A stretch of 60,746 nucleotides of DNA. It comes from Prochloraceae cyanobacterium. GTDB lineage: Bacteria > Cyanobacteriota > Cyanobacteriia > Cyanobacteriales > JASJDA01. Each line of letters begins with the position of its first letter. The stretch's first letter is position 1. The notes under the pieces were generated by a model. The model did no database searches and was not told where the DNA came from. It was given only the letters and a program-made list of their open reading frames with translations. Shown piece by piece: positions 1 through 60,746 of this stretch. Position numbers and translations under genes: made by a program. The stretch covers positions 1 to 60,746 of the forward strand of contig JASJDA010000016.1 in the NCBI GenBank assembly GCA_030065755.1, written 5' to 3'.

Positions 1-164
1 AAAAGAACTGAGTAATTAAAAAGCCAAACGGTAGAATCAACCGAACCCAATTTTAAGAATGTAAGTAGTTCATAGGGAATCACGAAAGCTAATACCGCAT
101 AAGTAAAATTGGCCAAAATTCCAAACCAAACGACGCGCTTAAACCAAACAGTATATGTGTTCAT
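1..164 (-). CDS. Small membrane protein, partial (N-terminus only)
   Basis: Reading the minus strand from the ATG at 164 gives 54 codons open to the window edge, starting MNTYTVWFKRVVWFGILANF. An AGAGG ribosome-binding sequence lies 8 nt upstream, which fixes the start. The visible part has one hydrophobic stretch (about residues 11-30) and a second starting near residue 45, so this is probably an integral membrane protein. It shares its strand with the GMC flavoprotein/cytochrome c cluster but is separated from it by about 440 bp. I do not recognise the family, and the C-terminus is outside the window. Confidence 0.6.
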   Translation of the reverse strand, partial: MNTYTVWFKRVVWFGILANFTYAVLAFVIPYELLTFLKLGSVDSTVWLFNYSVL

Positions 165-607
165 GATTTATTCCTCTTGTATAAATGAAGGAACCGAACA
201 AAGTCTCCACTATCCCCTTCTCGTAAGACGGGCAATTCTGGTGTCGCCACGAGCAATTATCCTCTTTTGCTTTACAACAGAACTAGGACATGTCTGCAAA
301 CTATAAAACTATAGTTGTGACCTGCTGCTTATTACTTCGAGATCGTCTTTTTACTTTACGCAGAAGTTCGATTTTTTGTAATAATTGTTTACTATTGACT
401 CATCATTCCCGTAATTAAAGATAGGAAAAGATATTTGGTTGGAGAACTTTTTTTATTACTTAAAACTCGAAGAACCCAAAAAATTTATTTTTCGATCGAT
501 AACATATTTACTACCTTTAAATTTCTACTACAGCTTATTTTGCCAGCCTAGCAAAAAGTACTATCTGTACCTCCCGTCAGCGCCATTTAAAAGGATTGAA
601 AGAAGAA
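165..607. other. Intergenic region, no supported gene
   Basis: AT-rich spacer of about 440 bp between the partial membrane protein and the GMC flavoprotein gene, both on the minus strand. Short open frames on the plus strand have no ribosome-binding site and no recognisable protein. It must hold the promoter of the partial gene (near 180-300) and the 3' end of the GMC transcript. No tRNA, convincing terminator or repeat was seen. Confidence 0.5.
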
Positions 608-2173
608 TTAATTGGTTATCAAATGAGCTACGCGCTCGGCTAAAGCACCAATCGTCATAGAAGGGTTGCGTCCAATAGCTTTAGGCACGATCGAACCATC
701 AGCAACATAGAGATTTTGGTAACCGAAGACCTCACCGCAATGATTGACAACTCCGTCATTAAAGTTATTGCCCATCTTGCATCCTCCCAAGGGATGTACC
801 GTTGCCATAACTGGTAAAGGTTCGAGCTTTCCTCCGTTAACCTCAGATAACTTGTGGTGTATCTTGAGAATGGAATCGATGACTTTTTGAGAGCGACTGG
901 GATCCCACTTGAGTTGAAGATCTCTTTTCCAAAATTTAAACCACTGTCGTCCCAGAAAAAGTTGACCGTCAGAAGCATCAACTCCCGCACCCAGCCAAAC
1001 CATTAAATTTTTCAATGGATTTTTTTCATCCACACCCCGTTTTAAGCGATCGCGCAGAACAAAAGTAAGCAAACTGCTTTCACTCGAACCCAATTTATCA
1101 TTGAGAGCGTTGAGTAAAAGGTTGGGAAAGCCGTCATCTTCGATAATAAAACGCTGACCGTCGATGCTACCATCCATAAACTCTAACCCTCCAGAAATAG
1201 TAGGCCCGATCGACTGTTCGACTTGAGAACCTTGAGGGTAAAAATCGGGGGTAAGAACGTTGGCATTAGCACTCCAGTTATGACCTAAAACTTTGCTAAT
1301 TTTGGGTAAAGTTTTGTACTGGTCTCGACAGCGCAAAAGTATTTCAGTAGAACCGAGAGAACCTGCGGCTAAAACTACCTTTTCGCTATGTTCTTCCCCT
1401 CGAACGAGTCGACCGTCTTCAATGCGATCGAAAATTACTCGATACCCCTGACCGTCTGGTTCAATGTACCTGACCATATGGAGAGGTCGAACCTCTGCAC
1501 CTTTTTGTTCCGCTCTGGGTATGTAATTCAAGTCTAGAGTGTTTTTAGCTTTAACCTCGCAACCGAGATCGCAATTCCCTAGATGAATGCAAGTTCCTTG
1601 TTCTTGACCTTGAGGGTTAATGTAGGTTTTGGAATTGTTGCTATTGAGAGGGTCGGGAAGATCGTAGTTCCATTCTGGATCGAAGGACAGAGCCAGAGGA
1701 AGGCTCTTGAAGCGATCGCCATATCCCAATTTCTTTGCCGCTTGTCGTAGCAATTTATACCTTTTAGTGTATTGACCAGAAGGTATTTCCCGCACGTTCA
1801 TCATGGTGCGGACTTTTTCATAGTAGGGAAGTAATTCATCGTAGGTAATTTCTGGAGGCCAACCTTCCTCAAACCTTTGGGAAGTTGCTTTCACGACCAC
1901 GCTGGAATAGCATAAGGAACCCCCGCCAACCCCAGCTCCTACAGCGACGAGCATACCTTTATAAATTCGCAAATCTAGCCAGCCGTTAAACTTTTGTGGG
2001 TAGGTATGCTCGTAGAGCCAAGCATCTCCAGCTTGCCGAGGATAATCTTTAACTTGCCAGCGCCGACCTCTTTCGAGAACTAAAACTTTTGCTCCCGCTT
2101 CAGCCAGACGGCAGGCGGTCACCGCACCCCCAAAGCCACTGCCAATGATAATAACGTCAAATTTTTTACTCAC
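608..2173 (-). CDS. GMC-family FAD-dependent oxidoreductase (cholesterol-oxidase/glucose-dehydrogenase-like)
   Basis: Flavoprotein predicted to oxidise a hydroxyl group, as in the glucose-methanol-choline family; the substrate is unknown. The N-terminus has the FAD-binding Rossmann motif GSGFGGA (about residues 11-17) and GGGSLCYSS near residue 85. A Cys-rich segment CIHLGNCDLGC lies near residue 195. The C-terminus carries HPLGGCKMG and GRNPSMTIGALAERV, hallmarks of the GMC C-terminal domain. A GGAGG sequence sits 6 nt before a GTG at 2173, so I prefer that start to the TTG one codon earlier. It is the last gene of a minus-strand run behind a di-haem cytochrome c and a haem-less cytochrome paralogue. 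This suggests electrons pass to cytochrome c rather than to O2, as in three-subunit periplasmic dehydrogenases. No signal peptide is visible. Confidence 0.85.
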   Translation of the reverse strand: MSKKFDVIIIGSGFGGAVTACRLAEAGAKVLVLERGRRWQVKDYPRQAGDAWLYEHTYPQKFNGWLDLRIYKGMLVAVGAGVGGGSLCYSSVVVKATSQRFEEGWPPEITYDELLPYYEKVRTMMNVREIPSGQYTKRYKLLRQAAKKLGYGDRFKSLPLALSFDPEWNYDLPDPLNSNNSKTYINPQGQEQGTCIHLGNCDLGCEVKAKNTLDLNYIPRAEQKGAEVRPLHMVRYIEPDGQGYRVIFDRIEDGRLVRGEEHSEKVVLAAGSLGSTEILLRCRDQYKTLPKISKVLGHNWSANANVLTPDFYPQGSQVEQSIGPTISGGLEFMDGSIDGQRFIIEDDGFPNLLLNALNDKLGSSESSLLTFVLRDRLKRGVDEKNPLKNLMVWLGAGVDASDGQLFLGRQWFKFWKRDLQLKWDPSRSQKVIDSILKIHHKLSEVNGGKLEPLPVMATVHPLGGCKMGNNFNDGVVNHCGEVFGYQNLYVADGSIVPKAIGRNPSMTIGALAERVAHLITN

Positions 2174-2211
2174 CAAAAACCTCCAGTCAAAGGCTGGATA
2201 AACGATCGATC

Positions 2212-2799
2212 TCAGGCAATTTCATCTTTCAATTGCAGCAGCCTTTTGTGTGTTTGCGGTATGACGATCGAGCGATAAAGCTGTTTTTCCCACAGGGAAA
2301 GTGGATAGTAGTAGTCCTTTATTTCCTGAAGTAAATAATCTGCTGTAAATCTGGGGTCGTTGCTACAATCGAGCAAAAATTTTCTGTAATCTAGAAGGTT
2401 AAAATTACTCGAAGACTTTTCTAGAACATTTTCGGGCTGTTGTTTTAAAGTTTTACCACCCTCAGTATAAAAAGAGAAAATATTTGTGGTTTCTAAAGAA
2501 AAACCAACGGGCAATTTTTCACCTCCGTCCCAGGTAACTCCTAAAGCAACATAGCCTCCTATTCCAGGTTCGGGCAAATATTCTGGAAATAGTCGCGGTA
2601 AGATTAGCCAAATCCAATAAGGTACGTCTTCTCTATTTGAGGAAGTGCGATCGATATTTTCTGTGGCTAACCGATCGGATGTGACAACTACTTGCTCGAA
2701 TTGATAAGAACCTGCATACCAAACCACTCCAACCAACAGTAGCAAAATAACCACAATGGCGATCGCCGTTTTCCCGATATTTTTGATAATTCCTTCCAT
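2212..2799 (-). CDS. Membrane-anchored haem-less paralogue of the neighbouring cytochrome c
   Basis: 195-aa protein starting MEGIIKNIGKTAIAIVVILL. The ATG at 2799 is preceded by GAGGAATCTAATTCT, a better context than the ATG 48 nt upstream. One N-terminal transmembrane helix (residues 8-27) is followed by a soluble domain. That domain aligns by eye with the N-terminal half of the next gene upstream: W..LPRLFPEYLP and GGEKLPVGFS here match WKVLPTIFDDKL and EGKNLPIGFS there, and DPRFTADYLL matches DERFNSQQMM. The stretch that holds the CXXCH haem site in the cytochrome is replaced here by FSFYTEGGKT. A role as an electron-transfer or assembly subunit bridging the cytochrome and the GMC flavoprotein is inference. 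Confidence 0.7.
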   Translation of the reverse strand: MEGIIKNIGKTAIAIVVILLLLVGVVWYAGSYQFEQVVVTSDRLATENIDRTSSNREDVPYWIWLILPRLFPEYLPEPGIGGYVALGVTWDGGEKLPVGFSLETTNIFSFYTEGGKTLKQQPENVLEKSSSNFNLLDYRKFLLDCSNDPRFTADYLLQEIKDYYYPLSLWEKQLYRSIVIPQTHKRLLQLKDEIA

Positions 2800-2874
2800 A
2801 GAATTAGATTCCTCTGTTTTGTGATTTCCCCAAGCTAAATAAGGCAAACAATTCTTTTGGTCGAAGTTGGTCTT

Positions 2875-4503
2875 TTAGAGCTTTTTCATGTATTCAACTA
2901 AAGCTTCTTTTTCTTCGGGGGAGAGAGCGGTGCCGTAGTAGTGACCGCTATTACTATTACCATCTAGATCGGTATCGAACTTGAAGTATTTTCTGCCGTT
3001 TTCTTCGGCGACATCGGAAATAAAACCAACTTTGTCGCGATCGAACAGGTCATTCCCTCGATAAAATACCTGGGGTCTGTTTTCTGGTTTTTCTAGTAAA
3101 TCTCTCAGACTAGGTACGGAACCATTGTGTAAATAAGGAGCGCGCAGCCAAACCCAATCTAGAGGCATATTGGCATAGCCGTTGGTCTTGCGGAAACGCT
3201 TAAACCGTAAATTTTCTTCTTCGATTTTACCTTTACAACTTTCATCGTAGTTACTACTCTCAATTCCAGCAAAGAGAGTATTTTGGTTAGATAGAGTCGT
3301 TTCGGTAAAAGAATCGAAGCGGAAAGGATCGGTGCCTATTTTTTCGATCGGTTCTACTTGTCGTGGTTTATTTTTAGAAAAACTATGACAGCTGAGACAG
3401 TTTTGTTTGTAAATAACTTTGCCCTTAGCTGCTAATTGCTCGTTAATTTCATAAGGGTAGTCGAGAACGGTTTTGACATTGCGATCGTCGAGATCTGAAT
3501 AATATTCTTCATTTAAAAGACTGCCAGAATAGTTTTGAGGATATGGATATCTACACAACCAATCAGCAACTCTTTTAATCCCAGGTAAATCTACCGCAGC
3601 TGGGGTTACTCCCGCACCGAGAGCAGCACTTAAATTTCTCTCTCGTACTGAATCGTTGTTACCATCCCAGTGAAGTTGCAATCCTTCGCGAGGTTCTTGA
3701 TTCCAGATTACAGGAAAGTCTGAAGCGCCGATCTTTTCTTTCTCCTCCAATTTATCCATAGGGAAATTAAACTGAATTGCTTTATAGGGATTGAAAGTAT
3801 CGACTCGTCCAGGTCCCCATTCGGGCTGTTCTTCAACAAAAGCAAGTCTGTCTCTTTGTCTGATTAAGCCTTCCCTAGTTAACGGAATAACCAAAAATTT
3901 ATACAGCAATTTTTCTACCGGATTGATAGTAGTGCCTTCGTTTTCAGCCTGTGCTTCTATATAAGGCATCATTTGCTGGCTATTAAAGCGCTCGTCAACA
4001 GCTATGGCTGAAAGAAACTTGATATATCCCATCAAGTTAAGGGTATTGGCAGACATACCTTCAACAATACGAGGTTTGCTATCTTTGCTGTCTCTTACCA
4101 GACCTACGTGACAAACGGCGCAATTGAGTCCCACTTGCTCGATTCCCATATTTTTACGTTCGGAAAAGCCTATTGGCAGGTTTTTTCCTTCTTCGTAAAT
4201 GAAGCCTAAAGATTGATAGCCTCCATCTGAATATTTATATCCCGCTTTATCTGCTATTTCTTGCAGTTTGTCGTCAAAGATAGTAGGAAGAACTTTCCAA
4301 ATTCTCTCAGGAATACCATTGACAATTTCGCTGCCGATCGAACCATATTTGAAATGTTCGACAATATTAGTATAGTTAACTGGACCGTTATTAAGCAGCA
4401 AGGGCGTGCCGACAATTACAACTACTATGATGACAAGCGCACCGACTAACTGGACGCTCCATCTAATAAGACTCCATCCTAGGAACTTCTTTTGTTCGCT
4501 CAT
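2875..4503 (-). CDS. Membrane-anchored di-haem c-type cytochrome
   Basis: 542-aa protein with one N-terminal membrane anchor (about residues 14-34) and two haem c sites, CAVCH near residue 130 and CLSCH near residue 370. The C-terminus contains APYLHNGSVPSLRDLL, a motif of the di-haem cytochrome c peroxidase/RoxA-like superfamily. The bulk should face the periplasm or thylakoid lumen. The ATG at 4503 is preceded by an AAAGAT-type sequence. It is followed by its haem-less paralogue and a GMC flavoprotein, all minus strand with short gaps. I infer that it accepts electrons from the flavoprotein. A peroxidase or oxygenase role is possible; the sequence alone does not decide. Confidence 0.85.
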   Translation of the reverse strand: MSEQKKFLGWSLIRWSVQLVGALVIIVVVIVGTPLLLNNGPVNYTNIVEHFKYGSIGSEIVNGIPERIWKVLPTIFDDKLQEIADKAGYKYSDGGYQSLGFIYEEGKNLPIGFSERKNMGIEQVGLNCAVCHVGLVRDSKDSKPRIVEGMSANTLNLMGYIKFLSAIAVDERFNSQQMMPYIEAQAENEGTTINPVEKLLYKFLVIPLTREGLIRQRDRLAFVEEQPEWGPGRVDTFNPYKAIQFNFPMDKLEEKEKIGASDFPVIWNQEPREGLQLHWDGNNDSVRERNLSAALGAGVTPAAVDLPGIKRVADWLCRYPYPQNYSGSLLNEEYYSDLDDRNVKTVLDYPYEINEQLAAKGKVIYKQNCLSCHSFSKNKPRQVEPIEKIGTDPFRFDSFTETTLSNQNTLFAGIESSNYDESCKGKIEEENLRFKRFRKTNGYANMPLDWVWLRAPYLHNGSVPSLRDLLEKPENRPQVFYRGNDLFDRDKVGFISDVAEENGRKYFKFDTDLDGNSNSGHYYGTALSPEEKEALVEYMKKL

Positions 4504-4698
4504 AATCTTTATCTTTTTTTGCTTTTTGCTCGTGCGTTAGATATAGAAGCTTTGGAATTAGGTCTTGTCTGCTTACCTCGAATATCCTAGATTTTGAACG
4601 GATAAATATTGCTTCAGATTTTGTGGTTCCCATTGCGCAAGATATCAGTTTTTCTTAAAAATCCTTAACACTCTCGACTTTGCAGACAAATGGGCGAT

Positions 4699-6162
4699 CT
4701 ATCTAAAAGGTGCTGGTTCAAATACTTTCATTACCTCTTCAATCATCATTTTGTATTTCTCGTCCTCGTAAGTATCTGGGGCACCGTAACGAGCTGTTTC
4801 GTAACATCCAGTGGGGTTTTCTAGGGTGTTGAGCAGACACTTGTTACAGTAGGTACAAGGTCGCTCGGCAATATCTTTTCCTTCTTGAAATTTGTGAGGT
4901 AAATCTCTGTTAGCCACCAGAGGACGAGCCATGCTCACTGCATCGCAATATCCCTCGTTAATGGCCTTACGAATGAAAGAAGCTTGCTGAAAACCGCCAG
5001 TGCAAATTACAGGAACTTTAACGTTCTTCTTAATTTCGCGGGCTTGCTCGATACTGACTCCCTGGTATTTCTTTAGACGTTCTTTTATTTCTTGGAGAGA
5101 CATTTTGAAAAGCTCGGCATCTAGGGATTTAGCAGTGATTTCATCCCCTTCGATCGACTTAGGTTTGCCCAGTACTTTGTTTGGTATGCGATTCCACAAC
5201 CATTGGAAAATACCCTGAAGCGGACGATATCGAAACAGTAAGAAATTGCGGAAAGATTGTGTCCCGCTAGAAATCATCGTGTCGTAGGAGCTGCTAGCTC
5301 GATCGGAGTCAAATATCCCTTTGAGAGGAAAAGTACCAGGAGGGTTGAGAGGATGAGGAAACAAGCTTCCAGTAGAAACGTGAATCGCATCTATTCCTGC
5401 TTCTTCGATCCACTTACAGATTTGTATCGAATCTTCGAGGACATTACCAGGCTTCTCCCAACAAAAGAGAGCGTTATTGTATTCAATGGCACTGATTTTC
5501 ATCTGAAAGTGAAAATCGTCTCCTATTTTGGAACGTACTGCGTCGATTATTTCCATTAAGAAGCGGGCGCGATTTTTCAGGGAACCGCCGTATTCGTCGG
5601 TGCGATCGTTGATACCGGAGCTGAGAAATTGGGTAATTAGATAGCCATTTGCTCCGTGTAATTCTACACCATCGAGTCCTGCTTCTTTGGCGCGTCTGGC
5701 TCCTTCTGCAAAATCGTTTATTGTTTGTTTGATTTCGTCTTTATCCATTTTCTTGCATTTAAGCCCGTGGAATGTATCTGGGTTATTGGTAGAACTCAGA
5801 CGGAGCTCGCTGTTCTCAACTCCTTGTATATCTTGCTGTCTTCCAGAGTGGCTGAGCTGCATGAGAAATTTGCAGTCGTGTTTGTGAACTGCTTCACCTA
5901 CTGCGTGCCAAAAAGGAATGTACTCGTCTTTGTGAATGGTGGCGTAGTTAGGAACAATTCTCCCTTTGATGCTAACTGGTACGAAGGAAGAAACGATCGC
6001 CCCTACACCTCCTGCGGCGTAACTTTCTTCCCAGTTAATTCTTGTCTGGTTTCCCGAACCATCGTAGTTATCAAACCGACCCGATATATTAGAACGAAAG
6101 AGACGATTTTTAACAGTTAATTTTCTAAATTCTAATGGTTGAAAAATAATGTCATTTTCCAT
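4699..6162 (-). CDS. OYE-family NADH:flavin oxidoreductase with Cys cluster
   Basis: 487-aa FMN-dependent TIM-barrel enzyme of the old yellow enzyme family. The N-terminus FQPLEFRKLTVKNRLFRS, the central GVELHGANGYLITQFLS and NDRTDEYGGS, and the phosphate-binding VICTGGFQ are typical. It is about 100 residues longer than a classical OYE, with an insertion after the substrate loop (about residues 270-370). Near the C-terminus CTYCNKC followed ten residues later by another Cys resembles the Fe-S motif of 2,4-dienoyl-CoA reductases, although that enzyme's C-terminal FAD/NAD domain is absent. It heads the minus-strand redox cluster (196-bp gap to the cytochrome) and probably reduces an activated alkene. 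Start chosen from an AGG about 9 nt upstream. Confidence 0.85.
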   Translation of the reverse strand: MENDIIFQPLEFRKLTVKNRLFRSNISGRFDNYDGSGNQTRINWEESYAAGGVGAIVSSFVPVSIKGRIVPNYATIHKDEYIPFWHAVGEAVHKHDCKFLMQLSHSGRQQDIQGVENSELRLSSTNNPDTFHGLKCKKMDKDEIKQTINDFAEGARRAKEAGLDGVELHGANGYLITQFLSSGINDRTDEYGGSLKNRARFLMEIIDAVRSKIGDDFHFQMKISAIEYNNALFCWEKPGNVLEDSIQICKWIEEAGIDAIHVSTGSLFPHPLNPPGTFPLKGIFDSDRASSSYDTMISSGTQSFRNFLLFRYRPLQGIFQWLWNRIPNKVLGKPKSIEGDEITAKSLDAELFKMSLQEIKERLKKYQGVSIEQAREIKKNVKVPVICTGGFQQASFIRKAINEGYCDAVSMARPLVANRDLPHKFQEGKDIAERPCTYCNKCLLNTLENPTGCYETARYGAPDTYEDEKYKMMIEEVMKVFEPAPFR

Positions 6163-6463
6163 TTTAGTTACCTATTTTTGTATTTAATTTAATTTAAGTT
6201 GCTTAAAGCAGTTCTTTTTACAAAAATGTTGAATAATAATACAAAAATTTACATAAGTGAGTATGGGCTGAAGTGTTTAATATCTCGATCGACTTGTTTA
6301 ACTTGATAAAACAATAGTCCTTTGGCGGGGTCATTATGGGGCTGATTGACTGACAAAATTTGTAACAAAAAGCTTTACAATCCTCTGATTAAATTAGCGA
6401 TCGCTGGTTGGGAGATAATGAAATTTATCGCTTCGCTCGAAGTCAGAAGTGTGAAGTCAGAAG
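6163..6463. other. Intergenic region with short direct repeats
   Basis: Upstream region of the OYE gene. It holds a likely minus-strand promoter area (6170-6260, AT-rich) and, at about 6440-6472, an imperfect direct repeat of the unit AGTCAGAAGT, a common low-complexity repeat in cyanobacterial spacers. No gene or RNA was recognised. Confidence 0.5.
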
Positions 6464-7050
6464 TCAGAAGTTAAATAAAGGATAATCGGTTAACTTTTGC
6501 GGTGCTGTATTATTAGATTTGCTTCCTGGCATTTCCCACTGTTTGCTGTACTTGCTGAAAAACATGACGACATCACAACCAGTAGCAGTAGATTTAAGGA
6601 AATAAGGTATTGATAGTTTTTTCGATTTGGAAGAAACTTTTGCCAGATAGCGATCGCACTTCTGACAGCATTATTGGTAATCTCAGAATAAACTACTCTC
6701 TTGGGATTTTTAAGGTTGAGAACTTGGCAAGCGTGCCAAGCTATTGTCTCGCCTTCGCCCACCGCGTAGCGGATCTCGAAGAGATCGGGATCGGTAGCTA
6801 GATAAATGCGATCGTAATGCTTAAGTGTATGTTTTAGTTCAGAAATTATGGAACTAGCTTTTTTGTTCCTGGAGATGAAACGGCAGGAGACGCGATCGCC
6901 GTTGAGATCGAATCCGAGAGAATCTGCGCCATCGTTAGCTAATTCTCTGATATGACCGCTAGTTGCTTTGATAGTCCAGTCAGTACCTAAAATCTTGGAC
7001 AGTTTTTTAATTTTGCCACTACTTTCGATGAGGAGAAGTTTTTTGCTCAT
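6464..7050 (-). pseudogene. Topoisomerase-I-like TOPRIM fragment, disrupted
   Basis: Starts MSKKLLLIESSGKIKKLSKI and continues with TSGHIRELA, the N-terminal TOPRIM domain of type IA topoisomerases. The catalytic motif DPDREGE is broken: after DPD nine residues (LFEIRYAVG) replace the Arg, then EGETIAWH resumes. Near residue 175 the frame appears to shift. The adjacent minus-strand frame continues with a plausible tail (TGCDVVMFFSKY..., then NTAPQKL) to about 6464, whereas the original frame ends at 6490. At about 190 residues it lacks the rest of a real TopA (usually over 700 residues). It is a truncated, inactivated paralogue; the functional topA must be elsewhere. The ATG at 7050 (GAGGGAAG upstream) is preferred over the longer frame. 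Confidence 0.75.
6759..6782. repeat. 24-nt palindromic insertion splitting the TOPRIM motif
   Basis: On the minus strand the codons for D-P-D-R-E-G would read GATC|GC GAAGGC. A 24-nt block (TCTTCGAGATCC..., ending CGCGGTGG) is inserted inside the Arg codon. It keeps frame, adding eight residues and changing the Arg. With its flanks it can fold through CTTCG/CGAAG and CCGC/GCGG arms, resembling short palindromic elements that insert in coding sequence. Boundaries are inferred by restoring the consensus motif. Confidence 0.6.
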
Positions 7051-7226
7051 TATCAAATCTTCCCTCGATCGATCTACTCTTTTCGGAGTAGAAGAAAACT
7101 CAATTCTACCAACTTCAAGGCAATGATTCATAAAGTCGGTATAAGCTTTTTATTCACATTGATATTTATCTGAGCATCTCCTGGACTTGGCATCTCTCTA
7201 GTTCACCGGCTCAAGCTTTAAAAGCA

Positions 7227-7493
7227 TTAGTGATTTTGATATCGCCCCATTACTACAGCTCTAAATGTTTTTTTAGTAACTTTTTCTTTTAATCCTTGAG
7301 AGAGTAGACCCCATAATTGAGAACCAATAATTTTGGCATACTCACAAGAACAATGGTTATTTTGAGCAATTTGCTTATATTTCTGACCTAACCATGCTCC
7401 TTTAAACACATTGACTTGTAAGGTACTCAAGTGTTTGCCTGTCTGGAAAAAGATTAAATTATCTACAATAAATAATGCTTCTGAAATTTCCAT
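7227..7493 (-). pseudogene. vWA-MoxR-associated protein N-terminal HTH domain, probable remnant
   Basis: 88 codons beginning MEISEALFIVDNLIFFQTGK and continuing through LQVNVFKGAWLGQKYKQIA and SQLWGLLSQGLKEKVTKK. This is the small HTH domain that heads many cyanobacterial conflict-type multidomain proteins (HTH plus AAA/NB-ARC, CHAT or WD40 regions). Here the reading frame stops right after the domain and no effector domain follows. It may be a free-standing HTH protein, but its position between a broken topoisomerase gene and repeats favours a remnant. Start set at the ATG at 7493, where homology begins; the ribosome-binding site is poor. Confidence 0.6.
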
Positions 7494-8070
7494 GTTTTTC
7501 TTGAGGCAATTGTTGGTTGCCGACGGTGCTTCTTCAACCCAGGTAGTAAACATAAGGAAAATTGGGATAAGGTGGATCTGCAAACTACAAAATCGATGAT
7601 TTTGAGCTTCTAGATATTACTTCAGGGTTCCTTTTGACTTTTATGCAAAATCTCAGTTTTTGTAAAAATTATTTACATAATCGAATCAAGTAAGAAATTG
7701 CTAATCTTTAATTATCAACATGACCATTGAGTAGCAGTTGAGTTAGTAAACTTATGTATCATTTGTTTGGACTTGAAAGAGAAAGTGATAAATTAGTAAT
7801 TGAAGCCTAAAAAACTTCCCTGACAGAGATTACAGGTTTGTCCGCATTTAATTAAGGAGGTCAAACAATCTGTTTTATCTAATGTCTGTCTCGCTAAATA
7901 ACAACGGTAACACTCAACTAAAAAATCGTTCTTTCTTCAAATAGAAAAGAGGGAGTTAATTTACTGGCTAATAGGAAACAGTAAAACTCCAGGTTGGATT
8001 AATTAAAAGAGGAAAGCTCTCGGTGAGTTTAGCTTGGGTGTTATTGTTTTGAGAGAAATCTTCAACGTTA

Positions 8071-8250
8071 AGGGGAACAGGGAATAGGGAAGAGGGAACA
8101 GTGAATTGTTTAGAGGAGGATTTAGACCTCCCCCTTTCCCTATTCCGTCTTAAAAAACGAGGCTTCAAACCAAGGCATAAGGGAAAAGGTCTTTTCTGTT
8201 CCCCGTTCTCTGTTCCCTCTTCCCTTCGAGGCTTTCACCGAGGTGAAAAA
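8071..8250. repeat. Dispersed repeat, copy A (uninterrupted)
   Basis: About 180 bp starting AGGGGAACAGGGAATAGG and ending near TTTCACCGAGGTGAAA, itself a small hairpin. The same order of blocks (GAGGATTTAGACCTCC, ACGAGGCTTCAAACCAAGG, TTTTCTGTTCCCCG) recurs at 10531-10800, where a 100-bp element interrupts it. Related GGGAACAGGGAAT blocks also occur at about 49560. Noncoding; probably a cyanobacterial intergenic repeat. Confidence 0.7.
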
Positions 8251-8327
8251 GGATAGGGGGATGAAGGGGAGAATAGCAAACAGCAAAATCTCATTTTATT
8301 CTCAGCATTTTCTCAGTTAAGCCAATT

Positions 8328-8343
8328 ACTCTACTAATAGAGT
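8328..8343. promoter_or_regulatory. Inverted repeat ACTCTA-N4-TAGAGT upstream of peroxiredoxin
   Basis: Six-base arms ACTCTA and TAGAGT flank CTAA, about 165 bp upstream of the peroxiredoxin ATG and 40 bp upstream of the larger palindrome. Could be an operator half of a compound regulatory region; function inferred only from symmetry and position. Confidence 0.3.
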
Positions 8344-8383
8344 CAATTAATAAGTTTTAGATAGACTCTGTTGTTTTTGTATT

Positions 8384-8409
8384 TTTTTTGGAATAATTAT
8401 TCCAAAAAA
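8384..8409. promoter_or_regulatory. Perfect 26-bp palindrome, candidate operator
   Basis: The half-site TTTTTTGGAATAA is followed directly by its exact reverse complement, with no spacer, ending 97 bp before the peroxiredoxin start. The centre GGAATAATTATTCC has dyad symmetry of the kind bound by dimeric repressors. The two downstream genes (peroxiredoxin, alkene reductase) are typical redox-stress targets, so an electrophile- or peroxide-responsive operator is a reasonable guess. It could instead be a bidirectional terminator, since T-runs flank it. Confidence 0.45.
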
Positions 8410-8506
8410 CCTATTCTAGAGAGAAAATAAGTTTCAGCTCTAGATTAATTTTTTATCTTTAATTGGAACTTACATTCAAAAAACACGCGACTGAGGATAA
8501 AAACAG

Positions 8507-9157
8507 ATGAACTTAACCGAAGAACTAAATAAATATCGCAACCAATTTCACGCCAATAAGCCAGAACAAATCAAAGCGGTGATGGTCAAAGCTACTGAAG
8601 AGCTGGCGAAATCCGATATAGTAGATAACAGCTTGGGAGAGGGAGAAACTGTACCTAACTTTATCTTGCCAAACGCAGTAGGACAAAAAATAGAACTGCG
8701 ATCGCTGCTCTTAGAAGGCTCAGTAGTAATATCATTTTATCGAGGTGGATGGTGTCCCTACTGCAACTTAGAATTGCGAGCCCTACAACAAGCATTACCA
8801 GAAATGAAAAAATTAGGGGCTAATTTAATAGCTATTTCGCCACAAACGCCAGATAGCAGCCTTTCTACTGCCGAAAAGAACAAATTATGCTTTCAAGTAT
8901 TAAGCGATATAGGAAATAAAGTAGCCAAAGAATTCGGATTAGTCTTTACCTTACCGGAAAAATTGCGTCCCTTATACCTTGGATTTGGCATTGATGTAGT
9001 CGCGCATAACGGAGATAAAAGCTTTGAATTACCGCTTGCAGCTACATATATAGTCGATCGAAATGGTCTTGTAATTCGTGCTTTTGTCGATGCTGATTAT
9101 ACAAAAAGACTCGACCCAGAAGAAATTATTGCAGTATTAAGAGAACTCCGAAATTGA
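8507..9157 (+). CDS. Peroxiredoxin-like protein (AhpC/TSA family)
   Basis: 216-aa thiol peroxidase-like protein. After an N-terminal helical segment (residues 1-45) comes a thioredoxin fold with GETVPNFILPNAVG, then the redox site YRGGWCPYCNLELRAL (CxxC near residues 84-87), then ISPQTPDSS and the tail TYIVDRNGLVIRAFVDADYT. This CPYC peroxiredoxin-like subfamily is common in cyanobacteria and is thought to reduce peroxides in the cytosol. It lies 99 bp upstream of an OYE-family reductase on the same strand and behind a perfect palindrome, suggesting a two-gene redox-stress unit. The ribosome-binding site is weak (GAGGATAAAAACAG). Confidence 0.85.
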   Translation: MNLTEELNKYRNQFHANKPEQIKAVMVKATEELAKSDIVDNSLGEGETVPNFILPNAVGQKIELRSLLLEGSVVISFYRGGWCPYCNLELRALQQALPEMKKLGANLIAISPQTPDSSLSTAEKNKLCFQVLSDIGNKVAKEFGLVFTLPEKLRPLYLGFGIDVVAHNGDKSFELPLAATYIVDRNGLVIRAFVDADYTKRLDPEEIIAVLRELRN

Positions 9158-9255
9158 GCAAGATCTAAATAGATTTAGCAAAAATCAAAAAGATTCTGAC
9201 AATTTGTTCTTTATACAGTTAATTAAATTAAAAAATGTTTCAGGAGAGAAAGAAA

Positions 9256-10362
9256 ATGAATCAAAATAAAGACTTATTTACACCCGTGCGAGTAGGAGCA
9301 TACGAGTTACCCAACCGTATGGTTATGGCACCTTTAACGCGATGTCGTGCAGGAGAAGGAAATGTGCCGCAAAAAATAAATTCTATCTATTACGGACAAA
9401 GAGCAACTGCTGGATTAATTATCACAGAAGCAACTCAAATTTCTCCTCAAGGACAAGGATATCCTCATACTCCAGGAATTCATTCACAAGAACAAGTAGA
9501 GGGATGGAAATTAATTACTAAAGCAGTACACGATCGAGGGGGTAAAATTTTTCTCCAATTGTGGCACGTCGGACGAGTTTCTCACCCTTGTTTTCAACCT
9601 AATGGAGAATTACCCGTTGCACCTAGCGCGATCGCTCCTGAAGGAATGGCGAGTACTTTTACTGGAGAGCAACCTTTTGTTACTCCTCGTGCGCTAAAAA
9701 CAGAAGAGATCCCCGAAATTATAGAACAATATAGAAATGGAGCGAAAAACGCTCTAGCAGCCGGTTTTGATGGAGTAGAAATACACGGTGCTAACGGATA
9801 TTTATTAGATCAATTTTTACACGACGGTTCTAATAAACGCACTGATGCTTATGGAGGTTCGATCGAAAATAGAGCGCGCTTGCTGATGGAAGTAACTCAA
9901 GCTGTGGTAGAGGTTTGGGGGAACGATCGAGTAGGGGTGCGTCTGTCTCCTAGCGGTACTTTTATGAGTATGCACGATTCTAATTTAGAAGCTTTATTTA
10001 ATTATGTAGTTAGCCAACTCGATCGCTTTAATCTAGCTTATTTGCATATTGTCGAACCGAGAATTAAAGGGGATATAACTATTGAAAAAGAGGACGGACT
10101 GGGAGCGAGTCATTTTCGTAATTTTTACAAAGGTACTTTGATTACTGCTGGCGGTTATAAAAAGAATACAGGAGAAAAGGTAATAAAAAACGGACATGCA
10201 GATTTAGTTGCTTATGGTAGATTGTTTATTGCCAATCCAGACTTACCCAAACGCTTTGCTTTAAACTCCACCCTCAATCAATACGATCGCTCTACTTTTT
10301 ATGGTGGTACAGCCGAAGGATATATCGATTATCCTTTTCTAACGCGAGTTCGACGAAGCTAG
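9256..10362 (+). CDS. Old yellow enzyme (alkene reductase, NemA/OPR-like)
   Basis: 368-aa FMN flavoenzyme with the full OYE signature: N-terminus LFTPVRVGAYELPNRMVMAP followed by LTRCRA, LQLWHVGRVSHP, GFDGVEIHGANGYLLDQFL, NKRTDAYGGSIENR, and C-terminal LITAGGY and VAYGRLFIANPDLPKR. These enzymes reduce C=C bonds of alpha,beta-unsaturated carbonyls with NADPH. It is distinct from the longer Cys-motif OYE at 4699-6162. AGGAG 9 nt before the ATG at 9256 makes that start better than the in-frame ATG at 9235. Probably co-transcribed with the peroxiredoxin; a strong hairpin follows at 10386. Confidence 0.92.
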   Translation: MNQNKDLFTPVRVGAYELPNRMVMAPLTRCRAGEGNVPQKINSIYYGQRATAGLIITEATQISPQGQGYPHTPGIHSQEQVEGWKLITKAVHDRGGKIFLQLWHVGRVSHPCFQPNGELPVAPSAIAPEGMASTFTGEQPFVTPRALKTEEIPEIIEQYRNGAKNALAAGFDGVEIHGANGYLLDQFLHDGSNKRTDAYGGSIENRARLLMEVTQAVVEVWGNDRVGVRLSPSGTFMSMHDSNLEALFNYVVSQLDRFNLAYLHIVEPRIKGDITIEKEDGLGASHFRNFYKGTLITAGGYKKNTGEKVIKNGHADLVAYGRLFIANPDLPKRFALNSTLNQYDRSTFYGGTAEGYIDYPFLTRVRRS

Positions 10363-10385
10363 AAAGACTCAAATCAAGCAAGGGT

Positions 10386-10430
10386 AGTCGGGGCTATACC
10401 TCCGCAGTGCGTATCGGTATAGCCCCGACT
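10386..10430 (+). terminator. Strong hairpin with 15-nt loop after the OYE gene
   Basis: A perfect 15-bp stem, AGTCGGGGCTATACC and its complement, encloses the loop TCCGCAGTGCGTATC, 24 bp after the OYE stop. A T-run (TTAGTTTTTT) lies further on near 10450. It can act as a terminator. The loop matches (13 of 15) the loop of another hairpin at 14130-14166 whose stem is different, so it also looks like a dispersed structured repeat. Confidence 0.7.
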
Positions 10431-10530
10431 CTAATCTACTAAACGGGTTAGTTTTTTATAAGGTTAGAAAACTATTTTGCTAGTTGTTTTGGACATATTT
10501 GCTTCACTTTTTATCGGGTTGTTTTATTTA

Positions 10531-10800
10531 AGGGGAACAGGGAATAGGAAACAGCGAATTGTTTAGAGGAGGATTTAGACCAAATTCCTAAATGATTGCT
10601 ACATATCTTCTTCCCCCTCCCCCCCTCTCCCCCTCTCCCACTCGAAATTATTTGTAGCAAACACAAGGGAAATTGGTATTAGACCTCCCCCAAACCCATT
10701 CCATTTTAAAAAACGAGGCTTCAAACCAAGGCATAAGGGAAAAAGTCTTTTCTGTTCCCCGTTTACTGTTCCCTTCGAAGCTTTCACCGAGGTGAAAAAA
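10531..10800. repeat. Dispersed repeat, copy B (interrupted by a MITE-like element)
   Basis: Same blocks and order as copy A at 8071-8250, from AGGGGAACAGGGAATAGG to TTTCACCGAGGTGAAA, but 100 bp longer because of an insertion at 10579-10678. The second half has small substitutions (CTCCCCCAAACCC for CTCCCCCTTTCCC), so the two copies have diverged slightly. Confidence 0.7.
10579..10678. mobile_element. 100-bp MITE-like element with TTAG target duplication
   Basis: Terminal inverted repeats of about 25 bp: the left end reads ACCAAATTCCTAAATG... up to TGCTACA and the right end, reverse-complemented, ACCAATTTCCCTTGTG... up to TGCTACA. The middle is CT-rich. TTAG lies on both sides (10575-10578 and 10679-10682), while copy A of the surrounding repeat has a single TTAG at the same point, i.e. 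a natural empty site. No coding capacity; movement would need a transposase elsewhere. Confidence 0.75.
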
Positions 10801-11614
10801 ATCTGGAATTATCTCGAATCACAAAGACAAGCTATCGCTTCTTTTATTTATCTTCATGAATCCACTATTGTCAAAGTTATTTACTAAAGAGAATTAAAAA
10901 TCTGCACTCAATTTAAATTATTATTTTAGTCAGAGGCTCTAAGGGACTAGCAAATACAACTTTGACCTTATAAAAATCTATGAGTTCGTTTCCAAAAACG
11001 CTTACTTTTACCGTATACTTCAATTGTATTGGTTGAGATATTTAACAAAGTATTAGGTAGTAATATTTCTGACATCAAAACACTAACACTCAACAATCCT
11101 TTTTTTAGGAATTTTAGAGCAATTTTGTTTAGAGCAATTTTGTTTAGAGCAATTTTGTTTAGAACAATTTTGTTAGTGGATTGAAACATACTAACCTCAC
11201 TTTTTACTATGTTAATTTATGTGAAAAAACATCCTGCAATTCGATTGATTAAGCAACGCAAACGGTCGATTCTTGGCTAGATTCTCTTTAATTGAGTATT
11301 GTTACAGCAATTTACTAGAGTAAATTAAAAATTGATACTAAATATTCCCTGTAAAAATACTGAAATAAATTAAAAAACAGAGGGCCTAGACTAAAGTATT
11401 TTCACTTAAACATTACACTATCAAATATATTCAGATAAGTGTGGATCTAGATCTCTCAAAAAGATCGATCTAGATCTATATAGAGCGAAACAATAACTGA
11501 AAGTTTAATTGGATATAACTTTAAGCCATTTGTGAAATATTTATAAAACATTTCTCAATGAGAATTCAAGAGGTTTTGAAAGTAAATAATTGTTAATTAT
11601 AGGGAACAAAAATA
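10801..11614. other. Intergenic region with a 15-bp tandem repeat
   Basis: Spacer beyond repeat copy B. A minus-strand frame of 73 codons (10968-11189) is driven by a tandem repeat (N-K-I-A-L repeats) and has no recognisable domain, so I do not call it a gene. Nested ATCTAGATC palindromes occur near 11443-11478. The 3' end of egtB lies just beyond. No RNA gene seen. Confidence 0.5.
11116..11175. repeat. Tandem repeat, 15-bp unit x 4
   Basis: Unit AGAGCAATTTTGTTT repeated four times, the last copy with two changes. Being a multiple of three, it creates the artefactual repeat open frame on the minus strand. A typical replication-slippage product. Confidence 0.8.
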
Positions 11615-12868
11615 TCAATTCGCACAACGAAAACCTGCAAAAATCTGACGAACTCCAGGATGATACCAGTTGCGAAAACTCCCTCTCAAACCCCAAGGAC
11701 GAGTTGCCCAACTTCCACCGCGCAAAACTTTATGTTGGTTATCAAAATAAACTTCAGAATAACCAGTATAAGGATAACTTTCAAAATTTTCGTAGCCGCT
11801 AAAGACTGAAGCCGTCCACTCCCAAACATTTCCTAGCATGTCGTAGCAACCAGAAGGACTCTGACCTGTGGGATAGGCATTGACTGGAGTAGTATGTCCT
11901 ACAAAATTGTCGTGATTGCAAGTTTTAGCACTCGGTTTATTTTCTCCCCAACAATAAGACTGTTTTTTCCCAGTCTCTGGGTTCCAACTAGCTGCTTTTT
12001 CCCATTCTGCTTCTGTGGGCAATCTCTTATCTGCAAATTTAGCATAAGCTTGGGCTTCATACCAACTTACACCACAAACGGGATGATTTTCCCAATCACT
12101 CGAATCTAACCAATATAAAGGTTGAGAAACTGGATTTTCTTCCAGCCATTTCCAACCCTCCTCCGACCACCACTGAGAATTTTCATAGCCACCAGCATTT
12201 ATAAATTCTCGATATTGACTACAGCTAACGGGATAGCGATCGATCCAGTAATCGTCTAAATAAACTAATCTTGCAGGACGCTCGTTATCTTGTGCTTCTA
12301 CACTATTCCTACCCATCTCAAACTCTCCAGCAGAGATTTTTACCATTTCTGGAGTATGAGTTGTGCTTTGTGGAGTGTAAGGAATAGATAAGTTAAGGGT
12401 AATGTTATCGTTAGATTTTTTGAAGCGGTGCAATTGCAAGACAAAGCTTATGGTTTCGCTGTGTTGGCTTTCGTGCTGAATTAGCCAACGCCAGAGACGT
12501 TCTTGTTGTTCGATCTCTGCAGTTTCTAGATAGGTGAAAACTCTCTCTCTAACGGTCTCTAGATAGTCTCGAATCACTTCCAGTGCAGGTAAATTTTGAC
12601 GATCGCTTTTGGGTAGACCGTCAGCAGCAAATAGCTTGTGATATTGGGAAAATACTGGCGCACTGCCAGCACATTTTTCTAAAATCCAATAAGCTTCTGT
12701 AAAAGCAATATGACCCAGATGCCAGCCAATCGGACTAAAATCGGGATGAACTTGAGTGCAAAAAGTATCCCGATCGACTCCGATAAATAAATCTAGGGTA
12801 CTGTTGCGACAAGTCTGTAATGCTTGACGAATTTCCTCTCTAAGAGACTGGACTGATGTGAACTTCAA
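11615..12868 (-). CDS. egtB: EgtB-like ergothioneine biosynthesis sulfoxide synthase
   Basis: 417-aa two-domain protein. The N-terminal DinB-like domain has GWHLGHIAFTEAYWILE (near residue 48) and HESQHSE (near residue 135), giving the three-His iron site of EgtB. The C-terminal formylglycine-generating-enzyme/SUMF1 domain contains EFEMGRNS, CGVSWYEAQAYA, KRLPTEAEWEKAA and MLGNVWEWTAS, ending AGFRCAN. EgtB joins (gamma-glutamyl)cysteine to hercynine with O2. The start is a TTG at 12868, inside the end of egtC, preceded by GGAGAGGATC. The 29-bp overlap with egtC implies translational coupling. The hercynine-forming methyltransferase (egtD) and the final lyase are not in the window. Confidence 0.88.
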   Translation of the reverse strand: MKFTSVQSLREEIRQALQTCRNSTLDLFIGVDRDTFCTQVHPDFSPIGWHLGHIAFTEAYWILEKCAGSAPVFSQYHKLFAADGLPKSDRQNLPALEVIRDYLETVRERVFTYLETAEIEQQERLWRWLIQHESQHSETISFVLQLHRFKKSNDNITLNLSIPYTPQSTTHTPEMVKISAGEFEMGRNSVEAQDNERPARLVYLDDYWIDRYPVSCSQYREFINAGGYENSQWWSEEGWKWLEENPVSQPLYWLDSSDWENHPVCGVSWYEAQAYAKFADKRLPTEAEWEKAASWNPETGKKQSYCWGENKPSAKTCNHDNFVGHTTPVNAYPTGQSPSGCYDMLGNVWEWTASVFSGYENFESYPYTGYSEVYFDNQHKVLRGGSWATRPWGLRGSFRNWYHPGVRQIFAGFRCAN

Positions 12869-13631
12869 GATCCTCTCCTACACTAATAATGCTTTTTTCT
12901 GGGCAACTTTTCCAGTTTCCGTCAAAAAGGGGTTCAGAGGCAATAATTAGTCCCTCTGGATATGTAAGATCGTTTTGTAAGTAGTATAGGGTCGGACTTG
13001 GGGGTCGATTAGAATAGCGAGAAGCAACTAGCTGTTTCCCGTTGCTAATAATTACATTAGCCAAGAAGTAAACTTTAGAGGATTTGGCTAATTGGGTAAG
13101 TTTGCTTAAGGCATTAGCTAAAGCTGTTTCTAGATTGTCGATCGCAGAGGTTTGTAACTCGTTAATTATTAAAGCAAATATGTGTTCTGAGTCTGTGGTA
13201 CCTTGAATTAACTGATAAGTATAGTCGTTGAGAGAACTGCGTATTGGTCGATATAGGGTGGTGCGAAATTTGTGAATGAAGCCATTGTGGATAAATAAAA
13301 GACGATCGCTACTAAATGGCTGACAGTTGCTCAAATCTACTGATAACCCTGGAGTAGCACTACGAACGTAACTCAAGACGCAACCCGATTCAACGTACCT
13401 ACTTATTTGAGGTAAATTAATGTCGCTCCAAATCGGCAGAATATTTTTATAGATGTAGGGTAGGGTTTCTTTTTGTTGGTGATACCAACCCACTCCAAAA
13501 CCATCCGCGTTGAGAATTGCTTCTCTCATCTCACGAGGCTGGTAGCTTTGTACTACTAAAGAATGCTCTGGTTTATACAGTAGTTTGTCTAATTCGATAG
13601 TTTTACCCAAATAGCCTAGTAAACGACACAT
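12840..13631 (-). CDS. egtC: EgtC-like class II glutamine amidotransferase
   Basis: 263-aa Ntn hydrolase. MCRLLGYLG places the nucleophile Cys at position 2, exposed after removal of Met. NADGFGVGWY, SYVRSATPG and FIHNGFIHKF are class II glutamine amidotransferase active-site motifs. In the ergothioneine pathway EgtC removes the gamma-glutamyl group from the EgtB product, and its 29-bp overlap with egtB supports that role over a generic amidotransferase. No strong ribosome-binding site is visible, but the Cys-2 requirement fixes the start. Confidence 0.88.
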   Translation of the reverse strand: MCRLLGYLGKTIELDKLLYKPEHSLVVQSYQPREMREAILNADGFGVGWYHQQKETLPYIYKNILPIWSDINLPQISRYVESGCVLSYVRSATPGLSVDLSNCQPFSSDRLLFIHNGFIHKFRTTLYRPIRSSLNDYTYQLIQGTTDSEHIFALIINELQTSAIDNLETALANALSKLTQLAKSSKVYFLANVIISNGKQLVASRYSNRPPSPTLYYLQNDLTYPEGLIIASEPLFDGNWKSCPEKSIISVGEDLEVHISPVS

Positions 13632-14097
13632 AAATCGATCGGTGGGAGTCTCAAAATATTTATATATTGTATTAATTTACATAATATTTAGGGAAATAAT
13701 TGGTTCTCTCAGACAAAATGAGGCGATCGCGTGGTGTTATTTAATTTTTTTAACCCTTGTATCAGATTATTCGGAATAAATAAATCTAAATCTTAACCTT
13801 TTCTTCATATAGTTTTTTTAAACTAATATTTAGATAAATTGCTTTCGCAATCAAAATAAATGTCAATCGATCGTGAATAATATAATCCCACAAAGAACAT
13901 TTTTACTTTTGGGAAATCCTTCTAAAAAATTTGCTTCTCGTTTTTATCTCAATCTTCTCGATTATCCTGTTATGAGAATTTTATTAGCTAATACTTACAT
14001 AAAAAAGAATGAGGAAAAGCTGATGAATTACTTAAAAATTATTATTTTCAATTTAGAGCTAAAAGTCTTACCTAGTCTACTTTTCTAACTTCATCCG

Positions 14098-14127
14098 CTT
14101 GTCATACTAAACAGTTTAGTATGCAAG
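14098..14127. repeat. Near-perfect palindrome
   Basis: The arm CATACTAAAC is followed by one base and then its exact complement, extended outward by CTTG/CAAG with a one-base bulge. A stable 14-bp hairpin directly in front of the loop-conserved hairpin at 14130-14166. Could be a terminator for transcripts arriving from either side. Confidence 0.6.
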
Positions 14128-14129
14128 GG

Positions 14130-14166
14130 GCGAGAGTAGCGATACCCACTGCAGAGCTGCTCTCGC
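14130..14166 (-). repeat. Hairpin with the conserved 15-nt loop (second copy)
   Basis: Read on the minus strand: an 11-bp stem GCGAGAGCAGC paired with GCTACTCTCGC (one wobble) encloses the loop TCTGCAGTGGGTATC. The loop is 13/15 identical to the loop of the hairpin at 10386-10430, while the stem sequence is unrelated. This points to a structured repeat family in which only the loop and the pairing are conserved. Confidence 0.6.
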
Positions 14167-14744
14167 AATTACTATCAGTTTTACAAGTAAAGTTCGGGAG
14201 AACCCAATTTTACTGGCATATTTACTACTAATAATGCTTTAAAAGATGGGGAAATGAATTTGTTAAAAAGATTGACAAAATTAGTATATATTTGTAACAA
14301 AGGGGTGAAAAAGGTGTGAAAAAGTTGGGAAAAGTTGGGAAAAGTATGGTATTTGAGGCTTGCTATTGTCAAGGTGATATTTTTTTTTTATGCTTAAATT
14401 ATTGGAGGAATAAGTAAATTTTTGGGACCCAAATAAAGGTCAACTAAAGTTATACTAATTTCATTTATATAGGTATATAGGTTACAAGAGAAATTAAATT
14501 GCAAACTCTCACTTTAAAACTTATCACAGTACTCGTTTTGACGATTTTGAAAATACTTATGGAGGGAATAATGAGCTGATTGGCGGTCATAAAAATGACT
14601 AAACCTGTTGCTGGCCTGGATTAAAAACTTGACAACGAAAGATTCTTGAATATGACGAACTAATTGCCACTGGTAATTAGAGTCCGTGCAACTCACAAAA
14701 GCCTAGGTTTCAACTGAAAACTTGTAAAAAAGGAAATTAAAATC

Positions 14745-15803
14745 ATGAACGCATCTTATTTAGAAACTGGACGACTCAGCCAAGCCAAAGCTGCTTATAC
14801 TACTCGTCGCGTAAATTCTGCAGCGATCGCTACAATCTTACGTGAAAATTTAACCCCGCAAGTTGGCGACTTAGTGTTGGCACGAGTGGACACAATCGGT
14901 CACCACAAACACGTTGAACTACCAAGCGGTCGGAAAGCTCGCTTGTTCCCTGGAGACGAAATAGTAGTTTGTTACGGCAATCGTTATGCTCCTGACCAAT
15001 TTGAAGCGGAAATTCCCTCAGATTTGTCTCCTTGTCATTTAGTAGCTGCTGGGGGATTAGCTTCTATGGCTCTATCCCAGCACGACAAAGTAAGTTCTGC
15101 TACTGCGATTTCTCCCATTGGTTTGCTGGGCGATCGCTTTGGACAACGCCTCAACCTCTCTAACTGGACTTTGCCACCAACTAGCTACATTGGAAAACGA
15201 CCTTTTACGATCGCTGTTGTTGGTAGTTCGATGAATTCTGGCAAAACAACAACTGCTGCTAATCTGATTAAAGGTTTAGTACTTTCTGGCAAAAAAGTAG
15301 GAGCAGCTAAAATTACGGGAACTGGATCTGGTAATGATATTTGGCTAATGCGCGATGCCGGAGCCAGTCCAGTCTTCGATTTCACTGATGCGGGTTTGGC
15401 TTCGACTTATCGAGTTGCACCAGAAGCCGTGGAAAGAATTTTAGAGCTTCTCACTTCTCACCTAGCTGGTTCTGGTGTAGAGGTAATCGTCCTAGAAATA
15501 GCCGATGGCTTGTACCAGGACGAGACATCAGAGCTAGTATCTTCTCCCGCCTTTCGCGATGCTATTGACGGGGTAGTATACGCTAGTAGCAATTCTCTAG
15601 GAGCGAGTGCGGGAGTTCAACTTCTCCAGCAACATGAGCTCCCAGTGCTGGCGATTAGTGGTATGGTGAGCTCGTCTCCCCTCGCAGCTCGCGAAGCAGC
15701 TGCTGCTACAGGCTTATCTGTTCTCAACATGGAAATGCTTTGTGCCGAAGCAGCTAACATGATATCCCCCTTGTTGAAGTTCCAAATGGCACTATCCGTT
15801 TGA
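14745..15803 (+). CDS. P-loop NTPase-like protein, DUF1611-related
   Basis: 352-aa protein with a phosphate-binding loop VVGSSMNSGKTTT near residues 158-170, followed by ANLIKGLVLSGKKVGAAKIT. This is the layout of the C-terminal domain of the DUF1611 family (P-loop fold related to MobB/dethiobiotin-synthetase-like NTPases). IVLEIADGLYQDE may be the Walker-B-like strand. Residues 1-130 form a separate domain with GDLVLARVDTIGHHK and a GDEIVVCYG strand pattern. An AAGGAAAT ribosome-binding site precedes the ATG. An ABC exporter gene starts 50 bp downstream, so the two are likely one operon. Substrate unknown; coupling of an NTP-dependent modification step to export is inference. Confidence 0.65.
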   Translation: MNASYLETGRLSQAKAAYTTRRVNSAAIATILRENLTPQVGDLVLARVDTIGHHKHVELPSGRKARLFPGDEIVVCYGNRYAPDQFEAEIPSDLSPCHLVAAGGLASMALSQHDKVSSATAISPIGLLGDRFGQRLNLSNWTLPPTSYIGKRPFTIAVVGSSMNSGKTTTAANLIKGLVLSGKKVGAAKITGTGSGNDIWLMRDAGASPVFDFTDAGLASTYRVAPEAVERILELLTSHLAGSGVEVIVLEIADGLYQDETSELVSSPAFRDAIDGVVYASSNSLGASAGVQLLQQHELPVLAISGMVSSSPLAAREAAAATGLSVLNMEMLCAEAANMISPLLKFQMALSV

Positions 15804-15853
15804 AATTCTCAATTCCTTAATTTGTCAACTCGATAGTATTCTTTGGAGGACAC

Positions 15854-17572
15854 ATGAGTAGCGAGCAGATTCCTCGCCCGCTTAAAAGTCGTCGTACCTG
15901 GCTCTTATTCCGTTTAGTCATCAACGGTTTTTTTCAAGCTGGTGTTACCATAGCCAACGCTAAACTAGTGAAACTGTGCTTCGATCGCTTGATAACAGCA
16001 GCTAATCCCGCTTTCAACACTATGGCGTTGCCCATTAGTTTGGGTTTATTAACAGCTACAGGGGTTATTGCTTGGCTGCGGATAGCAGAAAGAACTGATG
16101 CCGAACGAATTGGTCAGGAATACGCTTGCGAAATGCGCATGGCTTTGTACAATAAATTAGCATCTGTCGCTCCTCGCGCTTTGCAAAGTCGCACTCAGGG
16201 GGGATTGATGCTGCGTTTTGTGGGGGACTTAAATTCTCTCAGACAGTGGGTAAGCTTGGGTTTGGCTCGTCTAACCATAGCGAGCGCCACTACAGCAGGA
16301 ACTGTGCTCGCCTTGGCTTTCATTAGTAAGACTTTAGCCATTACCATCGGCATTATTTTGCTTATGGGGGTCTTAACTGCTTACAAACTAGGTCAGCAAA
16401 TGCAAAAGGCAGCAAAAGAAACTCGTCGTCGTCTCAGTCGCTTAGCAGGCAATATTAATGAAAAAGTGGCTTCTATGGCAGTAGTACAAATTTTTGGTCA
16501 GTCCAAGCGGGAACGAGAACGCCTTGCTCGTCAAAGTCGTCGTCTGGAAAAGGCAATGGTTAACAGGGCGATAGTAGCTGGTCAACTGCGAGGTCTTACC
16601 GATACAACTGCTGCTTTTGCTTCAGGAGCTGCTTTATTAGTAGGTGCGGCTGAAGTAGCTGCTGGTCGCACTACTCCAGGTACTGTAGTAGCGGCTATGA
16701 CGATTGTGAGTTTCTTAGTTCCTCGCTTCCGAGATTTAGGACGAGTACAAGAATACTGGCACAACTCGCGGGTGTCGTTGGGAAAGATTGAAGAATTTAT
16801 GAATATACCTTCTTTGGTCACAGAGATACCTAACGCCCCTGACCTGATTTTGGGTCCTGGACGTTTGCAATTTGATTCTGTTAGTTTAGCAGAGGCTTTA
16901 TATGAGGTTAGAGCGATCGCCAAACCAGGTCAAGTAGTTGCTCTAGTTGGCCCTAACGGTGCGGGTAAGTCAACTTTGCTTTCTCTGGCAGCTCGTTTAA
17001 TAGACCCCGAGCGAGGAGTTATTCGCTTGGACGGACAAAACTTAGCTACTCACAGTTTAGCTTCCGTCCGCCGCGCAATAGGTATGGCTACTCCTGACCT
17101 GCCACTACTGCGAGGAACGGTTGAGAAAAATCTCCTTTATCGTTGGCCAGATGCTTCAGAGGAAGAGATTAGAAGAGTCTGGGAACTATGTGGAATTGAT
17201 GAAGTCCTAGCAGAATTACCTGAAGGCGAACAAACTAGAGTATCAGAAGGTGGAGTTGGTTTATCGGCAGGACAACGCCAACGGATCGCCCTAGCGCGAG
17301 CTATCTTAGGTAATCCCCCAGTTTTACTACTCGATGAAATAGACGCTAATTTAGATGCTAAAGCCACTGCGGTTGTAGATCGAGTATTAGCCAACTATCC
17401 TGGTACAATTTTACTAATTACTCACCGTTTTGAACGTCTAGCTGCGGCTGACGAGATCTGGTACTTAGAGAATGGTCAGCTACAAGAAGTCGGTTCTGCC
17501 CAAGAGGTGCTTACAGGCGACGGTCCAACTGCTCAGTTCTTCAAGTCAAGGCCAGCTTATTTAGAACTCTGA
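15854..17572 (+). CDS. ABC transporter, fused permease-ATPase (exporter type)
   Basis: 572-aa half-transporter: a six-helix type I exporter membrane domain (residues about 15-320) followed by a nucleotide-binding domain. The NBD shows Walker A GPNGAGKST (about 365), signature VGLSAGQRQRIALARA (about 467), Walker B VLLLDEID (about 490) and the H-loop LITHRF (about 522). Walker B is followed by ANLD rather than the usual PTSALD. GGAGG lies 9 nt before the ATG. It probably works as a homodimer exporting a lipid, peptide or small molecule. The paired upstream P-loop protein is the only functional clue. Confidence 0.85.
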   Translation: MSSEQIPRPLKSRRTWLLFRLVINGFFQAGVTIANAKLVKLCFDRLITAANPAFNTMALPISLGLLTATGVIAWLRIAERTDAERIGQEYACEMRMALYNKLASVAPRALQSRTQGGLMLRFVGDLNSLRQWVSLGLARLTIASATTAGTVLALAFISKTLAITIGIILLMGVLTAYKLGQQMQKAAKETRRRLSRLAGNINEKVASMAVVQIFGQSKRERERLARQSRRLEKAMVNRAIVAGQLRGLTDTTAAFASGAALLVGAAEVAAGRTTPGTVVAAMTIVSFLVPRFRDLGRVQEYWHNSRVSLGKIEEFMNIPSLVTEIPNAPDLILGPGRLQFDSVSLAEALYEVRAIAKPGQVVALVGPNGAGKSTLLSLAARLIDPERGVIRLDGQNLATHSLASVRRAIGMATPDLPLLRGTVEKNLLYRWPDASEEEIRRVWELCGIDEVLAELPEGEQTRVSEGGVGLSAGQRQRIALARAILGNPPVLLLDEIDANLDAKATAVVDRVLANYPGTILLITHRFERLAAADEIWYLENGQLQEVGSAQEVLTGDGPTAQFFKSRPAYLEL

Positions 17573-17727
17573 TCGCTGGTCGCGATCGAGAATTAGTGGC
17601 GAGCGCTACCTTCTGACTTCGAGAGCTCTTGTTCTCGTGCCCCGAGAGAAATATTAGAAATAGGGACAGTCTTCGCCAGTTATAGCTTTTCGGCCTGTGA
17701 GTTTTTTCGTGAGGGGTTAAGATTTAC

Positions 17728-19425
17728 TTATTTTTTTCTTCTATTTCTATACCTGCGACGGTAGTCTTCAGTTTTTTTATACCCTTCCCATAGTTTTGCG
17801 ACTTTTTCTTGAATTTCACTATGTCTAGATACTCCCTCATAGGCATAACGGTTCAATTTATTGCTAACAATAAACTCTTCTATATAACTAACACGATCGT
17901 GTGTGTGTGGGTGAGTAGAAAGCCATGCAGGAGGAGCGCTATTCTTTTCTTCAGCTATAGTAGCCATTAAATTGCGAACCCCATCAGCAGCATAACCAGC
18001 AGCAACTAATATCCTGGTTCCAAAAATATCTGCTTCTGTTTCCATCTCGCGGCTGTAGTTGAGTACCATCAGATTGCTGGCAATACCACCTATATAGGGA
18101 ATAAATCCGATCGAGTTAGCAGTGAGAGCACCTTCGGTAATCATTTGAAAGCCATGGGATAAAACCGAGTGAGAAAGTTCGTGGGCTAATAAACCTGCTA
18201 ATTCTGCTTCTGATTCAGTTTTTAAAATTGCTCCCGCATTGATAAATATCTTACCTCCTGGCAGGGCAAAAGCATTAATGCTATCGTCCATGACGATGTA
18301 AAATTCGTATTCAAATTCATCCCGACCCGTCACAGCAGCTAGTTTGTCGCCTATTTCCCGCACGTATTCTAGTACTTTTTTATCTTTCATCAGACGGAGT
18401 CTTTTTTGCATATTTTTAGACATCCGATCGCCCACACCAGATTCTCCCCGTAACATCAAGACGGTTGTTTCCACTGCTGACAGTGGTCCGTATAAACTTC
18501 CAGTGAGGAAAAAACTTAAGGCGCCAAATGCTGCATTACCGATCGTCCCCAATCTTAATTGTTCTTTTAAGTCATTTTCGTAGAGTTGTAAATTTTGCTC
18601 GGCTGTCTCGATAAATTCTTCGATCTGAGGACTATCTGGGTTAAATAGAGCAAATCTGCGGGCTATTATAGAGGCTTCTAAAAAGTTTCTCCTATCCTCG
18701 TGGGCTTCGATCGCAGCTTGAGCTAATTGTGCTTCACTGGGATAGAGGGCTGTTGCTATTTGTAAAACTTCTAAAGCTTTTTCTTCTTCCTCATATTGTT
18801 CGAGGGTTTCTGCATAGTGTAAGTGACCAGGTATAAAGTGGGAATGCTCTTCTACCAATAGTTGTAGCGGTACCAGTGTTTTGCTTTTTAGGTGTGGCTT
18901 GTCTAAACCTTCCTGATACAAGCGCCAATATACTGCACCTGCTGGTTTTAATTCTTTGGGTTCGTAAATTGGTTTGGCTTTTTCTGATTCTTGTAATTCT
19001 TCTGCAGCAAAAGCTTCTTTAGCTTCACGGTATAGGTTTGCTGCTGCTACTTTATCTCCTGCTAAATAGAGTCTATCTGCTTCTTGTAATTTTTGATATT
19101 TCTCTTGTTGTTCTGGTGTTAATTCCGATTTTTCTTCTGTTGGTGTAGCCTCAGATTCCCTTGCTGCAGATTCTTCTGTTGGTATAGCCTCAGATTCCCT
19201 TGCTGCAGATTCTTCTGTTGGTGTAGCCTCAGATTCCCTTGCTGCAGATTCTTCTGTTGGTGTAGCCTCAGATTCCCTTGCTGCAGATTCTTCTGTTTTC
19301 CGTACACTTTCAGCGGAATTGGGCAACTCTTCTGCTCTTAATTGAGAAGATTTGAGCGATCCTGCTAAAATCCCTGGATTTGCTACTAAGATTAAAATTA
19401 TTAGTGAATTTCTCAGTATTTTCAT
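17728..19425 (-). CDS. M48-family zinc metalloprotease with TPR region
   Basis: 565-aa exported protease. Residues 1-22 are a signal peptide or membrane anchor. Residues about 47-98 are a low-complexity Glu/Ala-rich region of four 13-residue repeats (ESAARESEATPT type). A TPR-like helical region follows (100-290). The M48 catalytic domain has LLAHELSHSVLSHG (HExxH, near 410) and the third zinc ligand in METEADIFGTRIL. It resembles BepA/YfgC-type periplasmic proteases that act in envelope protein quality control. Convergent with the upstream ABC exporter gene; 155 bp separate their stops. Confidence 0.88.
   Translation of the reverse strand: MKILRNSLIILILVANPGILAGSLKSSQLRAEELPNSAESVRKTEESAARESEATPTEESAARESEATPTEESAARESEAIPTEESAARESEATPTEEKSELTPEQQEKYQKLQEADRLYLAGDKVAAANLYREAKEAFAAEELQESEKAKPIYEPKELKPAGAVYWRLYQEGLDKPHLKSKTLVPLQLLVEEHSHFIPGHLHYAETLEQYEEEEKALEVLQIATALYPSEAQLAQAAIEAHEDRRNFLEASIIARRFALFNPDSPQIEEFIETAEQNLQLYENDLKEQLRLGTIGNAAFGALSFFLTGSLYGPLSAVETTVLMLRGESGVGDRMSKNMQKRLRLMKDKKVLEYVREIGDKLAAVTGRDEFEYEFYIVMDDSINAFALPGGKIFINAGAILKTESEAELAGLLAHELSHSVLSHGFQMITEGALTANSIGFIPYIGGIASNLMVLNYSREMETEADIFGTRILVAAGYAADGVRNLMATIAEEKNSAPPAWLSTHPHTHDRVSYIEEFIVSNKLNRYAYEGVSRHSEIQEKVAKLWEGYKKTEDYRRRYRNRRKK
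19132..19287 (-). repeat. In-frame tandem repeat, 39-bp unit x 4, within the M48 protease gene
   Basis: Four head-to-tail copies of a 39-bp unit (starting TTCTTCTGTTGGTGTAGCC on the plus strand), nearly identical, encoding 13 residues each in the linker after the signal peptide. One copy carries a single change (Ile for Thr). Near-identity indicates recent expansion; the copy number should vary between strains. Confidence 0.9.
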
Positions 19426-19652
19426 AATACTAATTCTGGCGGTCGAGCTAAATCTTCAACTTGTTTTGTCTTTTCGATCGAGGAGCGAAAATAATTTGAA
19501 CTAGTTGAGAACTAATTATCGGCTATTAGTGGTAAAGCGATCCCCAAAATATATATTATTTTACGATCTGCCTGCGATCGCACCCAGGGAAAGGGGGAAA
19601 GGATTGTCCTTTTATTCTTTTTTCAAAGCTGTAATTTTTTTTCGATTTATTT

Positions 19653-20337
19653 ATGCGTCAAACTAATAATTTCTTTAAAAACTTTATCGGAGCAATTGCT
19701 CTCGTTCACTGGAAACTTTTAAAAAGCTTCGGTCTCGGAGCAATTCCTGTTATTCAGCTTAGGGAATCTTTAGTTAAAGAGTCTCAGCTTACCCAAAATT
19801 ACTTGGGTTTAATTATTAGCTCTTGTTTAATTGCTACTTTTGGCTTAGTTATTAACAGTACTGCTGTAATTATTGGAGCAATGATTATCGCTCCTTTAAA
19901 GAGCTACATTACTTTATTTGACTAACTTAATTGGCATTAATTTCGCTTGTTTGATAGTCTATTTTTTGGGTGGATACGCCGGAAGTAAAGAGCTGACTAG
20001 AAACATTTCTTGGAGCATATCTGGATTAATGATAGTCTTATTGGGGGTACCTTTGGGAATTAGTTTTTAGCAGTTACTCGACAAAGCTAAGGTCTATCTT
20101 ACTATTCCACTAGCGCTCGTTTACATACAAAGACCCAATATTACAATTATTAGCTCGGAAGTTAATTTGCAAAATAAACCCCCTTCAATTTTCCTGAGAG
20201 TTCAAGCCACAGATTCAGTTACACCCCAAGAAGTAACTGAGATTGAGAAATTGCTAGAGAAACAATTGGGACAGCCATTTAAAGTAGTATTTGACGTGAC
20301 GCGATCGAGACAAGTAGAATCCCCTATGTCTCGATGA
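19653..20337 (+). pseudogene. DUF389 family membrane protein, frameshifted and deleted
   Basis: The first 90 codons encode a start typical of DUF389 proteins, including NSTAVIIGAMIIAPL. A +1 shift near 19921 then opens TNLIGINFACLIVYFLGG, interrupted by a TAG at 20068. The frame continues through PNITIISSEVN to the TGA at 20335. Intact members have more membrane helices after the GAMIIAPL motif, so an internal deletion is also likely. Three lesions in under 700 bp make it a clear pseudogene. Confidence 0.8.
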
Positions 20338-20346
20338 CGATAAAAA

Positions 20347-21258
20347 ATGAGCCAACAGAAAATATTATTACCAGCCGATCGCCTCTGGTCTGAGGTCAAA
20401 ACAGCTAGAGCAAAAGCTCTAGAGTGCGGGGCGCTAAAGCCTATTGTTACTGAATGTAAAATAGTAGAACAAGATGGCATCCCTTTTATCGTTCGGATTG
20501 TATCGAATCTCGATCGTAAAGAGCAAGCCAAACAACAGCAAAAAGAAAAGACCTTTCTTACTGGTAAAGAATTTAATCCTTTTCTTCCCTACGATCGAGA
20601 TCTTTTTGTTGCAGATATTTCTGATACTCACTTGTGTCTGTTAAATAAATACAACGTGGTAGACCATCACCTGCTGATTGTTACCCGTGCTTTTGAAGAG
20701 CAGGAAAATTTACTCAACTTATCTGATTTTACGGCTTTGTGGGCAGTTTTAGCTCAAATCGACGGTTTAGCCTTCTATAATGCTGGAAAAATTGCTGGTG
20801 CTTCCGTACGACACAAGCATTTACAATTAGTACCTCGTCCTTTGGCTGGCGATCGAGTAAACATTCCCATCGAATCAGTATTGGAAAAAGTTGTCTTGAC
20901 CAATTCGATCGGCAATATCCCTCAATTTCATTTTCTCCACGCCTTTTCTAGACTAAATATAGAACCGAAAGCATCTCTTTTTGAAGCTGCTAGTATAACT
21001 CTCGATCGCTACCAAAATATGCTTGCTGCTGTGGGTTTGTCTGAAAGCGAAGAAAACAAACAATCTGGGGCTTATAATTTGCTCGTGACGCGAGAGTGGA
21101 TGTTACTCGTACCTCGCGCTGCTGAATCTTATCGCTCTATTTCAATCAATTCTCTGGGTTTTGCAGGTGCGCTGCTTTTCCGTAACGCCGAACAGCTAGA
21201 ATCGATTGAAGATTGCTCCCTTACGGATATTATCAAAAATGTCGCTCTGAGAATTTAG
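20347..21258 (+). CDS. ATP adenylyltransferase (Ap4A phosphorylase)
   Basis: 303-aa HIT-superfamily enzyme that phosphorolyses diadenosine tetraphosphate to ATP and ADP. The branch-typical catalytic segment is VRHKHLQLVPRPL (HxHxQ type, near residue 157), with the nucleotide-binding NPFLPYDRDLFVADISDTH near 78-96 and a C-terminal domain with NLLVTREWMLLVPR. It starts 9 bp after the DUF389 pseudogene. No strong ribosome-binding sequence precedes it. A stem-loop overlaps its stop codon. Confidence 0.88.
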   Translation: MSQQKILLPADRLWSEVKTARAKALECGALKPIVTECKIVEQDGIPFIVRIVSNLDRKEQAKQQQKEKTFLTGKEFNPFLPYDRDLFVADISDTHLCLLNKYNVVDHHLLIVTRAFEEQENLLNLSDFTALWAVLAQIDGLAFYNAGKIAGASVRHKHLQLVPRPLAGDRVNIPIESVLEKVVLTNSIGNIPQFHFLHAFSRLNIEPKASLFEAASITLDRYQNMLAAVGLSESEENKQSGAYNLLVTREWMLLVPRAAESYRSISINSLGFAGALLFRNAEQLESIEDCSLTDIIKNVALRI

Positions 21259-21264
21259 AGCGAC
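21241..21264 (+). terminator. Hairpin overlapping the Ap4A phosphorylase stop
   Basis: GTCGCTCT pairs perfectly with AGAGCGAC across an 8-nt loop; the TAG stop lies in the 3' part of the loop and stem. Short AT-rich sequence follows. Possible terminator or 3'-end stabiliser. Confidence 0.45.
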
Positions 21265-21350
21265 ACTTATCTTAATTTAGTTAATATAAATTAACTTTAA
21301 TTTATTGAGTTAAGTAGTATATTGTCTTTAGAACAAGTAATTTCAGGCAA

Positions 21351-21380
21351 GGTTCAGCGCCTTTTATATAGCGCTGAACC
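21351..21380. terminator. Perfect 10-bp hairpin between convergent genes
   Basis: GGTTCAGCGC and its exact complement GCGCTGAACC flank a 10-nt AT-rich loop, between the plus-strand Ap4A phosphorylase gene and minus-strand clpC. It has no long T-run, so it may terminate in either direction or be a palindromic repeat. Confidence 0.45.
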
Positions 21381-21527
21381 GAAAGGCTCACTAGTAACTA
21401 TTTTAGGTTATTTTAAGACATATTAAGTATCAAAAATTTTCATGGAGGTAATAAAAAAAACAAAACAAAGAGTATTCAAGAAGCTGAAAAGCAGGCGGGA
21501 TAAGGCTTAAACTCAAGCAATGGGTTA

Positions 21528-21557
21528 AAAAAAAATACTCTCCATAAAGAAGAGTAC
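21528..21557 (-). terminator. Rho-independent terminator of clpC
   Basis: On the minus strand AGTACTCTTC, a short AT loop and GGAGAGTATT are followed directly by a run of T (read from A9 on the plus strand at 21527-21535). This lies about 30-60 bp after the clpC stop and is the classic stem-plus-T-tract arrangement. Confidence 0.7.
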
Positions 21558-21587
21558 TTGACATAAAAACTGATTTGAGTTAACAAA

Positions 21588-23960
21588 CTAACCGATAGTT
21601 TGTAATTGTAGAGCAAATTGTTGAGAAGGTCTAACTACCACCTTACCCTCATTATTCAGATCCACCAATGCGGTATCTCCTTCTTTAACTCGACCAGAAA
21701 GGATTGCTTCAGCTAAGTTATCTTCTAGAAGTCTGGAGATAGCTCTACGTAGAGGTCTAGCACCGTAACTAGGATCGTAACCCACTTCAACAACGCGATC
21801 GATAAACTTGGGAGTAACTTTCAAACTAATTTGTCTTTGTTCGGTCAAGCGCTCTGACACTTCTTGTAGTAAGATATCTGCAATTTGCTTGACCTCTGTT
21901 TTAGAGAGTTGACTGAAGACAATAATATCGTCAAGACGGTTAATAAATTCGGGACGGAAGTATTGTTTGAGTTCCTCATTAACCAAAGTGCGAATGCGAT
22001 CGTACTTAGCCTCATTGAAATCGTCAGAAAATTCAAAACCGAGTCCGCCACCACCCTTTTCAATTACCTTAGAGCCGATGTTAGAGGTCATAATTATGAG
22101 GGTATTCTTGAAATCTACGGTGCGACCTTTACTATCGCTAAGACGGCCGTCATCTAAGAGTTGCAGAAGTAAGTTAAATACATCTGGGTGAGCTTTTTCA
22201 ATTTCGTCGAATAGTATTACCGAGTAAGGTTTGCGTCGCACTTGTTCTGTGAGCTGTCCTCCTTCCTCATAACCGATATATCCTGGAGGAGAACCAATTA
22301 GCTTAGAAACTGTCTGAGGTTCCATAAATTCAGACATATCCAACCTAATTAATGCATCATGAGAACCGAACATATGGGTAGCTAGAGCCTTAGCGAGTTC
22401 GGTTTTTCCAACTCCAGTTGGACCTGAAAAAATAAAGCTAGCGATCGGTCGATTGGGGTCTTTCAAACTAACTCTAGCACGGCGAAGAGCGCGAGAAACA
22501 GCAATAACCGCTTCTTCTTGACCGATAATGCGTTCGTGCAATTTAGCTTCGAGGTTGAGTAGAGATTCAGACTCAGTTTCAGTCATTTTATTAACAGGAA
22601 CCCCCGTCCAAGAAGCAACGATTTGAGCAATATCCTCTTCGTCAACTACTGGAGTCAAAGCTTGAGGATTGACGATCGCAGTTTGAGATAATTCCCTTTG
22701 TGCTTTCCACTCCTTTTGCATCGAGTGTTTGATGTGAGTAGCCGAACCAGCTTCGTCAATTAAATCGATCGCTTTATCTGGTAAGAAGCGGTCGTTAATA
22801 TAGCGATCGCTGAGTTGAGCTGCTGCAAATATAGCCCGATCGGATATTTTAACCTTGTGATAGTCTTCGTAGTTTTGGCGCAGACCAAAAAGAATTTCAA
22901 CTGTTTCTTCTACAGTTGGTTCTCCCACCGTGACCTTTTGAAAACGACGCTCCAAAGCCGCATCTTGCTCGATATACTGGCGATACTCATCTAGAGTAGT
23001 AGTTCCCAAACATTGTAACTCTCCTCTAGCTAAAGCTGGTTTGAGCAAATTAGCCCCATCTATTCCCCCCCCTAAAGCACCAGCACCCATGAGAGTATGA
23101 ATTTCGTCGATAACTAGAATAATATTGCCCGCATTGCGAACTTCTTCGACAATATTTTTAAGACGTTCCTCAAAATCACCTCTAAATTTAGTTCCAGCAA
23201 GCAAGAGTCCCATATCGAGACTAATTACTTGTTTATCTTGGAGAGTTTCAGGAACGTCTCCTCTAACTATACGCTGAGCCAATCCTTCAGCGATCGCTGT
23301 TTTTCCTACTCCTGGGTCTCCCACTAACACGGGGTTATTTTTGGTGCGACGACCTAAAATTTGGATAGTTCTTTCAATTTCTCTGTCTCGTCCGACCACT
23401 GGATCTAGCTTTCCTTCCGCAGCTACTTCGGTCAGATTTTTGCTAAACTCTTCTAGAGTCGCCCTTTTACTTTGTCGATTTCCAAATAGAGAAGATTCTT
23501 GTTGAGCCCCAACAGTAGTTGCTGCTCTTTCTCCCAACCTTTTGATTAATTCCGTGCGCAATTGGCTTAGATCGACTCCTTGCTTAGTCAGTATCTTAGC
23601 CGCCACAGTATCTGGAAGGGACGCGATCGCTAATAAGATATGTTCCGAACCGACAAAATCATTTCCTAATTGACGAGCTTCTTGTAAAGACTTTTCTAAT
23701 ATAGTTTTAACTGTTGGGGTAAATGGTATATTGGCAGGACTAAATCTAGAACCTCTACCAATTAGGTTTTCTATTAGCTCCTGGGTCTGTTGTTGGTTAA
23801 TTCCTAGCTCTTTGAGAATTGTCGCTGCAATTGTGGTGTCGTCTGCAATCAATCCCAGTAGAAGATGTTCGCTACCGACAAAGTTTTGTCGTTTACGACG
23901 CGCTTCCTCCTGAGCTAGCATTATTATTTTAACTGCTCTGTCTTCAAAATATTCAAACAT
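21588..23960 (-). CDS. clpC: ClpC-type Clp protease ATP-binding subunit
   Basis: 790-aa class I HSP100 unfoldase. Two Clp N repeats (residues 1-145) contain [12 protein letters not shown] and [15 protein letters not shown]1 has Walker [10 protein letters not shown] and Walker [14 protein letters not shown] middle region (KEWKAQRE) leads to NBD2 with [22 protein letters not shown] and the sensor-2 GARPLRRA. It unfolds substrates for the ClpP/ClpR core. The length is slightly shorter than the usual cyanobacterial ClpC (about 820). This may be a second clpC paralogue; whether it carries the ClpP-binding loop was not resolved. The ClpS adaptor gene lies 1.6 kb away on the other strand. Confidence 0.88.
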
Positions 23961-24327
23961 AAGATTATAAGTATTCCCCAGAGTTAACTTTTCTTTACTT
24001 TCTTATCCCAATTTATCTCTTGCACTAGGGCCGATCGCAATAGGGAAATCCGTAAATTTTCGTGAAGAATGGGAGTGTGGGAAGTGTGGGAAGAGGGGGA
24101 GAGGGGGAGAATAACACACAGCAAACAGCAAACAGCCAAGAGCAAATAGTCGCACAACGTGGAGTAACAGCGGTAGGGCGTACCGTTGAAGCTTGTGAAG
24201 GGATAGGTCTTAGAAGATCCCCGTGAAGCAAGAATCCCACGCGGAGAAACCGTGGGAGCGTCAAAACGATCGAGAATCAGGAGCCGTGCGCTATTATTTT
24301 GATATTTGAAAACAAAATATACAAAAA
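23961..24327. other. Intergenic region with purine-rich tract and transposon relic
   Basis: Between clpC and the UgpC-like ATPase gene, both minus strand. It holds the clpC promoter area, a G/A-rich low-complexity run at about 24066-24112 (GTGTGGGAA and GAGGGGGA units), and the IS200/IS605 omegaRNA-like relic at 24145-24264. The minus-strand open frame 24025-24264 is a shadow of this relic. Confidence 0.6.
24145..24264 (+). mobile_element. IS200/IS605-type right-end / omegaRNA-like relic
   Basis: The sequence ends GAAGCAAGAATCCCACG, then CGGAGAAAC, CGTGGG and AGCGTCAA: a short GC hairpin framed exactly like the 3' ends of TnpB-associated omegaRNAs and IS605-family right ends (GAAGCAAGAATCCC...GGG.GTCAA). 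Upstream (24149-24220) are the GC-rich paired blocks expected of the scaffold (GTCGCACAACGTGG, CGGTAGGGCGTACCG, GGTCTTAGAAGATCC). No tnpA or tnpB coding sequence is adjacent, so this is an orphan relic or a non-autonomous element. Boundaries are approximate. Confidence 0.55.
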
Positions 24328-25407
24328 TTAAACGTTAAGCCGATCGCCACTTTTAACGTCAAACCAGTGAATTAGATTATCTCGAATGGCTAGACTCAAT
24401 TTATCTCCTTCCCAGTTGCGATCGGCAGGTAATAAAGCACGCAACGTAATATCCGACCCTTCAATTCTCACGCTAATTAGATTTTCCTTACCCAATTGTT
24501 CCACCAAATAAACCTTACCTTCAATAGTCTGAGAATCTTCTGGCTTGGCTAGGCGAATATCTTCAGGACGAATACCCAAAACAATATGTGGAGGTACTGC
24601 AGGCATATCTGGCAAAATAATCTGAAAATCACCCAAAATTGCCGCTTTTCCTTCGCATTTCAGAGTGAATAAATTCATTTGAGGACTACCCACGAAACTC
24701 GCTACAAACTCGTTAGCTGGGTGAGTGTAAATTCGGCGAGGTGGATCGAGTTGCTGTACTTGACCTTCATAAAGTACAGCTACCTTACTAGATAGAGTCA
24801 TCGCCTCTGTTTGATCGTGAGTAACGTAGACTACGGGTTTATTTTGCTGTTTAAATAAAAATTTCAATTCTGCCCGCACTTGTTCTCGTAATAAAGCATC
24901 CAAATTACTTAGAGGTTCGTCTAACAAGAATACATCTGGATTTCGCACTAAGGCACGAGCGAGGGCAACTCTCTGCCTTTGTCCCCCAGACATTTTAGCA
25001 GGTTTGCGTTCTAATAATTCTTCTAATCCTAATTTATTCGCTACTTCCAGCACTCTACTCTTAATATCCGACTTAGATATTTTCCGCAGTTTCAAAGCCG
25101 TGCCAATATTTTCTTCTGCTGTCATGTGAGGATAAAGAGCATAACTCTGAAAGACCATCGCAATATTGCGATCGCCTGGTGCAACCCTATTCATATTTTT
25201 GCCACCTATTTCAACCTGCCCTTGACTTGGTTGCTCTAAACCCGCAATTAGACGCAGCAGAGTCGATTTCCCGCATCCTGAAGGACCCAGTAAAGAAAGA
25301 AACTCTCCGTCTTCTACCTCAAGGCTAATATCCCTAACTGGTATTACTTTAGGACTATATTTCTTTTGCAGTTGCTTTAATTCTAATTTAGCCACGGTTT
25401 TTCTCAT
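24328..25407 (-). CDS. ABC importer ATPase, UgpC/MalK family
   Basis: 359-aa ATPase of carbohydrate or glycerol-phosphate importers. Walker A GPSGCGKST (about 40-48), Q-loop MVFQSYALYPHM, signature MSGGQRQRVALARA, Walker B DVFLLDEPLSNLDA and H-loop VYVTHDQTEA are followed by the C-terminal TOBE regulatory domain (from about 240; LGIRPEDIRL). No permease or binding protein is adjacent. It may therefore be a shared ATPase serving several importers, as is common in cyanobacteria (e.g. glucosylglycerol or trehalose uptake). The start follows AAAGAAATA; a GTG four codons in is an alternative. Confidence 0.88.
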   Translation of the reverse strand: MRKTVAKLELKQLQKKYSPKVIPVRDISLEVEDGEFLSLLGPSGCGKSTLLRLIAGLEQPSQGQVEIGGKNMNRVAPGDRNIAMVFQSYALYPHMTAEENIGTALKLRKISKSDIKSRVLEVANKLGLEELLERKPAKMSGGQRQRVALARALVRNPDVFLLDEPLSNLDALLREQVRAELKFLFKQQNKPVVYVTHDQTEAMTLSSKVAVLYEGQVQQLDPPRRIYTHPANEFVASFVGSPQMNLFTLKCEGKAAILGDFQIILPDMPAVPPHIVLGIRPEDIRLAKPEDSQTIEGKVYLVEQLGKENLISVRIEGSDITLRALLPADRNWEGDKLSLAIRDNLIHWFDVKSGDRLNV

Positions 25408-25630
25408 TATTTCTTTATTTTAAAGATATAAGGTCGGCGATCGACTGGGCGGATCTGGCGAAGCCAGCGCCTTCTTTTGTTTTTCATACAGTTTCGGACA
25501 AATTGGAATAAAATATTAAAAATAGTTATACTGAGTAGATATATTAAACTTTCTACCAGTATCTATTAAGTATAGAAGTGTTTTTGAGTAGTATTCTATG
25601 GTAATAAGAGTGTCACTAGACGTAAAGGCG

Positions 25631-25924
25631 ATGGCTACCTCTCCTACTGTAGCGCCGGAACGATCGAGTCAAGTTCTGAGCAAACCATATCCCAACTATA
25701 AAGTAATTGTACTTAATGACGATGTTAATACTTTCAAGCACGTAGCAGAATGCCTGATAAAGTATATTCCTGGCATGACCAGCGATCGCGCTTGGAGTTT
25801 GACAGAACAAGTTCACTATGAAGGGCAAGCCATTGTTTGGGTAGGTCCTCAAGAACAAGCCGAATTATATCACCAACAACTAAACCGTGCTGGTTTGACA
25901 ATGGCTCCTTTGGAGGCTGCGTAA
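25631..25924 (+). CDS. clpS: ClpS adaptor protein
   Basis: 97-aa adaptor that binds the ClpC N-domain and delivers N-degron substrates. The core PNYKVIVLNDDVNTFKHVAE (about residues 21-40) has the conserved NDD and the hydrophobic N-end-rule pocket; HYEGQAIVW and EQAELYHQQL follow. I prefer the ATG at 25631 (MATSPTVAPE), preceded by AAAGG, to the ATG at 25598, because ClpS tails are short and variable. A DUF2103 gene starts 4 bp after its stop. Confidence 0.85.
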   Translation: MATSPTVAPERSSQVLSKPYPNYKVIVLNDDVNTFKHVAECLIKYIPGMTSDRAWSLTEQVHYEGQAIVWVGPQEQAELYHQQLNRAGLTMAPLEAA

Positions 25925-25928
25925 AATA

Positions 25929-26222
25929 ATGGGGGCACCTGGGGACGGTAGATTGGTCTGGAACCACTCTACACATATTTCCGGTCTAATTCCAGTCTTA
26001 GAAAAACTTATTAAAATTAAAGGTATTCAAACAGTTACCCCTGGAGTTATCGGTCGCGTTAGGAGTCATTGTCCTAAGCTAAGATTAAAAATCTCCGTAC
26101 CTATTCGCGGGGGTTATAAAGCGATCGCTCGCCAGGGTAAAACGGTTCAAGAAGTATTTATACTAACAGATTTAACTCAACAAGAATTGGAAGAAGCGAT
26201 CGGTGCCTCCTTGAAAAAGTAA
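25929..26222 (+). CDS. DUF2103 family protein
   Basis: 97-aa conserved cyanobacterial protein starting MGAPGDGRLVWNHSTHISGL, with a central PGVIGRVRSHCPKLRLKISV and a basic patch GGYKAIARQGKTVQEV. DUF2103 members are predicted small metal- or nucleic-acid-binding proteins; no function is established to my knowledge. The 4-bp gap to clpS and the shared strand indicate co-transcription. Confidence 0.75.
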   Translation: MGAPGDGRLVWNHSTHISGLIPVLEKLIKIKGIQTVTPGVIGRVRSHCPKLRLKISVPIRGGYKAIARQGKTVQEVFILTDLTQQELEEAIGASLKK

Positions 26223-26575
26223 TCTAGTTTTCACCATCTTTGAAAAACGAGGACTAATTTTATTAGGTAGGTGGTTTGAATCCCTAACTAAAATTCAATG
26301 TGCGAATGCCTGAATGCGCCACTTTTCAGGTCACATCGATTATTAGCTTTATATATACCTTGTTGTCTTTATTTATAATTCACAACAATTTTATTGTGAC
26401 TAAATATACTTAGGTGTTTTTTAAAGATTCTACTAACCTTGCTAGAAAGCACTGATACATGTTTAATTTGAGTGCTAAATTTTGTTTAACGAGAGGTCGA
26501 TTGCTTTGATAATTTTCAAGCATATATCTTCCTTTAATTATCGTCACGAAATTAAAAGAAAGAGATTAGATAACT
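26223..26575. other. Intergenic region, no supported gene
   Basis: AT-rich spacer after DUF2103. Two weak inverted repeats are visible: ATGTG/CACAT with inner CCTGA/TCAGG at about 26299-26337, and CACAA/TTGTG near 26380-26398. The open frame at 26482-26679 lacks a ribosome-binding site and overlaps the better small frame described next. Confidence 0.4.
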
Positions 26576-26755
26576 ATGAAAGATCGGTTTTATATTTTTG
26601 TAAATTCTGCTTTCTTGACTGCAATTTTAGCAATTTTTTCTTCTATTTTATTGCCAGAAAATACGACAAAAGTATTTAAGGCAATATACTTTGAAGAGAA
26701 CGGTCAAGGTGGTACTACTGCTTCAAAGCTGATAAATTTTGATTTGACTCGATAG
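26576..26755 (+). CDS. Small predicted membrane or secreted protein (59 aa)
   Basis: Short frame starting MKDRFYIFVNSAFLTAILAI, with one strongly hydrophobic segment (about residues 6-27) ending in SILLPEN, then a hydrophilic tail with ENGQGGTTASKL and a Thr-Arg end. An AAAGAGATTAGATAACT sequence precedes the ATG. The signal-anchor-plus-polar-tail layout looks protein-like and is better than the competing frame at 26482. No family recognised; a single-pass small protein is the best description. Confidence 0.4.
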   Translation: MKDRFYIFVNSAFLTAILAIFSSILLPENTTKVFKAIYFEENGQGGTTASKLINFDLTR

Positions 26756-26882
26756 AAGTTAGTATTATTGCTGAGAAGAGGAGTGAAGAATTTTTTAATT
26801 GTGGCAAACGAATTAAAACATCCTTATCTGTAAGAACTCGTGTATAGGTTTTATCGTAAATAAAAAAGCTAACAATCTAACG

Positions 26883-27794
26883 ATGAACCTGCCGATCGTC
26901 TACCATAAAGATTACGTAACGCCCCTACCAGAAGCACATCGCTTCCCCATGCCTAAATTCAAACTATTGTGCGAATTGCTTTTAGCAGAGGGAATAGTCC
27001 AAAAAGAGCGCATCCATCAGCCACTAATTGCTTCTCAAGAATTAATTAACCTAGTTCATACCTCAGAATATATAGAGGCTTACTGTCAAGGCACCCTCGA
27101 TGCCAAAGCTCAAAGGCGGATAGGTTTACCTTGGAGTGAAGCACTAGTGACACGTACTCGTACGGCTGTAGGAGGTACCATATTGGCAGCTAAACTGGCT
27201 TTAAAATATGGTTTGGCCTGCAATACAGCAGGAGGAACACATCACGCCTTTCCTAGCTACGGATCGGGATTTTGTATTTTTAACGATTTCGCGATCGCTG
27301 CTCGCGTGCTGCAAAAATTAGGGATGGTAAAAAAAATTCTCATTGTCGATCTCGACGTACATCAAGGAGATGGAAGCGCCTGGATCTTCAGAGAAGACCC
27401 CAGCGTTTTCACCTTTTCGATGCACTGCGAAGCCAATTTTCCAGGTAAGAAACAAAAAAGCGATTTAGATATTCCCCTACCAATAGGATTAGACGACGAC
27501 GGTTACTTGCAAATATTAGCGAGAAACTTGCCAGACATACTGTCGCAAGTCAAACCAGATATAGTATTTTATGATGCTGGAGTTGATACCCACGTAAGCG
27601 ATCGACTGGGAAAATTAGCTCTGACAAATACAGGGATATATCGCCGCGAAATGCAAGTTTTGAGTACCTGTGTTGCTGCTGGCTATCCCGTTGCTAGCGT
27701 TATTGGTGGGGGATACGCTAAAGATATCGAGGGCTTGGTATACAGACACTCTTTGCTACACAGAGCAGCTAAAGAAGTGTACGAGGGATGTTGA
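26883..27794 (+). CDS. Histone-deacetylase/AcuC-family deacetylase
   Basis: 303-aa zinc amidohydrolase of the arginase/deacetylase fold. Active-site blocks are NTAGGTHHAFPSYGSGFC (tandem His near 120), ILIVDLDVHQGDGSAW (zinc Asp/His near 158), FYDAGVDTHVSD (second zinc Asp) and SVIGGGYAKD. Bacterial members deacetylate acetyl-lysine proteins or small acetylated amines; the substrate here is unknown. Monocistronic on the plus strand, ahead of ndhC by 105 bp. Confidence 0.88.
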   Translation: MNLPIVYHKDYVTPLPEAHRFPMPKFKLLCELLLAEGIVQKERIHQPLIASQELINLVHTSEYIEAYCQGTLDAKAQRRIGLPWSEALVTRTRTAVGGTILAAKLALKYGLACNTAGGTHHAFPSYGSGFCIFNDFAIAARVLQKLGMVKKILIVDLDVHQGDGSAWIFREDPSVFTFSMHCEANFPGKKQKSDLDIPLPIGLDDDGYLQILARNLPDILSQVKPDIVFYDAGVDTHVSDRLGKLALTNTGIYRREMQVLSTCVAAGYPVASVIGGGYAKDIEGLVYRHSLLHRAAKEVYEGC

Positions 27795-27899
27795 ATCCAT
27801 GGATAATTAATTCTAAACAGACAACACACATTCTCTCTATTATAATTGTAAAGAAGTACAAACTAAAGTCCTTATTGACTGAGGGGTAGAGTAAAAAAA

Positions 27900-28262
27900 G
27901 TGTTTGTCCTCAGCGGTTACGAATATCTACTAGGTTTTCTGCTCATTTGCGGATTAGTTCCTATCCTTGCTTTAACAGCAACTAAAATTTTAGGCCCTGG
28001 TGCTGGTGGTCCAGAACGTCGTACTACTTACGAATCTGGGATGGAGCCAATAGGAGGAGCCTGGATTCAATTTAACATTCGCTATTACATGTTTGCCCTA
28101 GTTTTTGTAGTTTTCGATGTAGAAACAGTGTTTTTATATCCTTGGGCAGTTGCCTTCAGTCTTCTGGGTGTATTAGCTTTTGTTGAAGCATTGGTTTTTA
28201 TCGCCATTCTAGTAGTAGCTCTCGTCTACGCTTGGCGCAAAGGCGCTTTGGAATGGTCTTAA
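27900..28262 (+). CDS. ndhC: NAD(P)H-quinone oxidoreductase subunit 3
   Basis: 120-aa membrane subunit of NDH-1, starting at GTG 27900 ([20 protein letters not shown]). Three transmembrane helices are evident (about 5-28, 58-82, 88-112), with the conserved loop [20 protein letters not shown] between the first two. First gene of the ndhC-ndhK-ndhJ operon, which supplies the membrane/hydrophilic-arm junction of the respiratory and cyclic-electron-flow complex in thylakoids. A GAGGGGTAGAG sequence lies upstream. Confidence 0.95.
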
Positions 28263-28294
28263 GCTGCTGCTAGAAGCAAAAAACCAGGAACTCG

Positions 28295-28328
28295 ACAGAA
28301 AGCGATCGCCAACCGCCCCGCTTTCTGT
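28295..28328 (+). promoter_or_regulatory. Perfect hairpin in the ndhC-ndhK spacer
   Basis: ACAGAAAGCG pairs perfectly with CGCTTTCTGT across a 14-nt loop that begins with the rest of a HIP1 octamer. There is no T-run, so it is more likely an mRNA-processing or stability element, tuning ndhC against ndhK-ndhJ, than a terminator. Confidence 0.45.
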
Positions 28329-28395
28329 TGGTTAAAATAACATTAAGGGCGGTGCAGATGAGCGCAGATTAGAATTTTCAAGCTAGAGACTAAAA

Positions 28396-29151
28396 ATGAC
28401 TTCTAACACGAGCAGCGAGCTTGCTGCCTTACAACAGCAGCAAAAAGAAAAAATTCTCAATCCTATTAATCGTACTCAGGTCACATCTGACCTGTCAGAA
28501 AATGTCATTCTCACTACAGTAGACGATATCTATAACTGGGCAAGACTTTCTAGTCTTTGGCCAATGTTGTACGGTACTGCTTGCTGTTTCATTGAAATGG
28601 CAGCATTAATTGGATCCCGTTTTGATTTCGATCGCTACGGTCTAGTTCCTCGTTCTAGTCCCAGACAGTCGGATCTAATTATCACAGCAGGTACCGTTAC
28701 GATGAAAATGGCTCCGGCATTGGTGCGTCTTTATGAAGAAATGCCCGAACCAAAATATGTAATTGCTATGGGTGCTTGCACCATTACAGGAGGAATGTTC
28801 AGTACTGATTCCCCTTCAGCAGTTAGAGGCGTAGATAAACTCATTCCCGTAGATCTATACATTCCTGGCTGTCCTCCCCGTCCAGAAGCAATTTTTGACG
28901 CAGTGATTAAGTTGCGCAAAAAGATCTCCAACGAATCAATTCAAGAGCGAGCATCCCTACAGCAGCAAGTTCACAGATTCTACAGCACGGCCCACAATAT
29001 GAAGCCAGTCGCGCCTATTCTTACTGGTAAATATATCCAGTCAGAGACTCGCCAAGCACCACCTAAAGAATTGACCGAAGCAATGGGTATGGACATCGCC
29101 CCAGCTTTAGCAGCACAAGAGAAAGAAAAGGAGGAAATTAACCGTGGCTGA
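28396..29151 (+). CDS. ndhK: NAD(P)H-quinone oxidoreductase subunit K
   Basis: 251-aa [4Fe-4S] N2-cluster subunit. The tandem Cys in [11 protein letters not shown] (about 55-56) and the Cys of [11 protein letters not shown] and [11 protein letters not shown] are the four cluster ligands. Also typical: [20 protein letters not shown]. Sits in the connecting module next to the plastoquinone site. A roughly 60-residue C-terminal extension is usual in cyanobacteria. The end overlaps ndhJ by 8 bp. Confidence 0.95.
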
Positions 29152-29674
29152 AGAAACACCTAATACTCCTGAAAGTGCCGAAGCTTCTCAGTTAGTCGAA
29201 GCTGGTCAAGCTTCTCGACTTCTCACTGAAGATGGCTTGGAACACGAAATTCTAGAACCAGATCATCTAGGAGTTGAGATGATTAAGGTTCAACCCGAAT
29301 CTCTCCTCGCTGTTTCTGCGGCTCTTAGTTCTTACGGTTACAATTACCTCCAGTGTCAAGGAGGATACGATCTCGGCCCTGGAAAAGAATTAGTTAGTTT
29401 CTATCATCTGGTGAAAGTTGACGATAATGTCGATAAACCAGAAGAAGTAAGAATAAAAGTGTTTTTACCGCGAGATAATCCCAAAGTTCCTTCGGTTTAC
29501 TGGATTTGGAAATCTGCGGACTGGCAAGAAAGAGAAAGCTATGATATGTACGGCATTGTCTATGAAGGACATCCGAACCTCAAGCGAATTCTTATGCCAG
29601 AAGATTGGAAGGGTTGGCCTTTACGCAAGGACTATATCTCTCCAGACTTCTACGAACTACAAGATGCTTATTAA
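29144..29674 (+). CDS. ndhJ: NAD(P)H-quinone oxidoreductase subunit J
   Basis: 176-aa hydrophilic subunit related to the 30-kDa NuoC subunit. GTG start inside the end of ndhK, preceded by AAAGGAGGAAATTAACC (strong Shine-Dalgarno). The hallmark is the C-terminal [20 protein letters not shown] with [14 protein letters not shown]. Acidic N-terminal tail of about 35 residues. Last gene of ndhCKJ; a rho-independent terminator follows. Confidence 0.95.
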
Positions 29675-29706
29675 TTAGAGAGCTAACAATTTTTTTGTAG
29701 TGCGAG

Positions 29707-29738
29707 CGCCAAACGATTGTTTGGCGTTATCTTTTTTC
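29707..29738 (+). terminator. Rho-independent terminator of ndhCKJ
   Basis: CGCCAAAC-GATT-GTTTGGCG forms a perfect 8-bp stem, 33 bp after the ndhJ stop, followed by TTATCTTTTTT. Confidence 0.8.
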
Positions 29739-31015
29739 TAGGTTTTTTTCTGCTTTCGAGCGGGGGACAGGCTAGGAGTAGGAAATAAGCGAGCGAAAGT
29801 TTTTTCAACTAATTGACTTGAATCCTTTTTAAACATTCCCAAGGTAGACTCCCAAGGAAAAAAAGCAACTCCACTATATCCCCATTTACGAACTACCTCT
29901 ACCTGCTTGGCAATTGCTTCTATCGATCGTCCCTCGCGAAAGGAACCAGAATATAACCCTATGCTAGTGGGAACTAAAGTCAAAGCTCTCCGCAAGCTTC
30001 CCTGTTTCAACACAGCTTCTACATCTCGAGCAGTGTCGCGGTAAACTTGTACCACCACTTCGTCAATTATTCCTTTTTGCACCCAACTAGACCAGTCCTG
30101 TAAATATTCTCTGTAAGCAAAACCAGCAGGATTAGGAGATATTGAAACTATACAGTTGGGTTTTTTGGTTTTGACTGCTTGAGATATTTTAGTTATAAAT
30201 TGGGTTAATTTGTTGGCGCGCCATCTCATCCATTCTGAGTTGTAAGGATTTTGCGGAGGAGAAGCACCTTGATGTTCTTGCTGATATAGTTTTACAGTAT
30301 AGGGATCGTATCCTAAACTCACGGGTAATCCGAAGTGGTCGTCTAACTGTATGCCGTCTACGTCGTATTTAGTTACCACTTCAACAATTAAGTCAGTTAA
30401 AAACTGCTGTACTTCTGGATGCATCGGGTTCAACCAAACTAAATTCGCTCCTGATAATTCTGCGAAAAAATTCCGTAAAGGTTGGGGCCTTCTCGCTAAA
30501 GACTCTTGAGAATGGGGTTTGATTATTCTCGTTCCATCTCTGGTGACAGTTATCCATTCGGGATGACGCTGGACTAGGTTGGAGGTGTTAGGAGCCATTA
30601 ACCCGTACTCAAACCAAGGGACGACCGCTATTCCCTGGCGGCGAGCGTGTCTGACTATACTTTTGAGACTATCTTGAAATGGTAGGGTTAACAATGGATC
30701 CGATCGAGTACCTGTTGTTTTTTGTGCTACAGCACTAGGAAAAAGAGTATGAGCGCGATTCCAGACGCAGGGATAAATAGTATTAAAATTAAGCTCGGCT
30801 AAATGGTATAGAACTTCATCGAGGCGAGTTGTGTGATGTAGAAAAGCCGTGCCAAAATTAGTTAGCCACACCGCTCGCAGTTCTATTTGTTTGGCTGTAG
30901 CTACTTTATGGTTTGGTGCTTGATGCAGTGCCAAAATTAATAGGACAGCCAGTATACCGCAAACAAAGCCGCGAAATATTTTCAATAATTTGCCAGATCG
31001 CTTTCTATTTGCCAT
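29738..31015 (-). CDS. Glycosyl-hydrolase-like 10 (GHL10) family protein
   Basis: 425-aa exported protein, with a basic N-terminus and hydrophobic anchor (about residues 9-32), then a TIM-barrel of the GHL10/DUF187 type: IELRAVWLTNFGTAFL, LNFNTIYPCVWN, VVPWFEYGLMAP, VDGIQLDDHFG and SISPNPAGFAY. The acidic pair in QLDDH and the Glu of PWFEYG are candidate catalytic residues. The family acts on cell-wall or surface polysaccharides; the substrate is unproven. ATG at 31015 (CGGAATTTC upstream) preferred over a GTG at 31039. Convergent with ndhJ, abutting its terminator. Confidence 0.82.
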   Translation of the reverse strand: MANRKRSGKLLKIFRGFVCGILAVLLILALHQAPNHKVATAKQIELRAVWLTNFGTAFLHHTTRLDEVLYHLAELNFNTIYPCVWNRAHTLFPSAVAQKTTGTRSDPLLTLPFQDSLKSIVRHARRQGIAVVPWFEYGLMAPNTSNLVQRHPEWITVTRDGTRIIKPHSQESLARRPQPLRNFFAELSGANLVWLNPMHPEVQQFLTDLIVEVVTKYDVDGIQLDDHFGLPVSLGYDPYTVKLYQQEHQGASPPQNPYNSEWMRWRANKLTQFITKISQAVKTKKPNCIVSISPNPAGFAYREYLQDWSSWVQKGIIDEVVVQVYRDTARDVEAVLKQGSLRRALTLVPTSIGLYSGSFREGRSIEAIAKQVEVVRKWGYSGVAFFPWESTLGMFKKDSSQLVEKTFARLFPTPSLSPARKQKKT

Positions 31016-31061
31016 GAAATTCCGATCGTACCTATACACCGGTAGTGTAGTACAACTACTT

Positions 31062-31880
31062 TCAACTTACTGGGGATTCGTGAGATAGGGGATGACGCAC
31101 CAAAATATTAGTAGCTGCGCTAATTTCAGTAGCAAAGTCAGAGATAAAATCGGGACTTACTTGACGGAAAGTTAGTACTTTATAAGGACGATCGGCAGCG
31201 CTACTATGATTTCCTCGCGCTTCTAACTGGTATTTTAACGGTTTGGGACGAGTTGGGGTATTAAGTTGAATTTCATCTGGGAGAAGCGATCGCATTAGGC
31301 GAATGTATTCTGTTTTAGTCTCCCTATTCCAAGGAGTTAAAATCATTGTTTGAATTCCTAACCCCCCAGTATATTCGACCCGAAATTTTTTCAGTCCACT
31401 CCAAATATATTCCCAGTTAATACCTTCTACGGGTCGATCGATAAGTTTTAATTGCTGCTGAGAAATAGCATCTAGTTTCACCGATACCTTATCAGCTAAA
31501 CATAATGCTTGACGCACCTCTAAATTGTTTAAAAGAGTAGCATTAGTTAAAACGGCAACTGGTTTGTGGGTGAGTTGCTTGATACTAGAGATAATTTCTC
31601 CTAAATTTAGGGGTAAGGTGGGTTCGCCACTACCACTGATGGTTATAACATCTACATCCCAAGGTGCAAAAGCTTGTAAGTCTTGAAGGATCTTGGTGGT
31701 GGGTACGAAAACTTGGCGATCGCTCGTCTTAAGTTCAATTTCTCCTAACTGACAGTAGACACAATTAAAAGAACAAGTAGATCTAGCACCAATTGGATCT
31801 ACTCCCAGCGATCGACCGTAACGCCACGATTTTACTGGCCCGTAAACTGAATTAAAATCTATATTTGGTGTAGTTGACAC
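31062..31880 (-). CDS. Radical SAM protein (COG0731-like)
   Basis: 272-aa radical SAM enzyme. The cluster motif is TCSFNCVYCQLGE (CxxxCxxC, about residues 36-43), followed by TISGSGEPTLPLN, the SAM-contact GGE-like motif. The sequence resembles the stand-alone, TYW1-like COG0731 group found in many bacteria, with no assigned substrate. GTG start at 31880 with GGGTAAATATAAAC upstream. Forms a minus-strand pair with the GHL10 gene downstream (46-bp gap). Confidence 0.82.
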   Translation of the reverse strand: MSTTPNIDFNSVYGPVKSWRYGRSLGVDPIGARSTCSFNCVYCQLGEIELKTSDRQVFVPTTKILQDLQAFAPWDVDVITISGSGEPTLPLNLGEIISSIKQLTHKPVAVLTNATLLNNLEVRQALCLADKVSVKLDAISQQQLKLIDRPVEGINWEYIWSGLKKFRVEYTGGLGIQTMILTPWNRETKTEYIRLMRSLLPDEIQLNTPTRPKPLKYQLEARGNHSSAADRPYKVLTFRQVSPDFISDFATEISAATNILVRHPLSHESPVS

Positions 31881-31905
31881 GTTTATATTTACCCATTACT
31901 CGCCC

Positions 31906-32112
31906 TTACCGACAATTATGTATCTCTTGCTCTTGGTTGCTGCTCGTCCTTAACAAACAACTAACTACTATGAAGAGTGCAACTGGAAAATGAGGAACAG
32001 CGATCGCTGCTGAAACAAAAACTAATAAGACTCTTCGACCATTTCGGCTAGCAATATAACTTCGATCGCTCTTTTCTCGTAAATTGAGGACATTTATTAT
32101 GGATTTCAACAT
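31906..32112 (-). CDS. Small hypothetical protein, weakly supported
   Basis: 68-codon frame between the radical SAM gene and the divergent phasin-like gene, starting MLKSIINVLNLREK, with a hydrophobic stretch VLLVFVSAAIAVPHFPVALF and a Cys-containing tail. AAAAGATG provides little ribosome-binding potential. The basic N-terminus plus one helix could be a small membrane protein co-transcribed with the radical SAM gene (26-bp gap), but the frame may be fortuitous. No family recognised. Confidence 0.25.
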   Translation of the reverse strand: MLKSIINVLNLREKSDRSYIASRNGRRVLLVFVSAAIAVPHFPVALFIVVSCLLRTSSNQEQEIHNCR

Positions 32113-32204
32113 CTTTTAATATGTCACGAAACGTTCCAGGCTTCACAATCAGTGTTGCTAGTTAAACTAAGGCTAGAGCAAAAGTGACTTTAGGTAGTTT
32201 TGAG

Positions 32205-32528
32205 ATGGATAATAATGACTGGATTAAGCAATTATTGATGGTTGGGGTTGGAACCACATCTTTGATGGCTGAGAAACTTAAAGAAGCTAGCGAACAATGG
32301 GTCAAAGATGGGAAAATTGATTCTGAGGAAGCAAAAGGATTTGTTGACGATATGGTAGAGCGGATGAAGTCCGAACAAGGAAACTTAGAACAGCAAATGG
32401 AACGTCAACTGCGCAATATGCTACAAGATTTAGGAGTTCCTCGTCAGTCAGAAGTTGACGAGTTACGAGGACGCATAGATAGATTAGAGCGTCAATTACG
32501 AGATTTAGAAAATAAACTCTGGCGTTAA
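32205..32528 (+). CDS. Phasin-family-like coiled-coil protein
   Basis: 107-aa all-helical protein starting MDNNDWIKQLLMVGVGTTSL. An amphipathic N-terminal helix is followed by charged heptad repeats (EGNLEQ-type, RGRIDRLERQLRDLENK) forming a C-terminal coiled coil. Cyanobacterial proteins of this pattern are annotated as phasin-like (granule-surface or membrane-associated); no polyhydroxyalkanoate synthase gene is in the window. ATG at 32205 preferred over a GTG at 32184 because homology starts here and AGGTAG precedes it. Confidence 0.7.
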   Translation: MDNNDWIKQLLMVGVGTTSLMAEKLKEASEQWVKDGKIDSEEAKGFVDDMVERMKSEQGNLEQQMERQLRNMLQDLGVPRQSEVDELRGRIDRLERQLRDLENKLWR

Positions 32529-32553
32529 TTTGAATTTTTGCAAAGGATATTAG

Positions 32554-33120
32554 ATGAAAAACATTTTAATTAGTTTTGGGGTAATAGCTGCTTGTGCTTT
32601 GGTCTTGTTAGCCTTCGTGTTATTTCGCACCGAGCAACAACCGATTAACGCTTCCCAAGTAAGTCAAGATAGACCTACACTAACAACAACACAAACCCCT
32701 AGCAATGAGCCTTCTGCTGACGAGCAAAAGTTAGTTGCTGAGGCTGACGATACTGCAAAACAAGCAACCGATATGGAAAAAGAAATTACAACTCCCTCTG
32801 GTCTGAAATATGTTGACATCAAAGAAGGAGTCGGAGCAACCCCCCAAACAGGTCAAAAAGTTACCGTTCACTATACTGGTACTTTAGAAGATGGAACTAA
32901 ATTTGATAGTTCCCGCGATCGAGGTACTCCTTTTAACTTCAAAATTGGCGTAGGACAAGTAATTAAAGGTTGGGATGAAGGAGTCGGCACTATGAAAGTT
33001 GGCGGTCGTCGTAAATTAATCATTCCTCCAGAATTGGGTTATGGTTCCCAGGGTGCTGGTGGCGTTATTCCTCCCAACGCTACTCTAATTTTTGACGTAG
33101 AACTTCTCAAAATCGATTAA
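32554..33120 (+). CDS. FKBP-type peptidyl-prolyl cis-trans isomerase
   Basis: 188-aa membrane-anchored or exported FKBP. Residues 5-25 are hydrophobic (signal anchor). A Ser/Thr/Gln-rich linker follows to about 75, then a single FKBP domain: VTVHYTGTLEDGTKFDSSRD, FKIGVGQVIKGWDEGV, GGRRKLIIPPELGYG and VELLKID. Catalyses proline isomerisation in the lumen or periplasm. AAGGATATTAG precedes the ATG; 25 bp after the phasin-like gene on the same strand. Confidence 0.92.
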   Translation: MKNILISFGVIAACALVLLAFVLFRTEQQPINASQVSQDRPTLTTTQTPSNEPSADEQKLVAEADDTAKQATDMEKEITTPSGLKYVDIKEGVGATPQTGQKVTVHYTGTLEDGTKFDSSRDRGTPFNFKIGVGQVIKGWDEGVGTMKVGGRRKLIIPPELGYGSQGAGGVIPPNATLIFDVELLKID

Positions 33121-33185
33121 TCATCGCACATATCAGTTATCAGTAGCGAGCGACTGATAACTGTTTATTGAATAAGAGAAAAACA

Positions 33186-33731
33186 ATGGAGAACTTAGAA
33201 ACGGTAAATTTAAAAAGCGACAGACTGATTCTCCAACCTGTAGAACTCAAGTACAAAGAAGAAATTTTCCAAGAATTTACCAGTGAAATTACCACTTATA
33301 TGTATCCTCAAGCAGCAAAAAATATAAGTGAAACAGAGCAAGTCATTAAAGAGATGATTCAGCAAAGGGACGATCGAACTGACTTGGTGCTGGTAATCTC
33401 GAACAAAAAAACTTTAGAGTTTTTAGGAATGTGCGGCGTTCATAAAATTGATACCGATACCCCAGAACTAGGAGTTTGGGTGAAAAAATCGGCACAAGGC
33501 AGAGGTTTTGGTAAAGAAGCAATTCATTTGTTAAAAAATTGGGCAGATGGGAACTTAAATTATAAATATCTGTCTTACCCTGTAGATCGAAGAAATATTC
33601 GCAGTCGTAAAATCGCCCTAAGTTTAGGAGGAAAACTATTTGACTCCTATCAAAAAAATAATCTTAGGGACGATTTTCTCGATTTGGTTGAATATAGAAT
33701 TTTTGCACATTATTCTGTTGCCAAAAAGTGA
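33186..33731 (+). CDS. GNAT acetyltransferase, RimJ/RimL-like
   Basis: 181-aa acetyltransferase. The N-terminus has the RimJ/RimL-type LKSDRLILQPVE; the acetyl-CoA loop is VWVKKSAQGRGFGKEAI (Q/RxxGxG-type, about residues 97-113), followed by PVDRRNIRSRKIALSLGG, a classical motif B. Likely acetylates an N-terminal amino group or a small amine. ATG at 33186 chosen (AAGAGAAAAACA upstream); the longer frame would need TTG. Confidence 0.85.
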   Translation: MENLETVNLKSDRLILQPVELKYKEEIFQEFTSEITTYMYPQAAKNISETEQVIKEMIQQRDDRTDLVLVISNKKTLEFLGMCGVHKIDTDTPELGVWVKKSAQGRGFGKEAIHLLKNWADGNLNYKYLSYPVDRRNIRSRKIALSLGGKLFDSYQKNNLRDDFLDLVEYRIFAHYSVAKK

Positions 33732-33909
33732 GATTATCGATAAAGAGTTACTCAGATTCGTTGGGCGATCCCCCTATCCCGATCCTAAATACGGCAATAT
33801 ATAGAAGCGATCGCCATTGTGATTAAAGTTTATACTACGACCAGCGGGGAACAAATTTACTTAATAAATAGGAATTTTTATTATTAAAAATATAAAAAAA
33901 CTACAGTCA

Positions 33910-34296
33910 ATGCCTGAAGATAACATCAAAAATGTCACAAACAAAAATAACGAACAAATGGAATTAGAAGCCAACCCCATAGCAGGAGCAACAGCAGATA
34001 ATCAAAACGAGCGATTGCGTTACGATCGCCTAGAAGAGATCGTAGAGCAAATGGGAGAAGCCGTAATAGCCACTACTCAAACAGTCGAACGACTTGCAGA
34101 ACGAATTGACACTCTAGCGATCGTCGTGCAAGATCAAACCGATCGACTCCAACAACAAGGATATCAAGTTTTTGCTTTGAGTGAGGCTCTAGAAGCTCTA
34201 GTTGAAAATCAATCTGACTCAAAATCTCAGATAAAAGAACTTACAGAAGCTTTACGAAGTTTTGTGATTGCTGTCAAAACGGCAAATCAAAAATAA
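33910..34296 (+). CDS. Conserved-looking coiled-coil protein, function unknown
   Basis: 128-aa acidic protein. The first 40 residues are polar and low complexity; from YDRLEEIVEQMGEAVIATTQ to the end it is heptad-rich (VERLAERIDTLAIVVQDQTD, LTEALRSFVIAVK), predicting a long coiled coil with no membrane segment. No known domain recognised. AT-rich promoter-like sequence lies upstream. Confidence 0.55.
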   Translation: MPEDNIKNVTNKNNEQMELEANPIAGATADNQNERLRYDRLEEIVEQMGEAVIATTQTVERLAERIDTLAIVVQDQTDRLQQQGYQVFALSEALEALVENQSDSKSQIKELTEALRSFVIAVKTANQK

Positions 34297-34390
34297 TCGA
34301 CTTTCAGGCGCGTTTGCATAGGTTGCGCGACCCCCAAACCTTTAGTAAATAGGCACCGCTCTCAAACAAAAGATCTCAAACACAACGCCC

Positions 34391-34846
34391 ATGAAAATGT
34401 TTATATCCGATCGGCACAAAGCTAGCATCCTCTTTTCTATCAGTTTTTCGATCGGTTTTTTGACAATTAGTTGCAGTGCAGATACTAAGTTTTACGAGTG
34501 CAAACAAATTGTTGACATTACCATAGATACCTCAAATCAAATCACAGACCTCTCCGACAATCTCAAAACCAAGGATACTGAAAAAGTTCTACAGGTAGCT
34601 GATGCTTTTGAAGCAGCAGCCAAAAAAATGGAAGCCGTACCAATTAACGATGAAAAACTACTAGAGTATCAAGCTGACTTTGCCAAATTTTATCGCAACC
34701 ACGCCCAAGTAACCCGCAACTTTATAGAAGCACGGGAAGACAAAAATCTATCAGCAGCTAAGTTAGCTCGACAAAAATTGCAGAAACTCGGCGATACAGA
34801 AAAAGAATTAGTAACTGCAATTAATAATTATTGTCAAGAAAACTAA
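34391..34846 (+). CDS. Predicted lipoprotein, function unknown
   Basis: 151-aa protein with an N-terminal signal of about 27 residues ending LTISC, a good lipobox with Cys at about 28. The mature part is helical and charged (ITDLSDNLKTKDTEKVLQVA, KLARQKLQKLGDTEKELV). It has only two other Cys, one early (YECKQIV) and one at the end (NNYCQEN), which could form a disulfide. Probably a membrane-tethered helical-bundle protein. Lies 24 bp upstream of fmt on the same strand. Confidence 0.65.
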   Translation: MKMFISDRHKASILFSISFSIGFLTISCSADTKFYECKQIVDITIDTSNQITDLSDNLKTKDTEKVLQVADAFEAAAKKMEAVPINDEKLLEYQADFAKFYRNHAQVTRNFIEAREDKNLSAAKLARQKLQKLGDTEKELVTAINNYCQEN

Positions 34847-34870
34847 GAAAAGAGGAATTTATTTTCAATT

Positions 34871-35866
34871 ATGCGGGTAATTTTTTTCGGAACTCCCCAA
34901 TTTGCAGTACCTAGCTTACAGAACCTGTTGGCAAATCCAGAATTTGAAGTTATTGCTACTGTCACTCAACCAGATAAAGTGCGAGGTCGGGGAAATAAAA
35001 TTCTACCCTCAGCAGTTAAAAAAGTTGCTTTAGAACATAATTTACCAGTTTGGCAACCCAAGCGGGTCAAAAAAGATACTGAAACCCTTACCAAGCTAAA
35101 AGAATCTTCGGTAGATGTTTTTGTTGTGGTTGCTTACGGACAGATTCTTTCAAAAGAAATTTTAGAGATGCCCAAACTAGCTTGCATCAACGTCCACGGC
35201 TCAATCTTACCTGAATATCGAGGAGCTGCACCAATTCAGTGGAGCATTTGCAATGGGGATAGGGAAACTGGTATTACCACCATGTTGATGGATGAAGGGA
35301 TGGACACTGGAGATATGCTGCTCAAAGCAAGCACCCCCATAGGACTTTTAGACAATGCCGATCGCATTGCCGAAAAATTGGCTAATATTGGCGCAGATTT
35401 ATTAGTAGAAACCCTGCTCAAACTCGATCGAATTCAACCTATCCCTCAAGAAAATTCTCTTGCCACTCATGCCCGCTTAATCCAAAAAACAGATTATCTT
35501 ATTAATTGGTCGGAACCAGCAAAAGACATACACGATCGAGTCAGAGGATTCTATCCTAACTGTTTAGCATCATTTCGAGATAAAACATTAAAAATCCTAG
35601 GGACAGTACCTTTAGGAGAGGCTTACTGGTCCCAATTACCCCCTGAGTTACAGAAAATTGAGCAGCAATGGACTAATTTATCTTCTTTAACAGGAAGTCC
35701 TGGAGAAGTAGTTGCTAATCTGAAAAATCTAGGTCCAGTTGTACAAACAGGTAAAGGACTTTTGCTGCTGCAGGAAGTGCAGCTAGCTGGGAAACGCCCT
35801 CAGTCCGGATCTGATTTTGTTAATGGGACGCGCTTGTCAGTAGGAGAGGTTGTTGGCAACGGTTAG
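34871..35866 (+). CDS. fmt: Methionyl-tRNA formyltransferase
   Basis: 331-aa enzyme that formylates initiator Met-tRNA. The N-terminal MRVIFFGTPQFAVPSLQNLL, TQPDKVRGRG, the catalytic-region signature NVHGSILPEYRGAAPIQWSI and DEGMDTGDML are diagnostic. The C-terminal domain (from about 210) binds tRNA. AAAGAGGAATTTATTTTCAATT precedes the ATG. Its TAG stop overlaps the TAA stop of the convergent downstream gene. Confidence 0.95.
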   Translation: MRVIFFGTPQFAVPSLQNLLANPEFEVIATVTQPDKVRGRGNKILPSAVKKVALEHNLPVWQPKRVKKDTETLTKLKESSVDVFVVVAYGQILSKEILEMPKLACINVHGSILPEYRGAAPIQWSICNGDRETGITTMLMDEGMDTGDMLLKASTPIGLLDNADRIAEKLANIGADLLVETLLKLDRIQPIPQENSLATHARLIQKTDYLINWSEPAKDIHDRVRGFYPNCLASFRDKTLKILGTVPLGEAYWSQLPPELQKIEQQWTNLSSLTGSPGEVVANLKNLGPVVQTGKGLLLLQEVQLAGKRPQSGSDFVNGTRLSVGEVVGNG

Positions 35867-36234
35867 ATGTTTAATTCGATCGCCTCAAAAAACTTACAAC
35901 CTTCACAGGGACCTGCTGGGTTAACCGCACAGCGCAGGATTTCCGATCGCGCATTGAAACGGCAGTTGCTATCTCCTACAACCCAACGTCCGTCTATTAA
36001 GCTTCTTTCAGAAGGTTTTGAGGCTTTTTGGACGTAAAGAGAAATTTTAGATAAATAATAGCCACCAACTTTGTATTGATAGTGGTGGTGGCGTTCTAAA
36101 ACTGCGTAAGTTTTGCCTTCTAGTTCTAGATAGTTCCCAGGTTGGGGCATCCAGTCTAGTTGTATTTTTCCGATCGTTTGACGCGGATGGGTGAGTATCA
36201 CCTCCGTCAGCAGAGATTCTTGCGAAGTATTCAT
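35863..36234 (-). CDS. DUF6464-like conserved cyanobacterial protein
   Basis: 123-aa protein with the segments TEVILTHPRQTIGKIQLDW, PGNYLELEGKTYAVLERHHHY and LIDGRWVVGDSNCRFNARSE, and a C-terminal Cys group CAVNPAGPCEGCKFFE. The Cys pattern (C...C..C, plus an upstream Cys) could bind a metal. Typical of a cyanobacteria-restricted family annotated DUF6464; the function is unknown and the family name is from memory. Convergent with fmt: the two stops share bases 35863-35866. Confidence 0.7.
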   Translation of the reverse strand: MNTSQESLLTEVILTHPRQTIGKIQLDWMPQPGNYLELEGKTYAVLERHHHYQYKVGGYYLSKISLYVQKASKPSERSLIDGRWVVGDSNCRFNARSEILRCAVNPAGPCEGCKFFEAIELNI

Positions 36235-36518
36235 CTTATGTATTGCCGATTACATTTATTAAAAATAATATGTTAACGCGATCGCATATTTAAGTTCGAT
36301 CGTTTTTAAACTCTTTTAGGGAAAGATTTGACATTGGAGCTAAATATGCTAATCAATTCGATCGCCTCAACTTTAAAACATATAGATGAAAATAGTTAGT
36401 CATTTAGCTGATGTAGTTCGATTAAATTTATTTCTATTATAATAATAAGTTTTTCACTTTCTCAAAACAGAAAAATTATTTTTCTTATTTTTGTCTGCAG
36501 TATAATTGCGTAGAATCT

Positions 36519-37550
36519 ATGCTCAATTTCAATTCAACCTTGGGAGAATTAGAACTTTATCAAGTTTATTTAGAAGCTTCCGAACCGATCGAGAAAATTT
36601 CTAATATTTTGCGAGAAAATCCCCAATTACCAGGAGTTATTTTGTTTAAAAACGATCTCCTTATTGGCTCCCTGTCTCGAAATAGTTTTTGGGAATATTT
36701 GAGTCGTCGATATGCTTTAGAATTATGTAGTGCTAGAAACATTGAATTTTTATTGAATTGTCTTGACATTAAAACTTTTATTTTGTCTGCAGATAACTCA
36801 ATTTTAGAAGCTACGAAAAAAACTTTAGCGCGAGAGAAAAATTTGATTAATGAACCTATTATCGTTAAAACTGCTCCTAAAGAATATAAATTGCTGGATG
36901 TCAGTCAATTGTTCGTCGCTCAGTCGAAAATTTACGAATTAACAAGAGAATTATTGAATCAAACGAATAAAAAATTAGAGGAATAAAATCGTAAATTAGA
37001 AAAATTATCGCGAACAGACGAGTTAACAGGTCTTGCTAATAAACAAATATTTGACCGATATTTACAGCAAGAATACCAACGAGGAGCGAGGGATAAAACC
37101 TGGATATCTATCATTAGGTGTGATGTAGATTTCTTTGAAGAATATAAATCTACCTACGGTCAATTAGCTGCAGATGATTGTTTGCGTAAAATAGCTGATT
37201 CTATAGAAGAATCAGCTGAGCGACCAGCAGATTTAGTTTCCTATCAAGGACAGGGAAAATTTGCCATAATTCTTCCTAATACAAATACTATTGGTTCTGC
37301 TTGTGTTGCAGAAAAAATTCGCAAGCAAGTAGAATCATAATCATTATAAATAGCTAATTCTCAGTCTAAAATTAGCAATTACCTAACATTAAGCTTGGGA
37401 GTTGCTAGCAACATACCTTCTCCAAACAATTCCCCTAAGATTTTGATAACAGCAGTCGAAGAAACACTAGAGCGAGCTAAAAAATTGGGTAAAAATCGCA
37501 AAATCATTTGGATTAATTCTGATAGCGAACTAGAAACTATTCATAATTAG
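36519..37550 (+). pseudogene. CBS-like/GGDEF signalling protein with three in-frame stops
   Basis: One reading frame of 344 codons is interrupted by TAA at 36984, 37338 and 37347. The first 155 codons encode a CBS-pair-like N-terminus and a coiled linker. After the first stop the frame continues LEKLSRTDELTGLANK and RCDVDFFEEYKSTYGQLAAD, a GGDEF domain. The active-site motif is degenerate (YQGQGKF where GGEEF is expected), and the tail LTLSLGVAS/ALERAKKLGKN-type sequence follows the last stops. Loss of the catalytic motif plus three stops means it cannot be a diguanylate cyclase. The preserved frame suggests recent decay; the 155-aa N-terminal product may still be made. Confidence 0.8.
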
Positions 37551-37554
37551 GGAG

Positions 37555-37595
37555 GTGTGGGGAGTGTGGGGAGTGTGGGGAGTGTGGGGAGTGTA
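37555..37595. repeat. Tandem 9-bp repeat (GTGTGGGGA)n
   Basis: Four full copies of GTGTGGGGA plus a partial copy between the GGDEF pseudogene and cupB. Similar G/A-rich tracts recur at about 24070-24110 and 38817-38850 in this window. Likely a slippage-prone low-complexity spacer. Confidence 0.85.
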
Positions 37596-37653
37596 TAACT
37601 CTAAAGTTAATTCAACTTTACCCCATCTTCCCCTCTTCCCCTCTTCTCTAGGT

Positions 37654-38784
37654 TTAACTGTTAGCTTTTAAAATCTGAGAGGTGACAAACCGATCCATCC
37701 AGTTTTCCAAATAAGCGCGATTGGCTTTTTGCTCTTCTGGGTCAGTAGTATTTAAAGGATGAGGTGCTAATCCCTTAATCGCAGCAGTTGTGACGCAAAA
37801 CATCGATCGCTGGAAAGTTTGGCAAATTTGCACTCGCAGATCGTCTTCTTCCCGCAGAGTTTTACGATATACTTCGTGCAGGTATTCTGGAAGATAGTGG
37901 CGCATATCCTGCATGAGTAGAGTAGGTGGAATACCTGCACTTCCAACAGGTAAAGGATCTGCGTATAAAGCCCCATAAGCAAATCTAGCTTGGTCGTGGG
38001 GAATTTGATATGCTTGAGCGTTGTAAGAAATTGTCCCAGGAAACGGCGTACCTCTAAAGAAAATCGCCTCTACATAAGGTACCCCCGTATCCATGAGAAA
38101 GGTTAAGCCAGCAGATTGGGGAATAATTTCGTAAACTTTATCCTCAATAGTGACTTTGTAGGTAATGGGTTTATTAGCGTCTGCGACCAAGCCATCTAAA
38201 ATATGCTGCACCACATCGGGAATAGATTTAATTTCCCCTTTGTCGTAACGAGCAGATAAGCTCATAAATATATCGCTCATCACCCGCCAAAATTGGCCCA
38301 AACCGCTATAGTAAGCCATCTGGCGCATTTGTTCGGGCAAAAATTCCGTAAATATGTTGTGAAGTCCTAGAATTACCCAATTGTTTTTGAATTTGGCTTG
38401 AATTACTTTTTCAACTGCTTCCCTAAATTCAGGGGAATCTACATAAGCATCTAGACCACCACCACCGTGCCACAACATTGCTTTCATACAATATTCAGCA
38501 TATTCAAAATTGATGCGCTCGTGCCACCAATGATGAAATAGACGCTCGCGAGAAACTTCCCCATTGAAATACTTAAAGAAGGGGAAAAACACTAAAAATT
38601 GATTGTCAGCAATATAGCATAGATTGTTGGAATAGGCATCTAAAACAACACCATAACTGTGAAGAATTCCCACAACTTCTAAAACATGTTCGGGAGAATC
38701 TTTGAGTAAAGCTTGTCCGGATTCTAAAAGGTGAATGTACTCGGCTAACTTATGTTTGGAAGGTTCGAGGGTAGTGCTAACCAT
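37654..38784 (-). CDS. cupB: CO2 hydration protein of NDH-1 (CupB/ChpX, or CupA/ChpY)
   Basis: 376-aa peripheral subunit of specialised NDH-1 complexes that convert CO2 to bicarbonate at the thylakoid. It contains the family blocks HHWWHERINFEYAEYCMKAM, LWHGGGGLDAYVD and PVGSAGIPPTLLMQDMRHYLP. It follows ndhD and ndhF on the minus strand, the standard ndhF-ndhD-cup order. The length near 376 and the neighbouring ccm locus favour CupB (constitutive NDH-1MS' system) over the longer, low-CO2-induced CupA, but only phylogeny can decide. Conserved His and Glu residues in HHWWHE may bind zinc. Confidence 0.82.
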   Translation of the reverse strand: MVSTTLEPSKHKLAEYIHLLESGQALLKDSPEHVLEVVGILHSYGVVLDAYSNNLCYIADNQFLVFFPFFKYFNGEVSRERLFHHWWHERINFEYAEYCMKAMLWHGGGGLDAYVDSPEFREAVEKVIQAKFKNNWVILGLHNIFTEFLPEQMRQMAYYSGLGQFWRVMSDIFMSLSARYDKGEIKSIPDVVQHILDGLVADANKPITYKVTIEDKVYEIIPQSAGLTFLMDTGVPYVEAIFFRGTPFPGTISYNAQAYQIPHDQARFAYGALYADPLPVGSAGIPPTLLMQDMRHYLPEYLHEVYRKTLREEDDLRVQICQTFQRSMFCVTTAAIKGLAPHPLNTTDPEEQKANRAYLENWMDRFVTSQILKANS

Positions 38785-38930
38785 AACTATTGTCTTGCGT
38801 GTGATGGAATGTTTGCAGGGAAGGGGGAGGGGGAGAGGGGGAGAGGGGAAGACTTTTTCTATTTTGCTGTTACTTTCCTATCAGCCTAATCTCTCTTATC
38901 TACCTCATCTCTCTCATCTCCCCACACTCC

Positions 38931-40502
38931 TTAATACCGTTGAGACATCTCAGTAGAGATAATCTGAGGAGTAGAAATATTTTGAGTAAAATTATTTTTT
39001 AGCTCAGAAATTTCTAATTTTTGAGAATTTTGACTCAATATTTGTCCGTCGATAGTTGCTAAAGAAGTGGTTTGTGCTTCACTCCAGCGCACCATCCAGT
39101 TGGGTTGAATGCCAAAAGCAATGATTAGGGCTGTTAAAACAAAAGCAGGAGCCCTTTCCGACCATTTTACTTGAGGCAATCGCTCTAATTTCTCTGTAAG
39201 GCGACCGAAGAAGACTCGGTTAACTACTAAGAGGAAGTAAACAGCAGTTAGACCAGTACCGACCAGACAAAGTAGAGTTTGTATGGGGAAGATCGGGAAA
39301 GTGCTTCTAAATACCAAAAATTCAGCAATAAATCCCACCATACCTGGGATACCGCAACTGGCCATTACCCCTAAAATCATTATACTACCAGTGATGGGTA
39401 AACCCCTTTCTGGGTTGAGCAAACCAGTCAAAGAATCCACATCGCGGGTTCCAGTTTTTTTGTAAACCACCCCTACTACTAAAAACAGTAAAGCAGAAAT
39501 TAAACCGTGAGAAATCATCTGCAAAACAGCAGCGATTAAACTGAGAGGGGTAAGGGCAGCAGCAGCGATGAGAATATAAGCCATGTGAGCGATCGACGAG
39601 TAAGCCACCACTTTTTTCATGTCCTTTTGGGCGATCGCGCAGGAAGCACCGTACAAAGCACTAATCGCCGCTAAAGTAGCCATCCAGGGAGCTATAGCTG
39701 CCCAACCTTCTGGGAATAAGCCGACGCCAAACCTCAGTAAGCCATAGGTTCCCAATTTCAAAAGTACCCCTGCTAGCAACACCGAAATTGGCGTAGAAGC
39801 CTCCACGTGAGCGTCTGGCAACCAAGTATGGAAAGGGAAAATAGGAATTTTTATGAACAGACCTACTAATAAAGGAGCTAGTAGCAGTAGTTGAGTAGCA
39901 ACGGGTAAACCCAGACCCCGTAAAGACTCGTAATCGAAGTTAGAATCGCCGCTAAGCCAAACTACTCCTAAAAATGATGCCAGCACTAAAATTCCTGATA
40001 AAGCAGTGTAGAGAAGGAATTTCATTGCTGCATAGGCTCGCCTTTTTCCTCCCCAAATAGCAATTAAGAAATATAGAGGGATAATTTCTACTTCGTAAAA
40101 CAGGAAAAACAGCAGTAAATCTTGAGCTAAGAAGGCTCCAACGGCTCCAGCGCTGAGCAGCAACAACATAGAATAATAGAGCCTAGAACGCTCTATATTT
40201 TTGTTGGTAGCAAAAATAGCAATTAGAGTCAGCAGACTGTTGAGAAATACTAAGGGGAAAGACAGTCCGTCAATGCCGAGATGATAATTCAAACCGAGCC
40301 ATTCTATCCAAGGCAGATTTTCGACAAATTGCATTTGTGCCGAGTTTGGATCGAATTGAAATATCAGCAACAGATTTACTACTAATACAATGCTGGCAAC
40401 TACTAAAGCAATTGAACGAAACCGATTAGCTTCCGTTTTACCTGGCAACAATCCGATCGCTAACGCGCCTAACAATGGGAGCCAGATTAAAGCACTGAGC
40501 AT
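38931..40502 (-). CDS. ndhD4: NDH-1 subunit 4 of the CO2-uptake complex
   Basis: 523-aa antiporter-like membrane subunit with about 14 helices. Diagnostic blocks: LLLFFLFYEVEIIPLYFLIA (the key Glu), PIFPFHTWLPDAHVEASTPI, VLLAGVLLKLGTYGLLRFG and KKVVAYSSIAHM. It pumps protons as part of the CO2-hydrating NDH-1 variant with NdhF4 and Cup. The D4 (rather than D3 or D1) assignment comes from the gene order ndhF-ndhD-cup beside the ccm operon. AAGGAATAAAAAAAATA upstream serves as the ribosome-binding site. Confidence 0.85.
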   Translation of the reverse strand: MLSALIWLPLLGALAIGLLPGKTEANRFRSIALVVASIVLVVNLLLIFQFDPNSAQMQFVENLPWIEWLGLNYHLGIDGLSFPLVFLNSLLTLIAIFATNKNIERSRLYYSMLLLLSAGAVGAFLAQDLLLFFLFYEVEIIPLYFLIAIWGGKRRAYAAMKFLLYTALSGILVLASFLGVVWLSGDSNFDYESLRGLGLPVATQLLLLAPLLVGLFIKIPIFPFHTWLPDAHVEASTPISVLLAGVLLKLGTYGLLRFGVGLFPEGWAAIAPWMATLAAISALYGASCAIAQKDMKKVVAYSSIAHMAYILIAAAALTPLSLIAAVLQMISHGLISALLFLVVGVVYKKTGTRDVDSLTGLLNPERGLPITGSIMILGVMASCGIPGMVGFIAEFLVFRSTFPIFPIQTLLCLVGTGLTAVYFLLVVNRVFFGRLTEKLERLPQVKWSERAPAFVLTALIIAFGIQPNWMVRWSEAQTTSLATIDGQILSQNSQKLEISELKNNFTQNISTPQIISTEMSQRY

Positions 40503-40576
40503 TATTTTTTTTATTCCTTTGCTTACAAGTTGTTTGTTGAGAGTAGTTAGTAGAGATTAACTCTACTAACAAATAA

Positions 40577-42484
40577 CTAATAATTGGCAGATGAGAGCCA
40601 ATTACTAATGACTGCCGACCATTGACCAGTAATACCTGACCACAATAGCAATAAACTAACAGCCAAGAGGATCGTGAGTATGTAAAACTGAGACTGACCT
40701 GAAACGTTATACTTCAGGACATTCCCGCCAAAAATTGTCGCCCAACCGACCAAATTGACAAGACCGTCTACTATAAAGCGATCGATCCAAGAAGTGATTT
40801 TAGATATGGTCGATACTGCCCACACCACTGTTACATCGTAGACTTTAGCAATATAAAAGTCGTAGGCAAATAAATCTTGCCAAAAGCGCAAGAAGGTTTG
40901 AGTGGGTCTCGCATCCGCTCGACGCAGGTCTATTGTTGCTCCTAAAACCAAGCCAAATACCCCAGAGGCGATTAATAGAGGTATTCCTAGCTCTATATCC
41001 AGCGCATTTGTCAGCTCTAAAGGAGGGGTCAAACTGAGCCAGAAGGGCCAAGATTGAGGAACACTCGGTACTAGTAGGGTAACTATTGTTAAAGTCACCA
41101 TTGGTAATGCCATTGGCCAAGGTACTTCTGGAGACCTGCGAGTTTTAGGTTGTGGCGGACCTAAAAATACCAAACGAAATACTCTGGTTAAATTCATAGC
41201 ACACAGAGTATTGACAAATAATAAAACTCCTAAGAGCCACCAACTAATTTCCCACGAGCCATTTAACCATCGCTGTAAAGTCCAAAACATCCCCATAGGC
41301 ATCAAAGCTACTAAACCAGCACTTCCCACAACAAAAGCTGTGGTAGTTGCAGGCATTCGCGACCACAAACCTCCCATTTCGGTGATGTTTTGACAGCTAG
41401 TATTGAGAATTATTGAACCTATACTCATGAACAGTAGAGCCTTGGCAAAGCTGTGACTGAAGAGTAATAAAAAGGCGATGTCTACGTGTCCTAATCCTAC
41501 TGCGATGAATACTAAGCCTAAGTAAACGCTAGTGGAATGAGATAAGGCTCGTTTAATGTCAATTTGGGCTAATGCCATAAAAGAAGCCCCGATCGCCGTT
41601 ACCGAGCCGATCGCAATTAGGGCAACAGAAGATACGGGGGAGAGGGTAAAAACTGGCTGTAATTTAATCAATACATACGCTCCAGCAGATACCACGATCG
41701 AATTACGTAAAATCCCTGCGGGGTTAGGCCCTTCCATTGCTTCGTCGAGCCACAGGTTGAGGGGGAATTGAGCGCATTTACCCGTAGGTCCCGCAATTAG
41801 GGCTAAACCCAGTAAGGCGGCGATCGTCGGGCTAATTGGCGATGTTTCTGCCCAACTTGCCAAATCGCTAAAGGTCAATCCCGCACCGTAACTGGAAAGA
41901 GCTACTATCCCCATCAAAAGTAGAATGTCTCCGACCCGTTTGGTGAGAAATGCGTCTCTAGCTGCAGTCACCACTAAGGGTTGAGCGTACCAGAATCCTA
42001 CTAGTAGATAGGTCGAAAGAGTTAGCATTTCTAACAGACCGTAGCTTAACAGCAAATTATCGCTGATGGCAATGCCTCCTAGTGCTGCTTCAAAAAAGCC
42101 CATTAACCCGTAAAAACGAGCTAGAGACCAGTCTTTTTCCATATATCCGAGAGCATATACTTGTGCCAGGAGGGTGATACCGGTTACTACCTCCAATGCT
42201 CCCAAGCTGACTGGAGAAATTTCTATTGCCAATGACAGGTCTAAATCTGCCACTTGCAACCAGTCCAACACTAATTCTCTTGGTTGTACCTGTTCGAACC
42301 AAATGGCTGTAAAGGCAATCGAACCGTGGATAAATCCTAACCCAGTCATTAATAAGTTAAGATATGCAGCTGGTCTCGGCCCTGTGGTACGAATTAGGCC
42401 TAGAGACCAAGGCAGGCTTAATAATGCCCCTATGAAGCCATACAAGGGGATTAACCAACAATTTTGCAGTAAAAACTCGCTCAT
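40577..42484 (-). CDS. ndhF4: NDH-1 subunit 5 of the CO2-uptake complex
   Basis: 635-aa antiporter-like subunit. The usual NuoL/NdhF1 block ([20 protein letters not shown]) appears as GPTGKCAQFPLNLWLDEAM, followed by EGPNPAGILRNSIVV instead of a PTPVSALIHAATM-type sequence, a hallmark of the CO2-uptake NdhF3/NdhF4 branch. ALGYMEKDW and KRALSHSTSVYLGL are also present. First gene of the minus-strand ndhF4-ndhD4-cupB operon, divergent from ccmK2. A perfect 24-bp tandem repeat lies 26-73 bp upstream of the ATG. F4 versus F3 remains an inference. Confidence 0.85.
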   Translation of the reverse strand: MSEFLLQNCWLIPLYGFIGALLSLPWSLGLIRTTGPRPAAYLNLLMTGLGFIHGSIAFTAIWFEQVQPRELVLDWLQVADLDLSLAIEISPVSLGALEVVTGITLLAQVYALGYMEKDWSLARFYGLMGFFEAALGGIAISDNLLLSYGLLEMLTLSTYLLVGFWYAQPLVVTAARDAFLTKRVGDILLLMGIVALSSYGAGLTFSDLASWAETSPISPTIAALLGLALIAGPTGKCAQFPLNLWLDEAMEGPNPAGILRNSIVVSAGAYVLIKLQPVFTLSPVSSVALIAIGSVTAIGASFMALAQIDIKRALSHSTSVYLGLVFIAVGLGHVDIAFLLLFSHSFAKALLFMSIGSIILNTSCQNITEMGGLWSRMPATTTAFVVGSAGLVALMPMGMFWTLQRWLNGSWEISWWLLGVLLFVNTLCAMNLTRVFRLVFLGPPQPKTRRSPEVPWPMALPMVTLTIVTLLVPSVPQSWPFWLSLTPPLELTNALDIELGIPLLIASGVFGLVLGATIDLRRADARPTQTFLRFWQDLFAYDFYIAKVYDVTVVWAVSTISKITSWIDRFIVDGLVNLVGWATIFGGNVLKYNVSGQSQFYILTILLAVSLLLLWSGITGQWSAVISNWLSSANY

Positions 42485-42938
42485 AAATATTGCCTTTGAA
42501 TTAATCTCATTAGCTCTCTAATCTACTTACGTCTTAGCTCTCTAATCTACTTACGTCAAAATTAAAGTATTCTTACCCAGTTTAAGTTGTTTTCCGCATA
42601 CTAATAAAGAAATTATAAAACAGAGTCAATTATTAATTTTCATTAACTCTTCTATTTAAAAATATCATCATGTTTTATATTGTCAAAGGTGTCAAAGTTT
42701 CGTATACTTTTTAAGGAAAGCTAAGATAGCTACTCCCGTAAATTTTTTCACTAGTGAGAAAAAAAGAGTGACACTATGGGGGTAAAATTACGATGGTAGT
42801 GAATTTAATCTTTAGCCCCTAGATCGAGATTTGGCCCTATTATCGAGATTAACTATAGGAAAACCAATTCAAGCTAAAAATCGAAAGTTCCCATCATTTA
42901 ATTAGTTAAATTTAGCAACAGGAGCGAATAAATAAAAA
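42485..42938. promoter_or_regulatory. Divergent promoter region between ndhF4 and ccmK2
   Basis: 454 bp separate the CO2-uptake NDH operon (minus) from the ccm-rbc cluster (plus), so both promoters lie here. Visible: a 24-bp direct tandem repeat next to ndhF4 (42510-42557), an AT-rich core at about 42600-42700, and an AGGAG about 15 nt before ccmK2. No LysR-type (CcmR/CmpR) site could be assigned with confidence. Confidence 0.6.
42510..42557. repeat. Perfect 24-bp tandem duplication upstream of ndhF4
   Basis: The 24-mer beginning TTAGCTCTCTAATCTACTTA and ending CGTC occurs twice head to tail with no mismatch, 26-73 bp upstream of the ndhF4 ATG, probably in its 5' UTR or core promoter. Perfect identity indicates recent duplication. 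Confidence 0.9.
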
Positions 42939-43250
42939 ATGCCGATCGCAGTAGGAATGATAGAAACTAGAGGATTTCCAGCAGTAGTAGAAGCAGCAGA
43001 TGCTATGGTAAAAGCAGCACGGGTAACGCTGGTTGGCTACGAAAAAATCGGTTCGGGTCGAGTAACAGTAATTGTTCGAGGAGACGTATCAGAAGTACAA
43101 GCCTCCGTATTAGCAGGTATAGACGCAGCAAATAGAGTAAATGGAGGAGAAGTACTGTCTAACCACATTATTGCTCGCCCCCACGAAAACTTAGAGTACG
43201 TGTTGCCAATACGTTACACAGAAGAAGTAGAACAGTTCCGAGCGTATTAG
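42939..43250 (+). CDS. ccmK2: Carboxysome shell protein CcmK (K2-type)
   Basis: 103-aa single-BMC-domain hexamer-forming shell protein: [20 protein letters not shown], the pore loop KIGSGRV and the C-terminal [19 protein letters not shown]. The length of 103 matches CcmK2. Its hexamers tile the beta-carboxysome facets. First gene of ccmK2K1LMN-rbcLXS; very similar to the next gene, an evident tandem duplicate. Confidence 0.95.
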
Positions 43251-43305
43251 CAGGGCCAAAATAAGCCAAGAAAACCTTAAGAGAAAAAACTAGGAGAAAA
43301 AACTC

Positions 43306-43644
43306 ATGTCAATTGCAGTAGGAATGGTAGAAACTGAAGGCTTTCCAGCAGTAGTGGAAGCAGCAGATGCCATGGTCAAAGCGGCACGGGTAACGCTGGT
43401 TGGCTACGAAAAAATCGGTTCGGGTCGGGTAACAGTAATTGTTCGAGGAGATGTATCAGAAGTACAAGCTTCCGTATCAGCAGGAATTGAAAATGCTAAG
43501 CGAGTAAGTGGAGGCACTGTACTATCTCACCATATAATCGCCCGTCCTCACGAAAACTTAGAATACGTACTGCCCATTCGCTATACAGAAGCAGTAGAAC
43601 AATTTAGAGAAAGCGTGAATCCAATGCCCCTGAGAAGGCCATAA
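43306..43644 (+). CDS. ccmK1: Carboxysome shell protein CcmK (K1-type)
   Basis: 112-aa BMC-domain protein nearly identical to the preceding CcmK2 over its core ([20 protein letters not shown]), with a longer C-terminal tail ([11 protein letters not shown]), as CcmK1 has. Pore loop KIGSGR present. Forms facet hexamers, possibly mixed with CcmK2. TAGGAG 13 nt upstream of the ATG. Confidence 0.93.
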
Positions 43645-43654
43645 TCATCTAATA

Positions 43655-44002
43655 ATGCAAATTGCTAAAGTTCGCGGTACAGTAGTCAGCACCCAAAAAG
43701 TTAGCAGTCTTACGGGAGTAAAACTGCTACTGATACAGTTTATCGACTCTCAAGGAGAACCCTTGCCTAAATACGAAGTGGCAGGAGATACAGTAGGAGC
43801 GGGTGTAGATGAGTGGGTACTGGTGACTAGGGGCGGTGCAGCTAGGATAGAAACAACAAGTGAAAATCGTCCCCTCGATGCAATGATAGTGGGAATTATT
43901 GATACGGTAACAGTAGATAATTACTTGCTATATAGCAAAAAAGACGAATATCGTGTCAGAAGCTCGCGCCCGAAGATCGAATCTAGAAAGTCCGACTATT
44001 AA
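43655..44002 (+). CDS. ccmL: Carboxysome vertex protein CcmL
   Basis: 115-aa EutN/CcmL pentamer protein capping the carboxysome vertices: MQIAKVRGTVVSTQKVSSL, LLIQFIDSQGEPLPKYEVAG and GAGVDEWVLVTRGGAAR. It is about 15 residues longer than the usual 99-101, owing to a basic tail (RSSRPKIESRKSDY). Starts 10 bp after ccmK1 and leads into ccmM (27-bp gap). Confidence 0.93.
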   Translation: MQIAKVRGTVVSTQKVSSLTGVKLLLIQFIDSQGEPLPKYEVAGDTVGAGVDEWVLVTRGGAARIETTSENRPLDAMIVGIIDTVTVDNYLLYSKKDEYRVRSSRPKIESRKSDY

Positions 44003-44029
44003 TAGTGTGAATTAGGAGGTATTTTAAAA

Positions 44030-46045
44030 ATGGCAGTCCGCAAAACTGCGGCTCCCCCAACTCCTTGGTCAAAAAACTTAGCTGAACCGCAAGTCGATGA
44101 AAGTGCCTACGTCCATTCTTTCTCTAATTTAATTGGAGATGTTAAGGTGGAAGCAAATGTGCTGATTGCTCCAGGTACTTCTATTCGAGCTGACGAGGGA
44201 ACCCCTTTTTTCATAAGCGAAGGAACCAACATCCAAGACGGGGTAGTCATACACGGTTTAGAAAAAGGTCGGGTAGTAGGCGATGATGGCAAAGAATACT
44301 CAGTCTGGATAGGAGCCCAAAGTTGCATTACCCACATGGCCCTGATTCACGGTCCAGCATATATAGGAGAAGGAAGCTTTATTGGCTTTCGTTCGACCGT
44401 ATTTAATGCCAGGGTAGGTGCTGGGTGTATTGTGATGATGCACGCTTTAATTCAGGACGTGGAAATTCCTCCAGGAAAATACGTTCCCTCAGGAGCGGTA
44501 ATTGTAAATCAGCAGCAAGCAGATAGATTACCAGAGGTGCAGGAAAGCGATCGAGCCTTTGCACGTCACGTCGTGGAAATCAATGAAGCCTTGCGAGTAG
44601 GCTATCAATGTGCGGAAAGTCCGGCTTGTATTATGCCCATTCGCAATGAGCTAGACAGGTCGGTTAATAATGCTAATGGCAAGAATCAAAAAAGGTCGGT
44701 GGAAGATATGGCTTTAAACGGAGAGTTAAGACAACAGGTTAGAAATCTCTTATCTGGCGGTTACAAAATTGGTATAGAACACGCCGATAAACGTCGTTTT
44801 AAAACTAAGTCTTGGATAACTGGGGAAACACTTACGGGTCGAAGAGAAGATCAAGTAATTAGAGAACTAGAATCAATCTTAACACAACACCAAGGGGAGT
44901 ACGTGCGTCTCATTGGCATAGACACCTCTGCTAAGCGGCGCGTTTTAGAAGCGATCGTACAAAGACCAGGAGAAACCCTCAGCATTGGCTCTAATGGCAG
45001 GGTAGCAACCTCAAGCTATAGCAGCAATGGCGGTAGAAGTGTCGCGGTCGCTCAGAGTGGCGGTTTGAGTAGTGATGTCGTCCAACAAATAAGCTCTTTA
45101 CTGAGCCAAGGCTACAAAATAGGTGCAGAACACGCCGATAAACGTCGCTTTAAAACTAAATCTTGGCAAAGTTGTCCTGTTATTGAGAGTAATCGGCTAG
45201 AGGCAGCGATCGCGTCTTTAGAAGCTTGTTTGGCAGAGCATCAAGGGGAATACGTCCGCTTAATAGGTATTGATTCTCAGGCTCGACGGCGGGTACTGGA
45301 AAAAATTATTCAAAGACCTGGAGACGCACCTGGTGCCACAGCAAGCAACTCTTTTACTACAACAACTACTTCTAGCTACAGCAGTAATGGGGTCAGCAGT
45401 CAAGTAAGTGGCGGTTTGAGCGGTGAAGTTCTCCAACAAGTACGCTCTTTAATTAGCCAAGGCTACAAAATAGGTGCAGAACACGCCGACAAACGTCGCT
45501 TTAGAACTAAATCTTGGCAAAGTTGTCCGATTATTGACACCGAGCGAGCAGACAGCGCGATCGCTGGTTTAGAAGCTTGTTTGGCAGAGCATCAAGGGGA
45601 ATACGTCCGCTTAATAGGTATTGATTCTCATGCTCGACGACGGGTACTAGAAAAAATTATTCAAAGACCTGGGGATTCTGCTATTGCAAGCAGCAACAGC
45701 AATTCTTCAGCCTCAGTAGATACAAGCTATTTCAAAAACTATAGTAGTAGCAATGAGAGCCGTAATGGCGGGTTTAGCAGTAGTGCTTTAAGCCCAGAAA
45801 CCATCGAACAAGTCCGTTCCCTACTGTCTGCTGGCTATAAAATTGGTTCCGAACACGCGAACAAACGTCGTTTTAAAACCAAATCTTGGCAAAGTTGCTC
45901 TCCTATAGAGTCCCGACAAGAATCAGAAGTACTCAGACATTTAGAAGGTTGTCTTGCAGACCATCAAGGGGAATACGTTCGCTTAATAGGTATCGATCCT
46001 AATGCCAAACGCCGCGTATCGGAAACCATTATTCAACGTCCGTAG
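44030..46045 (+). CDS. ccmM: Carboxysome scaffold CcmM with gamma-carbonic-anhydrase domain and four Rubisco-binding modules
   Basis: 671-aa organiser of the carboxysome interior. The N-terminal left-handed beta-helix (1-210) keeps His75, His102 and His107 ([14 protein letters not shown]) and Cys194/Cys200 (YQCAESPAC), matching catalytically active, redox-gated CcmM. Four small-subunit-like modules follow (about 227-312, 345-430, 460-545 and 585-671), each with [16 protein letters not shown] and [12 protein letters not shown] blocks, joined by Ser/Gly-rich linkers. Modules 2-4 contain QSC and a second Cys (EACLAEH, or EGCLADH in module 4); module 1 has neither. A short form starting at GTG 44699 or ATG 44708 is plausible, with AAAAAAGG and GGTGGAAG in front. 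AGGAGG precedes the main ATG. Confidence 0.95.
44699..44710 (+). promoter_or_regulatory. Candidate internal translation start for the short CcmM form
   Basis: In-frame GTG (44699) and ATG (44708) lie at the boundary between the carbonic-anhydrase domain and the first Rubisco-binding module. AAAAAAGG and GGTGGAAG lie just upstream. Beta-cyanobacteria make a short CcmM (M35-like) by internal initiation; position fits, but which codon is used is inference. Confidence 0.45.
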
Positions 46046-46076
46046 ACACACTTAACTTCGATCGAAAGGAAGATAG

Positions 46077-46111
46077 GAAGGATTGTGAAGAGATAACTCT
46101 TCAAATCCTTC
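46077..46111 (+). promoter_or_regulatory. Long hairpin between ccmM and ccmN
   Basis: GAAGGATTGTGAAGAG pairs with CTCTTCAAATCCTTC across a 4-nt loop (ATAA), 15 pairs with one bulged base, in the 115-bp ccmM-ccmN gap. No T-run follows. Likely a partial attenuator or RNase-processing/stability element setting the CcmM:CcmN ratio. Confidence 0.55.
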
Positions 46112-46160
46112 AGCTTTCGAGTAATATTTTGACGTTCCCAGCGAGCGTCTTTTCTAAATC

Positions 46161-46892
46161 ATGTATTTGCCGTCTCTGCAACCAGTAACCCAATCTGAAA
46201 TTTACGTCAGTGGTGACGTGACAATACATCCCGATGCGGCAATAGCTCCAGGAGTTATTTTACAAGCTGCTCCTAACTGTCGCATTGTTATTAGGGAAGG
46301 GGTTTGTCTTGGTATGGGAACAATTATCAACGCTTGCTCTGGAGCGATCGAAATAGAAAGTAACGTTATTTTAGGAGCAGGAGTTTTAATTATCGGTGAA
46401 GGTAAAATAGGTCGCCAAGCCTGTATTGGCCCTGCAACAACTATTTTTAACGCTTCTGTTGAGTCGATGGAAGTAGTAACAGCAGGTTCTTTAATTGGAG
46501 ATACTTCTCGTGAAGTCGATACTATTTCAGAGTTTGAACCAATTAAGAATCATACAAAAATACCTTTGTCAGAAGAACTCGATACTGCTGCTTCTGTTAA
46601 CGGAAAATCTATTAACAACGAACAGTCAAATGTTGAAAAAGAAAACCATTTAAAAGAAGAAGAAGTTATTAACAAAGAAGCCTCAGTTAATGATGTAGAA
46701 ATCCCTGTTGAAGAGCCAGAAACTACAGAAGAAGAAGTTGTAGTTGAAATTAGCGATCGAGATCCTCCCGCGCCAGAACCAAGAGAAAATGCTCCGGTTT
46801 TTGGAAAACTTTACGTCAATCAGCTATTAGTGACCCTTTTTCCTCAAAATCAAAATCCCAACAATTATCCTCAAGACGATCGGGAAAGTTAG
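46161..46892 (+). CDS. ccmN: Carboxysome assembly protein CcmN
   Basis: 243-aa adaptor between CcmM and the CcmK shell. Residues 1-120 are a left-handed beta-helix of hexapeptide repeats (PDAAIAPGVILQ, IESNVILGAGVLIIGEG, GRQACIGPATTIFNA). A long acidic linker (about 125-208, rich in Glu) leads to the C-terminal encapsulation peptide VFGKLYVNQLLVTLF (about 213-227), an amphipathic helix that binds the shell. It is longer than the roughly 160-residue forms because of the linker. No strong ribosome-binding site upstream. Confidence 0.93.
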   Translation: MYLPSLQPVTQSEIYVSGDVTIHPDAAIAPGVILQAAPNCRIVIREGVCLGMGTIINACSGAIEIESNVILGAGVLIIGEGKIGRQACIGPATTIFNASVESMEVVTAGSLIGDTSREVDTISEFEPIKNHTKIPLSEELDTAASVNGKSINNEQSNVEKENHLKEEEVINKEASVNDVEIPVEEPETTEEEVVVEISDRDPPAPEPRENAPVFGKLYVNQLLVTLFPQNQNPNNYPQDDRES

Positions 46893-47205
46893 TAATTTCT
46901 GACATTCTATTGAATTGGGATCGGTTAATATTTTGTTACTTTTTGTAAGAAATATTGGACGGGTATTGTCTAAAAAAAAAGAACCAGATAAACTAAATAA
47001 AAGCTAAAAAAAATATGTAAAAAAAACAAAAGTTCGTGTTAAGATGAAAACCTGAAATAGAAATAGTCAAATAGATTACTAGATTCATAATCATCTAGAA
47101 GTTTGTTAACTTTCTAAATATTTTTCTCATGACAGCTTGACTGATGGAGTCGCCTTAGACCAAATAAGAGAAAAATAAATTTTTTATCGATGGAGAACTA
47201 ATCAA
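46893..47205 (+). promoter_or_regulatory. rbcL: rbcL upstream region
   Basis: 313-bp gap between ccmN and rbcL, with oligo-A tracts (46970-47035) and a possible -10 (TAAGAT, 47039-47044). This suggests that rbcLXS has its own promoter in addition to read-through from ccm. A dyad lies at 47074-47092. GATGGAGAA about 12 nt before the rbcL ATG is the ribosome-binding sequence. Confidence 0.55.
47074..47092 (+). promoter_or_regulatory. Dyad GATTA-N9-TAATC upstream of rbcL
   Basis: GATTA and TAATC flank CTAGATTCA, 114-132 bp upstream of the rbcL ATG. ATTA/TAAT dyads are the general form of LysR-type sites used by RbcR/CcmR regulators, but the spacing here is not the consensus, so this is a candidate only. 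Confidence 0.3.
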
Positions 47206-48624
47206 ATGGTACAAGCTAAATCGTCTGCAGGGTTTGAGGCTGGAGTAAAGGACTACCGCCTGACATACTACACTCCAGACTACACTCCCAAAGACACAGA
47301 TCTTCTCGCTTGCTTTCGGATGACTCCACAGCCTGGCGTTCCTCCCGAAGAAGCTGGAGCTGCGGTAGCTGCTGAATCCTCAACTGGAACCTGGACGACA
47401 GTTTGGACAGACGGACTGACCGATCTCGATCGCTACAAAGGTCGTTGTTACGATATCGAGCCAGTTGCTAACGAAGACAATCAGTATTTTTGCTTCGTTG
47501 CTTATCCTCTAGACCTGTTTGAAGAAGGCTCTGTAACCAATATGTTGACCTCCATTGTAGGTAACGTATTTGGTTTTAAAGCCCTGCGCGCATTACGTCT
47601 GGAAGATTTGAGAATTCCAGTAGCTTATTTGAAAACCTTCCAAGGACCTCCCCACGGCATCACCGTAGAACGCGACAAACTCAACAAATACGGTCGTCCT
47701 TTACTCGGCTGTACCATTAAGCCCAAACTAGGTCTGTCTGCTAAAAACTACGGTAGAGCAGTTTACGAATGTTTGCGTGGCGGTCTAGACTTCACCAAAG
47801 ACGACGAAAACATTAACTCTCAGCCCTTCATGCGCTGGCGCGATCGCTTCCTATTCGTTCAAGAAGCGATTGAAAAAGCACAAGCAGAAACCAACGAAAT
47901 CAAAGGTCACTACCTCAACGTAACCGCTCCTACTTTAGAAGAAATGATGAAACGGGCGGAATTTGCCAAAGAAATTGGTACCCCTATCATCATGCACGAC
48001 TACCTAACTGGCGGTTTCACTGCTAACACCACTTTGGCTCGTTGGTGTCGCGACAACGGCGTATTGTTGCACATCCACCGCGCTATGCACGCAGTAATCG
48101 ATCGTCAGAAAAACCACGGAATGCACTTCCGCGTGTTAGCTAAATGCTTGCGCATGTCTGGCGGCGACCACCTCCACTCCGGTACTGTAGTTGGTAAACT
48201 CGAAGGGGAACGGGGCATCACTATGGGCTTCGTCGACCTAATGAGAGAAGATTATGTAGAGGAAGATCGCTCTCGCGGTATTTTCTTCACTCAAGACTGG
48301 GCTTCAATGGCTGGAGTAATGCCAGTAGCTTCTGGCGGTATTCACGTATGGCACATGCCAGCGCTAGTAGAAATCTTTGGCGACGACGCTTGCTTGCAAT
48401 TCGGTGGCGGTACATTAGGTCACCCCTGGGGTAATGCTCCTGGTGCAACTGCTAACCGCGTAGCCCTAGAAGCTTGTATTCAAGCTCGTAACGAAGGTCG
48501 TTCCTTAGCAAGAGAAGGTAACGACGTAATCCGCGAAGCTGCACGCTGGTCTCCTGAATTGGCTGCTGCCTGCGAATTGTGGAAAGAAATTAAATTCGAG
48601 TTTGAGGCGATGGATACACTCTAA
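47206..48624 (+). CDS. rbcL: Ribulose-bisphosphate carboxylase large subunit (form IB)
   Basis: 472-aa Rubisco catalytic subunit. [19 protein letters not shown] at the N-terminus; the active-site Lys that is carbamylated lies in [20 protein letters not shown]; loop 6 is [31 protein letters not shown] and [18 protein letters not shown] are also diagnostic. Highly expressed-type codon usage compared with neighbours. Fixes CO2 inside the carboxysome; clusters with rbcX and rbcS. Confidence 0.98.
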
Positions 48625-48712
48625 ACCAGGAATAGTTGTTAGTTTTTAGGAATCACAAACACTGTTAACTAACAACTTCGTGAAGAAATCCCAGTTGGGA
48701 CTAGTAAAATCG

Positions 48713-49099
48713 ATGTATCCAAAAAAAGTAGCACAAGATACTGCAAAAATCTTACAAAGTTATCTGACTTTTCAAGCAGTACGAACCATAATAGACCAAC
48801 TTTCAGAAACTAATCCTACTGAAGCTATTTGGTTGAGTCAATACTCATCCACTCATAAGGTTCAGGATAGCGATACTTATTTAGAAGGGCTGATGTTGGA
48901 TCGTAAAGAGCTAGTACTGCGGATAATGACGGTAAGACAACATCTTGCCGAACAAGTACTGGAATTCATACCAGAGATGGTTCGTACTGGCATCGAGCAA
49001 GAAAATCTTCAGTATCGCCGCCAAGTTTTGGAACGTCTTACCCAATCCCAACTCTCAAATTCCACTTCTAATTCAGAAGAGAATCACTCACAAGAGTAA
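48713..49099 (+). CDS. rbcX: Rubisco assembly chaperone RbcX
   Basis: 128-aa homodimeric chaperone that binds the RbcL C-terminus. The core [20 protein letters not shown] and AIWLSQYS plus the C-terminal long helix ([20 protein letters not shown]) are typical. I choose ATG 48713 (MYPKKVAQ), which matches where the family begins, rather than a GTG at 48680. Lies between rbcL and rbcS as in most beta-cyanobacteria; the disordered tail after about 115 is normal. Confidence 0.93.
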
Positions 49100-49131
49100 T
49101 TGATGTTAATTTACACCAAAAAATAAAAGCA

Positions 49132-49467
49132 ATGAAAACATTACCTAAAGAGCGTCGTTACGAAACCCTATCTTATTTACCTCCTCTAACCGATCAGCAG
49201 ATCGCCAAGCAGATCCAGTACACCCTCGATCAAGGTTACATCCCTGCAATTGAGTTTGAAGAAAATCCTCAACCTAACGACCACCATTGGACGCTGTGGA
49301 AACTGCCTCTATTTAGTGCCAGATCTCCTCAAGATGTTCTCAACGAAGTTCGCGAGTGTCGCAGTGAAAACTCTAACTGCTACATCCGCGTGATTGCTTT
49401 CGACAACCTCAAACAGTGCCAAATGGTTAGCTTCATCGTTCACAAACCAGGTGCTAGTCGTTACTAA
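49132..49467 (+). CDS. rbcS: Ribulose-bisphosphate carboxylase small subunit
   Basis: 111-aa small subunit: [40 protein letters not shown], a region around [17 protein letters not shown] and the end [14 protein letters not shown] are typical. Completes the L8S8 holoenzyme. Its fold is the model for the four repeats in CcmM. Followed by a rho-independent terminator, so it ends the ccm-rbc cluster. Confidence 0.97.
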
Positions 49468-49498
49468 GTCGATCGATTGATACCTGGAAATTTATTAG

Positions 49499-49528
49499 GT
49501 GGCGCGAGATTCGCGTCACTTTTTTTTT
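49499..49528 (+). terminator. Rho-independent terminator of rbcLXS
   Basis: GTGGCGCGA-GAT-TCGCGTCAC forms a 9-bp stem (one G-U) followed by nine T, 32 bp after the rbcS stop: a textbook terminator for the ccm-rbc operon. Confidence 0.88.
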
Positions 49529-49687
49529 GCTTATTTTGACTCAGCCTCTGGCTGGAGGGAAGAGGGAACAGGGAATGGGGAACAGTAAAATTTAATAGCA
49601 TATCGATAACTAAAACTCGTTACTCGTTACTTCCTCGCAGCAAAAGGTGCTTTTACAAGAGGTCTATTGAGTAACGCGGCTTTAGGT

Positions 49688-50473
49688 CTATTTGGTAGAA
49701 GCAAGATAACATTTAACTCTGTCAATAGTGCGATAGCCAATGCGCTGATAAATTCGTTCTCCCATAGCGCTAGCTTGAAGAGCCGCTACTTGCGCGCCGC
49801 GATCCAAACCATCGTTACTAACTAAGCGCGTACAAGCTTCTGCCAAACCAAGACCTCTAGCACTAGGGATTGTACCCACCCAGTAAATCCCAGCTACTTG
49901 TTCGGTCATAATCGCCATCGCAGTAGAGGCAGGTCGATCGTCGAGATAGGCTACGTAAATAATCAATTTGGGTGATAATAATCTTTGCGGGACACTGAAA
50001 ATAGCCTCTGTCTGTTCTTTGGGAAAGCCAATAGGGGCGTATGCTTCACTATTTATATGACACACGTCTAAAATTTCCTCTTCCTTTGTTGCTAGTCGAA
50101 TTTTGACATTTGCGGGCAACATTGGCGATTCTACTTTTTTCTCTAAAACCATCTCTGGACTATCAAAAACTTGCTTCATTTCTGCCGATCGAGCTGCCGC
50201 TTCTAAGTCTCGATCTTGCTTTCCGTAAGTCAAAATAGTAAAGTCCCGATTTAGAGTTTGGAAAAAAGCCCTGGCTTTATCGATGACTTCTGGTGCGGGA
50301 AGATCGGCATCAAGGCGGATTACAGAATTCATAAATATAGGAAAGGTGGTGCTTCCAGCGACAAACAGAAGTCCCTCTCGCTCAATCAGTTGACTTAATT
50401 TCTGCCAACGTCCGAATTCTCGCATTGCTTCGACAAAGTTGGCATACACCAGTGTATTTAATAAAGAATTCAA
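49688..50473 (-). CDS. GNAT-type N-acetyltransferase
   Basis: 261-aa protein. The N-terminal 120 residues are divergent (LNTLVYANFVEAMREFGRWQ); the C-terminal half is a GNAT domain with IYWVGTIPSARGLGLAEACT (acetyl-CoA loop) and ERIYQRIGYRTIDRVKCYL. Substrate unknown. Convergent with rbcS and divergent from the RiPP precursor-like gene, with 157 bp between starts, so it is probably not part of that cluster, although a tailoring acetyltransferase cannot be excluded. Confidence 0.8.
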   Translation of the reverse strand: MNSLLNTLVYANFVEAMREFGRWQKLSQLIEREGLLFVAGSTTFPIFMNSVIRLDADLPAPEVIDKARAFFQTLNRDFTILTYGKQDRDLEAAARSAEMKQVFDSPEMVLEKKVESPMLPANVKIRLATKEEEILDVCHINSEAYAPIGFPKEQTEAIFSVPQRLLSPKLIIYVAYLDDRPASTAMAIMTEQVAGIYWVGTIPSARGLGLAEACTRLVSNDGLDRGAQVAALQASAMGERIYQRIGYRTIDRVKCYLASTK

Positions 50474-50630
50474 GTTGTTTTTTTTTCCTTAGTTATGAGT
50501 TTTCTATTGTAGATCGTAGATTCTTTCTAGGAGGCATTAAAGCTAGCATTGCCCCTTTATTCATTTTAAAAATACAACCCTAAGACATGATAAATTTACT
50601 TGAGTCAATAATCTTAGAGATAAAAATAAA

Positions 50631-51002
50631 ATGCCACTAGTTCAAAATTGGCAAGAGTTATCGCGAATAGCATCTCAGGAAATAGCCAAAGTATGGCTAT
50701 CCTTAGATAGAAATGAAATTTCTACTTTAGATTCAGAGCAAGTACAAGCTAATCTCATCCGCTCTATCTTAGATAGATTTCAACAAGAGGCAAGCTATAC
50801 TCTTCCAGAAGGGATTAATCCTAGAGTCGATCGAAATGTTACCTATTGGAAAGTAGAGGCTATGGCAGATGGGAGGAGTCTCATCTGGATAATTCCCCTC
50901 CCTGATAAGCCTCCTTCCCTCCCACAACAAGAGTTGTCAGATTGGGCAGATGGGACTCTTGCGGAAGCGCCTCTAACTCTTGGACTACAGGGTTGCTGCT
51001 AG
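50631..51002 (+). CDS. Putative TOMM (RiPP) precursor with NHLP-type leader
   Basis: 123-aa protein. Residues about 8-108 follow the nitrile-hydratase-leader pattern: helical start (ELSRIASQEIAKVWLSL), LPEGINPRV near 58-66, a hydrophobic strand SLIWIIPLPDKPPSLPQQ and a terminal ELSDWADG. The Ala-Asp-Gly at 106-108 replaces the usual double-glycine cleavage motif. The remaining 15-residue core TLAEAPLTLGLQGCC has its only cysteines as the last two residues, the natural substrates of the YcaO cyclodehydratase encoded 366 bp downstream on the same strand. The core also contains two Thr and no Ser. Leader longer than many NHLP leaders. The start follows AGAGATAAAAATAAA. The precursor role is inference from architecture plus context. 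Confidence 0.65.
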   Translation: MPLVQNWQELSRIASQEIAKVWLSLDRNEISTLDSEQVQANLIRSILDRFQQEASYTLPEGINPRVDRNVTYWKVEAMADGRSLIWIIPLPDKPPSLPQQELSDWADGTLAEAPLTLGLQGCC

Positions 51003-51055
51003 TCTTCCTCTAACCATACTTTTGTTAGTTTTGGGTGACCAAACTTAATATATTA

Positions 51056-51261
51056 GCGGGACTTAGGCAATTTTTCTGGCTGAAAAGGGCTAAAAACCTT
51101 TCTAGATAAAAGGAATACATCGATGGGGTTCAAATCCACTCTTCTACGTAGATTCAAGTTTTGTGTCCCCTCGCCTTTGGCTCAGGGAAGCTGACCGAAG
51201 TCAAACAACTGATAGATAAAGGTTTTAGCTCTTTTTATCTCTATTTTTGCCAAAGCCCCGC
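51056..51261. mobile_element. 206-bp MITE-like element between the precursor and ycaO
   Basis: The left end GCGGGACTTAGGCAA and the right end, reverse-complemented, GCGGGGCTTTGGCAA begin inverted repeats that extend, imperfectly, about 55 bp inward (GGCTAAAAACCTTTCTA against GAGCTAAAACCTTTATCTA). TA flanks both ends (51054-51055, 51262-51263), the signature of Tc1/mariner-IS630-type transposition. No coding capacity. It separates the putative RiPP precursor gene from its modifying enzymes. Confidence 0.65.
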
Positions 51262-51367
51262 TATTGGCAGTTTCCAACTTTTGGAGAAAGCTTTTTGTGT
51301 ACTGCCGCATAATTTTTCAACAAAGAGCTTTTGAAACGTAACAAGTTTATTGGAAGCATAAACAATA

Positions 51368-53620
51368 ATGCTCAACAAGCCGAAATTTAAAAGTTGTTTC
51401 CAAATTGGAATTGTAGAGTCATTAGGTATATTTTTGCTATCGGAAACAGATAGCTTTTTACTTAGAGGGAATGTTTATGAAAAGATTGCACCTTTAATAG
51501 ATGGCGCTCGTACCGTTAATGAGATAGTTAATTTGCTAGAAAAACAAGCATCTGCTGCTGAAATTTACTATGCACTGATGCAAATGGAACAGAATGGCTA
51601 TATTGTTGAAACTCAGGAGGGTCTACAACCAACTATCAATGCTTTTTGTGAAAGTTTGAATGTTGCTCCACAAGAGGCGTTCCAACGTTGGCAAACAATT
51701 AAAGTAGCAGTTGATTCCTTTAGTCTTGTTCCTAGAGAAAAATTTATCTATAATCTTGAATCTCTGAATATTCAAGTATCTAATGAGGGAAATATAGAGA
51801 TAGTTTTGACCGATGACTATCTTCAAGACGATCTGGAGGCGTTTAATCAAAAAGCGTTACAATCCCAACGTCCTTGGATGCTCGTTAAACCAGTAGGAAA
51901 GATAATTTGGATTGGACCTATATTTATTCCTGGAAAAACAGGATGTTGGGAATGTCTGGCTCAACGTTTGCGAACTAATCGCCCCGTCGAACAATTTATT
52001 CAGAAAAGTTACAAAACTGCAACTTCTTTAACCAAGTCTTTTTCTGCTCTTCCTTTCACATTACAAACTGGACTAAATTTAGCAGCAACAGAAGTTGCTA
52101 AGTGGATTATTCAGGGAGAAAATCAACAGCTTGAAGGTCAAATAGTTACTTTTGATACGATTTCTCTAGAGACGCAAAATCATATACTTGTTAGACGTCC
52201 TCAGTGTCCTTGCTGTGGAAAAAAACAAGAAGTGTTGGCAAACAGGGAACCTACTCCTGTTGTGCTAAACAGCAGAAAGAAGACTCTTAATAATGATGGC
52301 GGATACCGTTTTTTGTCATCGGAAGAGACTCTTAAGAAATACGAACACCATATTAGCCCCATTACTGGCGTTGTCCGATGGCTGAAAAAAATTCCCCAGA
52401 AAGAGCCTCCCTTGATTCATACTTACATCGCAAGTCATCATTTCGCCACAATGTTTGACGATCTATATTCTTTACGACAAAATGTTTGCGGTAGAAGTAG
52501 TGGGAAAGGGAAGACAGATACTCAAGCAAAGACAAGTGGTTTATGTGAAGCAATTGAGAGATATTCTGGAGTATTTCAAGAAGATGAAATTAGGAGAAAA
52601 GGCACTTACCAACAGATGAGTGATGTGGCAATTCATCCCAATGAGTGTATGAATTTTAGCCAAAGACAGTACGAAAATAGGCAACAATGGAACGCTAAAG
52701 CCGATCTAAATCACTGGATTCCAGAACCTTTCGACGAAACTAGAGAAATTGATTGGACACCTGTTTGGTCTTTAACGAATCAAACATTCAAGTATTTGCC
52801 AACAGCTTATTGTTACTACGGTTATCCCAACAGCGATCGACCTGATTGTTGGGCCAATTCCAATGGTTGTTCTGCTGGTAACACCTTAGAAGAAGCTATT
52901 CTCCAAGGGTTTTTAGAGTTGGTAGAGCGAGATAGTGTTGCTCTGTGGTGGTACAATTGCCTCAAAAAACCAGAGGTTAATTTAGAAAGTTTTGACGATC
53001 CCTATTTTCAAGCTCTGAAAGATTATTATCAGACCCTCAACCGCGAGTTTTGGGTTCTAGATTTAACCAGTGATTTTAATATTCCCGTGTTTGGTGCGAT
53101 TTCTAGAAGAACAGATAGCAAAATAGAAGATATCATCTTTGGCTTCGGCGCTCATTTTAATCCTTATATTGCCATACTCCGAGCCTTGACAGAGTTAAAT
53201 CAAGTACTACCTTCTGTTTCATATATAAATCCCGATCGCAGTACTCGCTATGAATCTTTTTCAAAGTCAGCACTAAATTGGTGGAAAACAGCAACTATTC
53301 GGAATCAAGATTATTTAGTTCCAAACTCTAATACTTCTCTCACAAACTGTTCCGATCTTCCTCATCTTTGGCAAGAAGATTTGCTAGAAGACGTGACAAT
53401 TTGTTTAGAGCTTATTAAAGAAAAAGGTATGGAAATGTTAATTTTAGATCAAACTCGTCCCGATATAGGTTTAAATGTGGTTAAAGTTATTGTACCTGGA
53501 ATGCGACATTACTGGAGAAGACTGGGATCGGGGCGACTTTACGAGGTTCCTGTTAAATTAGGTTGGCTCAAAGAATCTAATCCTGAAAACCAATTAAATC
53601 CCCTTGCTTTCATATATTAA
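51368..53620 (+). CDS. YcaO-type TOMM cyclodehydratase fused to RRE/ocin-ThiF-like domain
   Basis: 750-aa enzyme that would form azoline rings on Cys/Thr of the precursor core with ATP. Residues 1-85 (KFKSCFQIGIVESLGIFLLS, GNVYEKIAPLIDGARTVNEI) are the leader-binding winged-helix seen in LynD/TruD-type enzymes. An E1-like region follows with two Cys pairs, CWEC and CPCC, likely zinc ligands. The YcaO domain (from about 330) has SGLCEAIERYSG and LQGFLELVERDSVALWWYN, with its conserved ATP/Mg-binding Glu residues. The end, NPLAFIY, lacks the canonical PxPxP tail. Ten bases separate its stop from the dehydrogenase start. The start is supported by family alignment more than by its ribosome-binding site. 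Confidence 0.88.
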   Translation: MLNKPKFKSCFQIGIVESLGIFLLSETDSFLLRGNVYEKIAPLIDGARTVNEIVNLLEKQASAAEIYYALMQMEQNGYIVETQEGLQPTINAFCESLNVAPQEAFQRWQTIKVAVDSFSLVPREKFIYNLESLNIQVSNEGNIEIVLTDDYLQDDLEAFNQKALQSQRPWMLVKPVGKIIWIGPIFIPGKTGCWECLAQRLRTNRPVEQFIQKSYKTATSLTKSFSALPFTLQTGLNLAATEVAKWIIQGENQQLEGQIVTFDTISLETQNHILVRRPQCPCCGKKQEVLANREPTPVVLNSRKKTLNNDGGYRFLSSEETLKKYEHHISPITGVVRWLKKIPQKEPPLIHTYIASHHFATMFDDLYSLRQNVCGRSSGKGKTDTQAKTSGLCEAIERYSGVFQEDEIRRKGTYQQMSDVAIHPNECMNFSQRQYENRQQWNAKADLNHWIPEPFDETREIDWTPVWSLTNQTFKYLPTAYCYYGYPNSDRPDCWANSNGCSAGNTLEEAILQGFLELVERDSVALWWYNCLKKPEVNLESFDDPYFQALKDYYQTLNREFWVLDLTSDFNIPVFGAISRRTDSKIEDIIFGFGAHFNPYIAILRALTELNQVLPSVSYINPDRSTRYESFSKSALNWWKTATIRNQDYLVPNSNTSLTNCSDLPHLWQEDLLEDVTICLELIKEKGMEMLILDQTRPDIGLNVVKVIVPGMRHYWRRLGSGRLYEVPVKLGWLKESNPENQLNPLAFIY

Positions 53621-53629
53621 CTAAATAAA

Positions 53630-55045
53630 ATGAAAAATGATTTGATAATTTCTTTTAGAGCGGATATATCTTCGATCGAACAAACAGAAAATGAGATTGT
53701 CCTAAAAAATAAGAATAATAGTTTAAATCTTCAGCATATATCTCCTGGAATATTAGAGGCGATCGCTGTTCTTTGTGCTGAGGGTGAGACTGAAGAAAAA
53801 TTAAGTCAGCTTGTATTAGAAAAAGACGGACATTATGGGTTGTCTGAATTTTATTATTATCTTGAAACATTTATTAAAATAGGGTTAATTTGCCATACTG
53901 TTAAGTTTGATGAAGGTACCCTAGCAACCCTTCTATCTAACTCCTCAAATTACAAATTTCAATTTAAAAAAGTAGTCTTAGATAAAAACTATATTCTTTC
54001 TCGTTTTGCTTATTGCCATAGAGAAGACGATCGATTAATTCTAGAATCTCCCCTATCTTTTGGAAAGATTATTTTAAATAATTGGCGAAGTTCTGCGATC
54101 GTAACAGAATTAGCAAAACCAGTAAATTGCCTTCAGTTATGTCAGCAAATTTCCGATCTTACAGAGGAGACGATACAATTGTTCTTGAGCCTCTTATTGA
54201 GTGCTGATATGCTTGCTGAAGCAGCAGGTGAGAACAAAGAAATACAAACAGAAAATAGTCCTCTTGCTCAATGGGAATTTCAGGATTTACTCTTCCATTC
54301 CCAAATTAGAACAGGAAGACAAAATAAACCCATTGGCAGAACCTATCGCTTTTGGAAACAAATCCCACAACTTCCTGTCGTTAAACCCAAAGTATCTGAG
54401 GAAATAATTGATTTATACAAACCAGAGTTTAATGAACAGCAAGCAACAGATCCTTATTTTACAACTGTTCTAGAATCTAGACGATCGATAAGAAGCTTTG
54501 GCAAGCAACCCATAACAGATCGACAACTGGGAGAATTTCTTTATCGTTCGGCTAGAGTCAAAAAACTCACAAAAACTGATATAGAAGAACTGAGTAATCG
54601 TCCTTATCCCTCCGCAGGTGCTTGTTACGAATTGGAATTTTATTTAGCGATAAACAGTTGTCAAAATATTGCTTCAGGTTTTTATCACTATTGTCCTCAA
54701 GAGCATCAACTCGGTCGCATTTCTGGGCTCGACGATCCTGTTAAAGCTCTTTTAGAAGAAGCTAGGATAAATAATCCTCAAAAATCTGTTCCTCAAATTC
54801 TGATTATCCTAGCAGCACGCTTTCAAAGAGCGAGTTGGTACTATGAGTCGATCGCTTATGCTGGAATACTCAAAAATGTTGGTGCTGTTTTCCAAACCAT
54901 GTATCTCGTAGCCACCGCATTAGGACTCGCACCTTGCGCTCTTGGTTACGGTAACTCAGATTTATTTGCAGCCGCTTCTGGAACCGACTACTATGCGGAA
55001 ACATCTGTTGGAGAATTTATCTTAGGTAGCAAACCTGAAAACTAA
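53630..55045 (+). CDS. SagB/ThcOx-type azoline dehydrogenase
   Basis: 471-aa FMN oxidoreductase expected to oxidise the azolines made by the upstream YcaO enzyme to azoles. The N-terminal half (1-230) consists of winged-helix-like segments typical of ThcOx (ISPGILEAIAVLCAEGETEE, LSEFYYYLETFIKIGLICH). The C-terminal nitroreductase domain has ESRRSIRSFGKQPITDRQL (FMN phosphate contacts), SAGACYELEFYLAIN, GFYHYCPQEHQLGRI and GAVFQTMYLVATALGLAPCA. It starts 10 bp after the ycaO stop, so the two are translated from one message. No transporter or peptidase gene follows before 55440. Confidence 0.87.
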   Translation: MKNDLIISFRADISSIEQTENEIVLKNKNNSLNLQHISPGILEAIAVLCAEGETEEKLSQLVLEKDGHYGLSEFYYYLETFIKIGLICHTVKFDEGTLATLLSNSSNYKFQFKKVVLDKNYILSRFAYCHREDDRLILESPLSFGKIILNNWRSSAIVTELAKPVNCLQLCQQISDLTEETIQLFLSLLLSADMLAEAAGENKEIQTENSPLAQWEFQDLLFHSQIRTGRQNKPIGRTYRFWKQIPQLPVVKPKVSEEIIDLYKPEFNEQQATDPYFTTVLESRRSIRSFGKQPITDRQLGEFLYRSARVKKLTKTDIEELSNRPYPSAGACYELEFYLAINSCQNIASGFYHYCPQEHQLGRISGLDDPVKALLEEARINNPQKSVPQILIILAARFQRASWYYESIAYAGILKNVGAVFQTMYLVATALGLAPCALGYGNSDLFAAASGTDYYAETSVGEFILGSKPEN

Positions 55046-55439
55046 GCTTTAATTTTTTTCAAGTATTTTAGGGCTGTTGATATTGAAATAATCAAATACT
55101 GTATCGTGAAAGTGATAGAATAACAACGTCCACAAAGCTGACTCACCTAGATGGAATGCTCTCTGTTTGGTCATCACAAGACTCAGTGATATTTTAAGAC
55201 AGCAGGCACAAAGTTAGCATCGAAAAGAAAATCAATCCGCCAAGAAATGATAACAAACTCAGATAAAACTTCGGTTAGTTGTCAGCTATTTTAATTTGAT
55301 TTGGATTAATAGTCGCGACCAAAATGCTTCTGCTCAAAGGGTAGGTTGTACTTCGCTCTTTAGAGTTGAGAGGATGGCTTATTGACTTAATCTACACTTT
55401 GCTAATGCACTATCAGAGAGATAATAAGGAGAATAAGCC
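55046..55439. other. Intergenic region after the TOMM genes
   Basis: 394-bp spacer. A minus-strand frame of about 41 codons (roughly 55041-55166, starting MTKQRAFHLGESALWTLLFY) looks protein-like and might be the end of a decayed transposase, but has no ribosome-binding site. No further precursor-like peptide was found on the plus strand. The kinase promoter lies toward the right end. Confidence 0.4.
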
Positions 55440-58400
55440 ATGCTGAGGATTTCCAGCTACCAGACTGGGGAAAAAATTTATGAGAGCTCCAATACCTTAG
55501 TTTACCGTGCCTATCAAAAAAAGAATCGACAGCCTGTTATTCTCAAAATATTCCGAGAAAGATATCCTTCGCCAGAGAAAATAGCTTGGTATAAGCGCGA
55601 ATACGAAATTACCAAAAACTTGCAGATCGATGGAGTAATCAATGTCTACAGTCTAGAAAATATCCAAAATCTTTGGGTGATGGTACTTGAAGATTTTGGG
55701 GGTGAGTCTTTAGACAAGTTAATATCAAGGGGGCAATTCTCTCTAAGTAAGTTTTTTCCTTTTGCCATTATTCGCATTGTTGAGATTTTGGATCAAGTGC
55801 ATGACCAACAGATTATGCATAAGGATATCAATCCTTCTAACATTATTTTAAATCCAACAACTAGAGAACTTAAACTCATCGATTTTGGTATTTCGACTGT
55901 TCTCTCACGGGAAAACCCAGCGTTATGCAATCCCAATAAATTAGAGGGAACTTTAGCCTATATCTCTCCAGAACAAACTGGAAGAATGAATCGAGCGATC
56001 GACTATCGGACTGATTTTTATTCCTTAGGCGTTACTTTTTATCACTTATTAACAGGAAAATTACCTTTTCCCACCAGCGATCCCCTTGAGTTGCTCCATT
56101 GCCATATTGCTAAACAAGCAATTTCTCCTCATCAAATCAAATCAGATATTCCGCAGGTACTCTCTGAGATCGTTATGAAGCTGATGGCGAAAAATGCTGA
56201 AGATCGCTACCAGTCAGCCTATGGATTAAAAAAAGATCTAGAAAAGTGTCTACACCAATGGGAGCAGAAACAGACCATTGAATCATTTCCTTTAGGCAGA
56301 GAAGATTCATCTCATCAGTTCCAAGTTTCTCAAAAGTTATATGGACGAGAAGAAGAAATTAATCTTTTATTAGCTGCTTTTGCACGTGTGAGCCAGGGCT
56401 CTAAAGAAATGATGCTAGTTTCTGGCTATTCCGGTATCGGCAAATCTGCCTTAGTCAAAGAAGTTTATAAACCAATTACCGAGCAACGGGGCTACTTTAT
56501 TTCTGGTAAGTTCGATCGACTCCAAAAAGATATTCCTTTTGATTCCCTAGTGCAAGCCTTTCGCTCCTTAATTAGCCAACTGCTTACTGAGAGTTACGAT
56601 CGGCTCCATACCTGGCGAACAAAAATTTTAGCAGCTCTCGGTGTTAATGGTCAGGTAATCCTGGAAGTCATTCCAGAACTAGAACTCATTATTGGCAGCC
56701 AGCCATCTGTAGCGGAATTAGAATCGATAGAAGCTCAAAATCGCTTTCATCTAGTATTTCAGAATTTTATCAGGGTTTTTGCCCGACCAGAACACCCCTT
56801 AGTCTTATTTGTCGACGATTTACAGTGGGCAGATAGAGCTTCTCTTAAAGCGATCGAGCTGTTAATGAGCGAAGCAGATAGCTCTTATCTTTTTTTGATT
56901 GGTGCATATAGAAATAATGAAGTTAGTAAGATCCATCCCTTAATGTTGACCCTGGATAAGATCGAGCGAGCTGGAGGAATCGTCCATAATATTTCCTTGA
57001 AGCCTTTAAAATTATCTTATATTAATCAATTAGTTAGTGATACCCTCAACATAGAATTAGAGACTGCTCGCCCGTTAACAGAATTACTCCAGAAAAAAAC
57101 CTATGGCAATCCTTTCTTTATTAATGAGTTTTTAAAGTCTCTATATAGCGAAGAACTGATACAATTTAACTCGCGAAAAGGCTCTTGGCAGTGGGACTTA
57201 GCAAAGATTCAAGAGCATAATATCACTGACAATGTGGTCGAATTAATGACCAGCAAGATACAAAAGTTAGAACAAACAACACAAAGTCTTTTGCAATTAG
57301 CAGCTTGTATTGGCAATAAGTTTGAACTCCAAACCTTAGCCATTGTCTCAGAAACATCACCTCAACAAGCTGCTGCTAACTTATGGCAAGCGATCGCGCA
57401 AGGTTTAATTATACCGCTTAGCGATACCTACAAGCTGATAGAAATGGATGTCGAGGGATTGGCTGAGAAGATCGCGGTTGAATATAAATTTACCCACGAT
57501 CGCATTCAGCAAGCAGCCTATTCCCTAATTATCAAAACAGAGAAACCAACTGTCCATTGGCAGGTAGGACAACTGCTGTTGAAAAATACACCACCAGCAA
57601 AACAAGAGCCAAAAATATTTGATATTGTTAATCAATTAAATATAGGTAGGAAGTTAATTAAGCAACAGACGCAGCAAGATGAACTAGCTCGATTAAACCT
57701 AATCGCAGGTAAAAAAGCAAAGGCATCCACAGCCTATGAAACTGCCTTCCAATACTTCAAGATTGGTTTGGAACTGTTAGCAGAAGATAGCTGGCAACAG
57801 CAGTATGAATTCACCTTGGAACTTTATAACGAAGTTGCAGAAGCGGCATATCTCAGTGCTAACTTCGATCTATTAGAGAGTTTGACTGAGGTTGTACGGC
57901 AACAAGCTAAAACTTTGCTGGACAAAGTGAAAACCTATCAAATCAAGATACAAGCCTGTATAGCTGAGAACCAGCTATATTCAGCAGTAAAGATTGGGCT
58001 AGAAATTCTGAAACTTTTGGGGATTACCTTTCCTGAAAAACCAAGTCAGTCAGATGTTCTACAAACTTTGAAAGAAAGCAAATTGGTTTTGGCAGACAAA
58101 AGCCTGGGGGATTTAATAAATCTGCCAAAGATGACCGATCCTTTTAAGTTGGCAGCAATGAGAATTATAAGCTCTATTCATTCTGCTGCATATATGAGTA
58201 TTCCTGAACTCGACTCAATTCTTGTGTGTAACTTAGTCAATTTGTCTGTTAAATATGGCAATGCTCCTTCCTCTGTTATTGGTTACGTCAATTACGGAAT
58301 CAATCTTATTGCCATAGCGGAGGAATTTGAAACTGGTTATGAATTTGGTCAACTCGCTTTACGCCTATCATCTCGCTTACCGAGTAATAGATATAAAGCG

Positions 58401-60746
58401 ATGGTATTATTCGAGATTTATAACTACTTAATTCACTCGAAGGAACATCTTAAGGGAAGCTTACAATTGCAAGAGACTTATCAAATCGGGCTGGAAATTG
58501 GAGATATAGAATATGCTGCTTATTCTGCGATTAATTACTGTTTTTATTTGTATTATCTTGGCTCGAAACTTTCTGAATCAGAAACTCAAATAGCAGCTTA
58601 CGGCAAAGCGATCTCCAAACTAAACCAAGAGGTAGCTCTTAATTATCAGAAAATTTTTCATCAAACAGTTTTAAACTTATTGGGCAAATCAGAAAATCCT
58701 CAACTATTAATTGGCGATATCTATGACGAGCGCCAAATTACACCTGTTTATTTATCAAATCATGTCACTGGAGCTTTTTTCCTATATTTGTGCAAACTTA
58801 TACTCTGTAATCTGTTTCAGGATTATTCTCAAGCTATTATCAATGCAACTGAGACAGAAAAATATTCGGAGGGAGTTGCCGGATCTCCATATATTCCTAT
58901 CTTATACTTTTATTCCTCTATTGCTTATCTAGGTGGGCTTAATAATGTCTCAACCGAAGAAAAAGAGTTTATTCTCGCCAAAGTAACTTTCAACCAAGAA
59001 AAAATAAAGCGATTGGCATCTTCTGCCCCTATGAATTATCTCCACAAATTCTACTTAGTTGAAGCCGAACGCGCCCGCGTTCTGTGTCAATATAAAGATG
59101 CCAGAGAATATTACGATCGAGCCATAACCCTAGCCCACGAAAACGAATATCTCAACGAAGAAGCCCTAGCCTACGAACTAGCAGGCAGATTTTACCTAGC
59201 TAGAGGTCAAAACCACGTTGCTCGCCATTACCTACAAGATGCCCACTATGCCTATCAGCGCTGGGGAGCAATAGCTAAAGTTAAAGATTTAGAAGACCGA
59301 TATCCGCAGTTTTTAGCAACAGCCTCAAAAGATACTCTTCAAACTCGCTTACCTTCTACAATTACCAGCGAGGATGAAACTCCCGCTGAGGTTTTCGATT
59401 TTCACAGCATTTTAAGAGCTTCGCAAGCAATTTCTAGCGAAATTTTACTAGATAGATTGCTAGATAAATTAATTAAAATTGTTATTGAAAATGCTGGCGC
59501 TCAAACTGGGGTTCTTCTTTTAGAAAAAAAAGGTAATCTATTTATAGAAATAAAGGCGAATGTAGATCGAGAAGAGCTGATAGTAAGTAGATATAATTCA
59601 GTTGCAAATAGTGAAAAATTGCCCCTATCTATAATAAATTACGTACAAAGAACCAAAGAAAATCTAGTTTTAGAAGATGCTATTACTGACAGCAGATTTA
59701 CTAAAGATACTTATATAGCTAAAAAACAACCCAAATCTATTTTATGTACGCCGATCGTCGATCGAGGTAAATTAATTGGTCTGCTTTACTTAGAAAATAA
59801 TTTAACTACAGGTGCCTTTACTAGCGATCGTCTAGAAGTGTTAAAAATTCTCTCCTCTCAAGCAGCAATTTCCATTCAAAACGCCCAATTATTCGGAAAC
59901 TTGAAACAAGCAGAAGCAGAGGTGCGAGAAAGCGAGAGAAGAATAGCTCAATTTCTAGAAGCCCTACCAGTCGGCGTATTTATTGTTAATGCTCAAGGTA
60001 AACCATATTACGCCAATCATACTGCAAAAGAGGTACTAGGCAAGGAAATCATAACCTCAGACACATTCGAGAAATTACAAGAGGAATATCCAGCCTATTT
60101 AGCAGGAACCGATCGATTGTACCCAAGGGAACAAGGAGCGATCGTAAAAGCCTTGAAGGGTCAAAGATCAACTGTTGACGATATGGAGATTCGCGCTCCT
60201 GACAAGACTATACCCTTAGAAGTTTCAGCTACCCCTATTTATGACGAGCAGGGGCAAATTAACTATGCCATAGCTGCCTTTCAAGATATTACCGAGCGCA
60301 AAAAAGCAGAAGCAGAAAGAATCGAGTTTACTAAACAACTCGAAGTCAAAAATGTCGCCTTGGAGCAAGCACAACAAGCTTTAACTAACTACAACATCGT
60401 CCTAGAACAAACAGTTCGAGAGCGTACAAAAGAACTATCACACACCATTGAAGTTCTCAAAGCCACTCAAGGAGAACTGCAAATAGAAAACGCTCTGCTC
60501 AGAAGCGATTCCGATAGTCAAACCTCTACGTTTGACTATCAACTGGGGGGAAGTTTGCCCATGGATGCTCCTACTTACGTGGTGCGCTCGGCCGATCGTC
60601 AACTTTACCAAGCTCTTAAACGGGGGGAGTTTTGCTATATCCTCAATGCAAGGCAAATGGGCAAATCCAGTTTGATGGTGCAAATGTTTCATCGTCTTGA
60701 AAACGAAGGATTTTACACTGCAGCAATTGACCTAACAAGCATTGGC
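55440..60746 (+). CDS. Giant Ser/Thr kinase - AAA - TPR - GAF - PAS - AAA-like signalling protein (partial, 3' end beyond window)
   Basis: Open for 1769 codons to the window edge; AAGGAGAATAAGCC precedes the ATG. Order of domains: Ser/Thr kinase (about 8-270; VILKIF, HKDINPSN, DFGIS, SPEQTGRMN); AAA ATPase (about 298-560; YGREEEI, Walker A SGYSGIGKSALV, Walker B LVLFVDDLQWAD); a helical TPR-like region (about 600-1280); GAF (about 1318-1487); PAS (about 1500-1615, ending AFQDITERKKAE); coiled coil (about 1620-1690). After this a histidine-kinase core is normal, but here FDYQLGGSLPMDAPTYVV and LNARQMGKSSLMVQM start an AAA-like P-loop domain usually found at protein N-termini. Cytosolic sensor and signal integrator; inputs unknown. 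Confidence 0.88.
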   Translation, partial: MLRISSYQTGEKIYESSNTLVYRAYQKKNRQPVILKIFRERYPSPEKIAWYKREYEITKNLQIDGVINVYSLENIQNLWVMVLEDFGGESLDKLISRGQFSLSKFFPFAIIRIVEILDQVHDQQIMHKDINPSNIILNPTTRELKLIDFGISTVLSRENPALCNPNKLEGTLAYISPEQTGRMNRAIDYRTDFYSLGVTFYHLLTGKLPFPTSDPLELLHCHIAKQAISPHQIKSDIPQVLSEIVMKLMAKNAEDRYQSAYGLKKDLEKCLHQWEQKQTIESFPLGREDSSHQFQVSQKLYGREEEINLLLAAFARVSQGSKEMMLVSGYSGIGKSALVKEVYKPITEQRGYFISGKFDRLQKDIPFDSLVQAFRSLISQLLTESYDRLHTWRTKILAALGVNGQVILEVIPELELIIGSQPSVAELESIEAQNRFHLVFQNFIRVFARPEHPLVLFVDDLQWADRASLKAIELLMSEADSSYLFLIGAYRNNEVSKIHPLMLTLDKIERAGGIVHNISLKPLKLSYINQLVSDTLNIELETARPLTELLQKKTYGNPFFINEFLKSLYSEELIQFNSRKGSWQWDLAKIQEHNITDNVVELMTSKIQKLEQTTQSLLQLAACIGNKFELQTLAIVSETSPQQAAANLWQAIAQGLIIPLSDTYKLIEMDVEGLAEKIAVEYKFTHDRIQQAAYSLIIKTEKPTVHWQVGQLLLKNTPPAKQEPKIFDIVNQLNIGRKLIKQQTQQDELARLNLIAGKKAKASTAYETAFQYFKIGLELLAEDSWQQQYEFTLELYNEVAEAAYLSANFDLLESLTEVVRQQAKTLLDKVKTYQIKIQACIAENQLYSAVKIGLEILKLLGITFPEKPSQSDVLQTLKESKLVLADKSLGDLINLPKMTDPFKLAAMRIISSIHSAAYMSIPELDSILVCNLVNLSVKYGNAPSSVIGYVNYGINLIAIAEEFETGYEFGQLALRLSSRLPSNRYKAMVLFEIYNYLIHSKEHLKGSLQLQETYQIGLEIGDIEYAAYSAINYCFYLYYLGSKLSESETQIAAYGKAISKLNQEVALNYQKIFHQTVLNLLGKSENPQLLIGDIYDERQITPVYLSNHVTGAFFLYLCKLILCNLFQDYSQAIINATETEKYSEGVAGSPYIPILYFYSSIAYLGGLNNVSTEEKEFILAKVTFNQEKIKRLASSAPMNYLHKFYLVEAERARVLCQYKDAREYYDRAITLAHENEYLNEEALAYELAGRFYLARGQNHVARHYLQDAHYAYQRWGAIAKVKDLEDRYPQFLATASKDTLQTRLPSTITSEDETPAEVFDFHSILRASQAISSEILLDRLLDKLIKIVIENAGAQTGVLLLEKKGNLFIEIKANVDREELIVSRYNSVANSEKLPLSIINYVQRTKENLVLEDAITDSRFTKDTYIAKKQPKSILCTPIVDRGKLIGLLYLENNLTTGAFTSDRLEVLKILSSQAAISIQNAQLFGNLKQAEAEVRESERRIAQFLEALPVGVFIVNAQGKPYYANHTAKEVLGKEIITSDTFEKLQEEYPAYLAGTDRLYPREQGAIVKALKGQRSTVDDMEIRAPDKTIPLEVSATPIYDEQGQINYAIAAFQDITERKKAEAERIEFTKQLEVKNVALEQAQQALTNYNIVLEQTVRERTKELSHTIEVLKATQGELQIENALLRSDSDSQTSTFDYQLGGSLPMDAPTYVVRSADRQLYQALKRGEFCYILNARQMGKSSLMVQMFHRLENEGFYTAAIDLTSIG

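Follow-up and report, generated by a model that had tools for sequence, protein, structure and literature searches.

Described Systems Related to the Locus

YcaO enzymes cyclise cysteine, serine, and threonine residues, and azole-containing RiPPs typically have cores that are rich in these three residues. The NHLP-Burk precursors (TIGR03795, the BMA_0021/BMA_0022 family) were described for Burkholderia by Haft, Basu and Mitchell in 2010 and possess a leader of 108 and a suffix of 11 residues (PMC2887384). According to the sections of that paper drawn on here, one member of each precursor pair ends in Cys-Cys or Cys, the genes adjoin that of a large Ser/Thr kinase, and the species concerned lack a close homologue of the NHLM transporters (PMC2887384). 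For cyanobacteria, nostatin A has been reported as an azole-containing proteusin of Nostoc (PMC11583998), and a survey of marine Synechococcus reported YcaO/SagB clusters with precursors featuring a Gly-Gly motif (PMC10783134). In the analysis by Cox 2015, the NHLP YcaOs grouped with those of the cyanobactins, and, as stated in the part of the study considered, such precursors were not identified with the parameters applied (PMC4603692).

Gene Content and Genomic Setting

The window, i.e., the whole stretch of 60,746 bp analysed in this study, represents the complete contig C228, part of a cyanobacterial draft genome of 8.46 Mb. Genes for RbcX and the RuBisCO small subunit, as well as rbcL and a CcmM-like gene recognised by eye, are located upstream of the locus. 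Between positions 49688 and 60746, the ORFs of at least 60 aa outside longer genes comprise a GNAT-like gene, the precursor gene, two enzyme genes, and a kinase gene, and neither a leader peptidase nor an exporter gene was found in this interval. Elsewhere in the window, ABC-transporter matches of a general type were obtained at 15905–17536 (+) and 24751–25404 (−), far under the cut-off for NHLM exporters. The GNAT-like gene (49688–50473, −), featuring Pfam matches below cut-off, sits between rbcS and the precursor gene and was rejected as a pathway member, the GNAT query having no match at E ≤ 1e-5 in the 79 related loci described below.

The precursor gene (50631–51002, +) encodes a protein of 123 aa, composed of an NHLP-like folded domain (approximately residues 1–106) and a short tail (TLAEAPLTLGLQGCC) ending in Gly-Cys-Cys, with the motif ADG at residues 106–108. 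Cys122 and Cys123 (codons at 50994–50999, +, as read from the sequence) are the sole cysteines of the whole protein and the predicted heterocyclisation site or sites, Cys122 being the stronger candidate. A fused TOMM cyclodehydratase of 750 aa (51368–53620, +) matched TIGR03604 with 272.4 bits (cut-off 219.25) and TIGR03882 with 176.6 bits (cut-off 36.9), and comprises winged-helix/RRE-like (residues 8–80), ocin-ThiF (168–336), and YcaO (378–713) domains, the YcaO domain and the N-terminal winged helix also being matched by Pfam. Nine bases separate its stop at 53620 from the start at 53630 of a SagB/ThcOx-type FMN azoline dehydrogenase of 471 aa (53630–55045, +), which matched TIGR03605 with 172 bits (cut-off 78.4) and the Pfam models ThcOx and HTH_57. 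By sequence, the closest solved structures are MusD, TruD, and LynD for the cyclodehydratase and CyaGox (5lq4 and 8pz5) for the dehydrogenase.

The gene set of the original prediction, namely a 123-aa ORF, a fused RRE/ocin-ThiF/YcaO enzyme, and a SagB-type enzyme on the same strand, was recovered in full, and its assignment to a TOMM-type locus is borne out by both enzymes exceeding the curated cut-offs. Regarding the extent of the locus, the three genes are as claimed, but the earlier description omitted the kinase gene at 55440, which probably belongs to the locus. This gene (55440–60746, +) encodes a large Ser/Thr kinase–AAA_16–GAF–PAS protein and is truncated where the window, and with it the contig, ends.

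Relation of the Precursor to NHLP Leaders and Nitrile Hydratase

Searched alone, the 123-aa protein yielded no NCBIfam match at E ≤ 10, in a search whose HMMER filters drop most weak matches, and no Pfam model above cut-off. Its AlphaFold model reached a mean pLDDT of 87, with a loose end at residues 121–123 (about 44), and a Foldseek search returned no significant fold match. A profile of 16 homologues searched against the PDB sequences detected the NHLP 8tb1 (E 1.1e-11) and the nitrile hydratase alpha subunit 1v29 (E 2.3e-11), and also matched the NHLPs on contig C204 of the same genome (E 1.6e-8 and 1.7e-6). The models TIGR03793, TIGR04351 (TOMM_nitrile_2), nitrile hydratase alpha, and NF038399 (Os1348 NHLP clan) were each matched by 12 of the 16 aligned homologues at E ≤ 1, the best TIGR03793 match having an E of 8.2e-14. 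The window's protein itself matched neither TIGR04351 nor NF038399, for which the homologue scores displayed are below cut-off.

Among the precursors of five relatives, four scored between 42.2 and 48.8 bits against TIGR03793 (cut-off 50.9), and the fifth, a 201-aa precursor on contig C422, matched neither TIGR03793 nor TIGR03795. The window's protein did not match TIGR03795 (cut-off 41 bits) either, the best of these five relatives reaching 29 bits. Judged by sequence comparison, the 123-aa protein is related to NHLP leaders yet lies outside the NCBIfam models; the predicted NHLP-type leader is supported by the homologue profile, but not by the single sequence. The newer Pfam model PF27793 appears as a precomputed label on 50 of the 94 database homologues, but is missing from the window's protein and its two close homologues; it postdates the Pfam copy searched and was not among the matches of four labelled proteins there.

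These two close homologues, found besides the window's protein in the database, are 78% and 72% identical to it over the full length, and both end in GCC, which argues that the 123-aa ORF is more than a chance reading frame and agrees with the predicted retention of the Cys pair. Alignments revealed an 11-residue insertion after approximately residue 24 in the window's protein relative to most relatives.

Related Loci in Cyanobacteria and Beyond

An alignment of 11 YcaO proteins was used as a query and identified 424 encoding stretches in named genomes, the best 80 of which were kept and represent 79 loci. Parts of the cassette recur across cyanobacteria and in three Parabeggiatoa MAGs; among the culturable relatives, Trichormus sp. 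NMC-1 (L149) has the cassette. Within the 79 best loci, a precursor was found in 50, a kinase in 51, an amidohydrolase of the PF04909 type in 58, and a SagB-type enzyme in 14. A quick, midpoint-rooted YcaO tree, in which the window's branch is long and its exact placement therefore unsure, divided the loci into 26 on the window's side, of which 14 have SagB, 13 the amidohydrolase, and 10 the kinase, and 53 on the other side, of which 45 have the amidohydrolase, 41 the kinase, and none SagB. In the first pass, 29 of the 79 loci lacked a precursor, and four of these later yielded one (L086 and L098 by eye, L116, and L119, which equals L159); short contigs among the loci make missing precursors weak evidence. 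Some relatives carry precursor pairs, e.g., L147 and L093; the window shows one precursor ORF.

The genome of the window harbours a second cassette (L157, contig C422 of G000, 8001–28000; locus positions 8095–19280) with a YcaO gene, an amidohydrolase gene, the 201-aa precursor ending in FIPLATT, and a kinase gene. The PF04909 amidohydrolases could act on a C-terminal azoline or azole carboxylate.

Several further observations were made in the related loci. Two small genes of the L157 cassette resemble, by eye, a toxin–antitoxin pair, and the nearest solved structures by sequence for its amidohydrolase (L157:11106–12188) are PtmU3 (6omp), other amidohydrolases, and ACMSD-type decarboxylases. 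A flavin amine oxidase gene is situated between the precursor and YcaO genes in L037 (8584–10197) and L040 (10207–11895), where the precursors end in PACC and PNCC; the L037 enzyme was tested and is weakly VioA-like, and its L040 counterpart was judged by eye. In L117 (7561–7932), L125 (13706–14077), and L135 (13932–14300), a different protein of 122–123 aa ending in PIV or PLV precedes the amidohydrolase, and an NHLP-type precursor was not found at these three loci. Contig C204 of the window's genome (L051, 10798–12502) carries two canonical NHLP precursor genes and, on the opposite strand, a 205-aa YcaO-like N-terminal ORF, as well as an NHLM-type exporter over its cut-off. A second precursor copy in genome G090 (L038:9991–10284) features a stop codon within the match. 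The contig of L082, filed as a Gracilibacteria MAG, clusters with Hydrococcus in the YcaO tree and is possibly a misbinned cyanobacterial contig.

At the genome level, 13 genomes gave a precursor match at E ≤ 0.006, a threshold of our own choosing, and 12 of them have YcaO, compared to 46 of the 148 genomes searched. The single exception, G123, owes its match to an 80-aa frame with two stops. At E ≤ 1, 66 of the 148 genomes gave matches, mostly weak, partial, and in long or broken frames, and a wide occurrence of homologues without YcaO was rejected, in line with the co-occurrence expected from the original prediction.

The Kinase Neighbour

Kinase homologues scoring above 300 bits were found in 51 of the 79 best loci versus approximately 0.03 expected per 20 kb, the latter value being derived from 125 matches in approximately 81 Mb of ten genomes, in which split genes were counted repeatedly, so that it represents an upper estimate. 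The window's kinase matched TIGR03903 (TOMM_kin_cyc) with 150.9 bits, under the cut-off of 705.75, and all five kinases tested matched this model below cut-off. Paralogues of the kinase family cover the kinase part at 12 places in the window's own genome. The output domains vary among the relatives, and the kinase of L147 has a guanylate cyclase domain, corresponding to the layout in the name of TIGR03903. The kinase–AAA–GAF–PAS protein is likely a regulator of the locus or a receiver for its product.

A Conserved Cys, Ser, or Thr at the C-Terminus

To describe the tails, 58 locus-derived precursors were compared, i.e., 58 profile hits less two that are cut by the locus end (L108 and L112) plus two recognised by eye (L086 and L098); L116 and the precursor of the same-genus genome G001 (377 aa, ending in PYIPLSSS; L159 = L119) stand outside this set. 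At least one of the final two residues was Cys, Ser, or Thr in 56 of the 58, compared to 107 of 354 control ORFs from these loci. Per position, these residues were counted 49 times at −1, 44 times at −2, 26 times at −3, and 11 times at −4, the excess being confined to the last three positions. As the last residue, they were found in 66 of 354 other ORFs of at least 200 aa, 0 of 80 YcaO, 15 of 56 amidohydrolase, 8 of 49 kinase, and 5 of 14 SagB sequences. Both exceptions among the 58 are Gly-Gly NHLPs of a single locus (L136).

The same rule held for 91 of 93 database homologues (94 less P0001, which is the window's protein), a set that partly overlaps with the 79 loci, some genes being the same, and that was collected with a search profile (A3) including the tails. 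The exceptions are P0092, which is named partial, and P0093, which was read as a fragment. In this set, the penultimate residue was Cys, Ser, or Thr in 90 of 93 proteins (Ser 31, Thr 31, Cys 28), and the last residue was free (20 each of Cys and Leu, 12 of Ile, 8 each of Gly and Phe, and further residues). In the alignment, homologues share 21–30% identity with the window's protein. Since relatedness inflates simple probabilities, we rely on sequence clusters and on the exchange of Cys, Ser, and Thr at one place: the clusters in which every member obeyed the last-two rule numbered 55 of 58 at 70% identity, 32 of 35 at 50%, and 22 of 24 at 40%.

A bias of the search profile was considered as the source of the tail rule and rejected, with 55 of 57 precursors following the rule when the last 20 residues had been removed from the profile sequences; with this profile, L107 was lost and L086 and L116 were gained.

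The two sides of the YcaO tree differ in the position that is kept. On the window's side, 22 of 24 precursors have one of the three residues at the penultimate position, the exceptions being those of L136. On the opposite side, 31 of 34 precursors have one as the last residue and 22 of 34 as the penultimate one, often following a YIP motif. The precursor of G120, ending in TTLC, lies on the window's side and breaks the penultimate rule; the SagB-side precursors of G064 and of contig C9 of G146 end in ICA, i.e., with a penultimate Cys.

The very end of the protein is likely the target of the azole enzymes. Heterocyclisation at the tail is the best explanation for the rule, because the three residues that YcaO enzymes cyclise interchange at one place beside YcaO genes, and selection apparently maintains a single heterocyclisable residue at the extreme end of a folded protein.

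Predicted Modification and Fate of the Product

It is quite probable that the locus represents a TOMM-type pathway in which the predicted enzymes convert the penultimate Cys of the NHLP-like Gly-Cys-Cys protein, and possibly its final Cys as well, into a thiazole. In the order proposed here, the NHLP-like folded domain would dock onto the RRE-like winged helix at the N-terminus of the fused enzyme, whose YcaO domain would, with ATP, close the side chain of Cys122 onto the carbonyl of the preceding Gly to give a thiazoline. The SagB/ThcOx enzyme would then oxidise the thiazoline to a thiazole, corresponding to a mass change of about −20 Da, which would become −40 Da should Cys123 be converted as well. 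The product would probably be either the whole protein with an azole-capped C-terminus or a form trimmed by an enzyme encoded elsewhere, and the neighbouring kinase–AAA–GAF–PAS protein would probably sense or control it.

CcaB, an NHLP-type YcaO, leaves C-terminal Cys, Ser, or Thr unmodified according to the part of the report drawn on (PMC10676384), and this precedent, by analogy, speaks against the last Cys as a substrate. As the preference for the penultimate position also fits the need for one following residue, Cys122 appears to be the safer site. The bis-thiazole proposed in the original prediction becomes one of two options, given that precedent, the retained penultimate Cys, Ser, or Thr, and a last residue that is often Leu, Ile, Phe, or Gly.

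A conventional division into leader and core, in which cleavage after ADG would release the tail for export as a thiazole peptide of 15 residues, shares the chemistry of the preferred explanation and differs in the fate of the product, so that the two overlap; we consider this fate rather unlikely. ADG at residues 106–108 resembles a Gly-Gly-type site of NHLPs, and NHLM-type exporters are encoded elsewhere in the genome (contigs C204 and C441). The alignments speak against the proposed cleavage at ADG, as the stretch is variable: it is absent in P0003, and relatives feature WTRG, WAEG, and WVEE at this place, which leaves the 15-residue core unproven. In addition, the tails following this stretch differ in length and sequence among the homologues except for the last residues, a Gly-Gly or Ala-Gly cleavage motif before the core failed the conservation test (alignments A1 and A3), and neither the 49688–60746 interval nor the window's ABC matches supplied a peptidase or an exporter of the NHLM kind. 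Uncut retention of the modified protein is possible, as suggested by the lack of a conserved cleavage motif and of a nearby peptidase or exporter gene; the latter points either to retention or to trimming by a distant enzyme. For a related NHLP system that lacks a Gly-Gly site, the available part of the report suggests a full-length precursor in cell lysates (PMC12636437).

It is improbable that the true substrate is another peptide encoded elsewhere, e.g., by the Gly-Gly NHLP genes on contig C204, and that the 123-aa protein serves as a helper or partner of the enzyme. Two canonical NHLPs (TIGR03793) and two NHLM-type exporters encoded in the genome do exceed the cut-offs of their respective models, and TOMM precursors are sometimes distant from their enzymes, as noted in the portion of Haft 2010 consulted (PMC2887384). 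However, 90 of 93 homologues have Cys, Ser, or Thr, each about equally often, at one fixed place of the tail, which a helper role does not require, and C204 has a YcaO-like ORF of its own. Terminal Cys-Cys pairs are able to bind metals or form disulfides, but a metal- or redox-active end beside a chance or decayed YcaO/SagB pair is highly improbable, as Ser and Thr replace Cys at the same place in relatives, an exchange that keeps heterocyclisation and hardly metal or disulfide chemistry, and as both enzymes are intact ORFs in a cassette that recurs.

Under the preferred reading, i.e., heterocyclisation at Cys122 and possibly Cys123, the YcaO enzyme would work with one following residue or none, unlike CcaB as described in the part of the report considered (PMC10676384), and an azole-capped protein would be tied to a sensor kinase. 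Moreover, orphan cyanobacterial YcaO genes gain a substrate rule, namely a neighbouring protein whose last two residues include Cys, Ser, or Thr. As a tentative extension, which we regard as doubtful, cyanobacteria may possess an extensive class of azole pathways, as yet undescribed in function, in which YcaO modifies only the last one to three residues of an uncut, folded NHLP protein; its product would be an azole-capped signalling protein read intracellularly by a dedicated kinase–AAA–GAF sensor, and not a secreted antibiotic.

Comparison with Known Systems

An account of the cyanobacterial family with its C-terminal site, its tail rule, and its companion genes was not found in the open-licence literature searched. 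Already known are NHLP-Burk Cys-Cys precursors beside a kinase, nostatin A, and the PF27793 label on many of the homologues. The claim that such a product would be undescribed is not supported as it stands, since NHLP-Burk precursors ending in Cys-Cys or Cys were published in 2010, as can be seen from the sections drawn on (PMC2887384).

The cyanobactins, including muscoride, provide the closest solved relatives of both enzymes (MusD, TruD, and LynD; CyaGox), but the locus described here is devoid of a PatA/PatG-type protease gene, and its precursor is NHLP-related. The best PatA match within the window's own genome reached 79.3 bits versus a cut-off of 421.05. With nostatin A, the locus shares the cyanobacterial host, an NHLP leader, and a YcaO cyclodehydratase together with an oxidase for azoles (PMC11583998). 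As far as the consulted part of that report describes it, nostatin A features a 30-residue core rich in Cys, Ser, and Thr, a LanM-like enzyme, an epimerase, and transporters, whereas the window's protein has its only cysteines in the last two residues.

With NHLP-Burk, as presented in the sections used here, the locus has in common a long NHLP-like leader with a short suffix, a Cys-Cys end, a fused cyclodehydratase, and a large Ser/Thr kinase. It differs in its cyanobacterial host, in precursors that stay below the TIGR03795 cut-off where scored, in a single precursor instead of a tandem or fused pair, in the SagB/ThcOx enzyme on the window's side of the YcaO tree, and in the amidohydrolase of many relatives. 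Moreover, in the database set, tails with Ser or Thr are as common as those with Cys, which sets the cyanobacterial precursors apart from NHLP-Burk as described in these sections.
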